Source: Thiopseudomonas denitrificans (GTDB lineage: Bacteria; Pseudomonadota; Gammaproteobacteria; Pseudomonadales; Pseudomonadaceae). From it: a DNA stretch of 64,000 nt. Positions 1-64,000 of this stretch are shown in pieces. Numbering within the stretch: position 1 is the first letter of the stretch; the number at the start of each line of letters is the position of its first letter. The notes under the pieces were generated by a model, which did no database searches, was not told the DNA's origin, and saw nothing but the letters and a program-made list of their open reading frames with translations. Both the position numbers and the translations under genes were made by a program. The stretch spans positions 510,813-574,812 of the forward strand of contig NZ_LNJZ01000009.1 in the NCBI RefSeq assembly GCF_002866065.1, in the 5' to 3' direction.

Positions 1-230
1 CTGACCGCTCCATGGGCCTGCAGCAGTTCTTCCGGAACCTGCAGCATGGCGGTTTTCTGGCTGTTGGAGTAGGTCACATAACCGGCCTCGAACCATGCCG
101 AACAACCGGCAACACGGGTAATAGCCTCGGCAATGCCGCCGCCGGTACAGGACTCGGCAGTACTCACCTGCTCGCCCGTCGCCTGCAGTGCAGCACCAAG
201 CTGACGTGACAATCCGGTTATTTGTGGCAT
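1..230 (-). CDS. cinA: CinA-family amidohydrolase (PncC-type), C-terminal part cut by window edge
   Basis: The gene starts with ATG at 230 and runs off the left edge, so only about 76 residues are visible. They carry the family signature: an SCTGG catalytic-serine motif near residue 29, then an AGCSAWF-AGYVTYSN stretch. The family deamidates nicotinamide mononucleotide in pyridine nucleotide recycling. Because the start lies directly before the SCTGG region, this is the short stand-alone form without the N-terminal MoaB-like domain. A purine-rich AAGGGG lies just upstream of the start. It follows murI in the same direction with a 16-base gap and is probably the last visible gene of the hemA-murI operon. 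The function is inferred from the family. Confidence 0.85.
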   Translation of the reverse strand, partial: MPQITGLSRQLGAALQATGEQVSTAESCTGGGIAEAITRVAGCSAWFEAGYVTYSNSQKTAMLQVPEELLQAHGAV

Positions 231-246
231 GGCTACATCCCCTTCA

Positions 247-1026
247 TTACACAAACAGTTCCCGCACCTCGACCGGTGCGGACCAGAGCGCCGGCAATGC
301 CTGCTGCATGGCAGCGACACTGCCGGTGGTGTACATGATTTCGCCGCCGGGCGCGTCGGCCAGCAGGGCCTGTTCTGACAGCAGCTGCTGCAAACGCCGC
401 GCCACCGCTGCACCGGTATCAATGATGGCAACATCCTCACCGACCATCTCGCGCAGCAGGGGCCTGATGAACGGATAATGGGTACAGCCCAGGATCAGGC
501 TGTCACAGCCGGCGTCCAGCAGCGGCTGCACGTAACCGGCGAGCAGTTCGCGGGTGGCTGCACTGTGCAGCTCGCCCGCCTCAATACGCTCAACCAGCCC
601 CGGACAGGGCTGGGTAAAGACCTGCACCTGCGCCGAATAACGCTCCAGCAGGGCAGCAAATTTGGCGCTGCGTAATGTGCCGGTGGTGGCCAGCACGCCA
701 ATCCTGCCGCTGGCAGACCGCGCGGCGGCGGGTTTGACTGCCGGCTCCATGCCAACCAGGATCAGCTCCGGCCAGCGTTCGCGCAAGGTCTGGATGGCGG
801 CGGCAGTGGCGGTATTGCAGGCAACCACCAGCGCCTTGACACCCTGGTCAAGCAGGAAGCCGCTGATCTGGATGCTGCGCTCGATGATCTGCTCTGCGGT
901 TTTCTCGCCGTAGGGCACGTAGGCGCTATCAGCCACGTAGATCAGGCTTTCGTCCGGCAACAGCCGGCGTATCTCGCCCAGTACCGACAGCCCGCCAAGC
1001 CCCGAGTCGAATACACCCACCGGCAT
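247..1026 (-). CDS. murI: Glutamate racemase
   Basis: Cytoplasmic enzyme that interconverts L- and D-glutamate and supplies D-Glu for peptidoglycan. Visible motifs are DSGLGGLS at residues 7-14, the first catalytic cysteine in ACNTA (C70) and the second in GCTHYP (C181), as in active racemases. Length (259 residues) is normal. I chose the ATG at 1026 because the protein then begins directly at the conserved VGVFDSG strand; an in-frame GTG at 1038 adds four residues and cannot be excluded. It lies downstream of moeB with a short gap and shares its operon. Confidence 0.93.
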
Positions 1027-1040
1027 CTGCCCGTGCACGG

Positions 1041-1787
1041 CTAATCACCACATACCGGGCAATGCGGGTCGCGACTGATGCGCAGTTCACGAAACTGGCT
1101 GCTGCCCATATCGACCAGCAAAAGACGCCCGCGCAGGGTACGGCCAAGGCCGGTCAGGTGCTTGATGGCTTCGGCAGCCTGGATGCTGCCGACCACGCCG
1201 ACCAGCGGCCCGAGCACACCGGCCTCGTTACAGCCCGGCCCGTTTTCGGCCGTGTCCGGGAACAGGCAGCGGTAACAGGGGCTGTCCGCTTGGCGCGGAT
1301 CGAACAGGGTCACCTGTCCGGACAGACGGATGGCGGCACCACTGACCCAAGGCACCGCATGGGCCACACAGGCCCGGTTTAGCTGGTCACGAATGGCAAA
1401 GTTGTCGGTGCAATCGAGTACCAGATCCATGCCGGGAACCAGCTGTTCCAGACTTGTACTGTCGAGTTGCCGCTCGTGCACCTGCAGCCTGATCAGCGGA
1501 TTCAGTGCGTGCAGCCGCTGGCGGGCCGAGGCGGTCTTGGGCTGTCCGTTGCTGGCAGTTTCGTGCAGGATCTGGCGTTGCAGGTTGCTGCTGTCAACCC
1601 TGTCGAAATCCGCCAGATGCAGCTCGCCAACACCGGCCGCGGCCAGGTACAGGGCTACCGGCGAGCCCAGCCCGCCCAGCCCGACAATCAGTACCTTGCT
1701 GTTCTTGAGGCGCAACTGGCCTTCGATATCAATCCCGGCCAGCAGGATGTGGCGGCTGTAGCGCAGCAGCTCGTCATCCGTCAGCAT
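1041..1787 (-). CDS. moeB: MoeB/ThiF-type adenylyltransferase (E1-like)
   Basis: E1-like enzyme that adenylates the C-terminal glycine of a ubiquitin-fold sulphur carrier such as MoaD, for molybdopterin synthesis; paralogues act on ThiS. The N-terminal Rossmann ATP site GLGGLGSP is visible, followed by the [14 protein letters not shown] stretch, the DCTDNF motif, and two CxxC zinc pairs (CYRC and the C-terminal CPVC). The start at 1787 ([13 protein letters not shown]) matches family N-termini; the frame is open further upstream inside prmC but without homologous sequence. The start overlaps the prmC stop by 7 bases, suggesting translational coupling. Whether the partner is MoaD or ThiS cannot be told from sequence alone. 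Confidence 0.88.
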
Positions 1788-2635
1788 GCCAGTGCCTTTT
1801 GCCGGTGTTGCCACTGCCCCAGGGTAATGCGCTCGTGCCCGGCCAGGTCGCACACGCTGCGCACCCCGGTAAAGCCGGCATGGCGCATCAGGTCACGCAC
1901 GGCGGCCGCCTGTTGCCAGCCGTGCTCCAGCAACAGCCAGCCGGACTCGTGCAAATGCTGGCCGGCATCGGCCAGAATGCGGCGGATGTCATCCAGCCCG
2001 TCGCGCCCGGACACCAGGGCACTCATCGGCTCAAAGCGTACGTCACCCTGTTCCAGATGGGGGTCGTCCAGCGCGATGTAGGGCGGATTGCTGATGATCA
2101 GGTCAAAATGCTCGCCGTTCAGCGCGGCAAACCAGTCACTGTCGAGAAAGCGCACACCACCCAGGCCGCACCCCAGAGCGTTGTGACGGGCCAGCTGTAC
2201 GGCTTCGGGTACCCGGTCGACGCCGGTGACCTGCCAGCGCGGCCGCTCACTGGCCAGCGCCAGGGCGATGGCACCGGTCCCGGTGCCCAGATCAAGCACC
2301 CGCAAGCTGCTACCGGCACTGCCCAGCTGCAGGGTGGTTTCCACCAGCAGCTCGGTTTCCGGCCGTGGAATCAGGGTGTTCGGGCTAACCTGCAAGTCCA
2401 GCGTCCAGAAGCCCTGCCGGCCAAGCAGATAAGCAACCGGTTCGCCGGCCAGACGGCGTGCGAATTGTGTGTTGAAGGTTGTCAGCTGTTGCGCCGTGAC
2501 TTCCTTGCCCGGCCAGGTGTACAGATAGCTGCGCGACTGGCCCAGCACATCGGCCAGCAGCAGTTCGACATCCAGTTTGGCACTGGGCGAATCAAGCTCC
2601 CGCGCACGCTGCAACAGGCTGGCGATGGTGGTCAT
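1781..2635 (-). CDS. prmC: Release factor glutamine N5-methyltransferase PrmC (HemK)
   Basis: SAM-dependent enzyme that methylates the glutamine of the GGQ motif in RF1 and RF2, raising termination efficiency. The sequence shows the SAM-binding DLGTGTGAIALALA motif, the catalytic NPPY tetrad (SNPPYIA) and an N-terminal helical substrate-binding domain; 284 residues is typical. It sits 3 bases downstream of prfA, its own substrate gene, which is the classic arrangement and supports the assignment. Its end overlaps the start of moeB. Confidence 0.95.
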   Translation of the reverse strand: MTTIASLLQRARELDSPSAKLDVELLLADVLGQSRSYLYTWPGKEVTAQQLTTFNTQFARRLAGEPVAYLLGRQGFWTLDLQVSPNTLIPRPETELLVETTLQLGSAGSSLRVLDLGTGTGAIALALASERPRWQVTGVDRVPEAVQLARHNALGCGLGGVRFLDSDWFAALNGEHFDLIISNPPYIALDDPHLEQGDVRFEPMSALVSGRDGLDDIRRILADAGQHLHESGWLLLEHGWQQAAAVRDLMRHAGFTGVRSVCDLAGHERITLGQWQHRQKALAC

Positions 2636-2638
2636 GGC

Positions 2639-3724
2639 TCAGTCGTCCAGTGCGGCGAGCTGGTCGGCCTGGTACTCCAGCAGCAACGGGTCGATGACCT
2701 GCCCGAGCCCGCCACCCTGGATGATGTCATCCAGCGAGTACAAAGTCAGGTTGATGCGATGGTCGGTGACGCGGCCCTGCGGGTAGTTGTAGGTGCGGAT
2801 GCGCTCGGAGCGGTCACCGCTGCCCACCAGCGAGCGGCGGGCATCGGTCATTTCCTTCTGTGCGGCAGCGGTTTGCTGGTCCTGCAAGCGGGCAGCCAGC
2901 CAGCCCATGGCACGGGCACGGTTCTTGTGCTGCGACCGCTCCTCCTGGCACTCCACCACGATACCGGTCGGCAGGTGGGTGATGCGCACGGCCGAGTCGG
3001 TCTTGTTGACGTGCTGACCGCCGGCACCGGAGGCCCGGTAAGTGTCCACGCGCAAATCGGCCGGGTTGATGTCGATGGCCGCCTGCTCGTCCGGCTCGGC
3101 CAGTACCGCCACGGTACAGGCCGAAGTGTGCACCCGGCCCTGGGACTCGGTTTCCGGCACACGCTGGACCCGGTGGGCACCGGACTCGAATTTCAGCCGG
3201 CCATAGACGTTGTCGCCCTCGACCCGGGCAATGACTTCCTTGAAGCCGCCATGCTCGCCCTCGTGCTCCGAGAGGATTTCCACCCGCCAGCCCTGCCGTT
3301 CAGCATAGCGCGAATACATGCGAAACAGGTCGCCGGAGAAAATCGCCGCCTCGTCGCCGCCGGTACCGGCACGGATCTCCAGAAACACGTTGCGGCTGTC
3401 GTTGGGGTCTTTGGGCAGCAGCAGGATCTGCAGCAGGTCTTCCAGCTGCTCGATGCCTTCGCGGCAACCGGCGATTTCCTCTTCGGCCATTTCACGCACC
3501 TCGGGATCGCTGTCCTTGAGCAGCGCCTGCGCTTCGGCCAGATCACTGTTGAGCCTGACCCAGCGCTGATAGGCCTGCACCACCGGCTCGACCTCGGCAT
3601 ACTCCTTCGAGTAGTCGCGAAACTGCTTCTGGTCGCTGATTACCTGGGCATCACCCAGCAGCGCGGTCAGTTCTTCGTAGCGGTCTTGCAGTGTGTCCAG
3701 GCGGCTGATTAACGATGCCTTCAT
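2639..3724 (-). CDS. prfA: Peptide chain release factor 1 (RF1)
   Basis: Recognises UAA and UAG stop codons and triggers peptide release on the ribosome. The GGQ motif lies in the [11 protein letters not shown] stretch near residue 235. The P-x-T codon-reading motif reads PET, inside [10 protein letters not shown]. The family-typical RAGTGGDEA segment precedes it. Length is 361 residues. The ATG overlaps the hemA stop by four bases (ATGA), so hemA and prfA are translationally coupled as in many gammaproteobacteria. Confidence 0.97.
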
Positions 3725-4989
3725 GAGTTGGAATTACCTGAGGTCAAGCCGAACAGTTCCCGGGCCACGGCCAGCGCTTCATGGCGGCCATCGGCAGACA
3801 GGCGTTTGAGCTGCACGCTGGGCGTATGCAGCAGTTTGTTGGTCAGCCCGCGCGCCAGCTGTCCCAGCACATCTTCGGCGGCGCTGCCGTTGGCCAGCGC
3901 CCGCAGGGCCTTTTGCAATTCTTCGTCGCGGCTGGCTTCGCCCTGCTGGCGGTAGGCCCGCAACACGTCGACGGCGGCCAGCTCACGCATGCGTGCCATG
4001 AAATCGGCCGTGCCCTGCACCACCAGCTCCTCGGCGGCCTGCGCCGCGCCCTGGCGGCTTTTCAGGTTTTCCGCGACCACTTCGTGCAGGTCGTCGACGG
4101 TATACAGATAGACGTCGTCCAATTCGCCGACCTGCGGTTCGATGTCCCGCGGCACGGCGATATCAACCATGAAGATCGGCTTGTGCTTGCGCAGTTTCAG
4201 CGCCCGCTCCACCGCTCCCTTGCCCAGCACCGGCAGCTGGCTGGCAGTCGAGCTGATGACGATGTCGCTGTTGACCAGCGCATCGGGAATGTCCGACAAC
4301 ACCACTGCCTCGGCACCGAACTCGTCCGACAGCAACCGGGCGCGCTCCAGTGTGCGGTTGGCGACGACAATGCGCCTTACGCCCTGTTCGTGCAGGTGGC
4401 GAGCCACCAGCGTGATGGTTTCTCCGGCACCGATCAGCAACGCCTGGCTCTGGCCCAGGTCGGCAAAAATCTGTTTGGCCAGGCTGACTGCAGCAAAGGC
4501 AACGGATACCGGGTTCTCGCCAATGGCGGTATCGGTACGCACGGTCTTGGCAGTACTGAACGTGGCCTGGAACAGCCGCCCGAGCAACGGGCCGATGGTG
4601 CCGGCCTCACGTGCCACATCGTAGGAATCCTTGATCTGGCCAAGAATCTGCGGCTCGCCCAGCACCAGCGAATCCAGCCCGCAGGCCACCCGCATCATGT
4701 GCCGTACCGCCTCGTCCTCTTCATGGGCATAGGCACAGCCTTGCAGGTCCTCCAGCGGCAGCCCGTGGTAGCCGGCCAGCCAGCCCAACACCCGTTCCTG
4801 CTGGGCCGTTTCCATCTCCAGATACAGCTCGCTGCGGTTGCAGGTCGACAGGATCGCCGCCTCGCGGGCACCGCCCTCGCGGCAGAGCTGGCGCAAGGCA
4901 TCCGCCAGCTGGTCAGGGCTGAACGCCACGCGCTCGCGCACATCCACCGACGCCGTCTTGTGATTGATTCCCAGAGCAATAAAAGCCAT
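3721..4989 (-). CDS. hemA: Glutamyl-tRNA reductase
   Basis: First enzyme of C5-pathway tetrapyrrole synthesis: it reduces Glu-tRNA(Glu) to glutamate-1-semialdehyde using NADPH. The catalytic cysteine is C50 in STCNRSELY. An NADPH-binding stretch ([10 protein letters not shown]) and the C-terminal dimerisation helix are visible; the protein is 422 residues. The frame is open up to 5055, but only the ATG at 4989 gives the conserved [14 protein letters not shown]-terminus. It is the first gene of the leftward prfA-prmC-moeB-murI operon and diverges from lbcA across about 230 bases with no clear promoter that I could name. Confidence 0.96.
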
Positions 4990-5219
4990 GCCAGATGCTA
5001 AAACTCGATGTCTGTAAAAGCAGGTGATTGTCCTATTTCGTAACCGGTAGAACAACTGCCCGCCAGAAAAAAGCAGAAAAAATTGATTTGCATATCGTTT
5101 GCCGCTGCCGGCATGCCGCCGGTCGTGCGCATTTTTGCCGGCAAGTCTAGCACAGTGGTTATTCCGGGGCCTGCTGTGTCATGATGCACGCACTCATTAC
5201 CGCTTGTTGCCCGTCCGAA

Positions 5220-6944
5220 ATGAACAGATCCCTGCCCTTTACTTTATCCCTGCTGCTTCTGGCCGGCTGTCAGACCCTGCCGGAGCCGGTGGGCGGCAAC
5301 GCTGCGCCGGCCACCACCAGCAGCGAACCCGCCACAGTGCCCGGCCGCAATTTTGAGCGCGAAACCCTGTACGACCTGCTGGTCGCCGAACTGGCCGGCC
5401 AGCGCCAGCAGCCCGGCATTGCCCTGCAGCGCTACCGCCGCCAGCTGCCACAGGCGCAAAGCCCATTGGTGGCCGAACGGGCCTTCCAGATTGCCGACTA
5501 CCTGGACGAACGCAACCTGGCCCGGCAAAGCGCACAAACCTGGGCCCGCCTGGCCCCCGACAGTGCCGAGGCACACCGTGCCGCTGCCATCGAGCTGGCC
5601 AGGAGCGGAGACTTCAACGGTGCCCTGGAGCATGCCGGCCAGGCCATCGCGCTCGACCCCGACAGCGAAAGCCATTATGACTTCATCGCCTTTACTTCCA
5701 ACCATGCCTATCCCGACATGCGGGCCGCCCTGATCGTCAAATTCGACCAGCTGATGAAACAACACCCACAGCGGGGCGAACTATGGCTGGCCCAGGCCAT
5801 CCTGCTGCAGGAATACCCCGAACAGGCCATCCGCCTGTTGCAACAAATGCCCGGCGAGCCCGGCATTCCGGCACTGGCCCTGCAGGCTCGGCTATACCAG
5901 CAGCTGGACCGCCCGGAACAAAGCCTGGCGATCCAGCAGCAGTTACTGGAACTACAGCCCGACAACACGGCCATCCGGCTCAACCATGCCCGCCAGCTGA
6001 TCAGCCTGAACCGGCTGGAAGAGGCCCGTGACCAGTTTCTGCTGTTGATGCAGCTGGAGCCGGACAACGACGACTTCCGTCTCGGCCTGGCCTACCTGTA
6101 CATGGACCTGGAAGCCTGGCAGGAGGCGCTGGTGTATCTGGAAGAACTGGTCCAGCGCGACAGCTACACCGACACAGCCCTGTACAACATGGGCCGCTGC
6201 CTGGAAGCACTGGAGCAGCCACGCGAAGCGATCCGCAGCTATCAGTCGATTGGTGCCGGACAGTATTTCCTCGCTGCCCGCCAGCAAGAGGGCAACCTGT
6301 GGTTGCAGCTGGAGCAACCCGGCCGGTTCGAAGCGCTGTTTGCCGACGCCCGCAAAAGCGTACCGGACGAACAGCCCGCACTGCTGCAGGTGGAAATCGA
6401 AACCCTGAGCCGCAACCGGCAACAGGAACAGGCCTGGCAGCGCGCCACGCAAGCGCTGCTCCAGTTCCCGGACGATCCCAACCTGCTGTACACCCGCGCC
6501 ATGCTGGCCGAGAAGCGGGATGACCTGCAGCAGCTGGAGACCGACCTGCGCCACATTCTGGCCAACGACCCGGAGCATGCCATGGCCATGAATGCCCTGG
6601 GCTACACGCTGGCCGACCGCACCGACCGCCACGCCGAAGCGCTGGAGCTGATCCGGCGCGCCCACGAGCTGCAACCGGACGACGCCGCCACCCTCGACAG
6701 CCTGGGCTGGGTGCACTACCGCAGCGGTCAGCCGGAACTCGCCCTGCCCTGGCTGGAGCAAGCCTACGCCGCCTATCCCGACCCGGAAGTGGCCGCCCAC
6801 CTCGGCGAGGTGCTCTGGGCACTGGGGCACAGGCGCAAGGCACGCCAGGTCTGGCATGAAGCGCTGGACAAGGCACCCGATCACGAAATCCTGCTGGAAA
6901 CAGTCCAGCGGCTGGATTCCCGTAAAAAATGGTTCAAGCAATGA
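5220..6944 (+). CDS. lbcA: TPR lipoprotein, LbcA-like partner of a periplasmic protease
   Basis: A signal peptide with lipobox LLLAGC ends at a cysteine near residue 17, so an outer-membrane lipoprotein is predicted. Most of the remaining 555 residues is tetratricopeptide repeats (for example ALEHAGQAIALDPDS, ALELIRRAHELQPDD). In Pseudomonas aeruginosa the protein at this locus, between hemA and lolB, is LbcA, which delivers peptidoglycan hydrolases to the carboxy-terminal protease CtpA. That role is transferred here by synteny and architecture. I place the start at 5220 because it puts the lipobox at a normal position; an in-frame ATG at 5181 adds 13 residues. It overlaps lolB by four bases. 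Confidence 0.82.
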   Translation: MNRSLPFTLSLLLLAGCQTLPEPVGGNAAPATTSSEPATVPGRNFERETLYDLLVAELAGQRQQPGIALQRYRRQLPQAQSPLVAERAFQIADYLDERNLARQSAQTWARLAPDSAEAHRAAAIELARSGDFNGALEHAGQAIALDPDSESHYDFIAFTSNHAYPDMRAALIVKFDQLMKQHPQRGELWLAQAILLQEYPEQAIRLLQQMPGEPGIPALALQARLYQQLDRPEQSLAIQQQLLELQPDNTAIRLNHARQLISLNRLEEARDQFLLLMQLEPDNDDFRLGLAYLYMDLEAWQEALVYLEELVQRDSYTDTALYNMGRCLEALEQPREAIRSYQSIGAGQYFLAARQQEGNLWLQLEQPGRFEALFADARKSVPDEQPALLQVEIETLSRNRQQEQAWQRATQALLQFPDDPNLLYTRAMLAEKRDDLQQLETDLRHILANDPEHAMAMNALGYTLADRTDRHAEALELIRRAHELQPDDAATLDSLGWVHYRSGQPELALPWLEQAYAAYPDPEVAAHLGEVLWALGHRRKARQVWHEALDKAPDHEILLETVQRLDSRKKWFKQ

Positions 6945-7561
6945 TGCAACGTTTCCTTCTGTTCGCCGCCCTGCTGTTGCTCGGCGCCTGTCAGTCCTTT
7001 AGCTCACGCGACAGCATTGACGGCAGCGGCTCACCCGCACTCTGGCGACAGCACAGCCAGCAGGTCAGCCGGCTCGACGCCTGGGACATCAACGGCAAGC
7101 TGGCGATCCGCAGCCAGGCGCAATCCGGCAGCGGTGTGCTGTTCTGGCTACAGCGCCAGGATTACTTCGACATTCGTGTCACCGGCCCGCTGGGCCAGGG
7201 TGCAACCCGCCTTACCGGCCGCCCCGGCCAGGTACAGCTGACCACTCCGCAGCTTGAACTGAACGCCGCCTCGGCCGAAGCCCTGATGCAAAACCAGCTG
7301 GGCTGGAGCCTGCCGGTCAACAACCTGCTCTGGTGGGTGCGCGGGCTGCCCGCCCCCGACAGCAAGTACCACTTGCAGCTCAACAACGACAGCCTGGCGC
7401 AGCAGCTGGAACAGGATGGCTGGCAGCTGGAATTTGTCCGCTATCAGACATTGCCGGACGGCACTCCGCTGCCCGAACGTATCCAGCTGCAGGGACCGCA
7501 CCTGCAGCTGACCCTGCTGGTCAAGCAATGGCAGGCCCGCACCCTCGGAGGCCAGCCGTAA
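6941..7561 (+). CDS. lolB: Outer-membrane lipoprotein receptor LolB
   Basis: Final acceptor of the Lol pathway: it takes lipoproteins from periplasmic LolA and inserts them into the outer membrane. Visible features are a signal peptide with lipobox LLGAC, then the LolB beta-barrel region with [10 protein letters not shown] and [13 protein letters not shown], and the [17 protein letters not shown] stretch near the end. The start codon overlaps the lbcA stop (ATGATG at 6941-6946, either ATG is possible). It is followed without a gap by ispE (TAATG). Confidence 0.93.
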
Positions 7562-8427
7562 TGCCTGCACCGCGCAACCACCTGAGCCTGCCGGCCCCGG
7601 CCAAGCTCAACCTGATGTTGCACATTCTGGGCCGCCGCCCGGATGGCTACCACGAGCTGCAGACCCTGTTCCAGTTTCTCGACCATCACGACAGTCTGCA
7701 CTTCAGCCTGCGCAGCGACAGTGAAATCCATTTGCTTGACCCGATGCCCGGCGTCGCCCACGACAGCAACCTGATCGTACGCGCCGCCCGCCTGCTGCAA
7801 CAGCATTGCGCCAGCACGCAGGGCGTCGATATCCGTATCGACAAGCGCCTGCCCATGGGCGGCGGCCTGGGCGGCGGCAGTTCGAATGCCGCCACCACCC
7901 TGGTGGCTCTCAACCACCTCTGGCAGTGCGGCCTGTCGCCGGAGCAGCTGGCCGCTCTAGGCCTGCAGCTGGGCGCGGACGTGCCGGTATTCGTGCATGG
8001 CCAGGCCGCCTTTGCCGAAGGAGTGGGCGAAAAACTGACCTTTGTCGAGCTGGATGAACCCTGGTTTCTGGTCGTGCGCCCCGACGTTGCCATCAGCACT
8101 GCAAAAATATTTTCCGACCCATGCTTGACACGCGACACACCGCCCTGTAAAGTGCGCTCCGTTCTCGGGCAGGACGGTCACAATGACTGCCAGCCCACAG
8201 TTGAACGGCACTATCCGCAAGTGCGTCAAGCACTTGAATTACTCGGAGAATATGTGCCGGCAAAACTGACAGGAACCGGAAGTTGCATATTTGGGGTCTT
8301 CCCAAATCAGGCTGAAGCTGATAAAGTCGCAGCCCGGATTTCAGGAACACTGGAATGTTTTGTCGCCAGGGGTTGTAACCGGTCAAGTTTACAGCTCGAA
8401 CTGGAAAGGCAGACAAGAGAACGATGA
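7561..8427 (+). CDS. ispE: 4-diphosphocytidyl-2-C-methyl-D-erythritol kinase
   Basis: GHMP-family kinase that phosphorylates CDP-methylerythritol at the 2-hydroxyl in the MEP isoprenoid pathway. The N-terminal [20 protein letters not shown] motif, the glycine-rich ATP loop [14 protein letters not shown] and the C-terminal TGTGSCIFG motif are all present in 288 residues. The ATG shares a base with the lolB stop, so the real start is 7561 even though the frame is open much further upstream. The last third is visibly poorer in GC than the first part. Order lolB-ispE-tRNA-Gln-prs is the Pseudomonas order. Confidence 0.96.
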
Positions 8428-8437
8428 GTTACGTTAC

Positions 8438-8512
8438 AGGGGCGTCGCCAAGCGGTAAGGCAGCAGGTTTTGATCCTGCCATGCGTTGGTTCGAATCCAG
8501 CCGCCCCTGCCA
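8438..8512 (+). tRNA. tRNA-Gln (UUG)
   Basis: A 75-base cloverleaf: acceptor stem AGGGGCG/CGCCCCT, anticodon loop with TTG between AGCAGG and CCTGCC arms, T-loop GTTCGAATC, and encoded CCA at 8510-8512. It lies between ispE and prs, as in Pseudomonas, 10 bases after the ispE stop, and is probably cotranscribed with the genes on its left. A rho-independent terminator follows directly. Confidence 0.96.
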
Positions 8513-8520
8513 TATTCGGA

Positions 8521-8562
8521 AACCCTTGTGGGAAGCGAACGCATGACCACAAGGGTTTTTTT
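8521..8562 (+). terminator. Rho-independent terminator after tRNA-Gln
   Basis: Eleven-base perfect arms AACCCTTGTGG and CCACAAGGGTT (8521-8531 and 8547-8557) enclose a 15-base loop, and the hairpin runs into a T tract. It ends the lbcA-lolB-ispE-tRNA-Gln unit before prs. Confidence 0.88.
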
Positions 8563-8599
8563 CGTCAGGCCCACCCTCAGTCAGCAACAGGTACTGCGC

Positions 8600-9541
8600 G
8601 TGTCCAAGATGATGATCTTCACGGGGAATGCAAACCCCGACCTCGCCCGCCGTGTAGCCCGTCAGCTGCACATTCCTCTCGGTGACCTTTCTGTCGGCAA
8701 GTTTTCCGACGGTGAAGTCAGTGTCGAAATCAACGAAAACGTGCGTGGCAAGGACGTTTTTCTGGTTCAGTCGACCTGCGCCCCGACCAACGACAACCTG
8801 ATGGAGCTGATCCTGATGGTCGATGCCTTCCGCCGCTCGTCAGCGTCGCGCATCACCGCCGTGATCCCCTACTTCGGTTATGCCCGCCAGGACCGTCGTC
8901 CTCGTTCGGCCCGGGTTGCCATCAGTGCCAAGGTAGTGGCAGACATTCTGTCCACCGTGGGTGTCGACCGGGTGCTGACCGTTGACCTGCACGCCGACCA
9001 GATCCAGGGCTTTTTCGATATTCCCGTAGACAACATCTACGGCTCGCCGGTACTGGTCGACGACATCCAGGCCCAGCGGCTGGAAAACCTGTTGGTGGTT
9101 TCCCCCGACATTGGCGGCGTGGTCCGTGCCCGTGCCGTGGCCAAGAGCCTTGGTGTCGACCTGGCCATCATCGACAAGCGCCGGCCCAAGGCCAACGAGT
9201 CGGAAGTCATGCACATCATCGGCGACGTCGACGGCCGCACCTGTGTACTGGTGGACGACATGGTCGATACCGCCGGCACCCTGTGCAATGCCGCCAAGGC
9301 GCTGAAAGAACGCGGCGCGCTGAAAGTCATGGCGTATTGCACGCACCCGATTCTTTCCGGGCGTGCCATCGAGAACCTGGAAAACTCGGTACTGGACGAA
9401 ATGGTCATCACCAATACCATTCCGCTGTCCGCTGCAGCCCAGGCCTGTGACAAGATCCGCCAGCTGGATATCGGTCCGATTGTCGCCGAAGCGGTACGCC
9501 GCATCAGCAATGAAGAATCCATCAGTGCCATGTTCCGTTAA
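8600..9541 (+). CDS. prs: Ribose-phosphate pyrophosphokinase (PRPP synthetase)
   Basis: Makes PRPP from ribose-5-phosphate and ATP, feeding purine, pyrimidine, histidine and NAD synthesis. Visible are the N-terminal [15 protein letters not shown], the [10 protein letters not shown] catalytic loop, and the PRPP-binding signature [12 protein letters not shown]. The frame is open through the tRNA terminator, so the start was chosen at the GTG at 8600, which gives the family N-terminus and has an AGG about 8 bases upstream; the ATG pair at 8609 is an alternative. Length is then 313 residues. It sits upstream of rplY with a hairpin between them. Confidence 0.95.
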
Positions 9542-9580
9542 CCGGCACTGATTCAAACGGCCTTACGGCCACCACCACAT

Positions 9581-9617
9581 GCCCGGAGCTGGTCGCAAGT
9601 TCCGGGCTGTGTTTTTT
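9581..9617 (+). terminator. Hairpin with T run between prs and rplY
   Basis: GCCCGGA (9581-9587) pairs with TCCGGGC (9601-9607) over a 13-base loop, and the stem is followed by TGTGTTTTTT. It can end prs transcripts or partly attenuate rplY, whose start is only 14 bases further on. Confidence 0.75.
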
Positions 9618-9630
9618 ACTGGAGAAACCC

Positions 9631-10269
9631 ATGAGCGAATTTACCCTCAACGCACAACCGCGTACCGACCTGGGGAAAGGTGCGAGCCGCCGCCTGCGTC
9701 GTAACGCCAACCTGATTCCTGCCGTGATTTACGGTGCCAACAAGGAAGCCACCTCGATCTCCCTCGAGAACCGCGAAGTTGCCAAGCTGCTGCTCAACGA
9801 TGCCTGCTACAGCAGCATCCTGACCATCAACCTGGACGGCAAGAAAGAAGACGTGATGATGAAGGACCTGCAGCGCCATCCGGCCAAGGGCTTCGTACTG
9901 CACGCCGACTTCATCCGCATCGTCGCCGGCCAGAAGCTGACCGCGCTGGTGCCAGTGGTTCTGCTGAACGAAGAAGACTGCGTTGGCGTCAAGCGTGACG
10001 GCGGCGAGATCTTCCGTCCTGCGCCTGAAGTCGAGATCACCTGTCTGCCAAAAGACCTGCCGGAAGCCATCGAAGTTGACGTGGCCAACCTGGAAGTCGG
10101 CCAGACCATTCACCTGTCCGACATCAAGGCGCCTGCCGGCGTCGAGTTTGTCGTGCTGCTGGCCGACAACGACCAGGCCGTGGTCAGCGTCAATGCTTCC
10201 CGCGTCCAGGCTGCCGCAGATGAAGGTGAAGAAGCCGAAGGCAACGCCGAGGCATCTGCCGAAGAGTAA
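9631..10269 (+). CDS. rplY: 50S ribosomal protein L25/general stress protein Ctc
   Basis: 5S rRNA-binding ribosomal protein of the long, two-domain Ctc type (212 residues against about 95 for the E. coli short form). The N-terminal L25 domain begins [20 protein letters not shown] and the C-terminal TL5-type beta domain contains [17 protein letters not shown]. The tail is acidic and alanine-rich. A TGGAGAAA ribosome-binding site precedes the ATG. Position between prs and pth matches Pseudomonas. Confidence 0.95.
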
Positions 10270-10298
10270 TCTTCCTGCAGCAACAAGGAGCCCCTGTC

Positions 10299-10883
10299 GT
10301 GAGCGCGGTCAAACTTATTGTCGGTCTGGGTAATCCGGGCCCGGAATATGCAAACACCCGCCATAACGCAGGGGCTCTTTTTGTCGAGCAGCTGGCAGAA
10401 CGCATGCGTTGCCCACTCAGCCCCGACAAGAAGTATTCTGGCCTGACCGGCAAATTCAGCCACCAGGGCCAGGATGTTCGCCTGCTGATCCCGACCACCT
10501 ACATGAACCGTAGCGGTCAGGCGGTGGGTGCGCTGGCCGGTTTTTTCCGCATTCAGCCAGCCGAAATCCTCGTCGCCCACGACGAGCTGGACATCCCCCC
10601 CGGCACCTGCAAACTCAAACAGGGCGGCGGCCATGGCGGTCACAACGGACTGCGTGACATCATTGCCAACCTGGGCAACCAGAACAACTTCCATCGTTTG
10701 CGCATCGGCATCGGCCACCCGGGCCACAGCAGCCAGGTCACCGGCTATGTACTGGGCCGCGCCCCGCGCAGCGAGCAACAATTGATCGATTCCACCATTG
10801 ATTTTGCCCTTGGCGTGTTGCCTGACATCCTGGAGGGTCAATTCTCCCGCGCAATGCAGCAGCTGCACAGCTTCAGGGCCTAA
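10299..10883 (+). CDS. pth: Peptidyl-tRNA hydrolase
   Basis: Releases tRNA from peptidyl-tRNAs that drop off the ribosome. The [17 protein letters not shown] stretch contains the catalytic histidine, and the substrate-binding motifs TYMNRSG and HDELDIPPG are intact. Length is 194 residues. The start is a GTG at 10299 with a clear AAGGAG (10285-10290). It lies 29 bases after rplY and 17 bases before ychF, consistent with one operon. Confidence 0.96.
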
Positions 10884-10900
10884 CCTGCAAGGTACCAACC

Positions 10901-12001
10901 ATGGGTTTTAATTGCGGTATCGTGGGCCTGCCCAACGTGGGCAAATCCACCCTGTTCAACGCCCTGACCAAGTCCGGCATTGCCGCCGAGAACTTCCCTT
11001 TCTGCACCATCGAGCCCAACAGCGGCGTGGTGCCGATGCCCGACCCGCGCCTCAATGCGCTGGCCGAAATCGTCAAGCCCGAACGGGTCTTGCCGACCAC
11101 CATGGAGTTCGTCGACATTGCCGGCCTGGTGGAAGGTGCTTCCAAGGGCGAAGGCCTGGGCAACCAGTTTCTGGCCAACATCCGCGAAACCGATGCCATC
11201 GCGCACGTCGTGCGCTGTTTCGATGACGAAAACATCATCCACGTGGCCAACAGCGTCGACCCCAAACGCGACATCGAGATCATCGACCTGGAACTGATCT
11301 TTGCCGACCTGGAAAGCGGCGAGAAGCAGCTGCAGCGCATTGCCCGTACCGCCAAGGGCGGCGACAAGGATGCCATCGCGCAAAAGGAGCTGCTGGAAAA
11401 GCTGCTGGCCCACTTTGAAGCCGGCAAGCCGGCGCGCTCGCTGATCAGGGACTGGAGCGCCGACGAGCAGAAAACCGTCAAGGGCTTTCACTTCCTGACC
11501 ACCAAGCCGGTGATGTACATCGCCAACGTGGCCGAGGACGGCTTCGAGAATAACCCCTACCTCGACGTGGTGCGCGAGATCGCCGCTGCCGAAGGCGCGG
11601 TGGTGGTACCCGTCTGCAACAAGATCGAGGCCGAACTGTCCGAGCTTGAGGACGGCGAGGAAAAGGACATGTTCCTGGAAGAGCTGGGCCTGGAAGAGCC
11701 CGGCCTGAACCGCGTGATCCGTGCCGGCTACGAGCTGCTCAACCTGCAGACCTACTTCACCGCCGGCGTCAAGGAAGTGCGCGCTTGGACCGTACGCATC
11801 GGTGCCACCGCACCACAGGCGGCGGCCGTGATCCACACCGACTTTGAAAAAGGCTTCATCCGCGCCGAAGTGGTTGCCTACGACGACTTCATCCAGTACA
11901 AGGGTGAAGCCGGTGCCAAGGAAGCCGGTAAATGGCGTCTGGAAGGCAAGGAATATATCGTCAAGGACGGCGACGTGATGCATTTCCGCTTCAACGTCTG
12001 A
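10901..12001 (+). CDS. ychF: Redox-regulated ATPase YchF (OLA1 family)
   Basis: Obg-related P-loop protein that prefers ATP and binds ribosomes; it is linked to stress and iron responses in enterobacteria. G1 GLPNVGKST, the G3 region [16 protein letters not shown] and the C-terminal TGS-domain region ([15 protein letters not shown]) are visible in 366 residues. It directly follows pth, the conserved pth-ychF pair. Confidence 0.96.
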
Positions 12002-12033
12002 GTGCTGGAAACTCCAGCCGGAGCAAGCCCGTC

Positions 12034-12534
12034 ATGAAGAGAAGACTCAAGCAACTGCGTGAGCTGGACCGAATCGACCGGCAAATCCTGCGCGAACTCC
12101 AGGCGCAGGGCCGGCTGTCACTGACCGAGCTGGGCGAGCGTGTCGGCCTGTCCACCACGCCCTGCACCGAACGGGTGCGCCGGCTGGAAGAGGAAGGCAC
12201 CATCCTCGGCTATCACGCCCGTCTCAACCCGGCACGGATCGAGGCGGGCTTGCTGGTGTTTGTCGAGCTCAACCTGTCATACAAATCGGCCGACATTTTT
12301 GAGGAATTCCGCCGGGCGGCCCTGCAGCAACCACAAATACTCGAGTGCCACCTGGTCTCCGGTGACTTCGACTACCTGATCAAGGCCCGCATAGACGAGA
12401 TGTCCTCCTATCGCAAGCTGCTGGGCGACATTTTGCTCACCCTGCCCCACGTGCGCGAATCGAAAAGCTATATCGTCATGGAAGAAGTGAAGGAAAGCCT
12501 GGAAATCCCCGTCCCCAACCCTGGCACACCCTGA
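12034..12534 (+). CDS. Lrp/AsnC-family transcription regulator, probably controls dadA
   Basis: 166-residue feast/famine regulator: an N-terminal helix-turn-helix (LDRIDRQILRELQAQGRLSLTE, then GLSTTPCTERVRRLEEEG) and a C-terminal RAM ligand-binding domain. The start at 12034 has a GGAG 10 bases upstream; the longer open frame runs back into ychF and is not homologous. The gene is followed, after acpH, by dadA. In P. aeruginosa the Lrp-type protein DadR, encoded beside dadA, activates dadAX with alanine as effector. The same link is inferred here from context. Confidence 0.87.
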   Translation: MKRRLKQLRELDRIDRQILRELQAQGRLSLTELGERVGLSTTPCTERVRRLEEEGTILGYHARLNPARIEAGLLVFVELNLSYKSADIFEEFRRAALQQPQILECHLVSGDFDYLIKARIDEMSSYRKLLGDILLTLPHVRESKSYIVMEEVKESLEIPVPNPGTP

Positions 12535-12566
12535 GTACATCTGCCGTCATACACCATCCAGTGCTC

Positions 12567-13160
12567 TCACGACGGCATCGACAGGCTGCTGTCCTGCGCA
12601 AACTCGATGACTTGCGGCATAAAGGCCAGAAAGTCCGCCTCGAACCCCTCATAATCCCTTTCCAGCTCGCACGCCGACCCGGCCAGCGCGTTACCCGGCC
12701 GCAAACGACGGGCCATGTTGTTGAGCGCCAGGTGCATGCTGGCCAGCTCGCTGTAACTGCCGAGCCAGTCTTCTTGTGCCATGCGCATCAATACGGGCCG
12801 GGCACGCTCCGGCATCAGTGCCTGCTGTGCCCTTAGCGCCCGGTACATCCGCGCGGTGAACATATCCAGCGGCTGTTCGCTGAAACGCGACCAGTTCTTT
12901 GCCAGCAGATGGTCGTAGAACATGTCCACCATGATGCCGGCATAGCGCCGCCGTAACGGACTGACCCGCTCCCTGCTGCGCTCCACCAGCGCATGCCGGT
13001 CGGTAAAGCCGTCAATCTGGCGATGCAGCCAGATACCCTGCCGAACCTGCCCGGGCAGCTCGGTGGAAGCGAGCGGCCCCTTGACGAAGTCACCCAGCAG
13101 GCTGCCCAATGCCAGCTGCGGCTCGCTCGGCCCCAGCAACAGATGAGCCAGAAAATTCAT
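12567..13160 (-). CDS. acpH: Acyl carrier protein phosphodiesterase (AcpH)
   Basis: The 197-residue protein begins MNFLAHLLLG and has the GSLLGDFVKG and YAGIMVDMFYDHLLAKNW motifs of the ACP phosphodiesterase family (HD-like, metal dependent), which removes 4'-phosphopantetheine from holo-ACP. The open frame extends to 13358, but only the ATG at 13160, with a GGAG a few bases upstream, gives the family N-terminus. It points toward the lrp-type gene and diverges from dadA. Its physiological role in bacteria is still uncertain. Confidence 0.88.
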   Translation of the reverse strand: MNFLAHLLLGPSEPQLALGSLLGDFVKGPLASTELPGQVRQGIWLHRQIDGFTDRHALVERSRERVSPLRRRYAGIMVDMFYDHLLAKNWSRFSEQPLDMFTARMYRALRAQQALMPERARPVLMRMAQEDWLGSYSELASMHLALNNMARRLRPGNALAGSACELERDYEGFEADFLAFMPQVIEFAQDSSLSMPS

Positions 13161-13578
13161 GCCTCTACTCCTTGCCTGACAGGCGCTTGTCAGCTGCTGC
13201 CGTGGCTGCCGGTATCTTTTCCCGGACACAGCCTGTTTACACCATGCACCATCACCCGCCCTGTCGGCGACCATGCATGCACCATACCATCTGCAACCGG
13301 CAAAGTGGGCAGCCGTCTTGCTACGGCCTGCTTTCCGCTCCGGTGCCGGCTCTGGCACAACCGGCCAAAAACCGGCCCGTCCAGGCAGCGACAGCGCCGT
13401 TACACCCTTTGATCACAACTGGCATTTATCGTCATTCATAGTGACTTCAACCATACTTAAGGCGAATTGAACAGCAATTAGACCCAAAACCAGGCTTCAT
13501 TTCAGTGATTTTTTCTATTGCGATTCTCATATAATCCGCCCGAAGATGCATGCCCGATACGGGCAAGGAGATAGCAAA
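13161..13578. promoter_or_regulatory. acpH-dadA divergent regulatory region
   Basis: 418 bases with no convincing gene. The right part is AT-rich and holds a perfect TATAAT at 13530-13535 about 45 bases upstream of dadA; no good -35 hexamer lies 16-18 bases before it, which fits an activator-dependent promoter such as an Lrp/DadR target. The AT-rich run at 13436-13520 is where regulator sites would be expected, but I could not define individual boxes. The left half is GC-rich and featureless. Confidence 0.55.
13551..13570 (+). promoter_or_regulatory. Leader hairpin abutting the dadA ribosome-binding site
   Basis: TGCCCG (13551-13556) and CGGGCA (13560-13565) form a six-base perfect stem with an ATA loop. 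The strong Shine-Dalgarno AAGGAG follows, its first A being the last base of the stem. The structure may tune translation start. The pairing is seen directly; the effect is inference. Confidence 0.45.
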
Positions 13579-14847
13579 ATGCACGTTCTGGTTCTGGGCA
13601 ACGGGGTGATCGGCACCACCAGCGCCTATTATCTGGCCCGTCAGGGCTTCAAGGTCACGGTGGTTGACCGCCAGGGCGATGTCGCCCAGGAAACCAGCTT
13701 TGCCAATGCCGGGCAGATCTCGCCCGGCTATGCTTCACCCTGGGCCGCTCCCGGCGTACCGCTCAAGGCCATCAAGTGGATGCTGCAAAAACATGCCCCG
13801 CTGAGTGTGCGGCCAACCGCCGACATCAATCAGTACCTGTTCATGGCGCAAATGTTGCGCAATTGCACCGCTGCCCGCTACAAGGTCAACAAGGAGCGCA
13901 TGGTGCGGCTGTCCGAATACAGTCGCGACTGCATGGACGAGTTGCGTGCGGAAACCGGTATCCAGTATGAGGGCCGTCAGCGTGGCACCACCCAGCTGTT
14001 TCGCACCCAGGCCCAGCTGGATGGCGCGGCCAAGGACATGGCCGTACTGGAAGAAATGGGCGTGCCCTATCAGCTGCTCGACCGTAACGGGCTGGCCGAA
14101 GCCGAACCGGCGCTGGCCAGGGTCGCACACAAGCTGACCGGCGGCCTGCGCCTGCCCAACGACCAGACCGGCGACTGCCTGCTGTTCACCAGGGAAATCG
14201 CCCGCATGGCCCGTGAGCTGGGTGTCGAATTCCGCTTCAACCAGACCATCGAGCGCCTGGAATACGACGGTGACCGCATCAGCGGCGTCTGGATCAACGG
14301 CACGCTGGAAACCGCCGACCACTACGTACTGGCGCTGGGCAGCTACAGCCGGCAGATGCTTGCTCCGCTCGGTATCAGGGCACCGATCTACCCGCTCAAG
14401 GGCTATTCGATCACCGTCCCGATTATCAACCCGGACATGGCACCGGTATCCACCATGCTCGACGAGACCTACAAGGTGGCCGTGACCCGTTTCGACCAGC
14501 GCATCCGTGTCGGCGGCATGGCCGAAATTCGCGGTTACGACCTGAAAATCAATCCGGCCAAGGGCGACACCCTGCGCATGATCGTGCAGGACCTGTTTCC
14601 GGATGCCGCCGATACCACCACCATCGACCTCTGGACCGGCCTGCGGCCGGCCACCCCGGACGGTACCCCGATCGTTGGCCCGACCCGTTACCGCAACCTG
14701 TTCCTGAACACAGGCCACGGCACCCTGGGCTGGACCATGGCCTGCGGCTCCGGCCGCCTGCTGGCTGACCTGCTGGCAAAAAAGCAACCCCGGATCAGCA
14801 CACGTGGTCTGGCCATTTCCCGCTATAACTCCGGGCCACAAGAATAA
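13579..14847 (+). CDS. dadA: D-amino acid dehydrogenase small subunit
   Basis: Membrane-associated FAD enzyme that oxidises D-amino acids, mainly D-alanine, to keto acids in alanine catabolism. The N-terminal FAD-binding dinucleotide fold [21 protein letters not shown], the [21 protein letters not shown] segment and the C-terminal [17 protein letters not shown] motif are all present in 422 residues. The start has AAGGAG 8 bases upstream. The usual partner dadX (alanine racemase) is not next to it; a YkvI-type membrane protein follows instead. Confidence 0.95.
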
Positions 14848-14889
14848 GGGAGCAGGGGCTGTGCATTTGATAAATGCACCACCGCTCCC
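14848..14889 (+). terminator. Nested hairpin after dadA
   Basis: GGGAGC/GCTCCC outer arms (14848-14853, 14884-14889) enclose a seven-base inner stem TGCATTT/AAATGCA. Only a weak CCCCTTTTC run follows, so termination is likely partial and the downstream membrane-protein gene may be read through. Confidence 0.5.
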
Positions 14890-14941
14890 CGGCCCCTTTT
14901 CATGCAATATTCATGACAACAACAAGACGAGAAACAGAACA

Positions 14942-16024
14942 ATGAATAAACACTCCTGGCAAATCGCACTGGCTTACATGTCGGTGGTCATCGGTGGCGG
15001 TTTTGCCTCCGGCAACGAAGTCCTGCAGTTTTTTACCGGCTACGGGCTGGCCGGAATTGCCGGATCGGTCGTCTCGGCCCTGCTGTTTGCCTTTCTTGGC
15101 ATGCACATTGCCCGCATCAGCTCGATCATGCAGGCTGACTCGCACAAGCAGGTGTTGTACAGCCTGTTCGGCCGCCAGGCCGGCCTGATCGTGGACGTGG
15201 TGTTATCGTTCTTTCTGTATGGCGTTGGCGTGGCCATGCTGGCCGGTGCCGGCTCGACGCTGGCACAACAGTTCGGTCTGGCACCACTGGCCGGTTCGGT
15301 GCTGATGACACTGCTGGTGATCGGCACCCTGTGCCTTAACGTGCGCGGCATCATCAACCTGATCAGCGCGGTCATGCCGTTCCTGCTGGTGATGATTCTG
15401 GCCATCACCATCTACTCCATCTACACCAGCACCGGCAGCCAGGGCGAACTGAACCAGGCGGCCGAACAGGTACAGGTGATCACCTTCCTTGGTGCCGACG
15501 TGCCCAACTGGGCGCTCAGCGGACTGCTGTATGCCTCCTTCAACATTGCCGTTGGCTTCCCGATGCTGGCAGTGATCGGCGGCCTGACCAAGTCACACAA
15601 GTCGGCGGCGCTGGGCGGCACTGTCGGTGGTCTGGGGCTGGGTCTGCTGATCATCATCCTCAACGTCGGCCTGTTCGCCAACATGGACAAGCTGCTGAAC
15701 ATCGAGATCCCCACCCTGGTGCTGGCACAGGCCATCCACCCGTGGCTGGCGATCATGATGTCACTGGCACTGATCTGCATGATCTACAGCACCGCGGTCG
15801 GCATGTTCTTTGCCTTTAGCGCCCGCTTCGCCGCCCCGGAAACGCGTAATTTCAAGCTGCTGAGCGCCGTATTTGCCGTCGTCGGCCTGGGTCTGAGCCA
15901 GGTCGGTTTCACCAAGCTGGTAGGCACCGTCTACCCCATGCTGGGTGTGGTCGGACTGGTCCTGATCGTTGCCATCGGCGTGAGCTGGATGCGTACCCGC
16001 AAGCAGAACTCCACCAGCGAATAA
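14942..16024 (+). CDS. YkvI-family membrane protein, probable transporter
   Basis: 360 residues with about ten hydrophobic segments. The N-terminus (YMSVVIGGGFASGNEVLQFF) has the broken first helix with a GGGFASG motif seen in LeuT/APC-fold carriers. It resembles the uncharacterised YkvI family. No substrate is known. Position directly after dadA and near the Lrp-type regulator suggests an amino-acid substrate, possibly alanine, but that is inference from context only. The start at 14942 gives a natural short N-terminus; the ribosome-binding site is weak. Confidence 0.75.
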   Translation: MNKHSWQIALAYMSVVIGGGFASGNEVLQFFTGYGLAGIAGSVVSALLFAFLGMHIARISSIMQADSHKQVLYSLFGRQAGLIVDVVLSFFLYGVGVAMLAGAGSTLAQQFGLAPLAGSVLMTLLVIGTLCLNVRGIINLISAVMPFLLVMILAITIYSIYTSTGSQGELNQAAEQVQVITFLGADVPNWALSGLLYASFNIAVGFPMLAVIGGLTKSHKSAALGGTVGGLGLGLLIIILNVGLFANMDKLLNIEIPTLVLAQAIHPWLAIMMSLALICMIYSTAVGMFFAFSARFAAPETRNFKLLSAVFAVVGLGLSQVGFTKLVGTVYPMLGVVGLVLIVAIGVSWMRTRKQNSTSE

Positions 16025-16034
16025 CCCCCTGCCC

Positions 16035-16071
16035 TTTCCTGGTACCGGACAGCCTCCGGTTATCAGGAAAA
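16035..16071. terminator. Bidirectional hairpin between convergent genes
   Basis: TTTCCTG (16035-16041) pairs with CAGGAAA (16064-16070), with CCGG/CCGG inside. It lies between the ends of the ykvI-type gene and fbpC, which converge, and can serve both. Confidence 0.6.
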
Positions 16072-16118
16072 CACTCGCTCCGCCAACAGGAGCTGCGCAT
16101 GCCTGGCCGGAGTGCCGG

Positions 16119-16904
16119 CTACGCCGAAGCGCTGCGCACCAGTGCCTGGGCTCGCTGGCTCAGCAACGCCTCGCGCCGGACAAAATCAGCAACAAAGTCA
16201 TTGGCCGGCTGCTCGTGCAGCTGCAACGGCGTACCCCACTGCACGATCTGCCCCTGCTGCATGACACCGATACGGTCGGCAATGGCAAAGGCCTCGGCCT
16301 GATTGTGGGTGACCAGAATGGCGGTCAGCCCGGCCTGCTTCAGGATATCCCGCACCTCGAATGCCAGCCGTTCGCGGGTATCCACATCCAGGTTGGAAAA
16401 CGGCTCGTCCAGCAGCAGCAATGAAGGGCTGGGGGCCAGCGCCCGGGCCAGCGCCACCCGCTGCTGCTGCCCACCGGACAGCTCGTGCGGATAACGCTTG
16501 CGCTCGGCCGGCAACCCAACCAGCTCCAGCATCTCGTCCACACGCGCAGCGCGCTCCTGTTTGTTCCAGCGGCGCAAACCAAAGCCGATATTTTTCTCCA
16601 CGGTCAGGTGCGGAAACAGCGCATAGTCCTGGAACATCATGCCGACCCCGCGCTGTTCCGGCGCGATCTGCTGCGAGTCGCCGGACAGCTCCCGCCCAGC
16701 CAGCCGGATCGTGCCACTTTGTAGCGGCTCGAAACCGGCAATGGCACGCAGGATGGTGGTCTTGCCACAACCGGACGCACCCAGCAAACAGCCGATTTCG
16801 CCCTGCTCCAGTTGCAGGTCCAGCCGGTTGACGACACACAGCGACTCGCCGGGACAGGGATACACCACCGAAATATCGCGCAGTTCAAGAAAGGGTTGCT
16901 TCAT
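16119..16904 (-). CDS. fbpC: Ferric iron ABC transporter ATP-binding protein
   Basis: ATPase of an Fe3+ importer. Walker A GASGCGKTT, Q-loop MMFQDYALFPH, signature LSGGQQQRVALARAL, Walker B LLLLDEPFSNLD and the switch histidine in VTHNQAEA are all present. At 261 residues it lacks the roughly 90-residue C-terminal regulatory domain of classical FbpC (about 350 residues). It ends the fbpA-fbpB-fbpC set and starts 12 bases after fbpB. Confidence 0.88.
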   Translation of the reverse strand: MKQPFLELRDISVVYPCPGESLCVVNRLDLQLEQGEIGCLLGASGCGKTTILRAIAGFEPLQSGTIRLAGRELSGDSQQIAPEQRGVGMMFQDYALFPHLTVEKNIGFGLRRWNKQERAARVDEMLELVGLPAERKRYPHELSGGQQQRVALARALAPSPSLLLLDEPFSNLDVDTRERLAFEVRDILKQAGLTAILVTHNQAEAFAIADRIGVMQQGQIVQWGTPLQLHEQPANDFVADFVRREALLSQRAQALVRSASA

Positions 16905-16915
16905 CCGGATAACCT

Positions 16916-18568
16916 TTACGACTGGCGGGCGAATTGCGCCCGCGCCAGCAGGATCACCGGCAACAGGCCGGCGACGACAATGGCCAGGGCGGCAATGGCC
17001 CCTTCTTCATAGGTGCCCCGTGCCGCCTCGGCATACAGCCAGGTGGCCAGGGTTTCAAAATTCATCGGCCGCAGCAGCAGGGTCGCCGGCAGCTCTTTCA
17101 TGGTATCGACAAAAATCAGCAGCGCCGCCGCACCCAGCGCCGGCCGCAATAGCGGCAGGTGTACGCGCCGCAGCGTACCGCCGGGGGTTTCGCCAAGCAG
17201 CCGCGCCGCCTGCTCCACCGATAGCGGAATACGTGCCAGCCCGGCTTCCAGGCTGCCGACACCAATCGCCAGAAAGCGGATGCAGTAGGCAGTCACCAGC
17301 GCCGTGGTCGAGCCCATCAACAGCAGCTGCGGCGCGCGTTCGACAAACAACGCCACGACCTGCTCCAGCAGGGTATCGAACCAGACAAAGGGCAACAGCA
17401 GGCCCAGCGCCAGCACCGTGCCGGGAATGGCATAGCCCAGCGAAGCCAGCTTGAACAGTTTCTGCCAGCGCTGGCGCTCACTGCTACGGGCGCTGCGACT
17501 GGCCCAGGCCACCACCAGCGCCAGCACCAGCGTTGCTGCCGTGGTTACCAGTGCTATGTACAGCGTACTCCAGGCACTGGCCAGCAGCTGTTGCGACACC
17601 GCGCCGGTCAGGTGCAGGTATTTATAGCTTTCCGCCAGCAGATACAGCGCCGGCGCAACAAAGCCGAGCAGCACCGGTAGCCAGCCAAGCACCATGGCAA
17701 CCAGCGCCGCCGCTCCGGTCAGCTGCTGCGGCTGCATGCTGCGCGAACGCTGGTTCTGGCTATAGCCCTGACGGCGGCGGCCATAACGCTCCAGCATGAT
17801 CAGTGCCACCACCAGCACCAGCATCGACAGCGCGATCTGCGCCGCACCAGCCAGATCGGAGCGGGTCACCCAGGTGGTATAGATGGAAACGGTCAGGGTC
17901 TGCACCCCGAGAAACTCTGAAGCGCCAATGTCATTGAGCGTCTCCAGCAATGCCAGGCTCAGGCCCACGGCAATCGCCGGCCGCGCCATCGGCAAGGCCA
18001 CACGGAAAAACACCGTGCGCCGGGTGGCACCGAGAATACGGCCGGCCTCCAGCAGGCTGGCCGACTGGGTGGCAAACATGGCCCTTGTACTCAGGTAAAC
18101 ATAGGGATAGAGCACCAGCCCCAGCAGCATGATCGCCCCGCCAAGCGAGCGCACATCCGGCAGGCGGAACTGACGCGGACTGGTATAGCCCAGCACATCC
18201 CGTATCACGCCCTGTACCGGCCCCAGCGGGTGCAGGATGTCCTGGTAGGCAAAGGCGACAATGTAAGTCGGCACCGCCAGGGGCAACAGCAGCGCCCAGT
18301 TCAGTACGCCTCGGGTCGGAAAGCTGTAGGCGGTCATCAGCCAGGCACTGCCCACGCCAAGCAGAGCAGTTACAGTTCCCACCCCCAACAGCAACAGCAG
18401 GGTGTTGCGCATGGCATTAGGCAGCACATAGTCCAGCAGGTGCTGCCAGTGGCCGGTCGAGCCTTGCAGCGCATGGGCAGCCAGCGTCAGCACCGGGGCC
18501 AGCACCGCCAGCGTGATGCAGGCAGCGGCCAGCAACCAGAAGCGGCCAATATGCGTGGTCGAACCCAT
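16916..18568 (-). CDS. fbpB: Ferric iron ABC transporter permease (fused double unit)
   Basis: 550-residue inner-membrane protein with about twelve hydrophobic segments, made of two homologous permease halves. Each half carries an EAA-type cytoplasmic loop: EAGRILGATRRTVFFRVALP near residue 195 and EQAARLLGETPGGTLRRVHLP near residue 460. This fused form is typical of the FbpB/SfuB/HitB Fe3+ permeases. A strong terminator separates it from fbpA upstream. Confidence 0.9.
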   Translation of the reverse strand: MGSTTHIGRFWLLAAACITLAVLAPVLTLAAHALQGSTGHWQHLLDYVLPNAMRNTLLLLLGVGTVTALLGVGSAWLMTAYSFPTRGVLNWALLLPLAVPTYIVAFAYQDILHPLGPVQGVIRDVLGYTSPRQFRLPDVRSLGGAIMLLGLVLYPYVYLSTRAMFATQSASLLEAGRILGATRRTVFFRVALPMARPAIAVGLSLALLETLNDIGASEFLGVQTLTVSIYTTWVTRSDLAGAAQIALSMLVLVVALIMLERYGRRRQGYSQNQRSRSMQPQQLTGAAALVAMVLGWLPVLLGFVAPALYLLAESYKYLHLTGAVSQQLLASAWSTLYIALVTTAATLVLALVVAWASRSARSSERQRWQKLFKLASLGYAIPGTVLALGLLLPFVWFDTLLEQVVALFVERAPQLLLMGSTTALVTAYCIRFLAIGVGSLEAGLARIPLSVEQAARLLGETPGGTLRRVHLPLLRPALGAAALLIFVDTMKELPATLLLRPMNFETLATWLYAEAARGTYEEGAIAALAIVVAGLLPVILLARAQFARQS

Positions 18569-18586
18569 GAAAAAATATTACCTGTG

Positions 18587-18624
18587 AAAAACACAATCGC
18601 CCGGCAACGCATCCGGGCGATTGT
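18587..18624 (-). terminator. Terminator between fbpA and fbpB
   Basis: Perfect 12-base arms ACAATCGCCCGG and CCGGGCGATTGT (18593-18604 and 18613-18624) with an 8-base loop. Read leftward, the hairpin ends in GTTTTT. It would let most transcripts stop after fbpA, giving more binding protein than permease and ATPase. Confidence 0.88.
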
Positions 18625-18650
18625 AGAGCCAAACGGGCAAAGCGGTGACT

Positions 18651-19694
18651 TTAGTGGTCAAACCCGACCTTGTCCACCAGTTCACTGGCCTGCTTGCGAT
18701 GTTTGGCAATTTCGGTCAGCGGCAGGGAGTCAACCTTCAGCTCGCCAAAACTGGCCACCACCGGGTCCAGCTCGACACCGGCCTTGACCGGATATTCGTA
18801 GTTGGCCTTGGCGTACAGGCTTTGCGCTTGATCAGACACCAGGTATTCCAGCAGCTGGACGGCGCTGGCCTTGTTGGGTGCATGCTGGGCCAGTGCCGCA
18901 CCGGAGATATTCACATGAGTGCCGTCACCCTTGGCAAAGGTCGGACGCACCACACGGATGGCTTCGCCCCAGGCATGGTCGTCACTGCCCGGCTCGGCAT
19001 TCTTCATGCGGCCCACATAGTAGGCGTTGGCGATGCCCACATCGCAGATGCCGCCAAGAATGTCACGCGCCACATCACGATCACCACCGGTCGCCTTGCG
19101 GCCAAGGTTGGCCTTGACGTCACGCAGCCACTGCTCGGTTGCCTCGGCACCGTTATGGGCAATCATGGCGGCAATCATCGCCGTATTGTACGGGTGCTGA
19201 CCGGAGCGGATGCAGACCTTGTTCTTCCACTTGGCATCGGCGAAGTCTTCATAGTTCAGCGCGGTGACATCGTCAATTTCCTTGGCCACATAGGCGACAC
19301 GGTCACGCATCGACAGGGCAAACCACTGATTGTCCGCACCGCGCAGATTGGCCGGAATCGCCTCCTGCAGTGCGGCCGACTCGACCGGCTGGGTGATACC
19401 GGCCTCGACCAGATCCAGCAGGTTGCCGATGTCCACGGTCATCAGCAGGTCGGCCGGCGAACGTGCGCCCTCGGCCTTGACCCGCTCGATCAGGCCATCC
19501 TTGACGAACACCGTGTTGACCTTGATCTCGGTCTCGGCGGTAAAGGCATCCAGCAGCGGGATGATCAGCCCCGGTTCACGGGTGGTGTACAGATTGACCT
19601 CGGCGCTGGCCGCAGTACCTGCAGCAAGGCTGCCCACAGCCAGGGCCAGACCGCCCAGCAGGGCACGAAAAGTTGATGCGGAAGGACGACGCAT
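18651..19694 (-). CDS. fbpA: Periplasmic ferric iron-binding protein
   Basis: 347-residue substrate-binding protein with a signal peptide cleaved after TAASA near residue 31. The mature start EVNLYTTREPGLI and the ADLLMTVDIGNL, GICDVGIANAYYVG and HVNISGAALAQHAPN stretches are those of the FbpA/FutA iron-binding group. The tandem tyrosines in IANAYYVGR match the iron-ligand tyrosine pair of the family. First gene of the leftward iron importer; a candidate Fur box lies just upstream. Confidence 0.92.
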   Translation of the reverse strand: MRRPSASTFRALLGGLALAVGSLAAGTAASAEVNLYTTREPGLIIPLLDAFTAETEIKVNTVFVKDGLIERVKAEGARSPADLLMTVDIGNLLDLVEAGITQPVESAALQEAIPANLRGADNQWFALSMRDRVAYVAKEIDDVTALNYEDFADAKWKNKVCIRSGQHPYNTAMIAAMIAHNGAEATEQWLRDVKANLGRKATGGDRDVARDILGGICDVGIANAYYVGRMKNAEPGSDDHAWGEAIRVVRPTFAKGDGTHVNISGAALAQHAPNKASAVQLLEYLVSDQAQSLYAKANYEYPVKAGVELDPVVASFGELKVDSLPLTEIAKHRKQASELVDKVGFDH

Positions 19695-19727
19695 GGGAAT
19701 GCTCCAGTGGTGATTTGAGTAGCGATC

Positions 19728-19744
19728 AAATGAGAACTGTTACC
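19728..19744. promoter_or_regulatory. Candidate Fur box upstream of fbpA
   Basis: AAATGAGAACTGTTACC resembles the classical AATGAGAATCATTATC Fur operator: the left half is exact up to GAGAA and the right half is degenerate. It lies about 35 bases before the fbpA start, where an iron operator is expected. The rest of 19745-19984 is AT-rich and must contain the defence-operon promoter, but I could not identify convincing hexamers. Confidence 0.4.
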
Positions 19745-19984
19745 AAGTGCGGCAAGTTATCAGATCCTCGTGCCGGATACAACAAGTACGCTTGCGCCCC
19801 CAGACAAAATGTTTGGTCAACTCGTCCTGCACTTACATGTAACAGCCAGTATTCAGGGCTCATTTTCCAGCCCTCGACCAACACCTTGGTAGCATTTGTG
19901 GCATAGTTAGCCGATTAACAAAATCAAACCTGGCCAACAGACGGCCACCCACCGGCACCGTCCGGCTGCATAAAGGAATGACAG

Positions 19985-22900
19985 ATGGAAAACGTCTTTG
20001 ATTTTCGCAACGAGCTGATCAGTGAATACAGCGCCTTTTCACGCAGCTTTGCCAAAATTGCAGCGGCGGATATCAAACAGCTGGTGGAAGCCGAATACGT
20101 CAATGGCCGCTACTGGCCTGATCCCCTAATCCAGATCAACCCCAACTACCAGCGTCAGGGCACTATTCAGGAGCTGGCTGCTCAGGGTGTTGTACATGCC
20201 CAATGTGCTGAAATCTTCCGCACCGGCAAGAATGAGGGGCGCTGTGATGAGCTGAGCCTGTTCAAGCACCAGATGGAAGCGCTAGCCAAAGGCCAATCCA
20301 AACAAAGCTACGTAGTCACCACCGGTACCGGCTCGGGCAAGTCCCTGTCCTTTTTTATCCCCGTGGTCGATGCCATTCTCAAGGGCAAAGACCAGGCCCC
20401 CAAGCCCCGTACTCGCGCCATCGTCATTTATCCGATGAACGCCCTGGCCAACAGCCAGCTGGAAGAACTGGACAAGTTTCTCACTGGCATGAATCCACAG
20501 CCGTTTACGGTTGCCCGTTATACCGGCCAGGAAACACGGGAAGAGCGCGAACGCATTGCCAACAACCCGCCGGATATTCTGCTCACTAACTTCATGATGT
20601 TGGAGCTGATTCTTACCCGTTATGAAGAGGTGGACCGGCGCGTAGTGGAAAACTGCCGTGGCCTTGAGTTTTTGATTCTGGATGAACTGCATACCTACCG
20701 TGGCCGCCAGGGGGCGGACGTGGCCATTCTGGTACGTCGTCTGCGTCAGCGCATGCAGGCCAACGAACTGGTGTGCATCGGTACCTCGGCCACCATGTCC
20801 AGCACCGGCAAACAGGCCGAGCGCAACAAGGTGGTGGCTGGCGTGGCCAGCAAGCTGTTTGGCACCTCAATCAGCGCACACGACATTATTGGCGAAACGC
20901 TGGAGCGCGTAACCAACCCCGACAAAGACGTGTCAGCCATCCGCAACGAACTCAAGGCCGAAGTACTGGCCAACCAGTTCCACCTGCCGGACTACACAGC
21001 CTTTATCAACTCGCCCATGGCCATCTGGGTAGAGCTCAACCTAGGGATCGAGTTTGCCGATGGCGAACCGCCCAAGCGTGCCCAACCCAAAACACTGGCC
21101 GAAGCGGGCGAGCTGCTGGCCAAGGACACCGGCACCTCATTTGAGCAGGCAAAAACTGCCCTACAAAGTTTCCTGTTACAGGCACACGGCATTCACAACC
21201 CCCAAGGCCGTGCGCCTTTTGCCTTCAAGCTGCACCAGTTCATCAGCGGTCCCGGCAAGGTACTGACTACTCTGGAAGCGCCTGGCAGCCGTTACATCAC
21301 TCTGGATGCGCAAAAGTTTGCCCCCGGCCGTCAGCAACAAAACACCTTGCTGTACAGCACGCACTTTTGCCGCGACTGTGGCCAGGAATATCATCCGGTC
21401 TGGCGTGCCGAATCCGGCAGCGTCAGTTTTAGTCCGCGTGAAATCAGTGAAACCGCAGCCGACCCCGAGCAAGAGCAGGACTTTGGCTTTCTTTGCCCCA
21501 GGCATGAGGGTCTCAATTACCACGGGCTGCTTGAAGAGTTGCCCGAACACTGGCTGGATTTCAGCAAGGCAGAACCCAAGCTCAAGTCCAGCTACAAAAA
21601 TGCAGCCCCTCACGAGTACAAAGTGGATGCCGATGGCCAAACCGGACGGGGCGAAGACTTCTGGTTTGTGCCGGGCAAGTTCCGCTTTTGCCTGTCCTGT
21701 AGCCAAACCTACGATGCCCACGGCAAAGACAGCAACCGCCTGGCCAGCCTGTCCGGCGAGGGGCGCTCATCGGCCACAACCGTTTTAACGCTGGCCGCGC
21801 TGCGCCAGCTATTTGCCTTGCAAGACCTGCCCGAACACCTACCCGACCCGCGCAAGCTGCTGGGCTTTAGCGACAACCGCCAGGACGCTGCCTTACAGGC
21901 CGGCCATTTCAATGACTTCCTGTTTCTGCTTAGCTTGCGTGCCGGCCTGATTGGCGCATTGCAGCGTAACCATCAGACACTGGCAGAAGAAGAGCTGGCA
22001 GGCGCAGTCTTCAAGGCGCTTGGTTTTGACCGTACCGACGAAGAAACCCTTGGCGAATACCTGCAAAACCCCAAAGCCATGGGATTGGCTCGCCAGGAAG
22101 CCCAGCGCACCTTGCGCTTTGTACTGGGCTACCGGCTGCTGCGTGATCTGCGTCGCGGCTGGCGGTTCAACAATCCCAACCTGGAACAGCTCGGCATCTT
22201 GCAGGTTGGTTACAACCTGCTTGAAGACTTTTGTAGTGACGAGGTGTTTGCCAACACCAAAAACTCCGACTTGCGCAAACTTTCCCCCGGCAACCGGGCA
22301 CACCTGAGCCGTCTATTATTCGATGAAATGCGCCGCAGCCTGTGTCTGCATAGCATCTATCTCGACCCGGCCGAACAGGACAAAAATCGTAACCGTGCCT
22401 TCAACGAGCTTCAGGAACGCTGGGGTTTTGAAACCGACGAAAAACTGGAAACCTCCCACTATCTGGTGACCGTATCGCGCCCTGAATACCGTGGGCGCAA
22501 CCGCATGAATACCGTATCTGCGGCACCCAGATCACGCATTGTCCGCCTGCTCAAGCGGGCCGACTTCTGGAAAGACACCGCACTGGCCAGCCAGGTACAG
22601 GACTGGAAAGACGACGAGTGGGTTGAACTGATTGAAGACCTGCTTGAGCTGGCCCTTCATTTTGGTTACGTCAGCCGCGAACCGCTGGACAAGGACGTAA
22701 CCGGCTATCGCCTGAGTGCAACCGCTTTGCAGTGGCGCTTACTCGATGATGACGGAAACAACGCCAGCAACCCGTATTTCCGCCAGCTCTATTACAGCCT
22801 GGCCGGTATGTTGTGCCAGCCAGAGCACCCGCTGTTTGTGTTTGAAGCCCAGGAGCATACCGCCCAGGTAGACGGTGGCGACCGGCAGATCCTGGAGCAG

Positions 22901-25264
22901 CGTTTCCGCTACACGCAAAAAGACCGTGACGACTGGCTTAAAGCTGGCAACGATCGAGCTTTGCAACGCCTGCCGGTGATGTTCTGCTCTCCCACCATGG
23001 AGCTGGGCGTGGATATTTCGGCGCTCAACACCGTTTACCTGCGCAACGTACCGCCCACGCCTGCCAACTATGCCCAGCGCAGTGGCCGAGCCGGCCGCTC
23101 CGGCCAGCAGGCGATTGTCATCACCTACTGCGCCTCGCTCAGCCCGCATGATCAATGGTTTTTCCACAACGCCAACGACATGGTGCATGGCGTAGTCAAG
23201 GCTCCCACGCTGGATCTGGGCAACCAGGAGCTGATTAAAAGCCACCTGCACGCCACCTGGCTGGCCTGTGCCGAAACCGAGCTGGAAAGCAGCATTGCCC
23301 AACTACTTGATCTGGAAACAGCTGATAAAGACCTCCTGCCTGCCCTGCAAGCCGTTCTAAACAGTGACGAAACCGGTAACAAGGCCAGACTGGCGGTACA
23401 GGCCGTGGTTGAACAACTGCAAAGCGAGCTGCAAACCAGCCTCTGGTTTAGTCCCTGCTATGTTGAGCAGGTTATCAAGGGTGCGCCCGCAGCCTTTTCT
23501 GCGGCGCTGGACCGCTGGCGCAACCTGTATGACGCCACCCAGAAACAGATGGCAATGGCCGACACCGTACTACGCAGCCATGCCTCCAGCGAGCAAGAGC
23601 GCAAAAATGCCCAGCGCCGCTACAACGATGCCAGCAACCAGCTCAGCGCACTGCTGAAAACCGGCAGCTCGCGCAACTCGGACTTCTACACCTACCGTTA
23701 CCTGGCCAGCCAGGGGTTCTTGCCGGGTTACAACTTCCCGCGCTTGCCGCTGATGGCCTGGATACCCTCTCGCGGCAGCAAGGGAGGCAAAATCGACGAC
23801 GGCAGCATGGTCAGCCGCCCACGTTTTCTGGCGCTCTCCGAGTTTGGCCCGCGCAGCCTTATCTACCATCAGGGGCGCATGTACCGCGTCAACCGTGCCA
23901 AGCTCAATGTCGGCAACAGCGACCATATTTCCGGCGGTAGCACACTGGCCACCATCAGTTCGCGCATTTGCAGCCAGTGCGGCTATGGCCATCTGGGTGA
24001 GCTGCACTCCCAGGAGCTGCTTACTGAGTTGTGCCAGAACTGCGATGCCCTGCTAACCGAAAGTGATTGGGTGCGCGAGTTATATCGCATCGAAACCGTA
24101 GAAACCGAGCCGGTAGAGCGCATCTCAGCCAACGAGGAAGAGCGCCAGCGTCAGGGCTTCGAGTTACAAACCACCTACCGTTTTCTACCCGGCCCCGATG
24201 GCAGCATCCAGAAACAAAAAGCACTGGTATTCAGCGCAGAAGAGCCACTGGCCGAACTGACCTATGCACCGGCTGCCCGTATCTGGCGCATCAACCGTGG
24301 CTGGCGCAGACGCAAAAACAAAGAACAACTGGGCTTTCACATCAACCCGATTACCGGCCTGTGGAGCAAACAAGACGATGCCAGCGATGACAGCGCGGCC
24401 ACCATGGAAGAAAAAATCACCGAAAAAGCCCGCACCCAGCGCATCGTGCCCTTTGTCGAAGACCACCGAAACCTGCTGATCCTGCAACCACGGCAGGAGC
24501 TATCGCTGGAAGCCATGGCCACCGTGCAGGCGGCTCTCAAGCGCGGTATCGAAATGACCTTCCAGATTGAAGAGTCCGAGCTGGTGGCCGAACCGCTGCC
24601 CAGGCTGGATGAACGCCGTGGCCTGCTGTTTTATGAAGCCGCCGAAGGCGGAGCCGGCGTTCTGACCCGCCTGGCCAGCGAGCCGGAAAGTCTGGCCCAG
24701 GTGGCCGCCCGTGCGCTGGAACTGATGCACTTTACCCCGCCCGCCAAAGGCAGCTGGGATTACCAGCAACTGCCACAGCAGGAACAAACCGACGAGCTGG
24801 GCAATGCCAAATGCGAAGCGGGCTGTTATCAGTGCCTGCTGTCGTACTTTAACCAGCCGGATCACGACCATATCAACCGCCGTAACCAGCAGGCGCTGGA
24901 ATTACTGGTGGCACTGGCCAATGCCAACGTCCAGCCGGCACACGGCACAACGCCAGCCAGCATCACAGCAACCGACAAGCACGACACAAACGATCTGCAC
25001 AGCCAGTGGCTACAGGCATTGGCAGCACACCATTTGCCCATACCCGATACCCAGCAGGTTGCCGTAAACCAAGGCGCAGCCACTGCCGCAGGCCAATACA
25101 AGGCCGCCCGCGTACTGGTATTTTTAACCGCCCTGCATGCAGACATTGCCAGCAGCCTGCAAGAGCGTGGCTGGCAGGTGCTGGACTTTAGCCAACCGGC
25201 CCGCTGGCCTGAATCCTTTGCCGCGCTGGCCAGCCATATCCAAAAAAATCAGGACACACCATGA
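19985..25264 (+). CDS. Large helicase-DUF1998 fusion, DISARM DrmA/DrmB-like
   Basis: 1759-residue superfamily 2 helicase. Walker A TTGTGSGKS ends at residue 120, the Walker B box is DELH (233-236), SAT is at 268-270 and motif VI QRSGRAGRSG is at 1031-1040. The C-terminal third is a DUF1998-type cysteine domain: RICSQCGYGHLGE, CQNC, and CEAGCYQC (C1610, C1614, C1617). DISARM systems encode a helicase (DrmA) and a separate DUF1998 protein (DrmB); here both regions are in one chain, also the layout of MrfA/YprA-type helicases. It is the first gene of the defence operon, has GGA 8 bases before the ATG, and overlaps the SNF2 helicase by four bases. A role in anti-phage restriction is inferred from its partners; the exact subtype is open. 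Confidence 0.8.
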   Translation: MENVFDFRNELISEYSAFSRSFAKIAAADIKQLVEAEYVNGRYWPDPLIQINPNYQRQGTIQELAAQGVVHAQCAEIFRTGKNEGRCDELSLFKHQMEALAKGQSKQSYVVTTGTGSGKSLSFFIPVVDAILKGKDQAPKPRTRAIVIYPMNALANSQLEELDKFLTGMNPQPFTVARYTGQETREERERIANNPPDILLTNFMMLELILTRYEEVDRRVVENCRGLEFLILDELHTYRGRQGADVAILVRRLRQRMQANELVCIGTSATMSSTGKQAERNKVVAGVASKLFGTSISAHDIIGETLERVTNPDKDVSAIRNELKAEVLANQFHLPDYTAFINSPMAIWVELNLGIEFADGEPPKRAQPKTLAEAGELLAKDTGTSFEQAKTALQSFLLQAHGIHNPQGRAPFAFKLHQFISGPGKVLTTLEAPGSRYITLDAQKFAPGRQQQNTLLYSTHFCRDCGQEYHPVWRAESGSVSFSPREISETAADPEQEQDFGFLCPRHEGLNYHGLLEELPEHWLDFSKAEPKLKSSYKNAAPHEYKVDADGQTGRGEDFWFVPGKFRFCLSCSQTYDAHGKDSNRLASLSGEGRSSATTVLTLAALRQLFALQDLPEHLPDPRKLLGFSDNRQDAALQAGHFNDFLFLLSLRAGLIGALQRNHQTLAEEELAGAVFKALGFDRTDEETLGEYLQNPKAMGLARQEAQRTLRFVLGYRLLRDLRRGWRFNNPNLEQLGILQVGYNLLEDFCSDEVFANTKNSDLRKLSPGNRAHLSRLLFDEMRRSLCLHSIYLDPAEQDKNRNRAFNELQERWGFETDEKLETSHYLVTVSRPEYRGRNRMNTVSAAPRSRIVRLLKRADFWKDTALASQVQDWKDDEWVELIEDLLELALHFGYVSREPLDKDVTGYRLSATALQWRLLDDDGNNASNPYFRQLYYSLAGMLCQPEHPLFVFEAQEHTAQVDGGDRQILEQRFRYTQKDRDDWLKAGNDRALQRLPVMFCSPTMELGVDISALNTVYLRNVPPTPANYAQRSGRAGRSGQQAIVITYCASLSPHDQWFFHNANDMVHGVVKAPTLDLGNQELIKSHLHATWLACAETELESSIAQLLDLETADKDLLPALQAVLNSDETGNKARLAVQAVVEQLQSELQTSLWFSPCYVEQVIKGAPAAFSAALDRWRNLYDATQKQMAMADTVLRSHASSEQERKNAQRRYNDASNQLSALLKTGSSRNSDFYTYRYLASQGFLPGYNFPRLPLMAWIPSRGSKGGKIDDGSMVSRPRFLALSEFGPRSLIYHQGRMYRVNRAKLNVGNSDHISGGSTLATISSRICSQCGYGHLGELHSQELLTELCQNCDALLTESDWVRELYRIETVETEPVERISANEEERQRQGFELQTTYRFLPGPDGSIQKQKALVFSAEEPLAELTYAPAARIWRINRGWRRRKNKEQLGFHINPITGLWSKQDDASDDSAATMEEKITEKARTQRIVPFVEDHRNLLILQPRQELSLEAMATVQAALKRGIEMTFQIEESELVAEPLPRLDERRGLLFYEAAEGGAGVLTRLASEPESLAQVAARALELMHFTPPAKGSWDYQQLPQQEQTDELGNAKCEAGCYQCLLSYFNQPDHDHINRRNQQALELLVALANANVQPAHGTTPASITATDKHDTNDLHSQWLQALAAHHLPIPDTQQVAVNQGAATAAGQYKAARVLVFLTALHADIASSLQERGWQVLDFSQPARWPESFAALASHIQKNQDTP

Positions 25265-28035
25265 ATCAGTTAGAGCACAACTACGCCCCCGGCAATCTGG
25301 TCCACGCCCGTGGCCGTGAGTGGGTGGTGCAAAACGAATCCACTGCCAACTGGCTCAAACTACGCCCGCTGGGTGGTACCGACGACGACATCGTTAGCCT
25401 GATTCCCGATCTGGAAATGGAGCCGGTGCGCTCCGCCACCTTTCCCTGGCCCGATCCACAGTATCCGGGCAACCACTCTGCTGCTTTATTGTTGCGCGAT
25501 GCTCTGCGCTTGAATCTACGCACTGGTGCCGGCCCGTTCCGCTCCTTTGGCAATATCGCTGTCGAACCCCGCGCCTACCAATTGGTGCCGCTATTGATGG
25601 CTCTACGGCTGGATACCGTGCGCCTGCTGATTGCCGATGACGTGGGTATTGGTAAAACCATCGAGGCCGGTCTTATCGTGCGCGAACTGATGGATCGTGG
25701 CGAAATCAGCAAACTGGCCGTGCTCTGTCCGCCACACCTGGTCGAACAGTGGCAAAGCGAGCTGGAAAACCGCTTCAACCTGCAAAGCGTTGCGCTGACT
25801 TCATCCAGCGCCAGCCGTGTCGAACGGGAAATTCCCCATGGCGTGCGCCTGATGGACCATTACCCGATCATCGTGGTCAGCCTGGACTACATCAAAAGCG
25901 AGCGTCACCGCGAACACTTTCTGGCCAACGCCCCCGAATGCATCATCGTTGACGAAGCCCACACCTGCTCAACCTCCGGGCAGGGCAAACAACTGCGCTT
26001 TGAGCTGTTACAGCGACTGGCCGCTGATCAGCAACGCCACATTCTCATGCTGACCGCCACCCCCCACAGCGGCAACGAAGAAGCCTTTTACAACCTGATT
26101 TCGCTGCTCGACCCCAGGTTTGCCCAACTGCAACACAAAACCTCGGCCAATGACCCGCTGCGTCAGGAACTGGCTCGCCACTTCGTCCAGCGCCGCCGTC
26201 AGGACATCATCGAGTGGCAGGCCGAAACCAGCGACGGCACCGGCTTTCCCCGCCGTATGAAAACCGAAATCACCTACAGCCTCACCGGCCAGTGGGGTGC
26301 ATTTTTCGATGCCGTGCAGGATTACTGCCGCGAGCTGGCCCACGAAATCGAACAACAGGAAGAAGGCCGCTCGCGCCTGATCTGGTACGCCACCCTGGCC
26401 CTGTTGCGCTGCGTCGCATCTTCGCCTGCCGCTGCCGTGCGCGCCCTCAGCAATCGTCTGGATACCCTCGAAAACGATAGCGACCTGCTGCACGATGACC
26501 GCCTGCACGACGGCGAAATGGATGACCTCACCGCCTCCGATATCGAGCCGCCCGCCCAGCTGGACAATCAGCCATTGCAAAACCTGATTGAAACCGCCAA
26601 CAAACTCAGCGGCCCCAAAGGCGATCCCAAGCTGGCCGCCCTGATTCGCCACCTGCAGGATCAGCTGAACGATGGCTATCAGCCGGTAGTGTTTTGTCGT
26701 TATGTGGCCACCGCCCACTATGTGGCCGAGCACCTGCAAAAGGCCTTCCCCGATACCCGTATCGAAGCCGTAACCGGCGAGCAAACCCCGGAAGAACGCC
26801 GCTTGCGGGTTGAATCCATGGACGAGCACGAACGCCGCATTCTGGTCGCCACCGACTGCCTGTCCGAAGGCATCAACCTGCAACACCTATTTACTGCCGT
26901 GTTGCACTATGATTTGGCCTGGAACCCGACCCGTCACGAACAACGTGAAGGACGCGTTGACCGCTTTGGTCAGCAAGCCAGCGAAGTGCGCTGCACCATG
27001 CTCTACGGCCAGGACAACCCGGTGGACGGTTTTATCCTCAACGTTATCCTGCGCAAAGGCGAAGCCATCCAGAAAGAGCTGGGCGTACTGGTACCCATGC
27101 CTGAAGACGACACCCGCATCAATCAGGCGCTGGTACGCGCCGCCCTGATGCGCCGCAGCGGCGGTAGCGGGCCACAAACCATGGACCTGTTTTCCGACAT
27201 TCAGGACAGCCTGCAACCCGTCGAAGCCCAATGGCAGGATGCACTGGAAAAAGCCCGCAAAAACCGCACCGTATTTGCCCAGCGCCGTATCCATCCGCAC
27301 GAAGTGCTGCCCGAATGGGAAAAGCAGCAAGCCGCCCTGGGCACCCAGGCTGATGTGGAGCGTTTTATCCGCACCGCCACCGCCCGCCTGAACGCACCGC
27401 TAGAGCCAGCCCGCCACAACCGGTATCGCTTTCTGCCACAACAACTGCCGGAAGCCCTGCGCCTGCGCCTGAACGACGAAGGCATCAACAAGGAACAGCT
27501 AATCGACTTTAACGAGCTGCACCGCAGCCACCCGCTGGTTAGCGTACTGGCCGATCACCTGCTGGAAGAAAGCCTGCAAGAACAAAACCCCATAGCCGCC
27601 CGCTGCGCAGCCACCGAAACCGATGCCGTCGAAGTGGTGACCACCATTTACCTGCTGCGCTTGCGCCACAATCTGGAATACGTCCGCCGCCGCCAGCCCT
27701 ACCAGCTAATGGCGGAAGAAACCCTCGCCGTGGCCGTACAGGGGCGCAGCAACCCGCAGTGGCTGACCGGCCCCGAAGTGAACGAGCTGCTGGAATGTGT
27801 GCCCACCGGCAACCTGGACAAAGCCCTGATCAGCCGCGAAGTTGGTCAGGCGCTGGAGTTTTTGCAAACTCAGCAGCAAAAACTGGAACAGCTGGCCAGC
27901 GAACGCGCCGAGCAACTACTGGCCGACCACAAGCGTGTGCGCGAAGCCGCCCGCGATGTTGGCCAATACAGTGTCAGTCCGTGTTTGCCGGTGGATGTAA
28001 TGGGTGTTTATGTACTGCTGCCGGATGCGCTCTGA
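25261..28035 (+). CDS. SNF2/RapA-type helicase, DISARM DrmD-like
   Basis: 924-residue SWI2/SNF2 ATPase: Walker A DVGIGKT at residues 127-133, DEAH at 231-234, TATPHS at 265-270, and C-terminal helicase motifs VATDCLSEGINLQ and REGRVDRFGQ. The N-terminus (MNQLEHNYAPGNLVHARGREWVV) is a small beta domain as in RapA and DrmD. DrmD is the accessory helicase of class 1 DISARM, and pairing with an Eco57I-type methylase directly downstream supports that reading. Its start overlaps the preceding stop (ATGA) and its stop overlaps the next small ORF (TGATG), so the three reading frames are translationally coupled. Confidence 0.82.
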   Translation: MNQLEHNYAPGNLVHARGREWVVQNESTANWLKLRPLGGTDDDIVSLIPDLEMEPVRSATFPWPDPQYPGNHSAALLLRDALRLNLRTGAGPFRSFGNIAVEPRAYQLVPLLMALRLDTVRLLIADDVGIGKTIEAGLIVRELMDRGEISKLAVLCPPHLVEQWQSELENRFNLQSVALTSSSASRVEREIPHGVRLMDHYPIIVVSLDYIKSERHREHFLANAPECIIVDEAHTCSTSGQGKQLRFELLQRLAADQQRHILMLTATPHSGNEEAFYNLISLLDPRFAQLQHKTSANDPLRQELARHFVQRRRQDIIEWQAETSDGTGFPRRMKTEITYSLTGQWGAFFDAVQDYCRELAHEIEQQEEGRSRLIWYATLALLRCVASSPAAAVRALSNRLDTLENDSDLLHDDRLHDGEMDDLTASDIEPPAQLDNQPLQNLIETANKLSGPKGDPKLAALIRHLQDQLNDGYQPVVFCRYVATAHYVAEHLQKAFPDTRIEAVTGEQTPEERRLRVESMDEHERRILVATDCLSEGINLQHLFTAVLHYDLAWNPTRHEQREGRVDRFGQQASEVRCTMLYGQDNPVDGFILNVILRKGEAIQKELGVLVPMPEDDTRINQALVRAALMRRSGGSGPQTMDLFSDIQDSLQPVEAQWQDALEKARKNRTVFAQRRIHPHEVLPEWEKQQAALGTQADVERFIRTATARLNAPLEPARHNRYRFLPQQLPEALRLRLNDEGINKEQLIDFNELHRSHPLVSVLADHLLEESLQEQNPIAARCAATETDAVEVVTTIYLLRLRHNLEYVRRRQPYQLMAEETLAVAVQGRSNPQWLTGPEVNELLECVPTGNLDKALISREVGQALEFLQTQQQKLEQLASERAEQLLADHKRVREAARDVGQYSVSPCLPVDVMGVYVLLPDAL

Positions 28036-28133
28036 TGACCCGTTTTGAACTGAAACGTCCTCCACATTTGAAAAAGCTAAAACGTACAAAAAAACCCTGC
28101 CGTCACTGGGAAGTCATCGGGGAGCACGAGTAA
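28035..28133 (+). CDS. Small basic ORF between SNF2 helicase and methylase
   Basis: A 32-codon frame whose ATG shares one base with the helicase stop (TGATG) and which ends 5 bases before the methylase start. The predicted peptide is strongly basic (about ten Lys/Arg, e.g. RPPHLKKLKRTKKPC) and ends HWEVIGEHE. The methylase ribosome-binding site GGGGAG lies inside its end. It could be a real coupled peptide or just a leader that carries ribosomes to the methylase. I do not recognise a family. Confidence 0.4.
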   Translation: MTRFELKRPPHLKKLKRTKKPCRHWEVIGEHE

Positions 28134-28138
28134 CCACC

Positions 28139-31100
28139 ATGAAACGCATCAACAAAGCCCGTAAAAGCACCTTCAACCTGCCTAGCCTCACCCTGGAAGG
28201 CGCACTCTTTTTGCCCGACCTGCTGGAAAAGGCCGCCCGTGGCGAAGCCATCCTGCAAAGTGCCGCCGACTACCAAACGCCCAAGGGGCTGCAACTGCGT
28301 GACGAATACAGCCGTGCCTTCCAGATTGCCAATGCCCAGTGGAAAGGCTTTACCAGCCACCAGCAACGCCAGGACGTGGACCCGTACGAGCTGACCTGCC
28401 AGTTTGTCCGCGAACTGCTCAAACACGCCTTCGGCTACCACACCATCCAGTACAGCAAACACATCGAACTGGACGAGCGCCGCTACCCCGTCAACCTGCA
28501 AGCCGGCAGCCTGCCCATTGTGGTTGCGCCCTTTACTGCCACGCTGGACGAAAGCCTGCCCCTGTTTGCCGTGGAAGGCAGCGGCAGCCGCAAAAAATCC
28601 GCCTTCCAGCTGGCGCAAGAGCTGCTTAACGCCAGCCCGGACCACCACTGGGCGCTGGTCACCAACGGCAGACAAATCCGTCTGCTGCACAACGCCGCCA
28701 GCCTGACCCGCCCCAGCTTTCTGGAAATCGACCTACAAGACATCCTGCAAGGCCAGCGTTTCAGCGAATTTGCCAGCGCCTGGCGCTTGCTGCACGCCAG
28801 CCGTGCCCCCAACTCCGGCCTGCCGCTGGCCGAAGGCGACACAGACCCCCAGACCATCTGGGCGCAATGGCGACAGCAAGGTCAGGAACAGGGCACCCGC
28901 GTGCGTGACGGCCTGCGCCACGGCGTCGAACAAGCCCTGATCGCCTTGGGGCAGGGTTTTCTGGAACACCCCGACAACCAAGCCCTGCGCACTGCACTGG
29001 ACGACGGTAGCCTGAGCCGTGATCAATACTTCCAGCAACTGCTGCGCCTGGTTTACCGGCTGATTTTCGTCTTCACCCTGGAAGAGCGCGGCCTGCTGCA
29101 CCCCCAGGATGACAGCGCCGAAGCCCTGAACGCCCGTCAGGCCTATGCCGAAGGCTATGCCCTGGCTCGCCTGCGCGAGCTGTGCCTCAAGCGCCGCGCC
29201 CACAACCGTTTTGACGACCACTGGCAAGCCATCCGCATCGTCTTTCGTGGCCTGCAACAGGGCCAGCCACTGCTGGCGCTGCCCGCGCTGGGCGGCCTGT
29301 TTGCCGCCGACCAGTGCCCGCAACTGGATCAGGCCAAACTCAGCAACCAGTATTTCCTCACCGTGATCCGTCACCTGCGCTGGGCGCAAATCGTCCAGGG
29401 CAAAACCACCACCTACAGCCCCGTGGACTACCGCAACATGGGGCCGGAAGAGCTGGGCAGCGTTTATGAAAGCCTGCTGGAGCTGGTGCCCAGCATCAGC
29501 CTGAGCGCGCGCCGCTTCGGTTTTGTCGGCCTCACCGAAGAAGGCAGTACCGCCGGCAACGCCCGCAAACTCACCGGCAGCTACTACACCCCCGACAGCC
29601 TGGTGCAAGAGCTGATCAAAAGCGCACTGGAACCGGTGATTGCCCAGCGCCTGCAAGACAACCCGGAAAATCCCGCCGCTGCGCTGCTGTCCATCCGCGT
29701 CATCGACCCCGCTTGCGGCAGCGGCCACTTTTTGCTGGCTGCCGCCCGCCGTCTGGCCGAACAACTCGCCGAGCTGCGCAGCCAGGCCAGCGGCCACGAC
29801 GGTGCAGTCAGCCCGCAGGATTACCGCCACGCCCTGCGCCAAGTCGTCACCCACTGCATTTTCGGGGTGGACCGTAACCCCATGGCCATCGAATTGGCAC
29901 GCATGGCGCTCTGGCTGGAAGGCTTTGAAGAAGGCCGCCCGCTGGGCTTCCTCAACCACCACCTGCAAGTGGGCGATGCCCTGCTGGGGCTAACCGACCT
30001 GAGCGTGCTGGAACAGGGCATCAGCAAGGATGCCTACAAAGCCCTCAGCGGCGACGACAAAGAAGTGTGCAAACAACTGGCCGCCAGCAACCGTCAGGCG
30101 CTCAAACAGCTGGAGACCATGCAGAAAACGCCCCAGTTCAGCCTGCCACTGGCGCAGGAAGACAGCCTCAGCAGCCTGCAACGCATCGAGTCCCTGCCAC
30201 AAAACAGCCTGCAAGAAATTGCCGCCAAGGAAAGCGCCTGGCGCGAGTTTTTAGAGCAAACCCGCACCAGCCCGCTACGCAACGCCGCCGACATGCTGGT
30301 GGCTGCCTATCTGCTGCCCAAGCTGCCACACACCCAGCAGCAGATTCCCACCACCGCCAGCCTGCTGCTGGAGCTGATCAGCGATGCCGACAGCCACAAC
30401 GCCCAGCATCTTGCTCAGCGGCAAGCCGCGCTGGATGCCTGCCAGCACGCCAGCGTATTTCACTGGCCGCTGGCCTTTCCGCAGGTATTTGCCCAGGGTG
30501 GTTTTGACTGTGTGCTGGGTAATCCGCCGTGGGAGCGCATCAAGCTGCAAGAAGAAGAGTTCTTTGCCAGCCGCAGCGCCGACATTGCCCAGGCCAAAAA
30601 CAAGGCCGAACGCAGCCAGCGCATCCAGTGGCTCAGTGAGGGCATGCTGGCCCGCCACCTTTACCCCGAGCTGGCCCACACAGCCGACGCCGATGAAGCC
30701 GAAAAACGGCTGTATCAGGAATTTGTCAGCGCCCGCCGCACCGCCGAAGCCGCCAGCATTTTTGTACATGTGAAGGAAAACGAAGGCGGGCGCTACCCGC
30801 TGACCGGTGTGGGGGATGTAAATACCTATGCGCTGTTTGCTGAAACCATTTTGCAAATCACCAAAGCAGAACAGGGCTTTGCCGGCTTTATCGTGCCTAC
30901 CGGTATTGCCACCGACGCATCCACAAAAGCCTATTTCGCCAACCTCACTCAATCGAGCAGACTAGTAAGTCTTTATGACTTTGATAACTCCGACCGCATA
31001 TTTCCCGCAGTCGCAACATTGGTTAGATTCTCTCTTGTAACTATAGGTGAGTCCAAAACAGCCACGTTCGCCTTCCTCCTTAAGAAAGTTGAAGATATTA

Positions 31101-32233
31101 ATGACAACAGGAGGCGATTTACTCTATCCCCAGAAGACTTCCGCCTCATCAACCCCAACACACTCACCTGCCCGGTATTCCGCAGTAAACGCGATGCGGA
31201 GCTGACTAAAAAGCTCTACCGTTCTGCACCCGTGCTGATGCGCGATGCCGTGATCGAAGGAGAAGGGAAACAGGCCAAGGTTTTGAAGGCCCCGCAAAAT
31301 CCATGGGGAATTTCGTTTATGGCAATGTTCCACATGTCGAACGATAGCCACCTCTTTCTAACGAGCGAAGACATACACAAAGAAGAAAAAGTGGAAGTCG
31401 GCAATGCGAAACTTGACGGGTACCTTCCTCTCTACGAAGCAAAAATGATGACCCTATATGATCATCGATTTGGTAGTTATCCTTACGGGGCGACTGATGA
31501 TACACGAGCACTTCCCAGACTCTCAATTGAGCAATATTCAGACCCTTTCTTTGAAGTGAACCCGAGATTTTATGTAAACTCCAGTGATGTGAAAAAACGA
31601 CTTGGGGCAAGCGCAGATAATTGGTTCTTGTGCTTTCGCTCAATGAGCAATCATTCCAACGTTAGAAGATTTATATCCAGCGTATTGCCATTTTCCGCTA
31701 TAGGGAATAGCTTGATTCTTGTGAGGCCAACCCCTCCCCTTTCAGGCAGAAAGATGGCATGCCTTATCGCAAATCTTGGATCAATAATAATTGATGTAAT
31801 TGCACGATGGAAAGTGAGCGGAACAAACCTGAACTTATTTTTTGTCCAACAATTCCCTGTCTTGCCACCTGACTTCTATTCAGAAATGGATGAGGAGTTC
31901 ATTGTAAGCAGAGTTGTTGAACTCACATATACCACTCATAGCTTAAAAAAGTTTGCGGAAGACTTGGGTTTTCAAGGAGCTCCATTTTCCTGGAGCCCAT
32001 CGCGCAGGCTTCAACTTCGCGCAGAGCTAGACGCCTATTACGCTCGACTCTATGGCCTTACTCGCGAAGATCTCTGTTATATCCTTGATCCTTCTGACGT
32101 AGCCGGCGATGACTATCCCTCCGAAACATTCCGTGTACTTAAGGAGAGGGAGGTTAGCGAGTTTGGAGAATACCGTACACGAAAGCTAGTGCTGGAGGCG
32201 TGGGATAAATTAAAACTTGGGGAGCTGGCATGA
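28139..32233 (+). CDS. Large N6-adenine methyltransferase, DrmMI/PglX-like
   Basis: 1364-residue Eco57I-type methylase. SAM motif I is DPACGSGHF (523-531) and catalytic motif IV is NPPW (795-798). An N-terminal domain of about 450 residues precedes the catalytic core, and the C-terminal 400 residues form the target-recognition region, including the LPLYEAKMMTLYDHRFGSY stretch typical of PglX and type IIG enzymes. No endonuclease domain was seen. In DISARM and BREX such enzymes mark host DNA. Base composition changes sharply inside the gene: GC-rich to about 30,900, AT-rich for most of the rest, so the specificity part looks exchanged. The stop overlaps the next gene (ATGA). Confidence 0.85.
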   Translation: MKRINKARKSTFNLPSLTLEGALFLPDLLEKAARGEAILQSAADYQTPKGLQLRDEYSRAFQIANAQWKGFTSHQQRQDVDPYELTCQFVRELLKHAFGYHTIQYSKHIELDERRYPVNLQAGSLPIVVAPFTATLDESLPLFAVEGSGSRKKSAFQLAQELLNASPDHHWALVTNGRQIRLLHNAASLTRPSFLEIDLQDILQGQRFSEFASAWRLLHASRAPNSGLPLAEGDTDPQTIWAQWRQQGQEQGTRVRDGLRHGVEQALIALGQGFLEHPDNQALRTALDDGSLSRDQYFQQLLRLVYRLIFVFTLEERGLLHPQDDSAEALNARQAYAEGYALARLRELCLKRRAHNRFDDHWQAIRIVFRGLQQGQPLLALPALGGLFAADQCPQLDQAKLSNQYFLTVIRHLRWAQIVQGKTTTYSPVDYRNMGPEELGSVYESLLELVPSISLSARRFGFVGLTEEGSTAGNARKLTGSYYTPDSLVQELIKSALEPVIAQRLQDNPENPAAALLSIRVIDPACGSGHFLLAAARRLAEQLAELRSQASGHDGAVSPQDYRHALRQVVTHCIFGVDRNPMAIELARMALWLEGFEEGRPLGFLNHHLQVGDALLGLTDLSVLEQGISKDAYKALSGDDKEVCKQLAASNRQALKQLETMQKTPQFSLPLAQEDSLSSLQRIESLPQNSLQEIAAKESAWREFLEQTRTSPLRNAADMLVAAYLLPKLPHTQQQIPTTASLLLELISDADSHNAQHLAQRQAALDACQHASVFHWPLAFPQVFAQGGFDCVLGNPPWERIKLQEEEFFASRSADIAQAKNKAERSQRIQWLSEGMLARHLYPELAHTADADEAEKRLYQEFVSARRTAEAASIFVHVKENEGGRYPLTGVGDVNTYALFAETILQITKAEQGFAGFIVPTGIATDASTKAYFANLTQSSRLVSLYDFDNSDRIFPAVATLVRFSLVTIGESKTATFAFLLKKVEDINDNRRRFTLSPEDFRLINPNTLTCPVFRSKRDAELTKKLYRSAPVLMRDAVIEGEGKQAKVLKAPQNPWGISFMAMFHMSNDSHLFLTSEDIHKEEKVEVGNAKLDGYLPLYEAKMMTLYDHRFGSYPYGATDDTRALPRLSIEQYSDPFFEVNPRFYVNSSDVKKRLGASADNWFLCFRSMSNHSNVRRFISSVLPFSAIGNSLILVRPTPPLSGRKMACLIANLGSIIIDVIARWKVSGTNLNLFFVQQFPVLPPDFYSEMDEEFIVSRVVELTYTTHSLKKFAEDLGFQGAPFSWSPSRRLQLRAELDAYYARLYGLTREDLCYILDPSDVAGDDYPSETFRVLKEREVSEFGEYRTRKLVLEAWDKLKLGELA

Positions 32234-33246
32234 AGTCAATAGAAATTGGTGAAACGGTTGTTGAGAATGTCATCCTACATCAGATTGGCAATCGCCTACG
32301 AGAAGAGCCGCTGATTCTGGCAGTTCAATGCTTCGACATCACAGAAAGCATCGCAAACCTGATACTTGGTGGCTATCTACGAGGCATCGTCAGCGATAAA
32401 AATCAGTACATGCTTACCCATGAAAGCGATATGGTGCTGAATGATGTGGCTCACCATGTATCTTCTTTCTTTTCTAGAAAAATCTCTTTCATAGAGCTTT
32501 CTAGGAACTTGGCTGCACATCTTTACGCTTCGGCGCACCATCCCAACATCGCATCAGGTGATTTATTTGTCATTTTGTTTGACAAGCTGAAACTAGATGG
32601 GAAGTACAAATCTGCCATCGGGGTTTACAAGGCGGAATCAAAACAGCAATACATTTCTACCCGTGCCAATGGCGAAAACAGGCAACTCGAAGTATCAAGC
32701 GGCATCAACCCTGACTTAATTGACAAAGGCGTTCTCATTGTTGAGGACTCTGAAATTGTTTATGCCATCGATCGCCTGAGCAGCCGCACAAAATACTGGA
32801 TTGAGGATTTTCTGAAAGCGAAGCAGGTTCCCAATGAGAACACAAAAACAGCCGTTGCTGCCGGGTTGATAGAGAAGGTTCGAGACAACATCGAAAGCCC
32901 CGTGGCGAGGCAGGACTTCTGCCGAGAAGTCATTGCCTTGTGTGAAGACCGAGATGAAGTACCTAGCGATGAGATCAGGACGGTGTCAGAGAAATATGTT
33001 TCCCCCGAGATCTGGGGCACAGAGCTGGCTAGAATCACCGAACGCAAGGGGCTGGTGGATACCGGCGAAATCAATGTGCCGACCAGAAATCTTCAGACCA
33101 AGCTGAAAAAGATGTTTAACCGCATCAACCTGGGCCAGGACATTGGATTGATACTGCCGGACAACCTTTCGTTCAATAATGCAAACTTCACGGATGACGA
33201 AGAAACCATCCAAATAAGCATAACGCTGGAGAAGAAAAATGGGTGA
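32230..33246 (+). CDS. Nucleoid-associated protein of the YejK/NdpA family
   Basis: 338 residues, close to the 335 of E. coli YejK. The opening VENVILHQIGNRLREEPLIL, the HESDMVLNDVAHHVSSFF region, LAAHLYASAHHPNIASGDLFVILF, then ALGV-type AIGVYKAESKQQYI and LIDKGVLIVEDSE, match the 37-kDa nucleoid protein family. It is not the housekeeping yejK: it is AT-rich, sits in the defence operon, and overlaps the methylase by four bases and the next gene by eight. Its role here is unknown; binding host or phage DNA is a reasonable guess. Confidence 0.72.
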   Translation: MKSIEIGETVVENVILHQIGNRLREEPLILAVQCFDITESIANLILGGYLRGIVSDKNQYMLTHESDMVLNDVAHHVSSFFSRKISFIELSRNLAAHLYASAHHPNIASGDLFVILFDKLKLDGKYKSAIGVYKAESKQQYISTRANGENRQLEVSSGINPDLIDKGVLIVEDSEIVYAIDRLSSRTKYWIEDFLKAKQVPNENTKTAVAAGLIEKVRDNIESPVARQDFCREVIALCEDRDEVPSDEIRTVSEKYVSPEIWGTELARITERKGLVDTGEINVPTRNLQTKLKKMFNRINLGQDIGLILPDNLSFNNANFTDDEETIQISITLEKKNG

Positions 33247-34156
33247 GTTATCGAAGACATCTGGTGAGAATGGCGAGAAGATTACAGAAGAACTCCTGAA
33301 ACTGATTGGGTGGAGCAATCTCCTGAAGGGTGTTAGCATTCCATGTAATAAAGCAGCACACGATAGGCAAACGCATGGCAATGATTTTGTGTTCGTCTAT
33401 GATAACCCGCTTCATGACAGCCGGACTGATGTTGTTTATATCTCCTCAAAAAATGCCAAAAATGGCTACCCAAAAGGAGACCAGAGTGTCAGGACGATGT
33501 TCAAAAATCACTTATCAGAGCTTGATGAGATAGTTTCCTGCTCAAAAATAAGCTCTCAAATCAATCAAGCGATACAAGCTGTTGGTGGGCGCAAACAAAA
33601 GAAACATATAGGCCTACTCGTATGGATGCATGGAGACAGGGCAACACTGGATAAAGACATCAAACCAGCGCTAAGCAATATCCAGTTGAGCTTATCCTCA
33701 AATTGCCCCTTGTATCTTGTGGATATGGCGCGTGCCTCATTTATCAAAGAGGCGATTAGCCACTTCAAAAGTAGCACACAAGGGCAGCAATATCATTTCT
33801 ATTACCCCAAGCTTGGAAATGTCATAGCAAACGCAGATGAACGATACGGCGATTTGCTGCCAATCGAGCTTTTGGCATCAGACCTTATTCCATTTCGGTT
33901 TATGCTGGGGGAAAAGCCATCTCTTTGCCTGTATGCCAAACAAGCATTCTCGGAAGAATCCTTGAAAAAGCTTTGCAGCCTAGCCTTCGACTTTGCGGAT
34001 GGCTGGGTACAGGATATTTTCATAGGTCTGGAAAGCTACCACCCGGCAGACGACAAGCAAGTTAAAGATGCCGTTCTGATGGCCTTTCGGGAAAGGAAAG
34101 CAAGCATCAAGGTGTTTTGCTACAAAGAATCCGTTCTCGATCTTTTGGAGTACTGA
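33239..34156 (+). CDS. GapS4a-like PD-(D/E)XK nuclease
   Basis: 305 residues beginning MGELSKTSGENGEKITEELL, the N-terminus I associate with GapS4a, the nuclease subunit of the two-protein anti-phage system GAPS4. A PD-(D/E)XK-like core can be traced: E13 in the first helix, D49 in HGNDFVFVY, and the strand VVYISSK ending in K71. The rest has no motif I recognise. It is followed after one base by the second gene of the pair, as GAPS4 requires. Recognition is from memory of the family, not a search. Confidence 0.62.
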   Translation: MGELSKTSGENGEKITEELLKLIGWSNLLKGVSIPCNKAAHDRQTHGNDFVFVYDNPLHDSRTDVVYISSKNAKNGYPKGDQSVRTMFKNHLSELDEIVSCSKISSQINQAIQAVGGRKQKKHIGLLVWMHGDRATLDKDIKPALSNIQLSLSSNCPLYLVDMARASFIKEAISHFKSSTQGQQYHFYYPKLGNVIANADERYGDLLPIELLASDLIPFRFMLGEKPSLCLYAKQAFSEESLKKLCSLAFDFADGWVQDIFIGLESYHPADDKQVKDAVLMAFRERKASIKVFCYKESVLDLLEY

Positions 34157-34157
34157 T

Positions 34158-35306
34158 ATGGATAATCCGGCTAAGCAATTTGATTATGAACGGGCCATGC
34201 TCTGGGGAGATCGTTTAAGAGTACTACTCAATAGCGATCACATCAGTAATGGCGAAATTACTGAAACACTGAGGGAAAAGGGCATATTTATTGGTAGCGG
34301 TGAAAAGTCCGAAACCGTACCACTGTTGAGCGCCTGCCTTTTAACTCCAAATGAGTTCACGAACCTTGTCGAAAAATCATTCGTTCGTGAATCTGGAAAG
34401 AAATACTCATCTAGCAAGTTTAAACTGACAGCCTCAGATTCCGATTGGAAAACGGAAATTCAAAATAATTTTGAATCGGTGATAGAGGGTATCAAGCTAG
34501 GGGATGATCGGGAGTTTGCTTCTGAACCAGCTCTCTCGGTTGATCCCGACGGAAACGTAAGAATCACATACTCCGTACGAGTGCTCGACTTCAGCAAGGA
34601 CTGGATAAACCGAGAAATCACTTACCCAGGCGAAGTTCTTCTTAAGCAAGCCGATAATGACTTGGAAATTGAAGTCAACAAATCCAGAACATCACAAGAT
34701 ACCAATAAGCTCAATGATGCTATCACCGGCGCTATCGGAAAATTCTATAAATCAAAAGGCATTACCACGGATGAAAAGCCAGAGTCAATTTTGTTTGATG
34801 ATTTCACGAACAATGAGCGGATCAGATTTTTTCTGCAATTGACATCTGTCAATACAGCCGAGTTCTCCTTCAAAGAGATTGGAAACTTCGAAATTATTCG
34901 AGATCAAGAGGCAGGGGCGCTACCAAAAGAGGAGAGAATTGAGTGGATGGATGGGCATGTCAACAAGGTACAAATAAAAGGAAGTGATCTTGGAAAAATC
35001 TTTCTTCTCAAGGAGGAAAGCTATTATCAGTACTACTATCTGATAAAAATGACGGCTACCTATGCCTTCAAATTCGGTGCAAGCGCTGGCGACTGCGGCA
35101 TTGAATTTGCTTTTTCTGGAAAAACGTCAAGAGACGATAATTACTCTGGGACGGTCTTTGACTTCAGCATTGAGCGACTCCCGCGCGTGGAGGAAGGAAG
35201 CAAGATTCGGGTCAGAAAGGATATTATCCAAAGAACACAAGCAGCAATAGATGCGGCTTTCAAGCATGTTAAGTCACCTGCTGTTACCGACTTGGAAGGA
35301 GAGTAG
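34158..35306 (+). CDS. GapS4b-like partner protein
   Basis: 382 residues with no classical enzymatic motif. The N-terminus (residues 1-70, with LRVLLNSDHISNGEITETLREKGIFIG) is helical; the middle is rich in beta strands and charged residues. Its start, one base after the GapS4a-like stop and 8 bases after a GGAG, indicates a tight pair, and that context is the main reason for calling it GapS4b-like. Together the two would form a nuclease complex acting on invading DNA. AT-rich like its neighbours. Confidence 0.55.
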   Translation: MDNPAKQFDYERAMLWGDRLRVLLNSDHISNGEITETLREKGIFIGSGEKSETVPLLSACLLTPNEFTNLVEKSFVRESGKKYSSSKFKLTASDSDWKTEIQNNFESVIEGIKLGDDREFASEPALSVDPDGNVRITYSVRVLDFSKDWINREITYPGEVLLKQADNDLEIEVNKSRTSQDTNKLNDAITGAIGKFYKSKGITTDEKPESILFDDFTNNERIRFFLQLTSVNTAEFSFKEIGNFEIIRDQEAGALPKEERIEWMDGHVNKVQIKGSDLGKIFLLKEESYYQYYYLIKMTATYAFKFGASAGDCGIEFAFSGKTSRDDNYSGTVFDFSIERLPRVEEGSKIRVRKDIIQRTQAAIDAAFKHVKSPAVTDLEGE

Positions 35307-35312
35307 TGCCGT

Positions 35313-35609
35313 ATGTTGACTCATCTTAAGCTGGAGAACTTCAAGATCTGGCGCAGCACGGGGCCTGTGCGACTTGCTCCGATTACTCTGCTGCTGGGCA
35401 CTAATTCATCGGGAAAGTCCAGCCTGATCCAAAGCCTGCTGCTTATCCGACAGACCGGAACGAGCAACGCGCCAAGCTGGTACGCGCCGGTTTTGTGCAA
35501 AGCATCGAAGAACACTGGAGCCGTCGCCCGCTGGAGTGGAACCGGGTGGACTGGGAGAAGAATCAGGGCATATTGGAGTAACAATGAGCATCCCCTTCAC
35601 CGATCGTGA
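35313..35609 (+). pseudogene. Truncated AAA ATPase (DUF3696/OLD-like), N-terminus only
   Basis: The frame opens MLTHLKLENFKIWRSTG and has a perfect ABC/SMC-type Walker A, LLLGTNSSGKSSLIQ, at about residues 27-41, as in DUF3696-type overcoming-lysogeny-like ATPases. After LLLIRQT (ending 35456) homology stops and the frame continues as nonsense to 35609. The normal protein has several hundred residues, including signature and Walker B motifs absent here. A GGAGAG precedes the ATG. It is a gene remnant created by an internal deletion. Confidence 0.75.
35453..35581 (+). pseudogene. C-terminal scrap of a second lost gene
   Basis: In another frame than the ATPase remnant, about 42 well-formed codons (DRNEQRAKLVRAGF to WEKNQGILE) run to a TAA at 35579-35581. 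They look like the real end of a protein and supply the GGAG ribosome-binding site of the HEPN-like gene 3 bases on. No start belongs to them, so they are the tail of a gene whose front was deleted. I cannot name the family. Confidence 0.55.
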
Positions 35610-36021
35610 ACTAACCCGCGCCTGGCGCCAGCTGCGGCAAACAGCCTTGCCGCTGGCAAATCAAGGCCGCAACAATGCGCACCGGCTGCTGTTGTTTTAC
35701 GCGGTGGAGTGTGGGCTAAAAGCTGTCTGGCTGAAACGTAAAAATCAGACGCTTTTTACCAAAGAAGACATCCAGCAAACGGGGCACGACCTGTCCAGAA
35801 CGCTGGATCAGCTCAAGGCTGGAAAAGGGTTAAGCTTGCCCCAGCACGTTCAGCTGCCGGCAGTGAAAGATACGCACAATCAGACAATTCCACGTAATGG
35901 CGGCGCAGATATTCTGCACCAGGCCTGGCGTTATGGCGGAATGTGCCAGTTGCCAAACGATACCGCCTGCGAACAACAGTTGGAGCAGGTTATGGAATGG
36001 ATCAACGGAGAGCTGCAATGA
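35584..36021 (+). CDS. HEPN-like small protein upstream of KGGVGR ATPase
   Basis: 145 residues, mostly helical. The segment AHRLLLFYAVECGLKAVWLKR followed by a GHDL motif near residue 68 resembles the HEPN fold, whose members are often RNases in conflict systems; the canonical RxxxxH catalytic motif is not evident, so it may be an inactive or structural member. The start at 35584 is preceded by GGAG; an in-frame ATG at 35536 falls inside the gene scrap. Its stop overlaps the ATPase start (ATGA), indicating one functional unit. Confidence 0.55.
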   Translation: MSIPFTDRELTRAWRQLRQTALPLANQGRNNAHRLLLFYAVECGLKAVWLKRKNQTLFTKEDIQQTGHDLSRTLDQLKAGKGLSLPQHVQLPAVKDTHNQTIPRNGGADILHQAWRYGGMCQLPNDTACEQQLEQVMEWINGELQ

Positions 36022-38786
36022 ATACACCCCATTATTCGTCCATGCGTTTGCTGACCTGGCTGGACGTTGAGCGCAGCCTCAAGCAAGTCACCCACCTGTG
36101 GAACCAGATGCCGGTGGGCGTTGTGGCCGTGGACTGCTTTGCTTCCGGCATGGATGTTTACTACAGCGCTGACGAGGCGGTGGTGGATGACTGGCTGCAA
36201 GGGGTTTTTGGCCGCCTGTACAGCAAAGAACAACGGGACATCCAGCTAAAAATCGGCAGCAGTCGCTATCCGGTTACCCTGATTCAGGATGATGCCATGC
36301 AGCCCGCACCGGCGGCTGGTTATCCGCTGTGGAAGGATGTGGTTTATCTAGCCGGTATTGATTCGCAGGAAGACGCAGACAATCAGATAGCCGAACCTGA
36401 CGCTAGCAGCTATGCAGGTACTAACAAGATAGCGCCCGAGAGCCTGAAAACCGGGCCGGATTTGGTGTCTTTCCATTCGTTTAAAGGTGGCGTTGGGCGC
36501 ACCAGCGCCCTGATGACCTATGTGGCAGCCTGTTTTGCCGAACCCACCAGCGGCCCCAAGAAGATTTTGGTGATTGATGCCGACCTGGAAGCGCCCGGCG
36601 TTAGCTTCTGGCTGGAAACCTCCAACAAGCCTGATGTGTCCTTTGTGCAGTTACTGGAGGCCTTGCACTATCCGCCAACCGGCGTAGACGATGTGCTGGA
36701 CTATTTTGCCAACGAATTGAAAAAGACTTCTTATAGCGTTAGCGGGCTGGAGCGCGAGGTGTTTGTGTTGCCTGCGGCGCTGCACTTGAGTGAAATTCAG
36801 GACATGCCGGTTGCGCCCGAGCATCTGGCACGCAACCCGGCCAATCCCTGGCAGCTGACGGATCATTTGCATGCGCTGGGCCAACGCTTGGGTGTGGATG
36901 CCGTGTTTATCGACCTGCGTGCCGGCTTGAGCGAGCTGGCCAGCCCGCTGTTGTTTGACCCGCGAATTGACCATTTTTTTGTGACCACGGTTGCGCCCCA
37001 GTCGGTGTTTGGCATGGCCGAGGTTTTGCGCCGCCTGTATGCCTATAACAGTCGGCTGGATGAAACCATGCAGGAGCGGGCGCGACCTACCGTAATACTG
37101 AGTTTGCTGACCGACGAGTTGCGCAAGATGGAGCATTACCAGAATGCACGCGAACTGCTGGGTGCGGCCTATCCCACATCTGACCCCTTGGTACAGCAAA
37201 TTCAGTGGCTGGAGGCCGATTTCAATAACAGCCTGATGTCGATCGGCTCGCTGGAAGAAGCACTGCGCCGCCTGAAAGAGTCCACTCCACTGTTTGCTGA
37301 TGCCATGGACTGGGCGCAGGCGCTGTATGCGGTGCAGACCGCCTTGCCGCTTGATAGCACAAAACCTCACGCACTGGAGGGTCCAAACCGTCAGCAACTG
37401 GCTAACGAGTTGCACGAGGTGTGTAAAAAAGCGGCCTTTGCCGAGGGCTCGGATCTGGGACACCTCTTGGCGATTGAACCATTACTTAATTTGGGCAAGC
37501 ACTTTGCCAAAGAACTGCCCGCCACTTTGATGATTGGCGCCAAAGGCGCAGGCAAGACATTTACCTTTCGCCAGTTGGTACACAGCGAAAACTGGCCGGC
37601 GTTTCTGGCCAAGCTGGGTTTTGAACCTGCCGATACGCTGGATGCCTCTGTTTTTCCGGTGTTGTGGTCTACCAATATCGGCCATGACTCGGATGGGGAA
37701 ATCCGCATGGCTCAAGCTCATGCCTTGCAGGAACTGAGCCTGCCTGATAGCGACCTGTTTGCTGCCAGCCATCTTGACAGGCAAATCAAGACAAAGCTGC
37801 AGACTCCGCCTTCCCATTGGGATGACTTCTGGGACGAGGTAATAACCCGTCAGTTTGGCGTGCAATCGGGTGGACTGGATGCGCTGAACAATCTGCTACG
37901 CGCCCAAAATAAACGCCTGGTGCTGGCCTTTGACGGTATCGAGGATGCTTTCACTGAAGCCGGCAAGGAGCCGGCCAATGCAGCCATTGAATCTTTGCTG
38001 AAACTGCCTAACCGCATCAAGGAACTGGCCGATTCACACCTGGGTGTAATCGTGTTTGTACGGGTGGACTATGTGCAGGATGTCGTCAGGCAAAACTTTG
38101 CCCAGATGCTGAGCCGCTATGAGCCGTTCCGCCTGCACTGGAACGCAGAAAGCTTTTTGCGGCTGGCTTACATGCTGAGCTGCCAGACTGGCCTGTATCA
38201 GCAACACAAACCGGCAGAAGCCCTTGGCCTTGAAGAGCTCAAGCGTGAGCTGGAGCGACTTTGGGGCAAAAAACTCGGCTCGGAAAAATCCAAGGAAGCC
38301 CTCTCGGCACGCTGGGTGTATGCAGCGCTGTGCGACCTGAAGGGCAACGTGCAAGCCCGTGACCTGGTGCGCTTTTTGAAGTTTGCTGCTGAAATTGAAA
38401 AAGGTCGCACAGGGCAAAGCTGGAATGACCGGTTGCTTGCTCCTGAATCCATGCGTAAAGCCATCAGCTTTTGTAGCAGTGAAAAGGTTGACGAAGCCAA
38501 GGCGGAAATTAGTGTGCTGCGTAACTGGGTTGACGACATGGAGGCTCAATCGCTACGTAACATCAAGGTTCCATTCAGCGCCGAACAAGTAGGGCTCGAC
38601 TCAAAAGCGCTGAAATCCCTGAAAGACCTGGGCGTAATTTACGAAGACATGGACAGCAAACACGCTGATGATCGCCTGTATGTGCCTGAAATTTACCGTT
38701 ATGGGCTGGGCTTTGAAACGTCTGCCACCGGGCGACCACGCACTCAAGCGCTACTTAAGAAAAATATCGGCACCATCCCGCTGTAA
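36018..38786 (+). CDS. KGGVGR-type ATPase fused to a second P-loop ATPase
   Basis: 922 residues in three parts. Residues 1-140 are an uncharacterised alpha/beta domain. Next is a ParA/MinD-like SIMIBI ATPase with the variant deviant Walker A KGGVGRTS (156-163) and the DADLEAPG motif. From about residue 480 a second, AAA/STAND-like ATPase follows: Walker A GAKGAGKT (507-514), Walker B LVLAFDGIED with D639, and IVFVRVDY as a possible sensor strand; the C-terminal 150 residues look like a winged-helix region. The start at 36018 overlaps the HEPN-like stop and has GGAG 7 bases upstream; an in-frame ATG at 35943 was rejected. It is followed after 15 bases by an HNH nuclease. KGGVGR ATPases occur in defence loci; I infer a sensor-switch role. 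Confidence 0.75.
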   Translation: MNTPHYSSMRLLTWLDVERSLKQVTHLWNQMPVGVVAVDCFASGMDVYYSADEAVVDDWLQGVFGRLYSKEQRDIQLKIGSSRYPVTLIQDDAMQPAPAAGYPLWKDVVYLAGIDSQEDADNQIAEPDASSYAGTNKIAPESLKTGPDLVSFHSFKGGVGRTSALMTYVAACFAEPTSGPKKILVIDADLEAPGVSFWLETSNKPDVSFVQLLEALHYPPTGVDDVLDYFANELKKTSYSVSGLEREVFVLPAALHLSEIQDMPVAPEHLARNPANPWQLTDHLHALGQRLGVDAVFIDLRAGLSELASPLLFDPRIDHFFVTTVAPQSVFGMAEVLRRLYAYNSRLDETMQERARPTVILSLLTDELRKMEHYQNARELLGAAYPTSDPLVQQIQWLEADFNNSLMSIGSLEEALRRLKESTPLFADAMDWAQALYAVQTALPLDSTKPHALEGPNRQQLANELHEVCKKAAFAEGSDLGHLLAIEPLLNLGKHFAKELPATLMIGAKGAGKTFTFRQLVHSENWPAFLAKLGFEPADTLDASVFPVLWSTNIGHDSDGEIRMAQAHALQELSLPDSDLFAASHLDRQIKTKLQTPPSHWDDFWDEVITRQFGVQSGGLDALNNLLRAQNKRLVLAFDGIEDAFTEAGKEPANAAIESLLKLPNRIKELADSHLGVIVFVRVDYVQDVVRQNFAQMLSRYEPFRLHWNAESFLRLAYMLSCQTGLYQQHKPAEALGLEELKRELERLWGKKLGSEKSKEALSARWVYAALCDLKGNVQARDLVRFLKFAAEIEKGRTGQSWNDRLLAPESMRKAISFCSSEKVDEAKAEISVLRNWVDDMEAQSLRNIKVPFSAEQVGLDSKALKSLKDLGVIYEDMDSKHADDRLYVPEIYRYGLGFETSATGRPRTQALLKKNIGTIPL

Positions 38787-38801
38787 CCAGGAGCTTTGAT
38801 T

Positions 38802-39566
38802 GTGAATCCGCTACACGCCACCCTGATCGCCAAAGCCGGTTACGACAACGGCTTTGAAAATGCTGTTGAGCAGGCTGGGCAGGCAGTAATGCTCAGCTCG
38901 GCGCGGCATACGTCCAGCCTGCGTATTGCCAGCGAGTCGGGCGGCTATCAGGTTGAGGTACTGCTGGGTACACAGGCGCTGCGGCATGAGCTTGAGCGGG
39001 AGTTTGCTGGGGGCGTGCCGCAGGAAACTTTTCAGTGCGCGGATGAATCCCGTCTGCATGCGTTTTTAAGCCGCGCTGCTGCGCTGTCTCGCTCGTTACC
39101 CAGCCAGGCGGCGGATGACTACCAAAACGAACTGGCGGCAGAGCTTGGGCAGCTGCCACAACATTTACATGGCACCGAGGTTGAGCGTCTGGTGCGCCAG
39201 CGTATTGGCCAGGACAAATACCGCAATGCCATGCTGGATTACTGGGATGGTGCCTGTGCAGTAACCGGCATCCACATTCCCGAACTGCTGCGTGCCAGTC
39301 ACGCCAAGCCCTGGGCAGAGTGCGCCAGCGATGCCGAGCGGCTTGATGTGTTCAACGGCTTTTTGCTGGCAGCCCACTTGGACGCGTTGTTTGACCGCTT
39401 TCTGATCAGCTTTGACGCACAAGGCAAAATCATGTTTGCCAATGCCCTGGAGGCTGTGCAGCTGCAGACTATTGGAGTGACGACCGAACTGAATCTGCGC
39501 CGTATCGAGCCACGGCATGAGCCGTATTTGCAGTGGCACAGAAAGCAGTTGGGCAGCCGTCTTTGA
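38802..39566 (+). CDS. HNH endonuclease, effector candidate of the KGGVGR operon
   Basis: 254 residues. The C-terminal HNH domain reads YWDGACAVTGI, ASHAKPW (H167), then FNGFLLAAHLDALFDRFLISFD (H192), the layout of defence-associated HNH nucleases. The N-terminal 110 residues are an unrecognised domain, perhaps for control. The start is the GTG at 38802, 8 bases after AGGAG; the TTG at 38796 is too close to that site. Last gene of the island; probably cuts DNA when the ATPase is triggered (inference). Confidence 0.8.
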   Translation: MNPLHATLIAKAGYDNGFENAVEQAGQAVMLSSARHTSSLRIASESGGYQVEVLLGTQALRHELEREFAGGVPQETFQCADESRLHAFLSRAAALSRSLPSQAADDYQNELAAELGQLPQHLHGTEVERLVRQRIGQDKYRNAMLDYWDGACAVTGIHIPELLRASHAKPWAECASDAERLDVFNGFLLAAHLDALFDRFLISFDAQGKIMFANALEAVQLQTIGVTTELNLRRIEPRHEPYLQWHRKQLGSRL

Positions 39567-39698
39567 GTGCAGTTCAGCGCTTTGGGATCCTGTTGATCAG
39601 GAAAAGCTTTAAGGTCATTTTCGGGGGATCTGGAGTACCTGATGTGGGGGGCACACAGGCGTCACAGAACTGTCACAGAGAGTTTTCGAGAAGTCAGA

Positions 39699-39737
39699 AA
39701 CAAAAAAGGCGAATCAGTAAGTCACTGATTCGCCTTT
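39699..39737 (-). terminator. Terminator of tRNA-fMet, facing the defence island
   Basis: Perfect 14-base arms AAAGGCGAATCAGT and ACTGATTCGCCTTT (39705-39718 and 39724-39737) with a 5-base loop. Read leftward, the stem runs into TTTTTTG. On the + strand it is followed by GTTTTG and may also stop the HNH transcript. Confidence 0.9.
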
Positions 39738-39745
39738 GTTTTGTC

Positions 39746-39822
<77 letters not shown>

Positions 39823-39828
39823 CCGGCC

Positions 39829-39856
39829 ATTATAGGGATTAAATCAGGGCCGTCAA
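39829..39856 (-). promoter_or_regulatory. Sigma70 promoter of tRNA-fMet
   Basis: Leftward TTGACG (39851-39856), 16-base spacer and a perfect TATAAT (39829-39834), 6 bases before the tRNA 5' end, which places the start at or just before the mature end. Confidence 0.85.
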
Positions 39857-39933
39857 GCGCTTTTCCATACCTTTCTGTTATTCACGGGTTTTCTGCTATC
39901 ATGCCCCGCTTTAAGCCATCCATTCTCTTCTCC

Positions 39934-40500
39934 ATGAAAGCGACCCTAAACCCCACCCCCGCCTTCCGCCTGGAAGAGCGCAATCCCGAAGCATTCCGTG
40001 CGGCGACCCGCAAAGCATCAATCCGCATCATTGTGGTCTTTGCGCTGTCGGCAATGCTGTTGTCCACACTTCTGGTCAGTTTTTTCGGAGACAGTGCCGG
40101 CGACAACTTCAAATGGAACCTGACCGGCGTGATCCTGGGCCTGCTGCTGACGGCAGCGCTGGTTGGCGGCCTGTTTCGCAAGCAACAGTGGATGGATGCC
40201 TCGGTATATGGCTGGCGCCTGAAACGCAGCCTGATGAGCATCACCAACCAGATGCACCAGCTGAAGGCTGCCGTGGCCCGGCACGACCCGCAAGCCATGC
40301 TGCTGCTGCGCTTTTATCACCTGGCGCTGCACCAGATGCACCAGCTGGATGGCAACTCCAGCGGGGCCAGCGACCTGGTGCAGGAAATGAACCTGCACGC
40401 CGATGCCATGACTGCCATGCAGCTTGAGCTGGAACAACCCGAACTCAATCCCGACTGGCTTGCCCATCTCAAAAGCCTGCCCGGACAAAAAAATACATGA
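39934..40500 (+). CDS. DUF3087-family membrane protein
   Basis: 188 residues with two N-terminal transmembrane helices (about 26-48 and 62-82) and a helical cytoplasmic part. The opening AFRLEERNPEAFRAATRKAS followed by two helices fits the DUF3087 family of gammaproteobacteria; the function is unknown. I place the start at 39934; an in-frame ATG at 39901 adds 11 residues, and neither has a strong ribosome-binding site. It lies 38 bases upstream of psd. Confidence 0.7.
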   Translation: MKATLNPTPAFRLEERNPEAFRAATRKASIRIIVVFALSAMLLSTLLVSFFGDSAGDNFKWNLTGVILGLLLTAALVGGLFRKQQWMDASVYGWRLKRSLMSITNQMHQLKAAVARHDPQAMLLLRFYHLALHQMHQLDGNSSGASDLVQEMNLHADAMTAMQLELEQPELNPDWLAHLKSLPGQKNT

Positions 40501-40538
40501 CCGGCCCGGCCGGCATTATCTCCTGACAAGGACCAAGC

Positions 40539-41420
40539 ATGACCCTTAGCCAACGCATTTTCATCATCCTGCAATACCTGCTGCCCCACCACACCCTGTC
40601 ACGCCTGATCGGCTGTGTCGCCAACTGTCGGCACAGCGGTTTCAAGAATGCGCTGATCGGCTGGTTCATCAAGCGCTACAACGTCGACATGGGCCAGGCT
40701 GTGCGCCAGCAGCCGGAAGACTATCTGCATTTCAACGATTTTTTCACCCGTACCCTGGTGGACGGCGCACGTCCGGTTGACGACAACAGCGCCAGCATTG
40801 TCAGCCCCGCCGACGGAGCCATCAGTCAGCTCGGTGCCATCGAGCACGGCCGGATCTTCCAGGCCAAGGGCCACGACTACAGCCTGTACGAATTGCTGGG
40901 CGGTGACAGCGAGCGGGCCAAACCTTTCCAGGACGGCCAGTTTGCCACCATTTACCTGTCGCCCCGGGATTACCACCGGGTACACATGCCGCTGGCCGGC
41001 ACCCTGAAAGAGATGGTGTATGTGCCGGGCAAGCTGTTTTCCGTCAACCGGACCACGGCAGAGAACGTGCCCGCCCTGTTTGCCCGCAACGAACGGGTAG
41101 TTTGCATTTTTGACACGGCAGCCGGCCCCATGGCCGTGGTACTGGTGGGTGCCATGATTGTCGCCAGCATCGAAACCGCCTGGGCCGGCGAAGTGGCACC
41201 GGCCCGTCGCCGCCTGCAAGTCCATGACTACAGCGAGGCCGGCCGCCAGCCGGTCAGCCTGGCCAAGGGCGAGGAGATGGGGCTGTTCAAGCTGGGTTCC
41301 ACCGCCATCGTCCTGTTTGGCCCGGAGGTTGCTTCCTGGAGTGAAACCCTGCAGGAGGGGTCGGCCGTCAGCATGGGGCAGGCCATGGGCCAGCTGCACG
41401 CTGCCGTAACCGGGGCCTGA
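40539..41420 (+). CDS. psd: Phosphatidylserine decarboxylase proenzyme
   Basis: Inner-membrane enzyme that makes phosphatidylethanolamine. The LGST self-cleavage site is present (S254 becomes the pyruvoyl group), with the upstream SPADGAISQLG and YHRVHMPLAG motifs of the catalytic core. Length is 293 residues. Neighbouring fimX two genes on is the P. aeruginosa arrangement. Confidence 0.96.
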   Translation: MTLSQRIFIILQYLLPHHTLSRLIGCVANCRHSGFKNALIGWFIKRYNVDMGQAVRQQPEDYLHFNDFFTRTLVDGARPVDDNSASIVSPADGAISQLGAIEHGRIFQAKGHDYSLYELLGGDSERAKPFQDGQFATIYLSPRDYHRVHMPLAGTLKEMVYVPGKLFSVNRTTAENVPALFARNERVVCIFDTAAGPMAVVLVGAMIVASIETAWAGEVAPARRRLQVHDYSEAGRQPVSLAKGEEMGLFKLGSTAIVLFGPEVASWSETLQEGSAVSMGQAMGQLHAAVTGA

Positions 41421-41598
41421 TGATTGCCATTGTCTGGCAACAGGTTTCTGTCGATCCTGGCACCATGCCCGCTACCGGAGCGGACAAACAGGGCCCGCGT
41501 TGATATGCCTGGCAATAAACCGGAGCATGTCTGTGCACGAAGATGGCGTTTTGCCTTAAACTGGTGATCAACCGAATCTGGAAGAGGCGGTTCCGACC

Positions 41599-43440
41599 AT
41601 GAATCAACAATCCGCGCTGGTATCACAAGGTGCCGCTCCGGCTGCCGTTACGCGCCAGCTGTCGTTTTGCAAAACGACAGCACGTGACCTGGCCGCCTGG
41701 TTGCGCAGCTTGCCCAAAGCCAATACTGGCGAATATTCCCGCCAGCTCTATATGGCCCTGAACGAACTGAGCCGTCTGCAGGCGGCTCCGGAGCTGCGTA
41801 TCCAGTTACTGGAGCAGCTGCGCCCGGAAGTTGCCCTGATCACCAAGCAGCTGGAAACAAACCATCTACTCAACAGCGTGATTCTCAACGCCCGCGCCAA
41901 CAAGGTCGCCACGCTGTGCCATACCCTGCAGAACCACCTGACCAGCGGCTACAAGCAGGCCGCGGCAGACCTGCAGGGTAAAAAAAGCGGCCTGCTGGCG
42001 CTTGCCATTCAGCGCACCCTGCACGGGTTGTTTACCTCCCTGGCCCGCGCCCACCTGACCTACCGCAATGTACCCCGGGGGCTCTGGTTTGAAGCCCACC
42101 AGATGTACCGCCTGACAGCCCATTACGGCCTGCAGAAACAGAAAGTCAAGGACCCGCTACTGAGCCCGGGCGAGGAGCTGACGCTGGAGCAGGCCTACTG
42201 CTGCTCACTGTTGCTGGGCTGCGCCCCGGCCAACCAGATGCGCCAGTCCGACATCAAGACGCTGGTGGATGCCCTGCCCCGCTGGAGCCGGCTGGCCATC
42301 CTGCAGGATATTGAACAAGCGGATTCGCTGTTTGCCGTTGCGTTGACAACCGATACGGTTCCGCGTTACCGGGCGCTACTGAACCTTGCCGGTCGCAGCC
42401 ATATCCTGGGGTTAAACACCAGCCGCCTGACGGATGCCATCCTGACAACCCTGTCGGCCCGGCAGCCCGACAGCGAACAACAACCCAGCCCGCTGATTGA
42501 CCCAGGAGTATCTTCTTCACTGCTGCAACTGCTGGCATGTGCCTGGGGCAACATTGCCAAGCGTGGTTTCCCGCGCACCACCTCCACCGAAACACTCCAG
42601 CTGGTGCTGGGCATGAGCTCGGTTCACTATCAGCTATCGGGCAACACGCCCTTTGAAGAAACCCTCAACCTGCCGGCGGCAACGACCACTCTCGAATTGT
42701 CCACTGACACTGGCGGCATTGAGCAGGACATCTGGGCGCAAGCGGCTGACGTGCTCCCTGACGGCACATCATTCAATGGCGAGATCCACTATATTCCGCC
42801 CAAGAAACAGGCCGAGCTGGCGCGCGAAGAGGAAGAACAGACCAGAGAGAAGCTCCGCCAGCACAATGCAGCGCTGTATCCGGTCCTGGAAGCCCGCATT
42901 GTCAACCGGAGCCCCGGCGGTTATTGCCTGGAATGGCCGGTGCAGGCCCCCGCCAACCTGCAAACCGGCGATATTCTTGCCGTGCGCAAGGACGCTTCAC
43001 ATGACTGGTCGGTTGCCACCATTCGCTGGATTCGCCAGAACGACCAGACCGGAGCACAAATCGGCGTCGAGATCATGGCACATCGTGCCGCGCCCTGCGC
43101 TGCCCGGCTGCTGCGCTCGGGCAAGGCGGCCAGCGACTATTTACGCGCCCTGCAAGTGCCCGCAATCAGCGGCATAGCACGCCCGGCCCAGATCATTACT
43201 GCCAGAATTCCTTTCCGGGAAGGCTGCACCGTCACACTGAACACCCTGGGAGAAGAGACCCGGATCATCCTCGGCCGGCAGGTAGAGCAAACTGCCAGCT
43301 GCAGCCTGTTCGAATATGTTACGGTCAAGGCGGCAACGAAAAACCAAAGTCCGGCGACGGCAAGTCCTGCACCTGGTGCCGGTGATCATGCTAAAGTGAA
43401 CGACCCCGAGGATTTCACCTCCCTGTGGGATCATTTATAA
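41599..43440 (+). CDS. PilZ-like protein between psd and fimX
   Basis: 613 residues. The N-terminal 400 residues are helical without motifs I recognise. After a charged coiled stretch (ELAREEEEQTREKLRQH) comes a C-terminal PilZ-like beta domain with NRSPGGYCLEW, matching the D/NxSxxG half of the c-di-GMP motif; the RxxxR half is not apparent, so ligand binding is uncertain. The locus corresponds to the uncharacterised gene next to fimX in Pseudomonas. A part in c-di-GMP-linked pilus or surface behaviour is inferred from this context. Confidence 0.6.
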   Translation: MNQQSALVSQGAAPAAVTRQLSFCKTTARDLAAWLRSLPKANTGEYSRQLYMALNELSRLQAAPELRIQLLEQLRPEVALITKQLETNHLLNSVILNARANKVATLCHTLQNHLTSGYKQAAADLQGKKSGLLALAIQRTLHGLFTSLARAHLTYRNVPRGLWFEAHQMYRLTAHYGLQKQKVKDPLLSPGEELTLEQAYCCSLLLGCAPANQMRQSDIKTLVDALPRWSRLAILQDIEQADSLFAVALTTDTVPRYRALLNLAGRSHILGLNTSRLTDAILTTLSARQPDSEQQPSPLIDPGVSSSLLQLLACAWGNIAKRGFPRTTSTETLQLVLGMSSVHYQLSGNTPFEETLNLPAATTTLELSTDTGGIEQDIWAQAADVLPDGTSFNGEIHYIPPKKQAELAREEEEQTREKLRQHNAALYPVLEARIVNRSPGGYCLEWPVQAPANLQTGDILAVRKDASHDWSVATIRWIRQNDQTGAQIGVEIMAHRAAPCAARLLRSGKAASDYLRALQVPAISGIARPAQIITARIPFREGCTVTLNTLGEETRIILGRQVEQTASCSLFEYVTVKAATKNQSPATASPAPGAGDHAKVNDPEDFTSLWDHL

Positions 43441-43558
43441 CCCAGATTCTAGAGACGGCCACAGCACAGCAGGCCCGGCAATGACAGGGGCAAACCGGCA
43501 CACGCCACTGCACCTGTTGCTTGCCATGCGGCCTGGCTGTGATGTGCAAACGGTATTT

Positions 43559-45625
43559 ATGGCTATTGAACGCAAAGCGGTACGACTACTGATTCTTGAA
43601 GACTCGCAAAACGAGGCCGAACGCATTGTCAGCCTGTTTCGCAACGCCGGCCTGCCCACCCGGGTACACCGGGCGGGCAATCCGGAGTCCCTGTCGGAGG
43701 CCCTGGGCAAGCCCTGGGACCTGTGCATTGCAGCGTTCGACTGCGAACTGTTGCCACCATTGACCGCCATGCGCATGCTGCAGAAAACCGAGCGCGACCT
43801 GTCTTTTATCCAGATCGTCGCCGAGCCCGACTCCGACCTGATAGTCGAAGCGCTGCAACAGGGCGCCCAGGATGCCGTTCCCCGCGGCGAAGACCAGCAC
43901 CTGCTGATGGTGGCGCAGCGCGAACTGACCAGCCTGCAGGAACGCCGTGCGCGTCGCGCGGCAGAAGCGGCCTTGCACGAAGCTGAAAAACGTTGCCAAT
44001 TGCTGCTCGACAGCTCGATCGATGCCATTGCCTATGTGCATGACGGCATGCATATCTATGCCAACCGCGCCTACCTCAAGCTGTTCGGTTATCGCTGTCC
44101 GGACGATCTGGAAGGCACCCCCATGACCGACCTGATCGCACCCGGCGACCAGGCCGGCTTCAAGGATTTCCTGCGCAACTACCGCAGCGAAACCGATTCG
44201 GCAGACTTCCAGTGCAGCGGTATCAACACCAGCGACGAGAGCTTTGATGCCAAAATCAGCTTTTCGCCGGCCATGTACGATGGTGAGCCCTGCGTCCAGG
44301 TCGTGATCCGCACCGACAGCGACAACGCTGAACTGGAACAGAAACTCAAGGCCATCAGCAGCCAGGATCTGGCCACCGGCCTGTTCAACCGCCAGCGTTT
44401 TCTCGAACTGCTGAGTGCAGCCAGCGAGCGTGCGGTCAATGGCGGCGAGAGCGCCAGCCTGGCCTATATCAAGATCGACAACTACAACCGGTTGACCACC
44501 GAACTCGGCATTGCCGGCATTGATCTGCTGCTGGCTGATCTGGCACAAACCGTCCGCCAGGGCCTGAGCAAGGACACCCAGCTGGCACGTCTGGCCGACA
44601 ACGTTTTCTGTGCCCTCAAATCAGGCGCATCACCCGAACAGCATCAACCGGAGCTGGCGGAATTACTGAAAACTGTAGCCGGCAAACTGTTTGAAATTTC
44701 CGGTCGTACCGCACAAACCACCCTGTCCATTGGCGTGGCCGCCATCAGCGAAAAAACCGGAAAACCGGCCGATGCCCTGGACCGTGCACGGCGCAGCAGC
44801 GAAGAAGACAGCGCAGGCAATCACCTGCACGTGCACAACCCGGCAGACGAACTGGCTGCCTCGGCCAACCGCAGCAATATCACCGCTATGATTCAGCACG
44901 CGCTGGAAACCAATGGTTTCCGTCTGCTGTTCCAGCCCGTGATCAGCCTGCGGGGTGATCATGACGAGCTGTACGAGGTGCTGTTGCGCCTGGTCACTCC
45001 GCAAGGCGAAGAGGTACCACCGAACGACTTCCTGAACGCCGCGATCAGCGCCGGTCTGGCCGAGAAAATCGACCGCTGGGTGTTGCTCAACGCCATCAAG
45101 CTGCTAACCCAGCACCGCGCCAAGGGGCACAAGACCACCTTGTTCGTACACCTGTCCAGTGCCAGCCTGCAGGACATGTCGCTGCTTGCCTGGCTGGCCA
45201 TGGCGCTCAAGGCCGCCCGGCTGCCCGCCGACTCGCTGATCCTGCAGATCCGTGAAACCGACGCCATCACCCATCTCAAACAGGCCAAGGAACTGGTCGA
45301 CGGCCTGCGCGACCTGCACTGCCAGATCGCACTGGGCCAGTTTGGCTGCGCGGTCAACCCGTTCAACACCCTGAACCATCTGAATGTCGACTATGTGAAA
45401 ATCGACGGCTCCTTCACTGGCGAGCTGCACGAGCAGGCCAACCAGGATGCGCTCAAGGAAATACTGGCCGCCCTGCATGCGCAGGCCAAACAGACCATCG
45501 TGCCTTTCGTGGAAAGTGCCAGCATCCTGTCAGTACTCTGGCAGGCAGGCGTCAACTACATCCAGGGGCACTACCTGCAAGGCCCCAGCACCGCCATGGA
45601 CTATGACTTCGGCGCCAACAACTGA
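43559..45625 (+). CDS. fimX: c-di-GMP receptor FimX (type IV pilus regulator)
   Basis: 688 residues with REC-like (1-125), PAS (about 145-260), degenerate GGDEF (about 265-420) and degenerate EAL (about 430-685) domains. The GGDEF site reads LADNVF (345-350) and the EAL site reads EVL (473-475), so neither cyclase nor phosphodiesterase activity is expected; P. aeruginosa FimX binds c-di-GMP through its EVL domain and promotes pilus assembly at the pole. The start at 43559 gives MAIERKAVRLLILEDSQNEAER, nearly the known FimX N-terminus; the frame is open upstream to 43481. Confidence 0.9.
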   Translation: MAIERKAVRLLILEDSQNEAERIVSLFRNAGLPTRVHRAGNPESLSEALGKPWDLCIAAFDCELLPPLTAMRMLQKTERDLSFIQIVAEPDSDLIVEALQQGAQDAVPRGEDQHLLMVAQRELTSLQERRARRAAEAALHEAEKRCQLLLDSSIDAIAYVHDGMHIYANRAYLKLFGYRCPDDLEGTPMTDLIAPGDQAGFKDFLRNYRSETDSADFQCSGINTSDESFDAKISFSPAMYDGEPCVQVVIRTDSDNAELEQKLKAISSQDLATGLFNRQRFLELLSAASERAVNGGESASLAYIKIDNYNRLTTELGIAGIDLLLADLAQTVRQGLSKDTQLARLADNVFCALKSGASPEQHQPELAELLKTVAGKLFEISGRTAQTTLSIGVAAISEKTGKPADALDRARRSSEEDSAGNHLHVHNPADELAASANRSNITAMIQHALETNGFRLLFQPVISLRGDHDELYEVLLRLVTPQGEEVPPNDFLNAAISAGLAEKIDRWVLLNAIKLLTQHRAKGHKTTLFVHLSSASLQDMSLLAWLAMALKAARLPADSLILQIRETDAITHLKQAKELVDGLRDLHCQIALGQFGCAVNPFNTLNHLNVDYVKIDGSFTGELHEQANQDALKEILAALHAQAKQTIVPFVESASILSVLWQAGVNYIQGHYLQGPSTAMDYDFGANN

Positions 45626-45682
45626 TCCCGCCCATGGCAGCCGCACCCCGCGCCTGCCATGCCCGCACTTATCGAGGTTTGC

Positions 45683-46681
45683 ATGCCCGCTTTGAACATT
45701 GGCACTGTCCGGCTGGCCAACAACCTGATTCTGGCCCCCATGGCCGGCATCAGCGACCGTCCGTTTCGTGAACTGTGCCGTCACTTTGGTGCCGGCATGG
45801 CAGTCGCTGAAATGGTTACCAGTGACACCCGCCTGTGGGACAGCCGCAAATCCAGCCTGCGCCTGGTCAACGATGATGACCAGGAACCACGCTCGATCCA
45901 GATTGCCGGCTCCGAGCCGGAACAGATGGCCGAGGCTGCACGCGGCTGTGTCGCACTGGGCGCGCAGATCATCGATATCAACATGGGGTGCCCGGCCAAG
46001 AAAGTCTGCAACAAGGCTGCCGGCTCGGCATTGCTGAAAGACGAACTGCTGGTTGCGCAAATCCTGCACGCCGTTGTCACTGCGGTGACGGTGCCGGTCA
46101 CCCTGAAGATCCGTACCGGCTGGGATACGGAAAACCGCAACGCACTGCGCATCGCCCGCATTGCCGAACAGGAAGGCATACAGGCGCTGGCCATCCATGG
46201 CCGCACCCGTGCCGAACGTTTTAACGGTGTTGCCGAATACGACACCATCGCTGCCGTCAAACAGGCCATCGGCATCCCCGTGCTGGCCAATGGCGACATC
46301 GACAGCCCGCAAAAAGCCCGCTTTGTACTGGAGCACACCGGCGCGGATGGCCTGCTGATCGGCCGTGCTGCACGGGGCCGGCCATGGCTTTTCCGCGAGA
46401 TGGGACACTATCTGGCCAGCGGCGAGTTGCTGCCACCGCTACCGCTGGGCGAAATGCAAGAGACCCTGACGCTGCATCTTGCTAGAATGCACGCTTTCTA
46501 TGGCCCGGTCATGGGCGTGCGCATTGCACGCAAACACCTGGCCTGGTACCTGCAATGGTTACCTGATACCGGCGCATTTCGCAGCCGCTTCAACAGCCTC
46601 GACAATTCCGGTCTGCAATTGCAGGCCGTCAATGAGCTGTTCGAGCGCTTGCATGCGCAAGGCATTGAACATGCAGCATGA
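45683..46681 (+). CDS. dusB: tRNA-dihydrouridine synthase B
   Basis: FMN enzyme that reduces a uridine in the tRNA D-loop. LAPMAGISDRPFR at the N-terminus, the catalytic cysteine in MGCPAKKVCNKAAGSALL, and the phosphate-binding ANGDI and GADGLLIGRAARGRPW motifs are intact in 332 residues. The start at 45683 has GAGG 6 bases upstream; an in-frame ATG at 45659 lacks one. The dusB-fis pair is a conserved operon. Confidence 0.95.
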   Translation: MPALNIGTVRLANNLILAPMAGISDRPFRELCRHFGAGMAVAEMVTSDTRLWDSRKSSLRLVNDDDQEPRSIQIAGSEPEQMAEAARGCVALGAQIIDINMGCPAKKVCNKAAGSALLKDELLVAQILHAVVTAVTVPVTLKIRTGWDTENRNALRIARIAEQEGIQALAIHGRTRAERFNGVAEYDTIAAVKQAIGIPVLANGDIDSPQKARFVLEHTGADGLLIGRAARGRPWLFREMGHYLASGELLPPLPLGEMQETLTLHLARMHAFYGPVMGVRIARKHLAWYLQWLPDTGAFRSRFNSLDNSGLQLQAVNELFERLHAQGIEHAA

Positions 46682-46697
46682 ACACCGCCAGTAAACT

Positions 46698-46985
46698 ATG
46701 GATACAAAAATCGTGAGTCTACATTCAAACCGCCCGGCGAGCGCGGCCACCGGCCAGCCGTTGAGCTTGCGTACCTGTGTGGAAATGACCCTGCACAACT
46801 ACTTCACGCATCTGGATGGCACCGAGGTAACCAACGTTTACCAGCTGGTCCTCAATGAAGTGGAAGCCCCCCTGCTGGCCACCGTCCTGCAATACACCGG
46901 CGGCAACCAGAGCAAGGCCGCAGAGATCCTCGGCCTGAACCGTGGCACCCTGCGCAAGAAACTCAAAGAACACAACCTCTTGTAA
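46698..46985 (+). CDS. fis: DNA-binding protein Fis
   Basis: 95-residue nucleoid protein and growth-phase regulator. The C-terminal helix-turn-helix NQSKAAEILGLNRGTLRKKL is typical. It is 16 bases downstream of dusB, as in other gammaproteobacteria, and upstream of purH. Confidence 0.96.
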   Translation: MDTKIVSLHSNRPASAATGQPLSLRTCVEMTLHNYFTHLDGTEVTNVYQLVLNEVEAPLLATVLQYTGGNQSKAAEILGLNRGTLRKKLKEHNLL

Positions 46986-47028
46986 CTCTGTAGCTGCTCC
47001 GCGCAGCTGATTCAACCTGGAAAACCTG

Positions 47029-48636
47029 ATGACTGACCAAACTGCCAAGACCCCCGTGCGCCGCGCGCTGATTAGCGTTTCCGACAAAAACGGCGTCGTC
47101 GACTTTGCCCGCGCCCTGAATCAACTGGGCGTGGAAATCCTCTCCACCGGCGGCACCTTCAAGCTGCTGTGCGACAACGGCATTCCCGCCGTGGAAGTGG
47201 CCGACTACACTGGCTTTGCCGAGATGATGGACGGCCGGGTCAAGACCCTGCATCCGAAAATCCACGGCGGCATCCTCGGTCGCCGCGACATCGACGGTGC
47301 AGTGATGGAGCAGCACGGCATCAAGCCGATCGATCTGGTGGCGGTCAACCTGTACCCGTTTGCCGCGACCGTGGCCAAAGACGGTTGCACCCTGCCCGAC
47401 GCCATCGAGAACATCGACATCGGCGGCCCGACCATGGTGCGTAGCGCGGCGAAAAACCACAAAGACGTAGCCATCGTGGTCAATACTGCCGACTACGACG
47501 GCATTATTGCCGCCCTGAAAGACGGCGGCCTGAGCTACGCCCAGCGCTTCAGCCTGGCGCTGAAAGCCTTTGAGCACACCGCCGCCTACGACGGCATGAT
47601 TGCCAACTATCTGGGCACCATCGACCAGCAAGCGCAAACCCTGTCCACCGAAGGCCGCAGCCTGTTCCCGCAGACCTTCAACAGCCAGTTCATCAAGGCG
47701 CAGGACATGCGCTACGGCGAAAACCCGCACCAGAACGCCGCCTTCTACGTGGAAGCCAACCCGGTCGAAGCCAGCGTTGCCACTGCGGTACAGATTCAGG
47801 GCAAGGAGTTGTCATTCAATAACGTGGCCGACACCGACGCCGCGCTGGAATGCGTGAAAAGCTTCGTCAAACCGGCCTGCGTCATCGTCAAGCACGCCAA
47901 CCCCTGCGGCGTGGCCGTGGTGCCGGAAAATGAAGGCGGCATCCGCAAGGCCTATGACCTGGCCTACGCCACCGACAGCGAATCCGCCTTTGGCGGCATC
48001 ATCGCCTTTAACCGCGAGCTGGACGGCGAAACCGCGCAAGCAATTGTCGAGCGCCAGTTTGTCGAGGTCATCATTGCCCCGTCAATTTCCGCCGCCGCCC
48101 GCGAAGTGGTCAGCGCCAAGGCCAATGTGCGCCTGCTGGAATGCGGCCAGTGGGACGCGCAGCGCGCCGCCGGCTGGGACTTCAAGCGAGTCAACGGTGG
48201 CCTGCTGGTACAGAGCCGCGATATCGGCATGATCACCGCAGACGACTTGAAAGTGGTCACGCAACGCGCCCCGACCGAAGCGGAAATCCACGACCTGATC
48301 TTTGCCTGGAAAGTGGCCAAGTTCGTCAAGTCCAACGCCATTGTCTACGCCAAAAACCGTCAAACCGTTGGCGTTGGTGCCGGCCAGATGAGCCGCGTCA
48401 ACTCCGCGCGCATTGCCGCCATCAAGGCCGAACACGCCGGTTTGCAAGTCGAGGGGGCCGTGATGGCGTCCGATGCCTTCTTCCCGTTCCGCGACGGTAT
48501 CGATAATGCGGCCAAGGTTGGCATCCGTGCCGTGATCCAGCCCGGTGGTTCCATGCGTGACGCCGAAGTGATCGCCGCCGCCGACGAGGCCGGCATCGCC
48601 ATGGTATTCACCGGCATGCGCCACTTCCGCCATTAA
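47029..48636 (+). CDS. purH: Bifunctional AICAR transformylase/IMP cyclohydrolase
   Basis: Last two steps of IMP synthesis in one chain of 535 residues. The N-terminal MGS-like cyclohydrolase domain holds [28 protein letters not shown] and [10 protein letters not shown]; the C-terminal transformylase domain holds the catalytic [10 protein letters not shown] and [10 protein letters not shown]. It follows fis and precedes purD by 79 bases, giving a purHD unit that needs PRPP from prs. Confidence 0.97.
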
Positions 48637-48715
48637 GTACAAACTGACAAGTACAAGCCGGGTGGCGGGCGCAAGCGCCTGTCATTCAGCACTTCCTCCC
48701 TTATGAGGTCATTAC

Positions 48716-50011
48716 ATGAAAATTCTGATTATCGGTAACGGCGGACGCGAGCACGCCCTGGCCTGGAAAATTGCCCAGGACCCGCGCGTAGCCAAGGTAT
48801 TTGTTGCTCCCGGCAACGCCGGTACCGCCACCGAAGCCAAGTGCGAAAACCTTAATATCGGCGTGCTCGAGCTGGACCGGCTGGCCGACTTTGCCGAACA
48901 GAACCAGGTCGCCTTGACCATCGTCGGCCCTGAAGCGCCGCTGGTGGCGGGCGTGGTCGACGCCTTCCGCGCCCGCAACCTGCCGATCTACGGGCCAACT
49001 CAAGCCGCAGCCCAGCTGGAAGGCTCCAAGGCCTTCACCAAGGACTTCCTCGCCCGCCACAACATTCCTACCGCCGGCTACGCCAACTTCACCGACGTGG
49101 AGCAGGCGCTGGCCTATGTACGCGAGCGCGGCGCCCCCATCGTGGTCAAGGCCGACGGCCTGGCTGCCGGCAAGGGTGTGATTGTTGCCATGACATTGCA
49201 GGAAGCTGAAGACGCGATCACCGATATGCTGGCCGGCAATGCCTTTGGTGACGCTGGTTCACGGGTGGTGATCGAGGACTTCCTCGACGGCGAAGAAGCC
49301 AGCTTCATCGTCATGGTTGACCACAACGGCAACGTGCTGCCCATGGCCACCAGCCAGGACCACAAGCGGGTAGGTGACGGCGATACCGGCCCCAACACCG
49401 GCGGCATGGGTGCCTACTCCCCTGCTCCTGTGGTCACCGACGAGGTCTATCAGCGGGTGCTGGACCAGATTATCTACCCGACCGTGCGCGGCATGGCCGC
49501 TGAAGGCAACGTCTACACCGGCTTCCTGTATGCCGGCCTGATGATCGACAAGGCGGGCAACCCGCAGATCATCGAGTACAACTGCCGCTTTGGCGATCCG
49601 GAAACCCAGCCGATCCTGGCCCGCCTGGAATCCAGCCTGGTACTGCTGCTGGAAGGCGCCATGGCCGGTGCACTGGACAAGATCGAAGCCCAATGGGACC
49701 CGCGCCCAAGCCTCGGTGTGGTGCTGGCCTCTGGCGGCTACCCGGCTGATGACTACCTCAAGGGCCAGGTGATCAGCGGGCTGGGTGAAGCCGCCAAACT
49801 GGACGGCAAGGTATTCCAGGCCGGCACCAGCCTCAAGGATGGCCAGATCATCAACAGTGGCGGCCGTGTGCTCTGTGCCACTGCGCTGGGTGATACCGTT
49901 GCTCAAGCACAGGCCAATGCCTACCGGCTGGCGGAAAAAATCAGCTGGGCAGGCTGCTTCTATCGCAAGGATATCGGCTACCGCGCCATCGAGCGTGAAC
50001 GCAACGCCTGA
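48716..50011 (+). CDS. purD: Phosphoribosylamine-glycine ligase (GAR synthetase)
   Basis: Second step of purine synthesis. ATP-grasp enzyme of 431 residues: N-terminal ILIIGNGGREHALAWK, ATP-binding IVVKADGLAAGKGV, signature HKRVGDGDTGPNTGGMGAYSP and NCRFGDPETQ are present. Pairs with purH; a terminator follows. Confidence 0.97.
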   Translation: MKILIIGNGGREHALAWKIAQDPRVAKVFVAPGNAGTATEAKCENLNIGVLELDRLADFAEQNQVALTIVGPEAPLVAGVVDAFRARNLPIYGPTQAAAQLEGSKAFTKDFLARHNIPTAGYANFTDVEQALAYVRERGAPIVVKADGLAAGKGVIVAMTLQEAEDAITDMLAGNAFGDAGSRVVIEDFLDGEEASFIVMVDHNGNVLPMATSQDHKRVGDGDTGPNTGGMGAYSPAPVVTDEVYQRVLDQIIYPTVRGMAAEGNVYTGFLYAGLMIDKAGNPQIIEYNCRFGDPETQPILARLESSLVLLLEGAMAGALDKIEAQWDPRPSLGVVLASGGYPADDYLKGQVISGLGEAAKLDGKVFQAGTSLKDGQIINSGGRVLCATALGDTVAQAQANAYRLAEKISWAGCFYRKDIGYRAIERERNA

Positions 50012-50028
50012 TCCTCCACGGCACAACT

Positions 50029-50069
50029 ACAGGCCATGCAGCCCGCCGGCTGTGTGGCCTGTTTTGTTT
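50029..50069 (+). terminator. Terminator after purD
   Basis: ACAGGCCA (50029-50036) pairs with TGGCCTGT (50055-50062) and CAGCC with GGCTG inside; the stem is followed by TTTGTTT. Confidence 0.82.
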
Positions 50070-50163
50070 CTGGCCCCGCGAGATAAAGCTCCACACTCCG
50101 CCCTGCCCGACAGCACCCTTGTGCAAGGGCAATACCTCAAGGTTTCGGCTGGCAACCCGGCGT

Positions 50164-51030
50164 TCACCTGCGCATTTGCAGCCAGCCCATCCACACCCCG
50201 CTGGCAATAATCACCGCCACACCGACCAGCGCCAGCGCGTCCGGCAGCTGGCCGAATGCAATCCAGCCAACCACACAGGCGCTGATGATCTGGCCATAGG
50301 TGAAAGGCGCCAATACTGCCGCCGTGGCATAGCGGAACGCCTGCGTCAGCAGCATGTGCCCGGCCATGGCCAGCACGCCCAGCCCCAGCAGCATGCCGAT
50401 GTCCAGCGGAGCCAGCTGGCCAACAGTATCCAGCTGCAACAATGCAAAGGGGGTCAGCAACACCGCACCCACCAGCCCCGAATAAAAATTGCTGGTGGCA
50501 GGATGATCCTTACCGGCGAGCAGGCGGGTGAGCAGCTGGTAAAAAGCAAAGCACAGGGCAGCTGCCAGCGGGTACAGGATGGGCCAGACAAAGAGTTCAC
50601 CACCAGGCCGCACCACCAGCAAAACCCCCAGCAAACCCAACCCTATGGCCAGCCACTGCACCTGCCGGACCTGTTCACGCAGTAGCAGCGCCGACAGCAG
50701 GGTGACAAACAGGGGCGCGAGGAAGATCACTGCGGTGGTTTCCGCCAGCGGAATATAACGCAGGCCGGAAATGATCAGGACGCCAACCGCCAGCAGGCTG
50801 ACCCCACGCAGCAGCTGCAAGCCCGGACGGTAAGTATGGAACAGGCTGCGCCCCAGACTGGGCACAAACATAAGTGGCAACAGCACACTCTGCACGCAAT
50901 AGCGCACCCACAGGATCAGCGGCACGGACAGGCTCAGGGCCAGATGCTTGGTCATGGCATCATGGCTGGCCAGTAACAGGCCGGATGCCAGGATCAGGGC
51001 AATGCCGGCCAGGATGTGATCAGGTTTCAT
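50164..51030 (-). CDS. DMT-superfamily exporter (EamA family)
   Basis: 288 residues with ten hydrophobic segments in two repeats of the EamA domain (residues about 8-140 and 150-285), the layout of ten-helix drug/metabolite exporters. Visible pieces include the N-terminal LASGLLLASHDAMTKHLALSL and a second-repeat AVLAPFTYGQIISACVVGW. Substrates of such proteins range from amino acids to purines and drugs; none can be assigned here. It stands alone, convergent with purD, and its promoter carries a palindrome. Confidence 0.82.
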   Translation of the reverse strand: MKPDHILAGIALILASGLLLASHDAMTKHLALSLSVPLILWVRYCVQSVLLPLMFVPSLGRSLFHTYRPGLQLLRGVSLLAVGVLIISGLRYIPLAETTAVIFLAPLFVTLLSALLLREQVRQVQWLAIGLGLLGVLLVVRPGGELFVWPILYPLAAALCFAFYQLLTRLLAGKDHPATSNFYSGLVGAVLLTPFALLQLDTVGQLAPLDIGMLLGLGVLAMAGHMLLTQAFRYATAAVLAPFTYGQIISACVVGWIAFGQLPDALALVGVAVIIASGVWMGWLQMRR

Positions 51031-51045
51031 TGAGCCGCCCTGTAA

Positions 51046-51064
51046 TTAGCATGCTAACATTATA
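51046..51064 (-). promoter_or_regulatory. -10 box and palindromic operator of the EamA gene
   Basis: A leftward TATAAT (51059-51064) is directly followed by the 12-base perfect palindrome TTAGCATGCTAA (51046-51057), 16 bases before the start codon. No good -35 was found. A dyad at the transcription start suggests a repressor site, perhaps of MarR type. Confidence 0.55.
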
Positions 51065-51157
51065 GCAAATAACAGCACCACCGCAGCAGGCGACACGCAG
51101 CCAGCCAGTTACCGGCGCGACACCGGCAAGGTCAAGAACCGGCCGCTACGCAGCGGC

Positions 51158-52552
51158 TCAGTCATCATGGAACTGGTACTCGCCTGGCGCCAGGTTGTCG
51201 AAGCGGGTGTAACGGCCATGGAACATCAGTCGTACGGTACCGATAGGGCCGTTACGCTGCTTGCCGATGATGATCTCGGCAATGCCCTTGTGTTCGGTTT
51301 CCGGGTGGTAGACCTCGTCCCGGTAAACAAACATGATTACGTCGGCGTCCTGCTCGATGGCGCCGGACTCACGCAGGTCGGAGTTGACCGGGCGTTTGTT
51401 GGGCCGTTGCTCGAGCGAGCGGTTGAGCTGTGACAGCGCCACCACCGGGCAGTCGAACTCCTTGGCCAGCGCCTTCAGCGAGCGCGAAATCTCGGAAATC
51501 TCGTTGGTACGGTTTTCACCAGCGCTGCCGCCGATCTGCATCAGCTGCAGATAGTCGACCATGATCAGGCCGATGGCTCCGTGCTCGCGGGCCACCCGGC
51601 GGGTACGCGCACGCATTTCCGTCGGGCTGATGCCGGCGGTATCGTCTATATGCAGCTTGGCACTTTGCAACAGCGAAACGGTCGAGGTCATTCGCGCCCA
51701 GTCATCATCATCCAGCTTGCCCGAACGGACCTTGCTCTGGTCGATGCGGCCCAGCGACGACAGCATACGCATGACCAGCGACTCCGCCGGCATCTCCAGC
51801 GAGAACACCAGCACCGTCTTGTCGCTGTTCATCACCGCATTTTCCACCAGGTTCATGGCAAAGGTGGTCTTGCCCATCGAGGGCCGGCCGGCAACGATCA
51901 CCAGGTCCGCCGGCTGCAAACCACTGGTTTTGTCATCGAGGTCGGCAAAGCCGGTGGTCAACCCGGTGATCTGTGAATCGCTGTGAAACAGCGTATCAAT
52001 GGTATCGACGGTTTTCAGCAGCACTTCCCGCAACGGAATCGGCCCGCCGGTTTTCGGCCGGGATTCGGCGATCTGGAAGATCTTGCGCTCGGCCTCGTCG
52101 AGAATTTCCTCGCCCTGGCGGCCTTGCGGCGAGTACGCCATGTCGGCAATTTCGTTACTGGCGCTAATCAGCTGGCGCAGGGTCGAACGTTCACGGATGA
52201 TCCGCGCATAGGCCTGGATGTTGGCAACCGAGGGAATGTTGCTGGCCAGCTCGCCCAGATAAGCAATGCCGCCCACCTGGGCCAGGGTGCCCTCATTGTC
52301 GAGATGCTCGGACAGGGTCACCACGTCAAACGGCTGATTGCGCTCGGCCAGGGTGAAAATCGCACGAAAGATCAGGCGGTGGTCATGCCGGTAAAAATCC
52401 GCATCCACCAGCTGGTCACCCATACGCTCCCAGGCGTAGTTATCCAGCATCAACCCGCCAAGTACCGCCTGTTCCGCCTCGATGGAGTGCGGCGGCACCT
52501 TGAGTGCCACGGTTTCCAGATCATATTGCGGAGCAACTTCTATCTCATGCAT
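51158..52552 (-). CDS. dnaB: Replicative DNA helicase
   Basis: Hexameric helicase that unwinds DNA at the fork. N-terminal primase-interacting domain (VPPHSIEAEQAVLGGLMLDN) and C-terminal RecA-like domain with Walker A GRPSMGKTTFA are visible; no intein. The start at 52552 gives MHEIEVAPQYDLETVALK and 464 residues, as in Pseudomonas; the frame is open upstream to 52642. Last gene of the rpsF-rpsR-rplI cluster. Confidence 0.97.
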   Translation of the reverse strand: MHEIEVAPQYDLETVALKVPPHSIEAEQAVLGGLMLDNYAWERMGDQLVDADFYRHDHRLIFRAIFTLAERNQPFDVVTLSEHLDNEGTLAQVGGIAYLGELASNIPSVANIQAYARIIRERSTLRQLISASNEIADMAYSPQGRQGEEILDEAERKIFQIAESRPKTGGPIPLREVLLKTVDTIDTLFHSDSQITGLTTGFADLDDKTSGLQPADLVIVAGRPSMGKTTFAMNLVENAVMNSDKTVLVFSLEMPAESLVMRMLSSLGRIDQSKVRSGKLDDDDWARMTSTVSLLQSAKLHIDDTAGISPTEMRARTRRVAREHGAIGLIMVDYLQLMQIGGSAGENRTNEISEISRSLKALAKEFDCPVVALSQLNRSLEQRPNKRPVNSDLRESGAIEQDADVIMFVYRDEVYHPETEHKGIAEIIIGKQRNGPIGTVRLMFHGRYTRFDNLAPGEYQFHDD

Positions 52553-52628
52553 AACTCTAGCCGTTAAAAACCTTCTCTTCATGCCCGGCGGGCAACAATG
52601 CGCTGCCCCGCATTGTAACGCCGGCACA

Positions 52629-52667
52629 GACAAAAAAGGCACCTGCCAACCGACAGATGCCTTTTTC
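52629..52667 (-). terminator. Terminator between rplI and dnaB
   Basis: Arms AAAGGCACCTG and CAGATGCCTTT (52635-52645, 52654-52664; one mismatch) end leftward in TTTTTTG. It separates ribosomal-protein output from dnaB. Confidence 0.85.
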
Positions 52668-52693
52668 TACCGCAAGACCGGACAAGCGGTGGC

Positions 52694-53146
52694 TTATTCG
52701 CCTTCGCCTGCAACGATCAGCTTGACCTCTGCATCCACTTCGGAGTGCAGCTGCAGCTTGATGTCGTACTCGCCGGTCTGGCGAATGGTGCCTTCCGGCA
52801 GACGCACTTCGCTCTTGGCCACTTCGATGCCGCTGGCAGTCAGGGCATCAGCGATGTCCTGGGTACCAATGGAACCAAACAGTTTGCCTTCCTCGCCAAC
52901 ATTGGCAGTGATGGTCACTACCAGTTCGTTGAGCTGGGCAGCACGGGCTTCGGCAGCAGCACGCTTCTCGGCGGCAATGCGCTCCAGCTCGGCACGGCGG
53001 GCTTCAAACTCGGCAATGTTGTCCGGAGTTGCAGCGGTCGCCTTGCCTTGCGGCAGCAGGTAGTTACGGCCGTAGCCGGCTTTTACAGATACTTTGTCGC
53101 CCAGGTTGCCCAGGTTTGCGACTTTTTCCAGCAGGATGACTTCCAT
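52694..53146 (-). CDS. rplI: 50S ribosomal protein L9
   Basis: Two-domain 23S rRNA-binding protein, 150 residues: N-terminal [30 protein letters not shown], a long connecting helix, and the C-terminal domain with [16 protein letters not shown]. Lies 23 bases after the DUF2232 gene in the same operon. Confidence 0.97.
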
Positions 53147-53169
53147 TTGAGTCTCACCTCTTGAAGATA

Positions 53170-54066
53170 TTATTCACCGTTGTCCGTGGGGCCCGCGTTG
53201 TTTTTGGACAACGCCCTGAGCCCACGAAAATCAAACACACTATCGGCCAGAGCCAAAATGATCAGAAGCGGATACAGCAGCTGCGCGAACAGGAACATCC
53301 CCACATAAAAACCGATCAGGGGAAACCGGCCCATGTTGTAACGTGCCACCACGCCATGCACCAGAGCGACTCCGGCCACCCCCAACGGGATTGCACACAG
53401 CGGCATGACCACTGCAGCCTGTGCGCTGAGGCGCGGCGCCAGCAGCATGCCCATCACCAGCAGGCCTGCAACGGCCGCCGGCAAACGGATACTGCGAAAC
53501 TCCTGGCCGAAACCGCCCGGGTTGTACAGCAGTGCCTGCCAGTAGCGCGCCACCACCAGTGCGGCCAGAGCCAGCATCTGCGCCACTGCGGCCATCAGCC
53601 CGGTCAGTACCGGTCTGAGCAGCTCCAGCAGACGGGCTTGCGCCTCACCATCCAGTTGCTGCCAGGCTTCGTCAAACAGCCCGGGCATGCTTTCTTGCAA
53701 CAGGCCGGCCAGCTGGTCAATGGAGTCGGCAAAGGTCACCGACAGTACCCAGGCAGAGCCCAGGCCCACCACCAGACTGGCCAACAGCACTCTGAGCCAG
53801 GATGCACTCTCGCGCAGCACCTGGGCCATGAGCAGACTGCCGCCAATCACCAGCAGTACATAGGGATCACCATACAGCGCCCAGACCACCGCCGGGACCA
53901 GTGCCCAGGCGATGATGCTGGCAGACTGTGCCAGCCCCTTGCGCAGCAGTACCAGGCTGGCACCGGCCGCGCTGAGCCAGAACAGCAAAGGCAGGGCCGC
54001 TGTCAGGCCAACCGCAAGGGCGGCCTGCCTGCGACCACGCATGATGTACTCGGCGAGTGCCCGCAT
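53170..54066 (-). CDS. DUF2232 (YybS-like) membrane protein
   Basis: 298 residues with about eight hydrophobic segments and a basic start ([14 protein letters not shown]). Proteins of this type occur between rpsR and rplI in Pseudomonas and others. The function is unknown; coexpression with ribosomal proteins is the only clue. Confidence 0.78.
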
Positions 54067-54100
54067 GCCTGTCCGTATCCCGATTCCGATCAGCCGTCAA

Positions 54101-54331
54101 TCAACGGTCGTGGCTGTCGGTGTATGGCAGCAGAGCCAGAAAGCGGGCGCGCTTGATGGCGGTGGCCAGCTGACGCTGATACTTGGCTTTGGTGCCGGTA
54201 ATGCGGCTGGGTACAATTTTGCCGGTTTCGGAAATGTACGCTTTCAGGGTGTTGAGATCCTTGTAATCGATCTCCTGTACGCCTTCAGCGGTGAAACGGC
54301 AGAACTTGCGACGACGGAAAAAACGTGCCAT
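54101..54331 (-). CDS. rpsR: 30S ribosomal protein S18
   Basis: 76 residues, [17 protein letters not shown] start and the RNA-binding [20 protein letters not shown] motif. Forms a heterodimer with S6, encoded just upstream. Confidence 0.97.
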
Positions 54332-54359
54332 GACTGTTGCTCCTCAATAAGTCCAGTGA

Positions 54360-54797
54360 TTACTCGTCAGCGTCTTCGCTGTCGCTGTCTTCATCATCAC
54401 CTTCGACTTCATCGTCGTCGGCATCATCGGCAGCTTCTTCGGTACGCTCACGACGCTCGCGGCGCTCGCTACGGCCTTCTTCGGCCTTGAGCATTTCGGA
54501 CTGCTCGGTAACGGCTTCATCGCGACGGATGATCAGGTTGCGCAGGACAGCATCGTTGTAGCGGAAGCTGTCTTCCAGCTCGGCCAGAACCTTGCTGCTG
54601 CACTCAACGTTGAGCAGTACGTAGTGAGCTTTGTGGATGTCGTTGATGGAGTAAGCCAGTTGACGGCGGCCCCAGTCTTCATGGCGGTGAACCTTGCCAC
54701 CGTCTTCTTCGATCAGCTTGGTGTAACGCTCTACCATGCCGCCGACCTGTTCGCTCTGGTCAGGGTGGACCAGGAACACGATTTCGTAATGACGCAT
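54360..54797 (-). CDS. rpsF: 30S ribosomal protein S6
   Basis: 145 residues: the S6 ferredoxin-like fold begins [18 protein letters not shown], followed by an unusually acidic C-terminal tail (about 25 Asp/Glu in the last 45 residues), as in other proteobacteria with long S6. AAGGAG precedes the ATG. Confidence 0.96.
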
Positions 54798-54820
54798 AGA
54801 TGCTCCTTACGGGTTGTAGC

Positions 54821-54840
54821 CTGCCGGGAGTTCCGGTCAG
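54821..54840 (-). promoter_or_regulatory. rpsF leader hairpin, possible S6:S18 autoregulatory site
   Basis: In the rpsF 5' leader, CTGACCGG and CCGGCAG form a stem with a bulged A and a short loop, 24 bases before the start codon. Many bacteria have an rpsF leader element bound by the S6:S18 dimer around a CCG box. Position and CCG content fit, but I could not verify the consensus. Confidence 0.35.
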
Positions 54841-54963
54841 ACAAGGAGTGGATAAAAGTCCTGTCGGCCGCGTTTTACACGGACAACAAGGGCGCACATT
54901 CTACCCGAGAGCCATGGCTTCCGCAATCAGCAAGCCCCTCGAAACAACAAAGGGCATCTGTAG

Positions 54964-55085
54964 GTGCGAATTCATTCGCACAAACACCGGCCACTTGCCC
55001 GGCCATACCGGACAATGTTCGAATGAATTCGAACCTACAGCAAGCTTGATCCCCGCGCTCCTTGTGGGTGCGAATTCATTCGCAC
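54964..55085. repeat. Cluster of three REP-type palindromes
   Basis: GTGCGAATTCATTCGCAC occurs at 54964-54981 and again at 55068-55085; the related GTTCGAATGAATTCGAAC at 55017-55034 has the opposite orientation, judged by its flanking CTACAG against CTGTAG before the first copy. They fill the gap between rpsF and rlmB and resemble known Pseudomonas REP units. Confidence 0.82.
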
Positions 55086-55090
55086 AAAAA

Positions 55091-55831
55091 TCAAACTCCC
55101 CTCTGCCGGCGGATCTCGAACAGGCAAACTCCGGTCGCTACCGACACGTTGAGGCTGCTGACCGAGCCCAGCATGGGCAGCTTGACCAGGTAATCGCAGT
55201 TTTCACGGGTCAGGCGGCGCATGCCCTTCCCTTCTGCGCCCATCACCAGCGCCAGCGGACCGGAAAGATCTTGCTGGTAAATGCTCGCCTCGGCCTCGCC
55301 GGCCGTACCGGCAATCCAGACTCCTTTCTTTTGCAAATGCTGCAAGGTACGCGACAGGTTGGTCACCGCCACCAGCGGTACCACCTCGGCCGCGCCGCAA
55401 GCCACCTTGCGCACGGTGGCGTTCAGCGTGGCGGACTTGTCCTTTGGAATGATCACCGCATGCACGCCGGCGGCATCGGCAGTACGCAGGCAGGCACCGA
55501 GGTTGTGCGGATCGGTGACACCATCAAGAACCAGCAGCAACGCCGGCTCGCCGATACGGTCCAGCAGCTCATCGAGCATGGCCTCGCCCCAGATCTGGCT
55601 GGGACTGACCATCGCCAGCACACCCTGATGCACACCCTCGATTTTTTCATCCAGCTCTCTGCGCTCGATGTCGCGCACCTCGATGCGGGCGGCCTGAGCC
55701 TGCTCACGTAGCGCTTCGATACTGACATCCTGCCGGCCTTTGGCCAGCAGCAACTGCTTGACCCGCTTCGGGTGGTGGGTCAGCAAGGCGCTGACCGCAT
55801 GGATACCGTATACCTGTTCCAGATCATTCAT
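55091..55831 (-). CDS. rlmB: 23S rRNA Gm2251 2'-O-methyltransferase
   Basis: SpoU/TrmH-type (SPOUT) enzyme of 246 residues, with motif 1 [21 protein letters not shown], motif 2 [14 protein letters not shown] and motif 3 [18 protein letters not shown]. The start lies within the end of rnr (8-base overlap), so the two are coupled. Confidence 0.95.
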
Positions 55832-58268
55832 AGTAGCCAGACTTCCTCGATTTGCTCACGGCCTTGCGCTTTTTGCCCTTGCTCTTCTCTGCGGCTGGTC
55901 CGGCCTTTTTTTCGGCCACTTTCTTGCCAGTCCTGCGCTCGTCCTTCTTCGCCGGCTTCTTGCCTCCCTTCTCAACCGCCGGAGCCGCCAAAGCGGTCCT
56001 GCGGGTGACCGGTGCAGAGTGTTCGGCAGCGCTCAGCTCGAAATCAATCTTGCGTTCGTCCAGATCAACCCGCGCCACCACCACCTCGATGCTGTCGCCC
56101 AGCCGGTAACTGCGTCCGCTGCGCTCACCCACCAACCGGTGATAGACCGCCTCGAAGTGGTAATAATCCGCCGGCAGCGCGGTGATGTGCACCATGCCCT
56201 CGACATAGATGTCGTTGAGCTCGACAAACAGGCCGAAACCGGTCACCGAGGTCACCACACCGCTGTAGGTCTCGCCAATGCGCTCGAGCATGAACTCGCA
56301 CTTGAGCCAGGTCACCACATCACGGGTCGCCTCGTCGGCGCGGCGTTCGGTGGCCGATATTGCGGCACCGATGGTTTCCAGCCGGGGCAGGTCGTACGGA
56401 TAGATCTTCGCCTTGGCCAGCGGGCCGGCACCGGCCCGTACCACATGCTCAGACTGGCGTTTGGAGCGGATCACGCTGCGCACCGCACGGTGGTTGAGCA
56501 GATCGGCGTAACGGCGGATCGGTGAGGTGAAGTGGGTATAGGTCTCATAATTGAGACCGAAATGACCAATATCGTCCGGGCTGTACTCCGCCTGGCTGAG
56601 CGAGCGCAACATGACGGTCTGGATCAGTTCGAAATCCGGGCGGTCATGCACCTGCTCCAGCAGGCGCAGATAGTCCCTGGGCGTCGGCGCTTGCTTGCCC
56701 TTGTTCAGGCTCAGCCCCAGTGTGGCGAGGAAACCCTGCAGTTTTTCCAGCTTGGCTTCCGGCGGGCCGTCATGAATGCGGTACAGGCCCGGCAATTTGT
56801 GGATGTGGAGAAAATCGGCCATGGCCACGTTGGCACACAGCATGCATTCCTCGATCAGCTTGTGGGCGTCGTTGCGCACGGTCGGCAGGATTTCCGCAAT
56901 CTTGCGATCCTCGCCAAACACGATATAGGTTTCGCGAGTCTCGAAGTCGATGGCTCCACGCTGCTTGCGCTGCCTGGCCAGCGCCTGATACAGGCTGTAC
57001 AGCTGCTGCAAATGCGGCACCAGCGTTTTGCGCTGTTTGTTGGCGGCCTTGCCTTCCTTGCTGTCCGGCTGCTCCAGGATGACACTGACTTCGTCATAGG
57101 TCAGGCGGGCATGTGAACGGATCACCGCCTCAAAGAAGCAGTAATCCTGAATCTTGCCATTGCGCGATACCTGAAGCTGGCACACCATGGCCAGCCGGTC
57201 CACATCCGGGTTGAGCGAACACAGGCCATTGGACAGCTCTACCGGCAGCATCGGGATCACCCGCTCGGGGAAATACACCGAGTTGCCTCGCACGGATGCC
57301 TCGGCATCCAGTGCCGATCCGACCTGGACATAATGGGACACGTCGGCAATCGCCACATACAGCTGCCAGCCACCCTGCCCCGGACGACTGGCCGGCTCGC
57401 AATAGACCGCATCATCGAAGTCGCGGGCATCAGCGCCATCAATGGTGACAAAGGGCAGCTCGCGCAAGTCGACACGCTTGAGCTTGTCCCGCTCGCTGAC
57501 CTCACCCTTGAAGCGGGCCGCTTCTTTCAGTACTGCCTCGGGCCACTCGTGCGGGATATCGTAATTGCGGATGGCAACATCGATTTCCATGCCCGGCGCC
57601 ATGTAGTCACCCAGCACCCTGACCACCTGCCCCTGTGCCGGCATGCGGGCGGTGGGCCAGTGGCTGATGCAGACTTCGACCAGCTGGCCGACATGCGCCC
57701 CGGCCGACATGCCCGGGGTGATGATGATTTCATGCTGCATGCGGGTATTGTCAGGAATGACAAAGCCCAGGCCATTTTCTTCCTGGTAACGGCCTACCAG
57801 GCTTTCGCGTGCGCGCTCGACCACTTCGGCCACCACGCCTTCCTTGCGGCCACGCTTGTCAAAGCCGGCCACGCGCACCAGTACGCGGTCACCGTGGAAG
57901 ACAGTGCGCATTTGCACCGGGCTGAGAAAAATGTCCTCGCCTTCACCCTCGGGCAGCAGCCAGCCAAAACCGTCACGGTGACCCTGCACCCGGCCCGCCA
58001 CCAGGTCCAGCTTGTCGACCGGGGCATAGGCTCCACGGCGGGTATAAACGACTTGCGCATCACGCTCCATGGCACGCAGACGACGACGAATGGCCTCGAT
58101 ATCATCCTCTTCGCACAGGCCGAATTCGGCGCAGAGCTGTTCACGGGAGGCTGGCGCACCACGTTCGGCCAGGTGTTGCAAAATCAGGGTGCGACTTGGA
58201 ATCGGGTTTTCATATTTTTGCGCTTCTTGCGCGGCTTCGGGGTCTTGCCCCCGCCATTTGGCTTTCAA
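55824..58268 (-). CDS. rnr: Ribonuclease R
   Basis: Processive 3'-5' exoribonuclease that can degrade structured RNA. N-terminal helix-turn-helix ([24 protein letters not shown]), cold-shock domains, the RNB active site [12 protein letters not shown] with its aspartates, a C-terminal S1 domain and a basic tail rich in Lys are present. The open frame begins at 58367, but homology starts at [26 protein letters not shown] therefore choose the TTG at 58268, with AGGA 10 bases upstream, giving 814 residues. Confidence 0.94.
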
Positions 58269-58325
58269 AATTTTTCTATCCTTTAGACTTTTACAAAAAT
58301 TGCCTGAAGTTTTTTGCCTCAGGGC

Positions 58326-58354
58326 TTTACAAACGCATTCCGGGGACGTATATT
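58326..58354 (+). promoter_or_regulatory. Promoter of first tRNA-Leu
   Basis: TTTACA (58326-58331), 17-base spacer, TATATT (58349-58354), about 57 bases before the tRNA. It overlaps the region upstream of the divergent rnr gene. Confidence 0.7.
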
Positions 58355-58411
58355 CTCGCCCGCACAACGCCAGAGTTGCAATGCAAATTGTAATGAATGA
58401 TTGATGTATGT

Positions 58412-58498
58412 GCCCAGGTGGTGGAATTGGTAGACACGCTAGTTTCAGGTACTAGTGGCTTAACGGCTGTGGAAGTTCGAGTCTTCTCCTGGGCACCA
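58412..58498 (+). tRNA. tRNA-Leu (CAG), copy 1
   Basis: 87-base class II tRNA with long variable arm: acceptor GCCCAGG/CCTGGGC, anticodon arm CTAGTTTCAGGTACTAG with CAG, T-loop GTTCGAGTC, encoded CCA. Confidence 0.96.
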
Positions 58499-58553
58499 AA
58501 TCATGAATGACAAGAGTGAAATTACAATCTGGCCTGATTATACGCTTCATGAC

Positions 58554-58581
58554 TTGCATTGTCGCAAATTATAGCTATAAT
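58554..58581 (+). promoter_or_regulatory. Promoter of second tRNA-Leu
   Basis: TTGCAT (58554-58559), 16-base spacer and perfect TATAAT (58576-58581), 9 bases before the second tRNA. The second copy can thus be expressed on its own. Confidence 0.75.
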
Positions 58582-58590
58582 CGTTGCCCT

Positions 58591-58677
58591 GCCCAGGTGG
58601 TGGAATTGGTAGACACGCTAGTTTCAGGTACTAGTGGCTTAACGGCTGTGGAAGTTCGAGTCTTCTCCTGGGCACCA
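58591..58677 (+). tRNA. tRNA-Leu (CAG), copy 2
   Basis: Identical over all 87 bases to the copy at 58412-58498 as far as I can read; a tandem duplication of the gene with unrelated spacer sequence. Confidence 0.96.
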
Positions 58678-58688
58678 TACACCAAAAA

Positions 58689-58716
58689 CCCTCAAGCACT
58701 GCTTGAGGGTTTTTTA
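58689..58716 (+). terminator. Terminator after tRNA-Leu pair
   Basis: CCCTCAAGC (58689-58697) and GCTTGAGGG (58701-58709) with a three-base loop, followed by TTTTTTATT. Confidence 0.92.
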
Positions 58717-58804
58717 TTGCCCGTCGTTTGACTCCTACCCCCTCACTCCTCTCAATGTTTGCGGTGTTTGCATCATCAAGGTGCAGGTTCCGCAGGGTCG
58801 CTGC

Positions 58805-58873
58805 AATGTTGATCGTGTGCTTTACCCGGGTACTTTCGACCCCATCACCCATGGTCATACCGACCTGGTCGAT
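58805..58873 (+). pseudogene. coaD: Remnant of coaD (pantetheine-phosphate adenylyltransferase)
   Basis: Twenty-three codons read NVDRVLYPGTFDPITHGHTD and on to LVD, the unmistakable N-terminus of CoaD with its PGTFDPITHGH nucleotide-binding motif. No start codon is in place (TGC precedes) and homology ends at about 58873, just before a REP palindrome. The remaining 135 or so residues are missing. The functional coaD must be elsewhere. Confidence 0.8.
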
Positions 58874-58886
58874 GGCGGTAGCAACC

Positions 58887-58906
58887 GTGTGCGAATGAAT
58901 TCGCAA
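58887..58906. repeat. REP-type palindrome beside coaD remnant
   Basis: TGCGAATGAATTCGCA (58890-58905) is the same palindrome family as the cluster at 54964-55085. It lies 14 bases after the end of coaD homology. Confidence 0.72.
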
Positions 58907-59068
58907 CGGCACAGCCCTGCTACACCTGCACCCTGACGCCGCTACAAAGTCCGTGCAAGCTTCTGAAGAGATGGCTGATATAAATCTTCTACTCTGCTGA
59001 AGCATCGACAAAGTAAAACCAGTATCTTGCTGGCCAAGTACGACCTGCCAGCTGCACAGAGCTTGCTG

Positions 59069-59175
59069 CGTCACCGGTGTATGGGTGGAGCAAACCCTGT
59101 GCCGCCAGGGATGGCGGCACGGAGCCTACATGGATGTACTCGCGGCGTGTTTGCGTAACCCATGCACCGGTGACG
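59069..59175. repeat. Intergenic element with 18-base inverted ends
   Basis: CGTCACCGGTGTATGGGT (59069-59086) and ACCCATGCACCGGTGACG (59158-59175) pair with one mismatch across 71 bases; inside is a second hairpin, GCCGCCA/TGGCGGC (59101-59117). No coding sequence. It resembles a miniature mobile or REP-like element. Apart from this, the coaD scrap and the REP, the 58.7-59.2 kb gap holds nothing I can identify. Confidence 0.65.
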
Positions 59176-59212
59176 CCTCCACAGAGCAGTCACACAACAA
59201 CCCCCAACAGAT

Positions 59213-59252
59213 AAAAACAAAAAAACCGGCCCCTGCTTGCGCAAAGGGCCGG
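59213..59252 (-). terminator. Terminator of purA
   Basis: CCGGCCC (59225-59231) and GGGCCGG (59245-59251); leftward the stem runs into TTTTTTTGTTTTT. Confidence 0.88.
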
Positions 59253-59289
59253 CTTTCTTGTGCCATGCGGTCACGCTGACCGCATGCAG

Positions 59290-61826
<2,537 letters not shown>

Positions 61827-61891
61827 GTTTTCCCCTTCCACCCTTGGTCCTGCCGTGCCGCGGCAGACGTGGATCTCATCTGTATAAACGT

Positions 61892-61912
61892 AAAAAAACC
61901 GGGGGTCCCCGG
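61892..61912 (-). terminator. Terminator-like hairpin in the hisZ leader
   Basis: ACCGGGG and CCCCGGT (61897-61903, 61906-61912) form a tight stem followed leftward by TTTTTTA, 66 bases before hisZ. It may attenuate hisZ-purA. The rest of the 307-base gap between hisZ and hflC holds the hflC terminator, and no gene. Confidence 0.55.
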
Positions 61913-62083
61913 TCCATTGTGCCGACCGCCCGGTCGGCCGCCTGCGCTTGGGATTAACTTGCACACCCACATACGATTGCGGATGGTAACAAAAACCCTG
62001 AAGTTTTTATAGCTCTTTAGCGCGAAACTGTCGCTGCCACGCTGCGGCCGCAGCAGAAAAAAGTGCCTGTAGAATATTCAAGC

Positions 62084-62116
62084 AATAAAAAACCCCGCAT
62101 CGCCATGCGGGGTTTT
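62084..62116 (-). terminator. Terminator after hflC
   Basis: AACCCCGCAT and ATGCGGGGTT (62091-62100, 62105-62114) with a four-base loop, followed leftward by TTTTTTATT. Confidence 0.92.
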
Positions 62117-62133
62117 GGCAGGTCAGCGAGAAA

Positions 62134-62997
62134 TCATTTCTGCTGCATGAAACGGAAGAACTCGCTATCCGGCGTCAGCACCAGCACATCGCTCTTGCTG
62201 GAGAAACTGTCGCGATAAGCCTGCAGGCTGCGATAGAAAGCGTAGAAATCTGCATCCTGGCCAAAGGCATCGGCATAGACGGCAGTGGAACGGGCGTCGC
62301 CGTCACCACGGATCTCTTCAGCTTCACGGTAAGCTTCCGCCAGCAACACACGGCGCTGACGGTCGGCATCGGCGCGAATACCCTCGGCCAGCTCTTTACC
62401 CTTGGCACGGTGCTCGCGGGCCTCACGGGCACGCTCCGAGCTCATGCGCTCGAACACGCTGCGGTTGACTTCGCGCGGCAGGTCGATCGACTTCACGCGC
62501 ACATCAATGATTTCAATGCCCAGCTCCCGCCGTGCCAGCCTGTCCAGCGAGCTGGTAATGTTGGCCATCAGCTCGTCACGCTGGCCGCTGACCACTTCGT
62601 GCAGGGTGCGCTTGCCGAACTGGTCACGCAGACCGGCCTCCAGACGGCGCGCCAGACGCTCATCGGCGACCTGTTTCATGCCGGAAGTGGCGGTGTAGTA
62701 CTGGTCGGCATTGGCCACACGCCACTTGGCGAAGGCATCCACCATCACCGCCTTCTTCTCCAGGGTCAGGAAGCGCTGGGTTGGTGCATCCAGTGTCAAC
62801 AGACGGCCATCAAACTTGCGTACCTGGTTGACGTAAGGGATTTTCATGTGCAGCCCGGGCTGCACATCGGATTCGGATACCTTACCGAACTGCAGCAGTA
62901 CCGCCCGTTCGGTCTGGGCCACGATGTAAAAGCTGTTCCAGGCGACCAGCGCCAGGACCGCACCCGCAATCAGGGTGAAAAGTGACTTGTTGCTCAT
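62134..62997 (-). CDS. hflC: HflC, modulator of FtsH protease
   Basis: SPFH/band 7 protein, 287 residues, with one N-terminal membrane helix (residues 5-25) and periplasmic body. FYIVAQTERAVLLQFGKV, RLLTLDAPTQRFLTLEKK and the coiled SSERAREAREHRAKGKELAEG helix are visible. With HflK it forms the cage around FtsH. Its start directly abuts the hflK stop. Confidence 0.95.
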   Translation of the reverse strand: MSNKSLFTLIAGAVLALVAWNSFYIVAQTERAVLLQFGKVSESDVQPGLHMKIPYVNQVRKFDGRLLTLDAPTQRFLTLEKKAVMVDAFAKWRVANADQYYTATSGMKQVADERLARRLEAGLRDQFGKRTLHEVVSGQRDELMANITSSLDRLARRELGIEIIDVRVKSIDLPREVNRSVFERMSSERAREAREHRAKGKELAEGIRADADRQRRVLLAEAYREAEEIRGDGDARSTAVYADAFGQDADFYAFYRSLQAYRDSFSSKSDVLVLTPDSEFFRFMQQK

Positions 62998-64000
62998 TTA
63001 TCGACTCCGGCTGCGCAAGGTACGTGACAGGGTTTCAGTGCTGACCGGTACATCCGCACCAGAGGCCGGAGCGGCCGACTCGGCAGCACGAACAGGCGCG
63101 GCTGCAGCACCACGGTTCTCCATCAGCTTGTCCAGTGGCAGGTACATCAGGCTATTCTGGCCCTTGTCACCACTGAGCAAAACCTTGCTGGAATTGCTGT
63201 ACATCTCTTCCATGGTTTCCAGGTACAGGCGCTGGCGGGTAACTTCCGGTGCCTTCCGGTATTCGGCAAGCAGCTTGGTAAAGCGCTCGGACTCACCCTC
63301 GGCACGGGCTATCACTTCATCACGGTAACCATTGGCCTCTTCCAGAATGCGCTGGGCCAGACCCCGCGCCTCGGGCACCACGCCATTGGCATAGGTTTCC
63401 GCATTGTTCTTCTCGCGCTGCTCGTCTTCGCGGGCACGAATCACGTCGTCAAAGGCTTCCTGCACCTCACGTGGTGCCTGGGCGTTCTGCACGTTCACCT
63501 GCGTCACGGCAATACCGGTACGATACAGATCAAGGAAGCGCTGCAGGCGTTCATGTACATCGACTGCCAACAGCTCACGACCTTCGGTCAGCACCTGGTC
63601 CATCACGGTGGAACCCACCACATGGCGCAACGCACTTTCAGTGGCGTGCTGCAAGCTGATTTCGGGGCCGTCAACGTTAAGGACGAAGTCCTGCAGGTTG
63701 CTGATCTTGTACTGAACCGTCAGCGGAACCTCGATGATGTTCTCGTCTTCGGTCAGCATCGGTCCCTGGCGGCTGTAGGCACGCTCACGGGTGACATTGT
63801 GCTGAAACTTGCTTTCAATCGGCGGGAAATAGATGTTCAGGCCCGGTCCGACTGTCTGATGGTATTTGCCGAAACGCAAAATGACCGCCTGTTCCTGCTC
63901 GTCCACCACATAAATGGCGTTGTACAGCCAGAATGCACCCAGCAGGACCAGCGCCAGCAGCACGACGCCAAAACCGCCACCCTTGCCGGATGGTTTTTTC
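62998..64000 (-). CDS. hflK: HflK, modulator of FtsH protease, 5' end beyond window
   Basis: SPFH protein with membrane helix VLLALVLLGAFWLYNAIYVV, then DEQEQAVILRFGKYHQTVGPGLNIYFPP and a long coiled region; the C-terminus is Ala/Arg-rich. The frame stays open to the right edge (KKPSGKGGGFG before the helix), so the glycine-rich N-terminus is outside; the GTG at 63963 is not the true start. Confidence 0.94.
   Translation of the reverse strand, partial: KKPSGKGGGFGVVLLALVLLGAFWLYNAIYVVDEQEQAVILRFGKYHQTVGPGLNIYFPPIESKFQHNVTRERAYSRQGPMLTEDENIIEVPLTVQYKISNLQDFVLNVDGPEISLQHATESALRHVVGSTVMDQVLTEGRELLAVDVHERLQRFLDLYRTGIAVTQVNVQNAQAPREVQEAFDDVIRAREDEQREKNNAETYANGVVPEARGLAQRILEEANGYRDEVIARAEGESERFTKLLAEYRKAPEVTRQRLYLETMEEMYSNSSKVLLSGDKGQNSLMYLPLDKLMENRGAAAAPVRAAESAAPASGADVPVSTETLSRTLRSRSR

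Follow-up and report, generated by a model that had tools for sequence, protein, structure and literature searches.

ARMADA, a name that stands for 'disARM-related', includes a type I that is abundant in Pseudomonadota and in which a YprA-family helicase with a fused DUF1998 comes first, followed by a BrxHII-like SNF2 helicase and a PglX-like methylase, with a predicted active Vsr domain at the C-terminus of YprA (Bell et al. 2025, preprint; PMC12458937). Further features of type I are a BrxA-like insert, a beta-barrel zinc module, a MarR-like domain and a coiled-coil HTH. The same paper describes DISARM as the branch in which the helicase and DUF1998 parts are consistently separate genes. Anti-phage activity is reported there for ARMADA type II only, in which phage protection is direct and requires the helicase and methylase motifs; which enzyme cuts DNA is not shown in that text.

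The window analyzed here, a stretch of 64,000 nucleotides from Thiopseudomonas denitrificans, includes at 19985–39566 a predicted anti-phage operon that is, judged by its sequence, of ARMADA type I, representing a variant branch with a decayed Vsr domain and a separate HNH nuclease gene. The three core genes are all on the + strand, in the order ArmC (19985..25264, 1759 aa), ArmA (25261..28035, 924 aa) and ArmB (28139..32233, 1364 aa), exactly where the initial annotation had placed its three reading frames. Also the domain content it had given was recovered by Pfam: DEAD, Helicase_C and MZB/DUF1998 in ArmC, SNF2-rel and Helicase_C in ArmA, and Eco57I/N6_Mtase in ArmB. ArmC is a YprA-family SF2 helicase, in which a Walker A motif TTGTGSGKS and a DELH box were read by eye; Pfam and the trees identified ArmA as an SNF2/RapA-like (BrxHII-like) helicase and ArmB as a PglX/DrmMI-like N6-adenine methylase, in which VIDPACGSGHF and NPPW motifs were recognized by eye. 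The frames had been called overlapping, which is true of ArmC and ArmA (4 bp); ArmA and ArmB are separated by 103 bp, and it is the next gene, NA37, that ArmB overlaps. The module does not end at 32233 as had been proposed, but continues on the same strand with genes for NA37, GapS4a, GapS4b, a KGGVGR ATPase and an HNH nuclease to 39566. Because of this nuclease and the GapS4-containing cargo, the label of a 'minimal' relative does not fit. At the right border of the insertion lies a tRNA-Met gene (39746..39822, − strand), the counterpart of which in a genome of the same genus (G326) adjoins the counterparts of window positions 11.4–16.0 kb. No direct repeats were found within either island end when each end was searched on its own.

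The fusion of helicase and DUF1998, which had been interpreted as fused DrmA and DrmB, is the usual state of the YprA family and the normal form of the ARMADA family. According to Pfam, ArmC is a helicase of this kind with fused MZB/DUF1998, and the gene order YprA, BrxHII-like, PglX-like agrees with the type I described in PMC12458937. In the ArmC tree the window protein grouped with 90 relatives, apart from the E. coli ArmC and DruE, the outgroup branches being long. The order ArmC–ArmA–ArmB was present in 79 of the 91 ArmC rows; the remaining 12 stretches end too early to show it, and none had another order. The separate trees of ArmA and ArmB placed both proteins in the ARMADA-I clade (SH-aLRT 100 for ArmA), away from DrmD and from the methylases beside DrmD. 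The predicted active C-terminal Vsr, described as the usual state in type I and not as the definition of the clade, is not preserved in the window, where its catalytic residues are lost, and the operon was therefore filed as a variant of type I.

A search of 143 genomes with the DrmA model gave no match, nor did it give any in the control genomes, and the DISARM references were therefore drawn from a DrmD search: four DrmD proteins above the NCBI cut-off, and three methylases taken as DrmMI by their position beside them. Placement in relation to DISARM was thus by trees for ArmA and ArmB and by scores for the ArmC helicase. The best DrmA model gave ArmC 55 bits against 293 bits for DruE, whereas the true DrmA of a DISARM locus, used as the positive control, scored 1054 bits, and the DrmA of L179 had no BLAST match to the window ArmC at E 1e-5. 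There is no separate DrmB gene, the MZB domain being inside ArmC. Pfam found no DrmC/PLD domain in the eight proteins of 19985–39566, and the two PLD-helicase protein models that match ArmA do so only over its helicase part; the claim that no PLD protein is encoded in the island holds for these eight proteins. That the operon is a variant of DISARM in which drmA and drmB are fused and drmC has been lost is scarcely credible. DISARM class 1 has relatives of the SNF2 protein and the methylase as well (DrmD 293 and 326 bits, DrmMI 256 bits), but the DrmD score of 326 is below the NCBI cut-off of 610, ArmA and ArmB are outside DISARM in the trees, and ARMADA I has already been described with the same gene order (PMC12458937). 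On the model scores with their positive control and on the two trees, this identity was rejected. The phylogenetic placement expected in the initial annotation was thus contradicted for the SNF2 protein and the methylase (the helicase being judged by scores), and the composition is that of ARMADA type I, a known system; both findings had been named in advance as refuting the DISARM reading. As a statement of kinship 'DISARM-like' was correct, given what the name ARMADA stands for; as DISARM with fused DrmA and DrmB and without DrmC it is not supported. Dpd was also ruled out: the matches listed for the eight proteins included no 7-deazaguanine insertion genes such as DpdA, only the DpdE, DpdF and DpdJ helicase models.

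The Vsr-like domain at the C-terminus of ArmC (approximately 24957..25261, + strand) was delimited by sequence alignments. In these the RPDFxY...FIDGPHH of the relatives is replaced in the window by a degenerate, shorter stretch, so that the catalytic motif, intact in many relatives, is absent. The Foldseek comparison of the domain with Vsr 1cw0 was not significant (E 0.8), and the homology therefore rests on the sequence alignment. The domain has lost its catalytic residues and is predicted to be a dead nuclease.

The distal gene of the operon (38796..39566, + strand) encodes an HNH endonuclease of 256 aa (PF13391), the profile of which has a single match in the genome at E 1e-4. The structure model (pLDDT 92) matched 6yex, that is VcaM4I, in Foldseek with E 4.5e-9, and residues H169, N187, D196 and D200 align with H224, N241, D250 and D254 of VcaM4I; these catalytic residues are conserved among the relatives. 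The HNH gene is conserved at the distal end of the operon in this branch of ARMADA I, and no cargo gene is nearly as constant in the systems compared. In 8 of the 59 systems the start of HNH touches or lies inside the end of ArmB. The HNH and ArmC distances of 57 systems were strongly correlated (Mantel r 0.833; the highest of 2000 permutations was 0.125).

Among the 79 scored ArmC rows, the window included, 51 had lost Vsr and had HNH, 19 had Vsr without HNH, nine had both and none lacked both. L045 and L058, both counted among the 19 rows without HNH, belong to genomes with weaker matches elsewhere, and the L058 contig ends soon after ArmC. L008, whose Vsr can be read as lost, is outside the 79 rows; the Vsr of L086 is lost. 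Three damaged loci with a dead Vsr and possibly without HNH were left unscored: L210 has an IS21 at the expected place of HNH, L022 has an insertion after ArmB and only a fragment of HNH, and in L023 ArmB is interrupted by a vapBC-like pair and no HNH was found on its contig. Seven further plasmid records were all from the alphaproteobacterial side; six keep the ArmC–ArmA–ArmB trio, and five of these six have lost Vsr and have HNH. A strict rule of either Vsr or HNH fails, as a beta-proteobacterial group with an intact Vsr has HNH beyond the 10-kb flank.

Unordered parsimony required three Vsr changes and one HNH change, a small number of independent events on which to base the association. 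The outgroup root of the ArmC tree was unstable, with outgroup branches that are too long to establish a gain of HNH over a loss. With so few changes and an unstable root, the pattern might reflect shared ancestry, one lineage having gained HNH and, unconnected with this, lost Vsr. We consider this unlikely: if Vsr cannot be regained, there are four separate losses (L014, L042, L037 and a large clade, as counted by the analyst's reading of the tree), all in the part of the tree with HNH, and no Vsr loss on the 10.9 branch-length units of the part without it.

In nine relatives HNH coexists with a Vsr that appears active, and it could therefore have brought an additional function without replacing Vsr. 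It could be, for instance, an accessory, modification-dependent (type IV-like) cutter of phages with altered bases, the core then restricting by helicase action alone. The closest solved HNH proteins, VcaM4I and TagI, are both modification-dependent in the sources consulted, and the N-terminal half of the window protein is a separate region without an assigned function or a clear structural match. However, Pfam found no EVE or SRA domain in this protein, the whole-chain structural agreement with VcaM4I is low beyond the HNH part (TM about 0.4), and the constancy of HNH, its co-divergence with ArmC and the near confinement of Vsr decay to loci bearing HNH all argue against an accessory role, which we regard as doubtful.

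The interval between ArmB and HNH forms a variable bay of 0–10.7 kb, sometimes with known defence genes; the modules found among the bays included DRT, Mokosh, SoFic, HEC-03, GmrSD and GapS4. It is nearly empty in 12 of the 59 systems, which therefore have a compact ArmC–ArmA–ArmB–HNH operon. In the window the bay, all on the + strand, begins with a gene for a protein of the nucleoid-associated NA37 family (32230..33246, 338 aa; PF04245 65.8 bits, cut-off 24.6), the start of which overlaps the stop of ArmB. GapS4a (33239..34156; NF047933 305 bits, cut-off 270) and GapS4b (34158..35306; NF047934 354 bits, cut-off 300) follow, adjacent to each other as in a GapS4 system and both above cut-off. 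The next feature is a fossil, the 5' remnant of an ATPase gene of the AAA_15/DUF3696 type (35313..35606), of which 143 bp are 75% identical to L012:27131-27273 and the first 15 residues identical to L012; it resembles the gene after ArmB in A. soli. The last cargo gene (35943..38786, 947 aa) encodes a KGGVGR-motif ATPase with an Sll1717-type P-loop region (NF047398 155 bits, cut-off 90; NF047389 74.5 bits, just under its cut-off of 75).

Comparison of near-identical operons showed two variable parts between conserved ends: one segment of ArmB and the bay. The similarity of the window ArmB DNA to L012 and L013 stops at 30837 and 30581, respectively, near the onset of a stretch of low G+C at about 30.5–35.3 kb. 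The shared strand and the overlapping or adjacent starts and stops up to GapS4b could suggest that the NA37–GapS4 and KGGVGR genes encode integral subunits of this ARMADA system and are not independent cargo, but in the other bays listed the genes are different or absent, and together with the low G+C this makes such a role very unlikely.

We consider it probable that the operon is an ARMADA I system of methylation-guided restriction in which cutting has moved from the helicase-fused Vsr to the separate HNH protein at the operon end. ArmB would mark self DNA by methylating adenines within a target sequence, and ArmA and ArmC, as two DNA-translocating helicases, would load on unmarked incoming DNA, which the HNH protein would cut instead of the dead Vsr domain; the latter may persist as a docking platform. 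The target specificity would shift by exchange of the ArmB segment, presumably the recognition domain, and the interval between ArmB and HNH would gain and lose modules, putatively defensive and here NA37–GapS4 and the KGGVGR ATPase. Gene content, placement by scores and trees, Vsr loss, HNH conservation, linkage and co-divergence, and the differences in ArmB segment and bay were computed here, while phage protection, direct (non-abortive) action and the need for the helicase and methylase motifs are expected by homology from ARMADA II.

We would give about even chances to the broader reading that, throughout a large branch of ARMADA I spanning Pseudomonadota, Myxococcota, Verrucomicrobiota and Campylobacterota, a stand-alone HNH has replaced Vsr as the cutting enzyme, and that the bay, with the swappable ArmB segment and modules between conserved ends, lets a single operon bring immune functions together in new combinations. 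With one nuclease apparently dead and the other apparently intact, the HNH branch offers a direct test of the ARMADA cutter. The bay is a defined place for finding new defence genes, those in the ArmB–HNH interval being good candidates, and from pairs of operons that are almost identical but carry different ArmB segments, this segment is predicted to determine which sequence is methylated.

In comparison with ARMADA type I as published, the window operon has lost the Vsr residues predicted to be active there and has, after ArmB, an exchangeable bay and the HNH gene; the main text of PMC12458937 has HNH once, within a reference title, and no distal HNH gene, catalytic loss of Vsr or ArmB–HNH bay was found in it. 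ARMADA type II (E. coli ATCC 8739) has homologues of all three core proteins, with only partial matches at 25–36% identity, in the order ArmA–ArmB–ArmC–ArmD with a RelE-UvrD ArmD. DISARM class 1 has the related DrmD-like SNF2 protein and DrmMI-like methylase together with separate DrmA and DrmB and the PLD protein DrmC, which the window operon lacks. Druantia provides the best PADLOC match of the window ArmC (DruE1, 293 bits) but was ruled out, neither DruH nor DruA-D nor another partner being present among the best 25 matches of each of the eight proteins. VcaM4I (EVE-HNH, 6YEX) and TagI (SRA-HNH) are alike to the window protein in the sequence and fold of the HNH domain and differ in the N-terminal region. 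The DUF499 BREX-related (Hma) systems have a different core, consisting of a DUF499 ATPase, an SNF2 helicase and a methylase, and ARMADA and YprA are not mentioned in the consulted text of PMC12839542. They provide a precedent, having a helicase-fused nuclease and, where it is missing, other nucleases nearby, HNH included, which are interpreted there as compensatory (PMC12839542).

An ORF scan confirmed the coordinates of the three reading frames in the initial annotation exactly: P0001 (19985-25264; DEAD, Helicase_C and MZB/DUF1998 in Pfam), P0002 (25261-28035; SNF2 helicase, Pfam) and P0003 (28139-32233; Eco57I/N6 methylase, Pfam), all on the plus strand and all, by eye, with seemingly intact helicase and methylase motifs. 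Further genes follow on the same strand to 39566, so the operon is longer than this trio. They are NA37 (32230-33246; Pfam), GapS4a (33239-34156) and GapS4b (34158-35306), both above the NCBI cut-off, a broken 5' piece of an AAA_15/DUF3696-type AAA ATPase gene (35313-35606), apparently a fossil of earlier cargo, a KGGVGR ATPase (35943-38786; NCBIfam) and an HNH nuclease, P0008 (38796-39566; Pfam). From NA37 through GapS4b (32230-35306) the starts and stops overlap or abut. The HNH gene is followed by a tRNA-Met, and in a genome of the same genus, G326, counterparts of window 11.4-16.0 kb adjoin that tRNA-Met. The approximately 23.6 kb between them, which besides the operon includes a putative iron ABC transporter at 16.1-19.7 kb, identified by eye on the basis of its sequence, is therefore either an insertion in the window or a loss in G326. 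The window also carries a tandem pair of tRNA-Leu (CAG) genes at 58412-58677.

The operon is the system defined as ARMADA in a 2025 preprint (PMC12458937), P0001 to P0003 being ArmC, ArmA and ArmB, and not a DISARM variant with fused DrmA and DrmB, as had been proposed. The score of P0001 was 293 bits with DruE and 55 bits with DrmA, a true DrmA (L179) scoring 1054 bits as positive control. A fused DUF1998 part is the typical state of YprA proteins, and according to the preprint's text DISARM is the sole branch in which the two parts are consistently separate. The trees likewise placed P0002 among the ARMADA type I ArmA proteins (SH-aLRT 100), away from four DrmD and also apart from the E. coli ArmA, and P0003 in the ARMADA type I clade (100), apart from three DrmD-adjacent methylases; the deeper joins of both trees are limited by long branches. 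In the ArmC trees P0001 was placed beside its relative from an A. soli plasmid (L012). The gene order ArmC-ArmA-ArmB was present in 79 of the 91 ArmC rows, including the window, and no other order was found among the 91, the remaining 12 being stretches without ArmA (five) or ArmB (seven) in the sequence covered. P0002 also gave a full-length match of 701 bits to the PADLOC profile PDLC02853 (DpdE). No other Dpd-specific genes were seen near it, and the profile may have been built from ARMADA type I ArmA proteins.

Of the ten rows in alignment A1, six keep the catalytic motif of the Vsr-like ArmC C-terminus, D[FY]xY...DGPxH; the window is one of the four that have lost it. The loci compared were the best 80 of at least 587 confirmed relatives from the genome-contig scan, supplemented by loci taken from plasmids and found in genome searches; the Vsr state was read from the C-terminus of every row having one. 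Twelve of the 91 rows were left unscored: L057, whose C-terminus is missing, L008, and ten rows without a usable HNH call (L006, L022, L023, L028, L031, L043, L049, L050, L089 and L096; L006 and L050 are apparently one contig). The 79 scored rows comprised 51 with the motif lost and HNH present, 19 with the motif intact and HNH absent, nine with both, and none with neither. L037 was scored as lost despite its retained aspartates (DGPHH to DDTHH). L001 (the window itself, already among the 91), L002-L004, the partial L009 and L011, and L048, an apparent duplicate of L005, were excluded before the tree was built. Unordered parsimony gave three Vsr changes and one HNH change. On the assumption that loss of the active site is irreversible, four Vsr losses are counted, all within the HNH-positive background, and none on the HNH-negative part of the tree (10.9 branch-length units). 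The root is unsettled, so the HNH change may be either a single gain or a single loss.

Homologues of P0008 were sought by profile within the loci and, for short flanks, in the source genomes or records of 58 loci or handles, where some match was found in 25 of 27 (first set) and 13 of 31 (second set). A match was accepted as the operon's HNH only if it followed the operon on its own contig and strand or, in a circular plasmid, lay past the first base of the record, as in L014 (one stop counted in the match; the 235-aa ORF has the motif). Some accepted genes, including those of L024, L034 and L040, are truncated by a contig or locus edge. Fifteen of the 19 HNH-negative calls had no match in the whole genome, two (L015, L017) none in the plasmid record, and two (L045, L058) matches only elsewhere in the genome, the call for L058 being weak, with the contig ending shortly after ArmC.

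Loci without either nuclease may exist, and the three found are all damaged. In L022 ArmB is followed by an insertion, and HNH is reduced to a 51-residue fragment. L023 has, by eye, a vapBC-like pair within ArmB (21281-22076) and no HNH over the approximately 8 kb to the contig end, the match of its genome sitting on a different contig. Seven further plasmid records were picked from the top matches listed; one (L208) has lost ArmA and ArmB, and five of the other six, all alphaproteobacterial and thus resampling one side of the tree, had the motif lost and HNH present. The sixth, L210 (Kozakia), had lost the motif, with an IS21 directly after ArmB and HNH absent from the stretch examined. Toxin-antitoxin genes land in the same operon in L023 and in L013 (A. 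caldus), where a Phd/VapC pair lies between ArmA and ArmB (25734-26368). The ARMADA type I locus of Deinococcus radiodurans MP1 (L017), whose Vsr motif is intact and whose record lacks HNH, has a fragmented methylase interrupted by an IS630-type transposase.

The HNH protein itself aligns with VcaM4I at H224, N241, D250 and D254, the catalytic residues assigned in the text of PMC7897488, and these are invariant across an 18-row alignment. Of 57 HNH proteins, 53 showed the motif; the other four are three ORFs cut at a locus edge and L062 (YD for FD). With the AlphaFold model of P0008 (pLDDT 92), Foldseek gave two matches under E 0.001, both VcaM4I chains, followed by TagI (E 0.009); the structural match is confined to the HNH part, since whole-chain TM-scores are low (0.3-0.4). 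Across 57 systems the HNH distances follow those of ArmC, with a Mantel r of 0.833 and no value above 0.125 in 2000 permutations; this reflects shared descent and not function, because related genomes would raise r without functional linkage.

Between ArmB and HNH lies an interval, the bay, surveyed in 59 of 60 listed systems (L023 was dropped for a wrong contig). The gap was at most 300 bp in 12 and larger in 47, reaching 10.7 kb. Scans of bay representatives (20 proteins with Pfam, ten each with NCBIfam and PADLOC) matched DRT1a (1410 bits), a DrmD-type helicase (896), Mokosh MkoA (783) and MkoB (231), HEC-03B (452), SoFic (141) and HEC-05/GmrSD (128), together with Schlafen, HEPN-RES and HD domains. 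Pfam gave no match for six of its 20 proteins. Sixteen of the 59 bays, including that of the window through GapS4, contain a gene from a BLAST cluster whose scanned member fits a named defence model, and the defence assignment applies to these 16 bays. An SMC-like coiled-coil ATPase, c0, with a weak PADLOC LmuB match (50 bits), was present in at least 24 of the 59 bays (20 in the census and four more among 16 loci rechecked), L019 and L088 among them. ArmB was at least 1442 aa long in all 24 c0 systems versus five of 31 without c0 (55 systems with an ArmB length), and c0 is perhaps a true extra subunit. It was also seen in L211 and L212, and lies directly after ArmB in most.

DNA comparison of twelve locus pairs located changes in ArmB and the bay. 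L081 and L086 are 92.7% identical across 10.3 kb from ArmC into ArmB; approximately 1.2 kb of ArmB is then unmatched, its 3' end is 88% identical over 373 bp, the bays are unrelated and HNH is 87% identical. L083/L084 (ArmB split in L084) and L068/L078 (bay partly in common) show a similar gap with an approximately 380-bp 3' end kept at 88%. L019 and L021 diverge in the downstream portion of ArmB and in the bay, becoming similar again at HNH (89%), in L038/L040 the match extends through ArmB, and the other pairs were more diverged or less clear. The similarity of the window ends at 30837 with L012 and at 30581 with L013; it resumes in HNH and, for L012 alone, also at the ATPase stub. The G+C content of the window is about 0.62 at 30.0 kb and drops to 0.42-0.49 across 31.0-35.5 kb. 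This would fit a history in which the 3' portion of ArmB and NA37-GapS4 came in from a lower-G+C source, on top of an older ATPase cargo like that of A. soli.

Two related systems were also seen. The window's own genome has a partial ARMADA type II (G000:C1:12220-26444; L170/L171) of odd gene order, with ArmC and ArmD 38% and 51% identical to those of E. coli and an ArmA-like 1176-aa helicase 58% identical over the N-terminal 685 aa; across the whole genome, E. coli ArmB matched only the window's type I ArmB. In L182 (3-12441), from a genome of the window's class, the order is reversed: SNF2 helicase, methylase, two other genes and a DruE/ARMADA-like YprA helicase truncated by the stretch end.

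The main text of the ARMADA preprint mentions HNH once, in a reference title, and the literature search, thin for subscription journals, found no follow-up on ARMADA type I. In the parts covered, PMC12458937, PMC12839542, PMC13192584 and PMC7251935 do not describe HNH linked to Vsr, DISARM or DUF1998, or to the DUF1998/SNF2/methylase combination. The idea of a compensatory nuclease has a general precedent, since the text of PMC12839542 (NAR 2026) proposes 'compensatory' nucleases for the BREX-related Hma systems.
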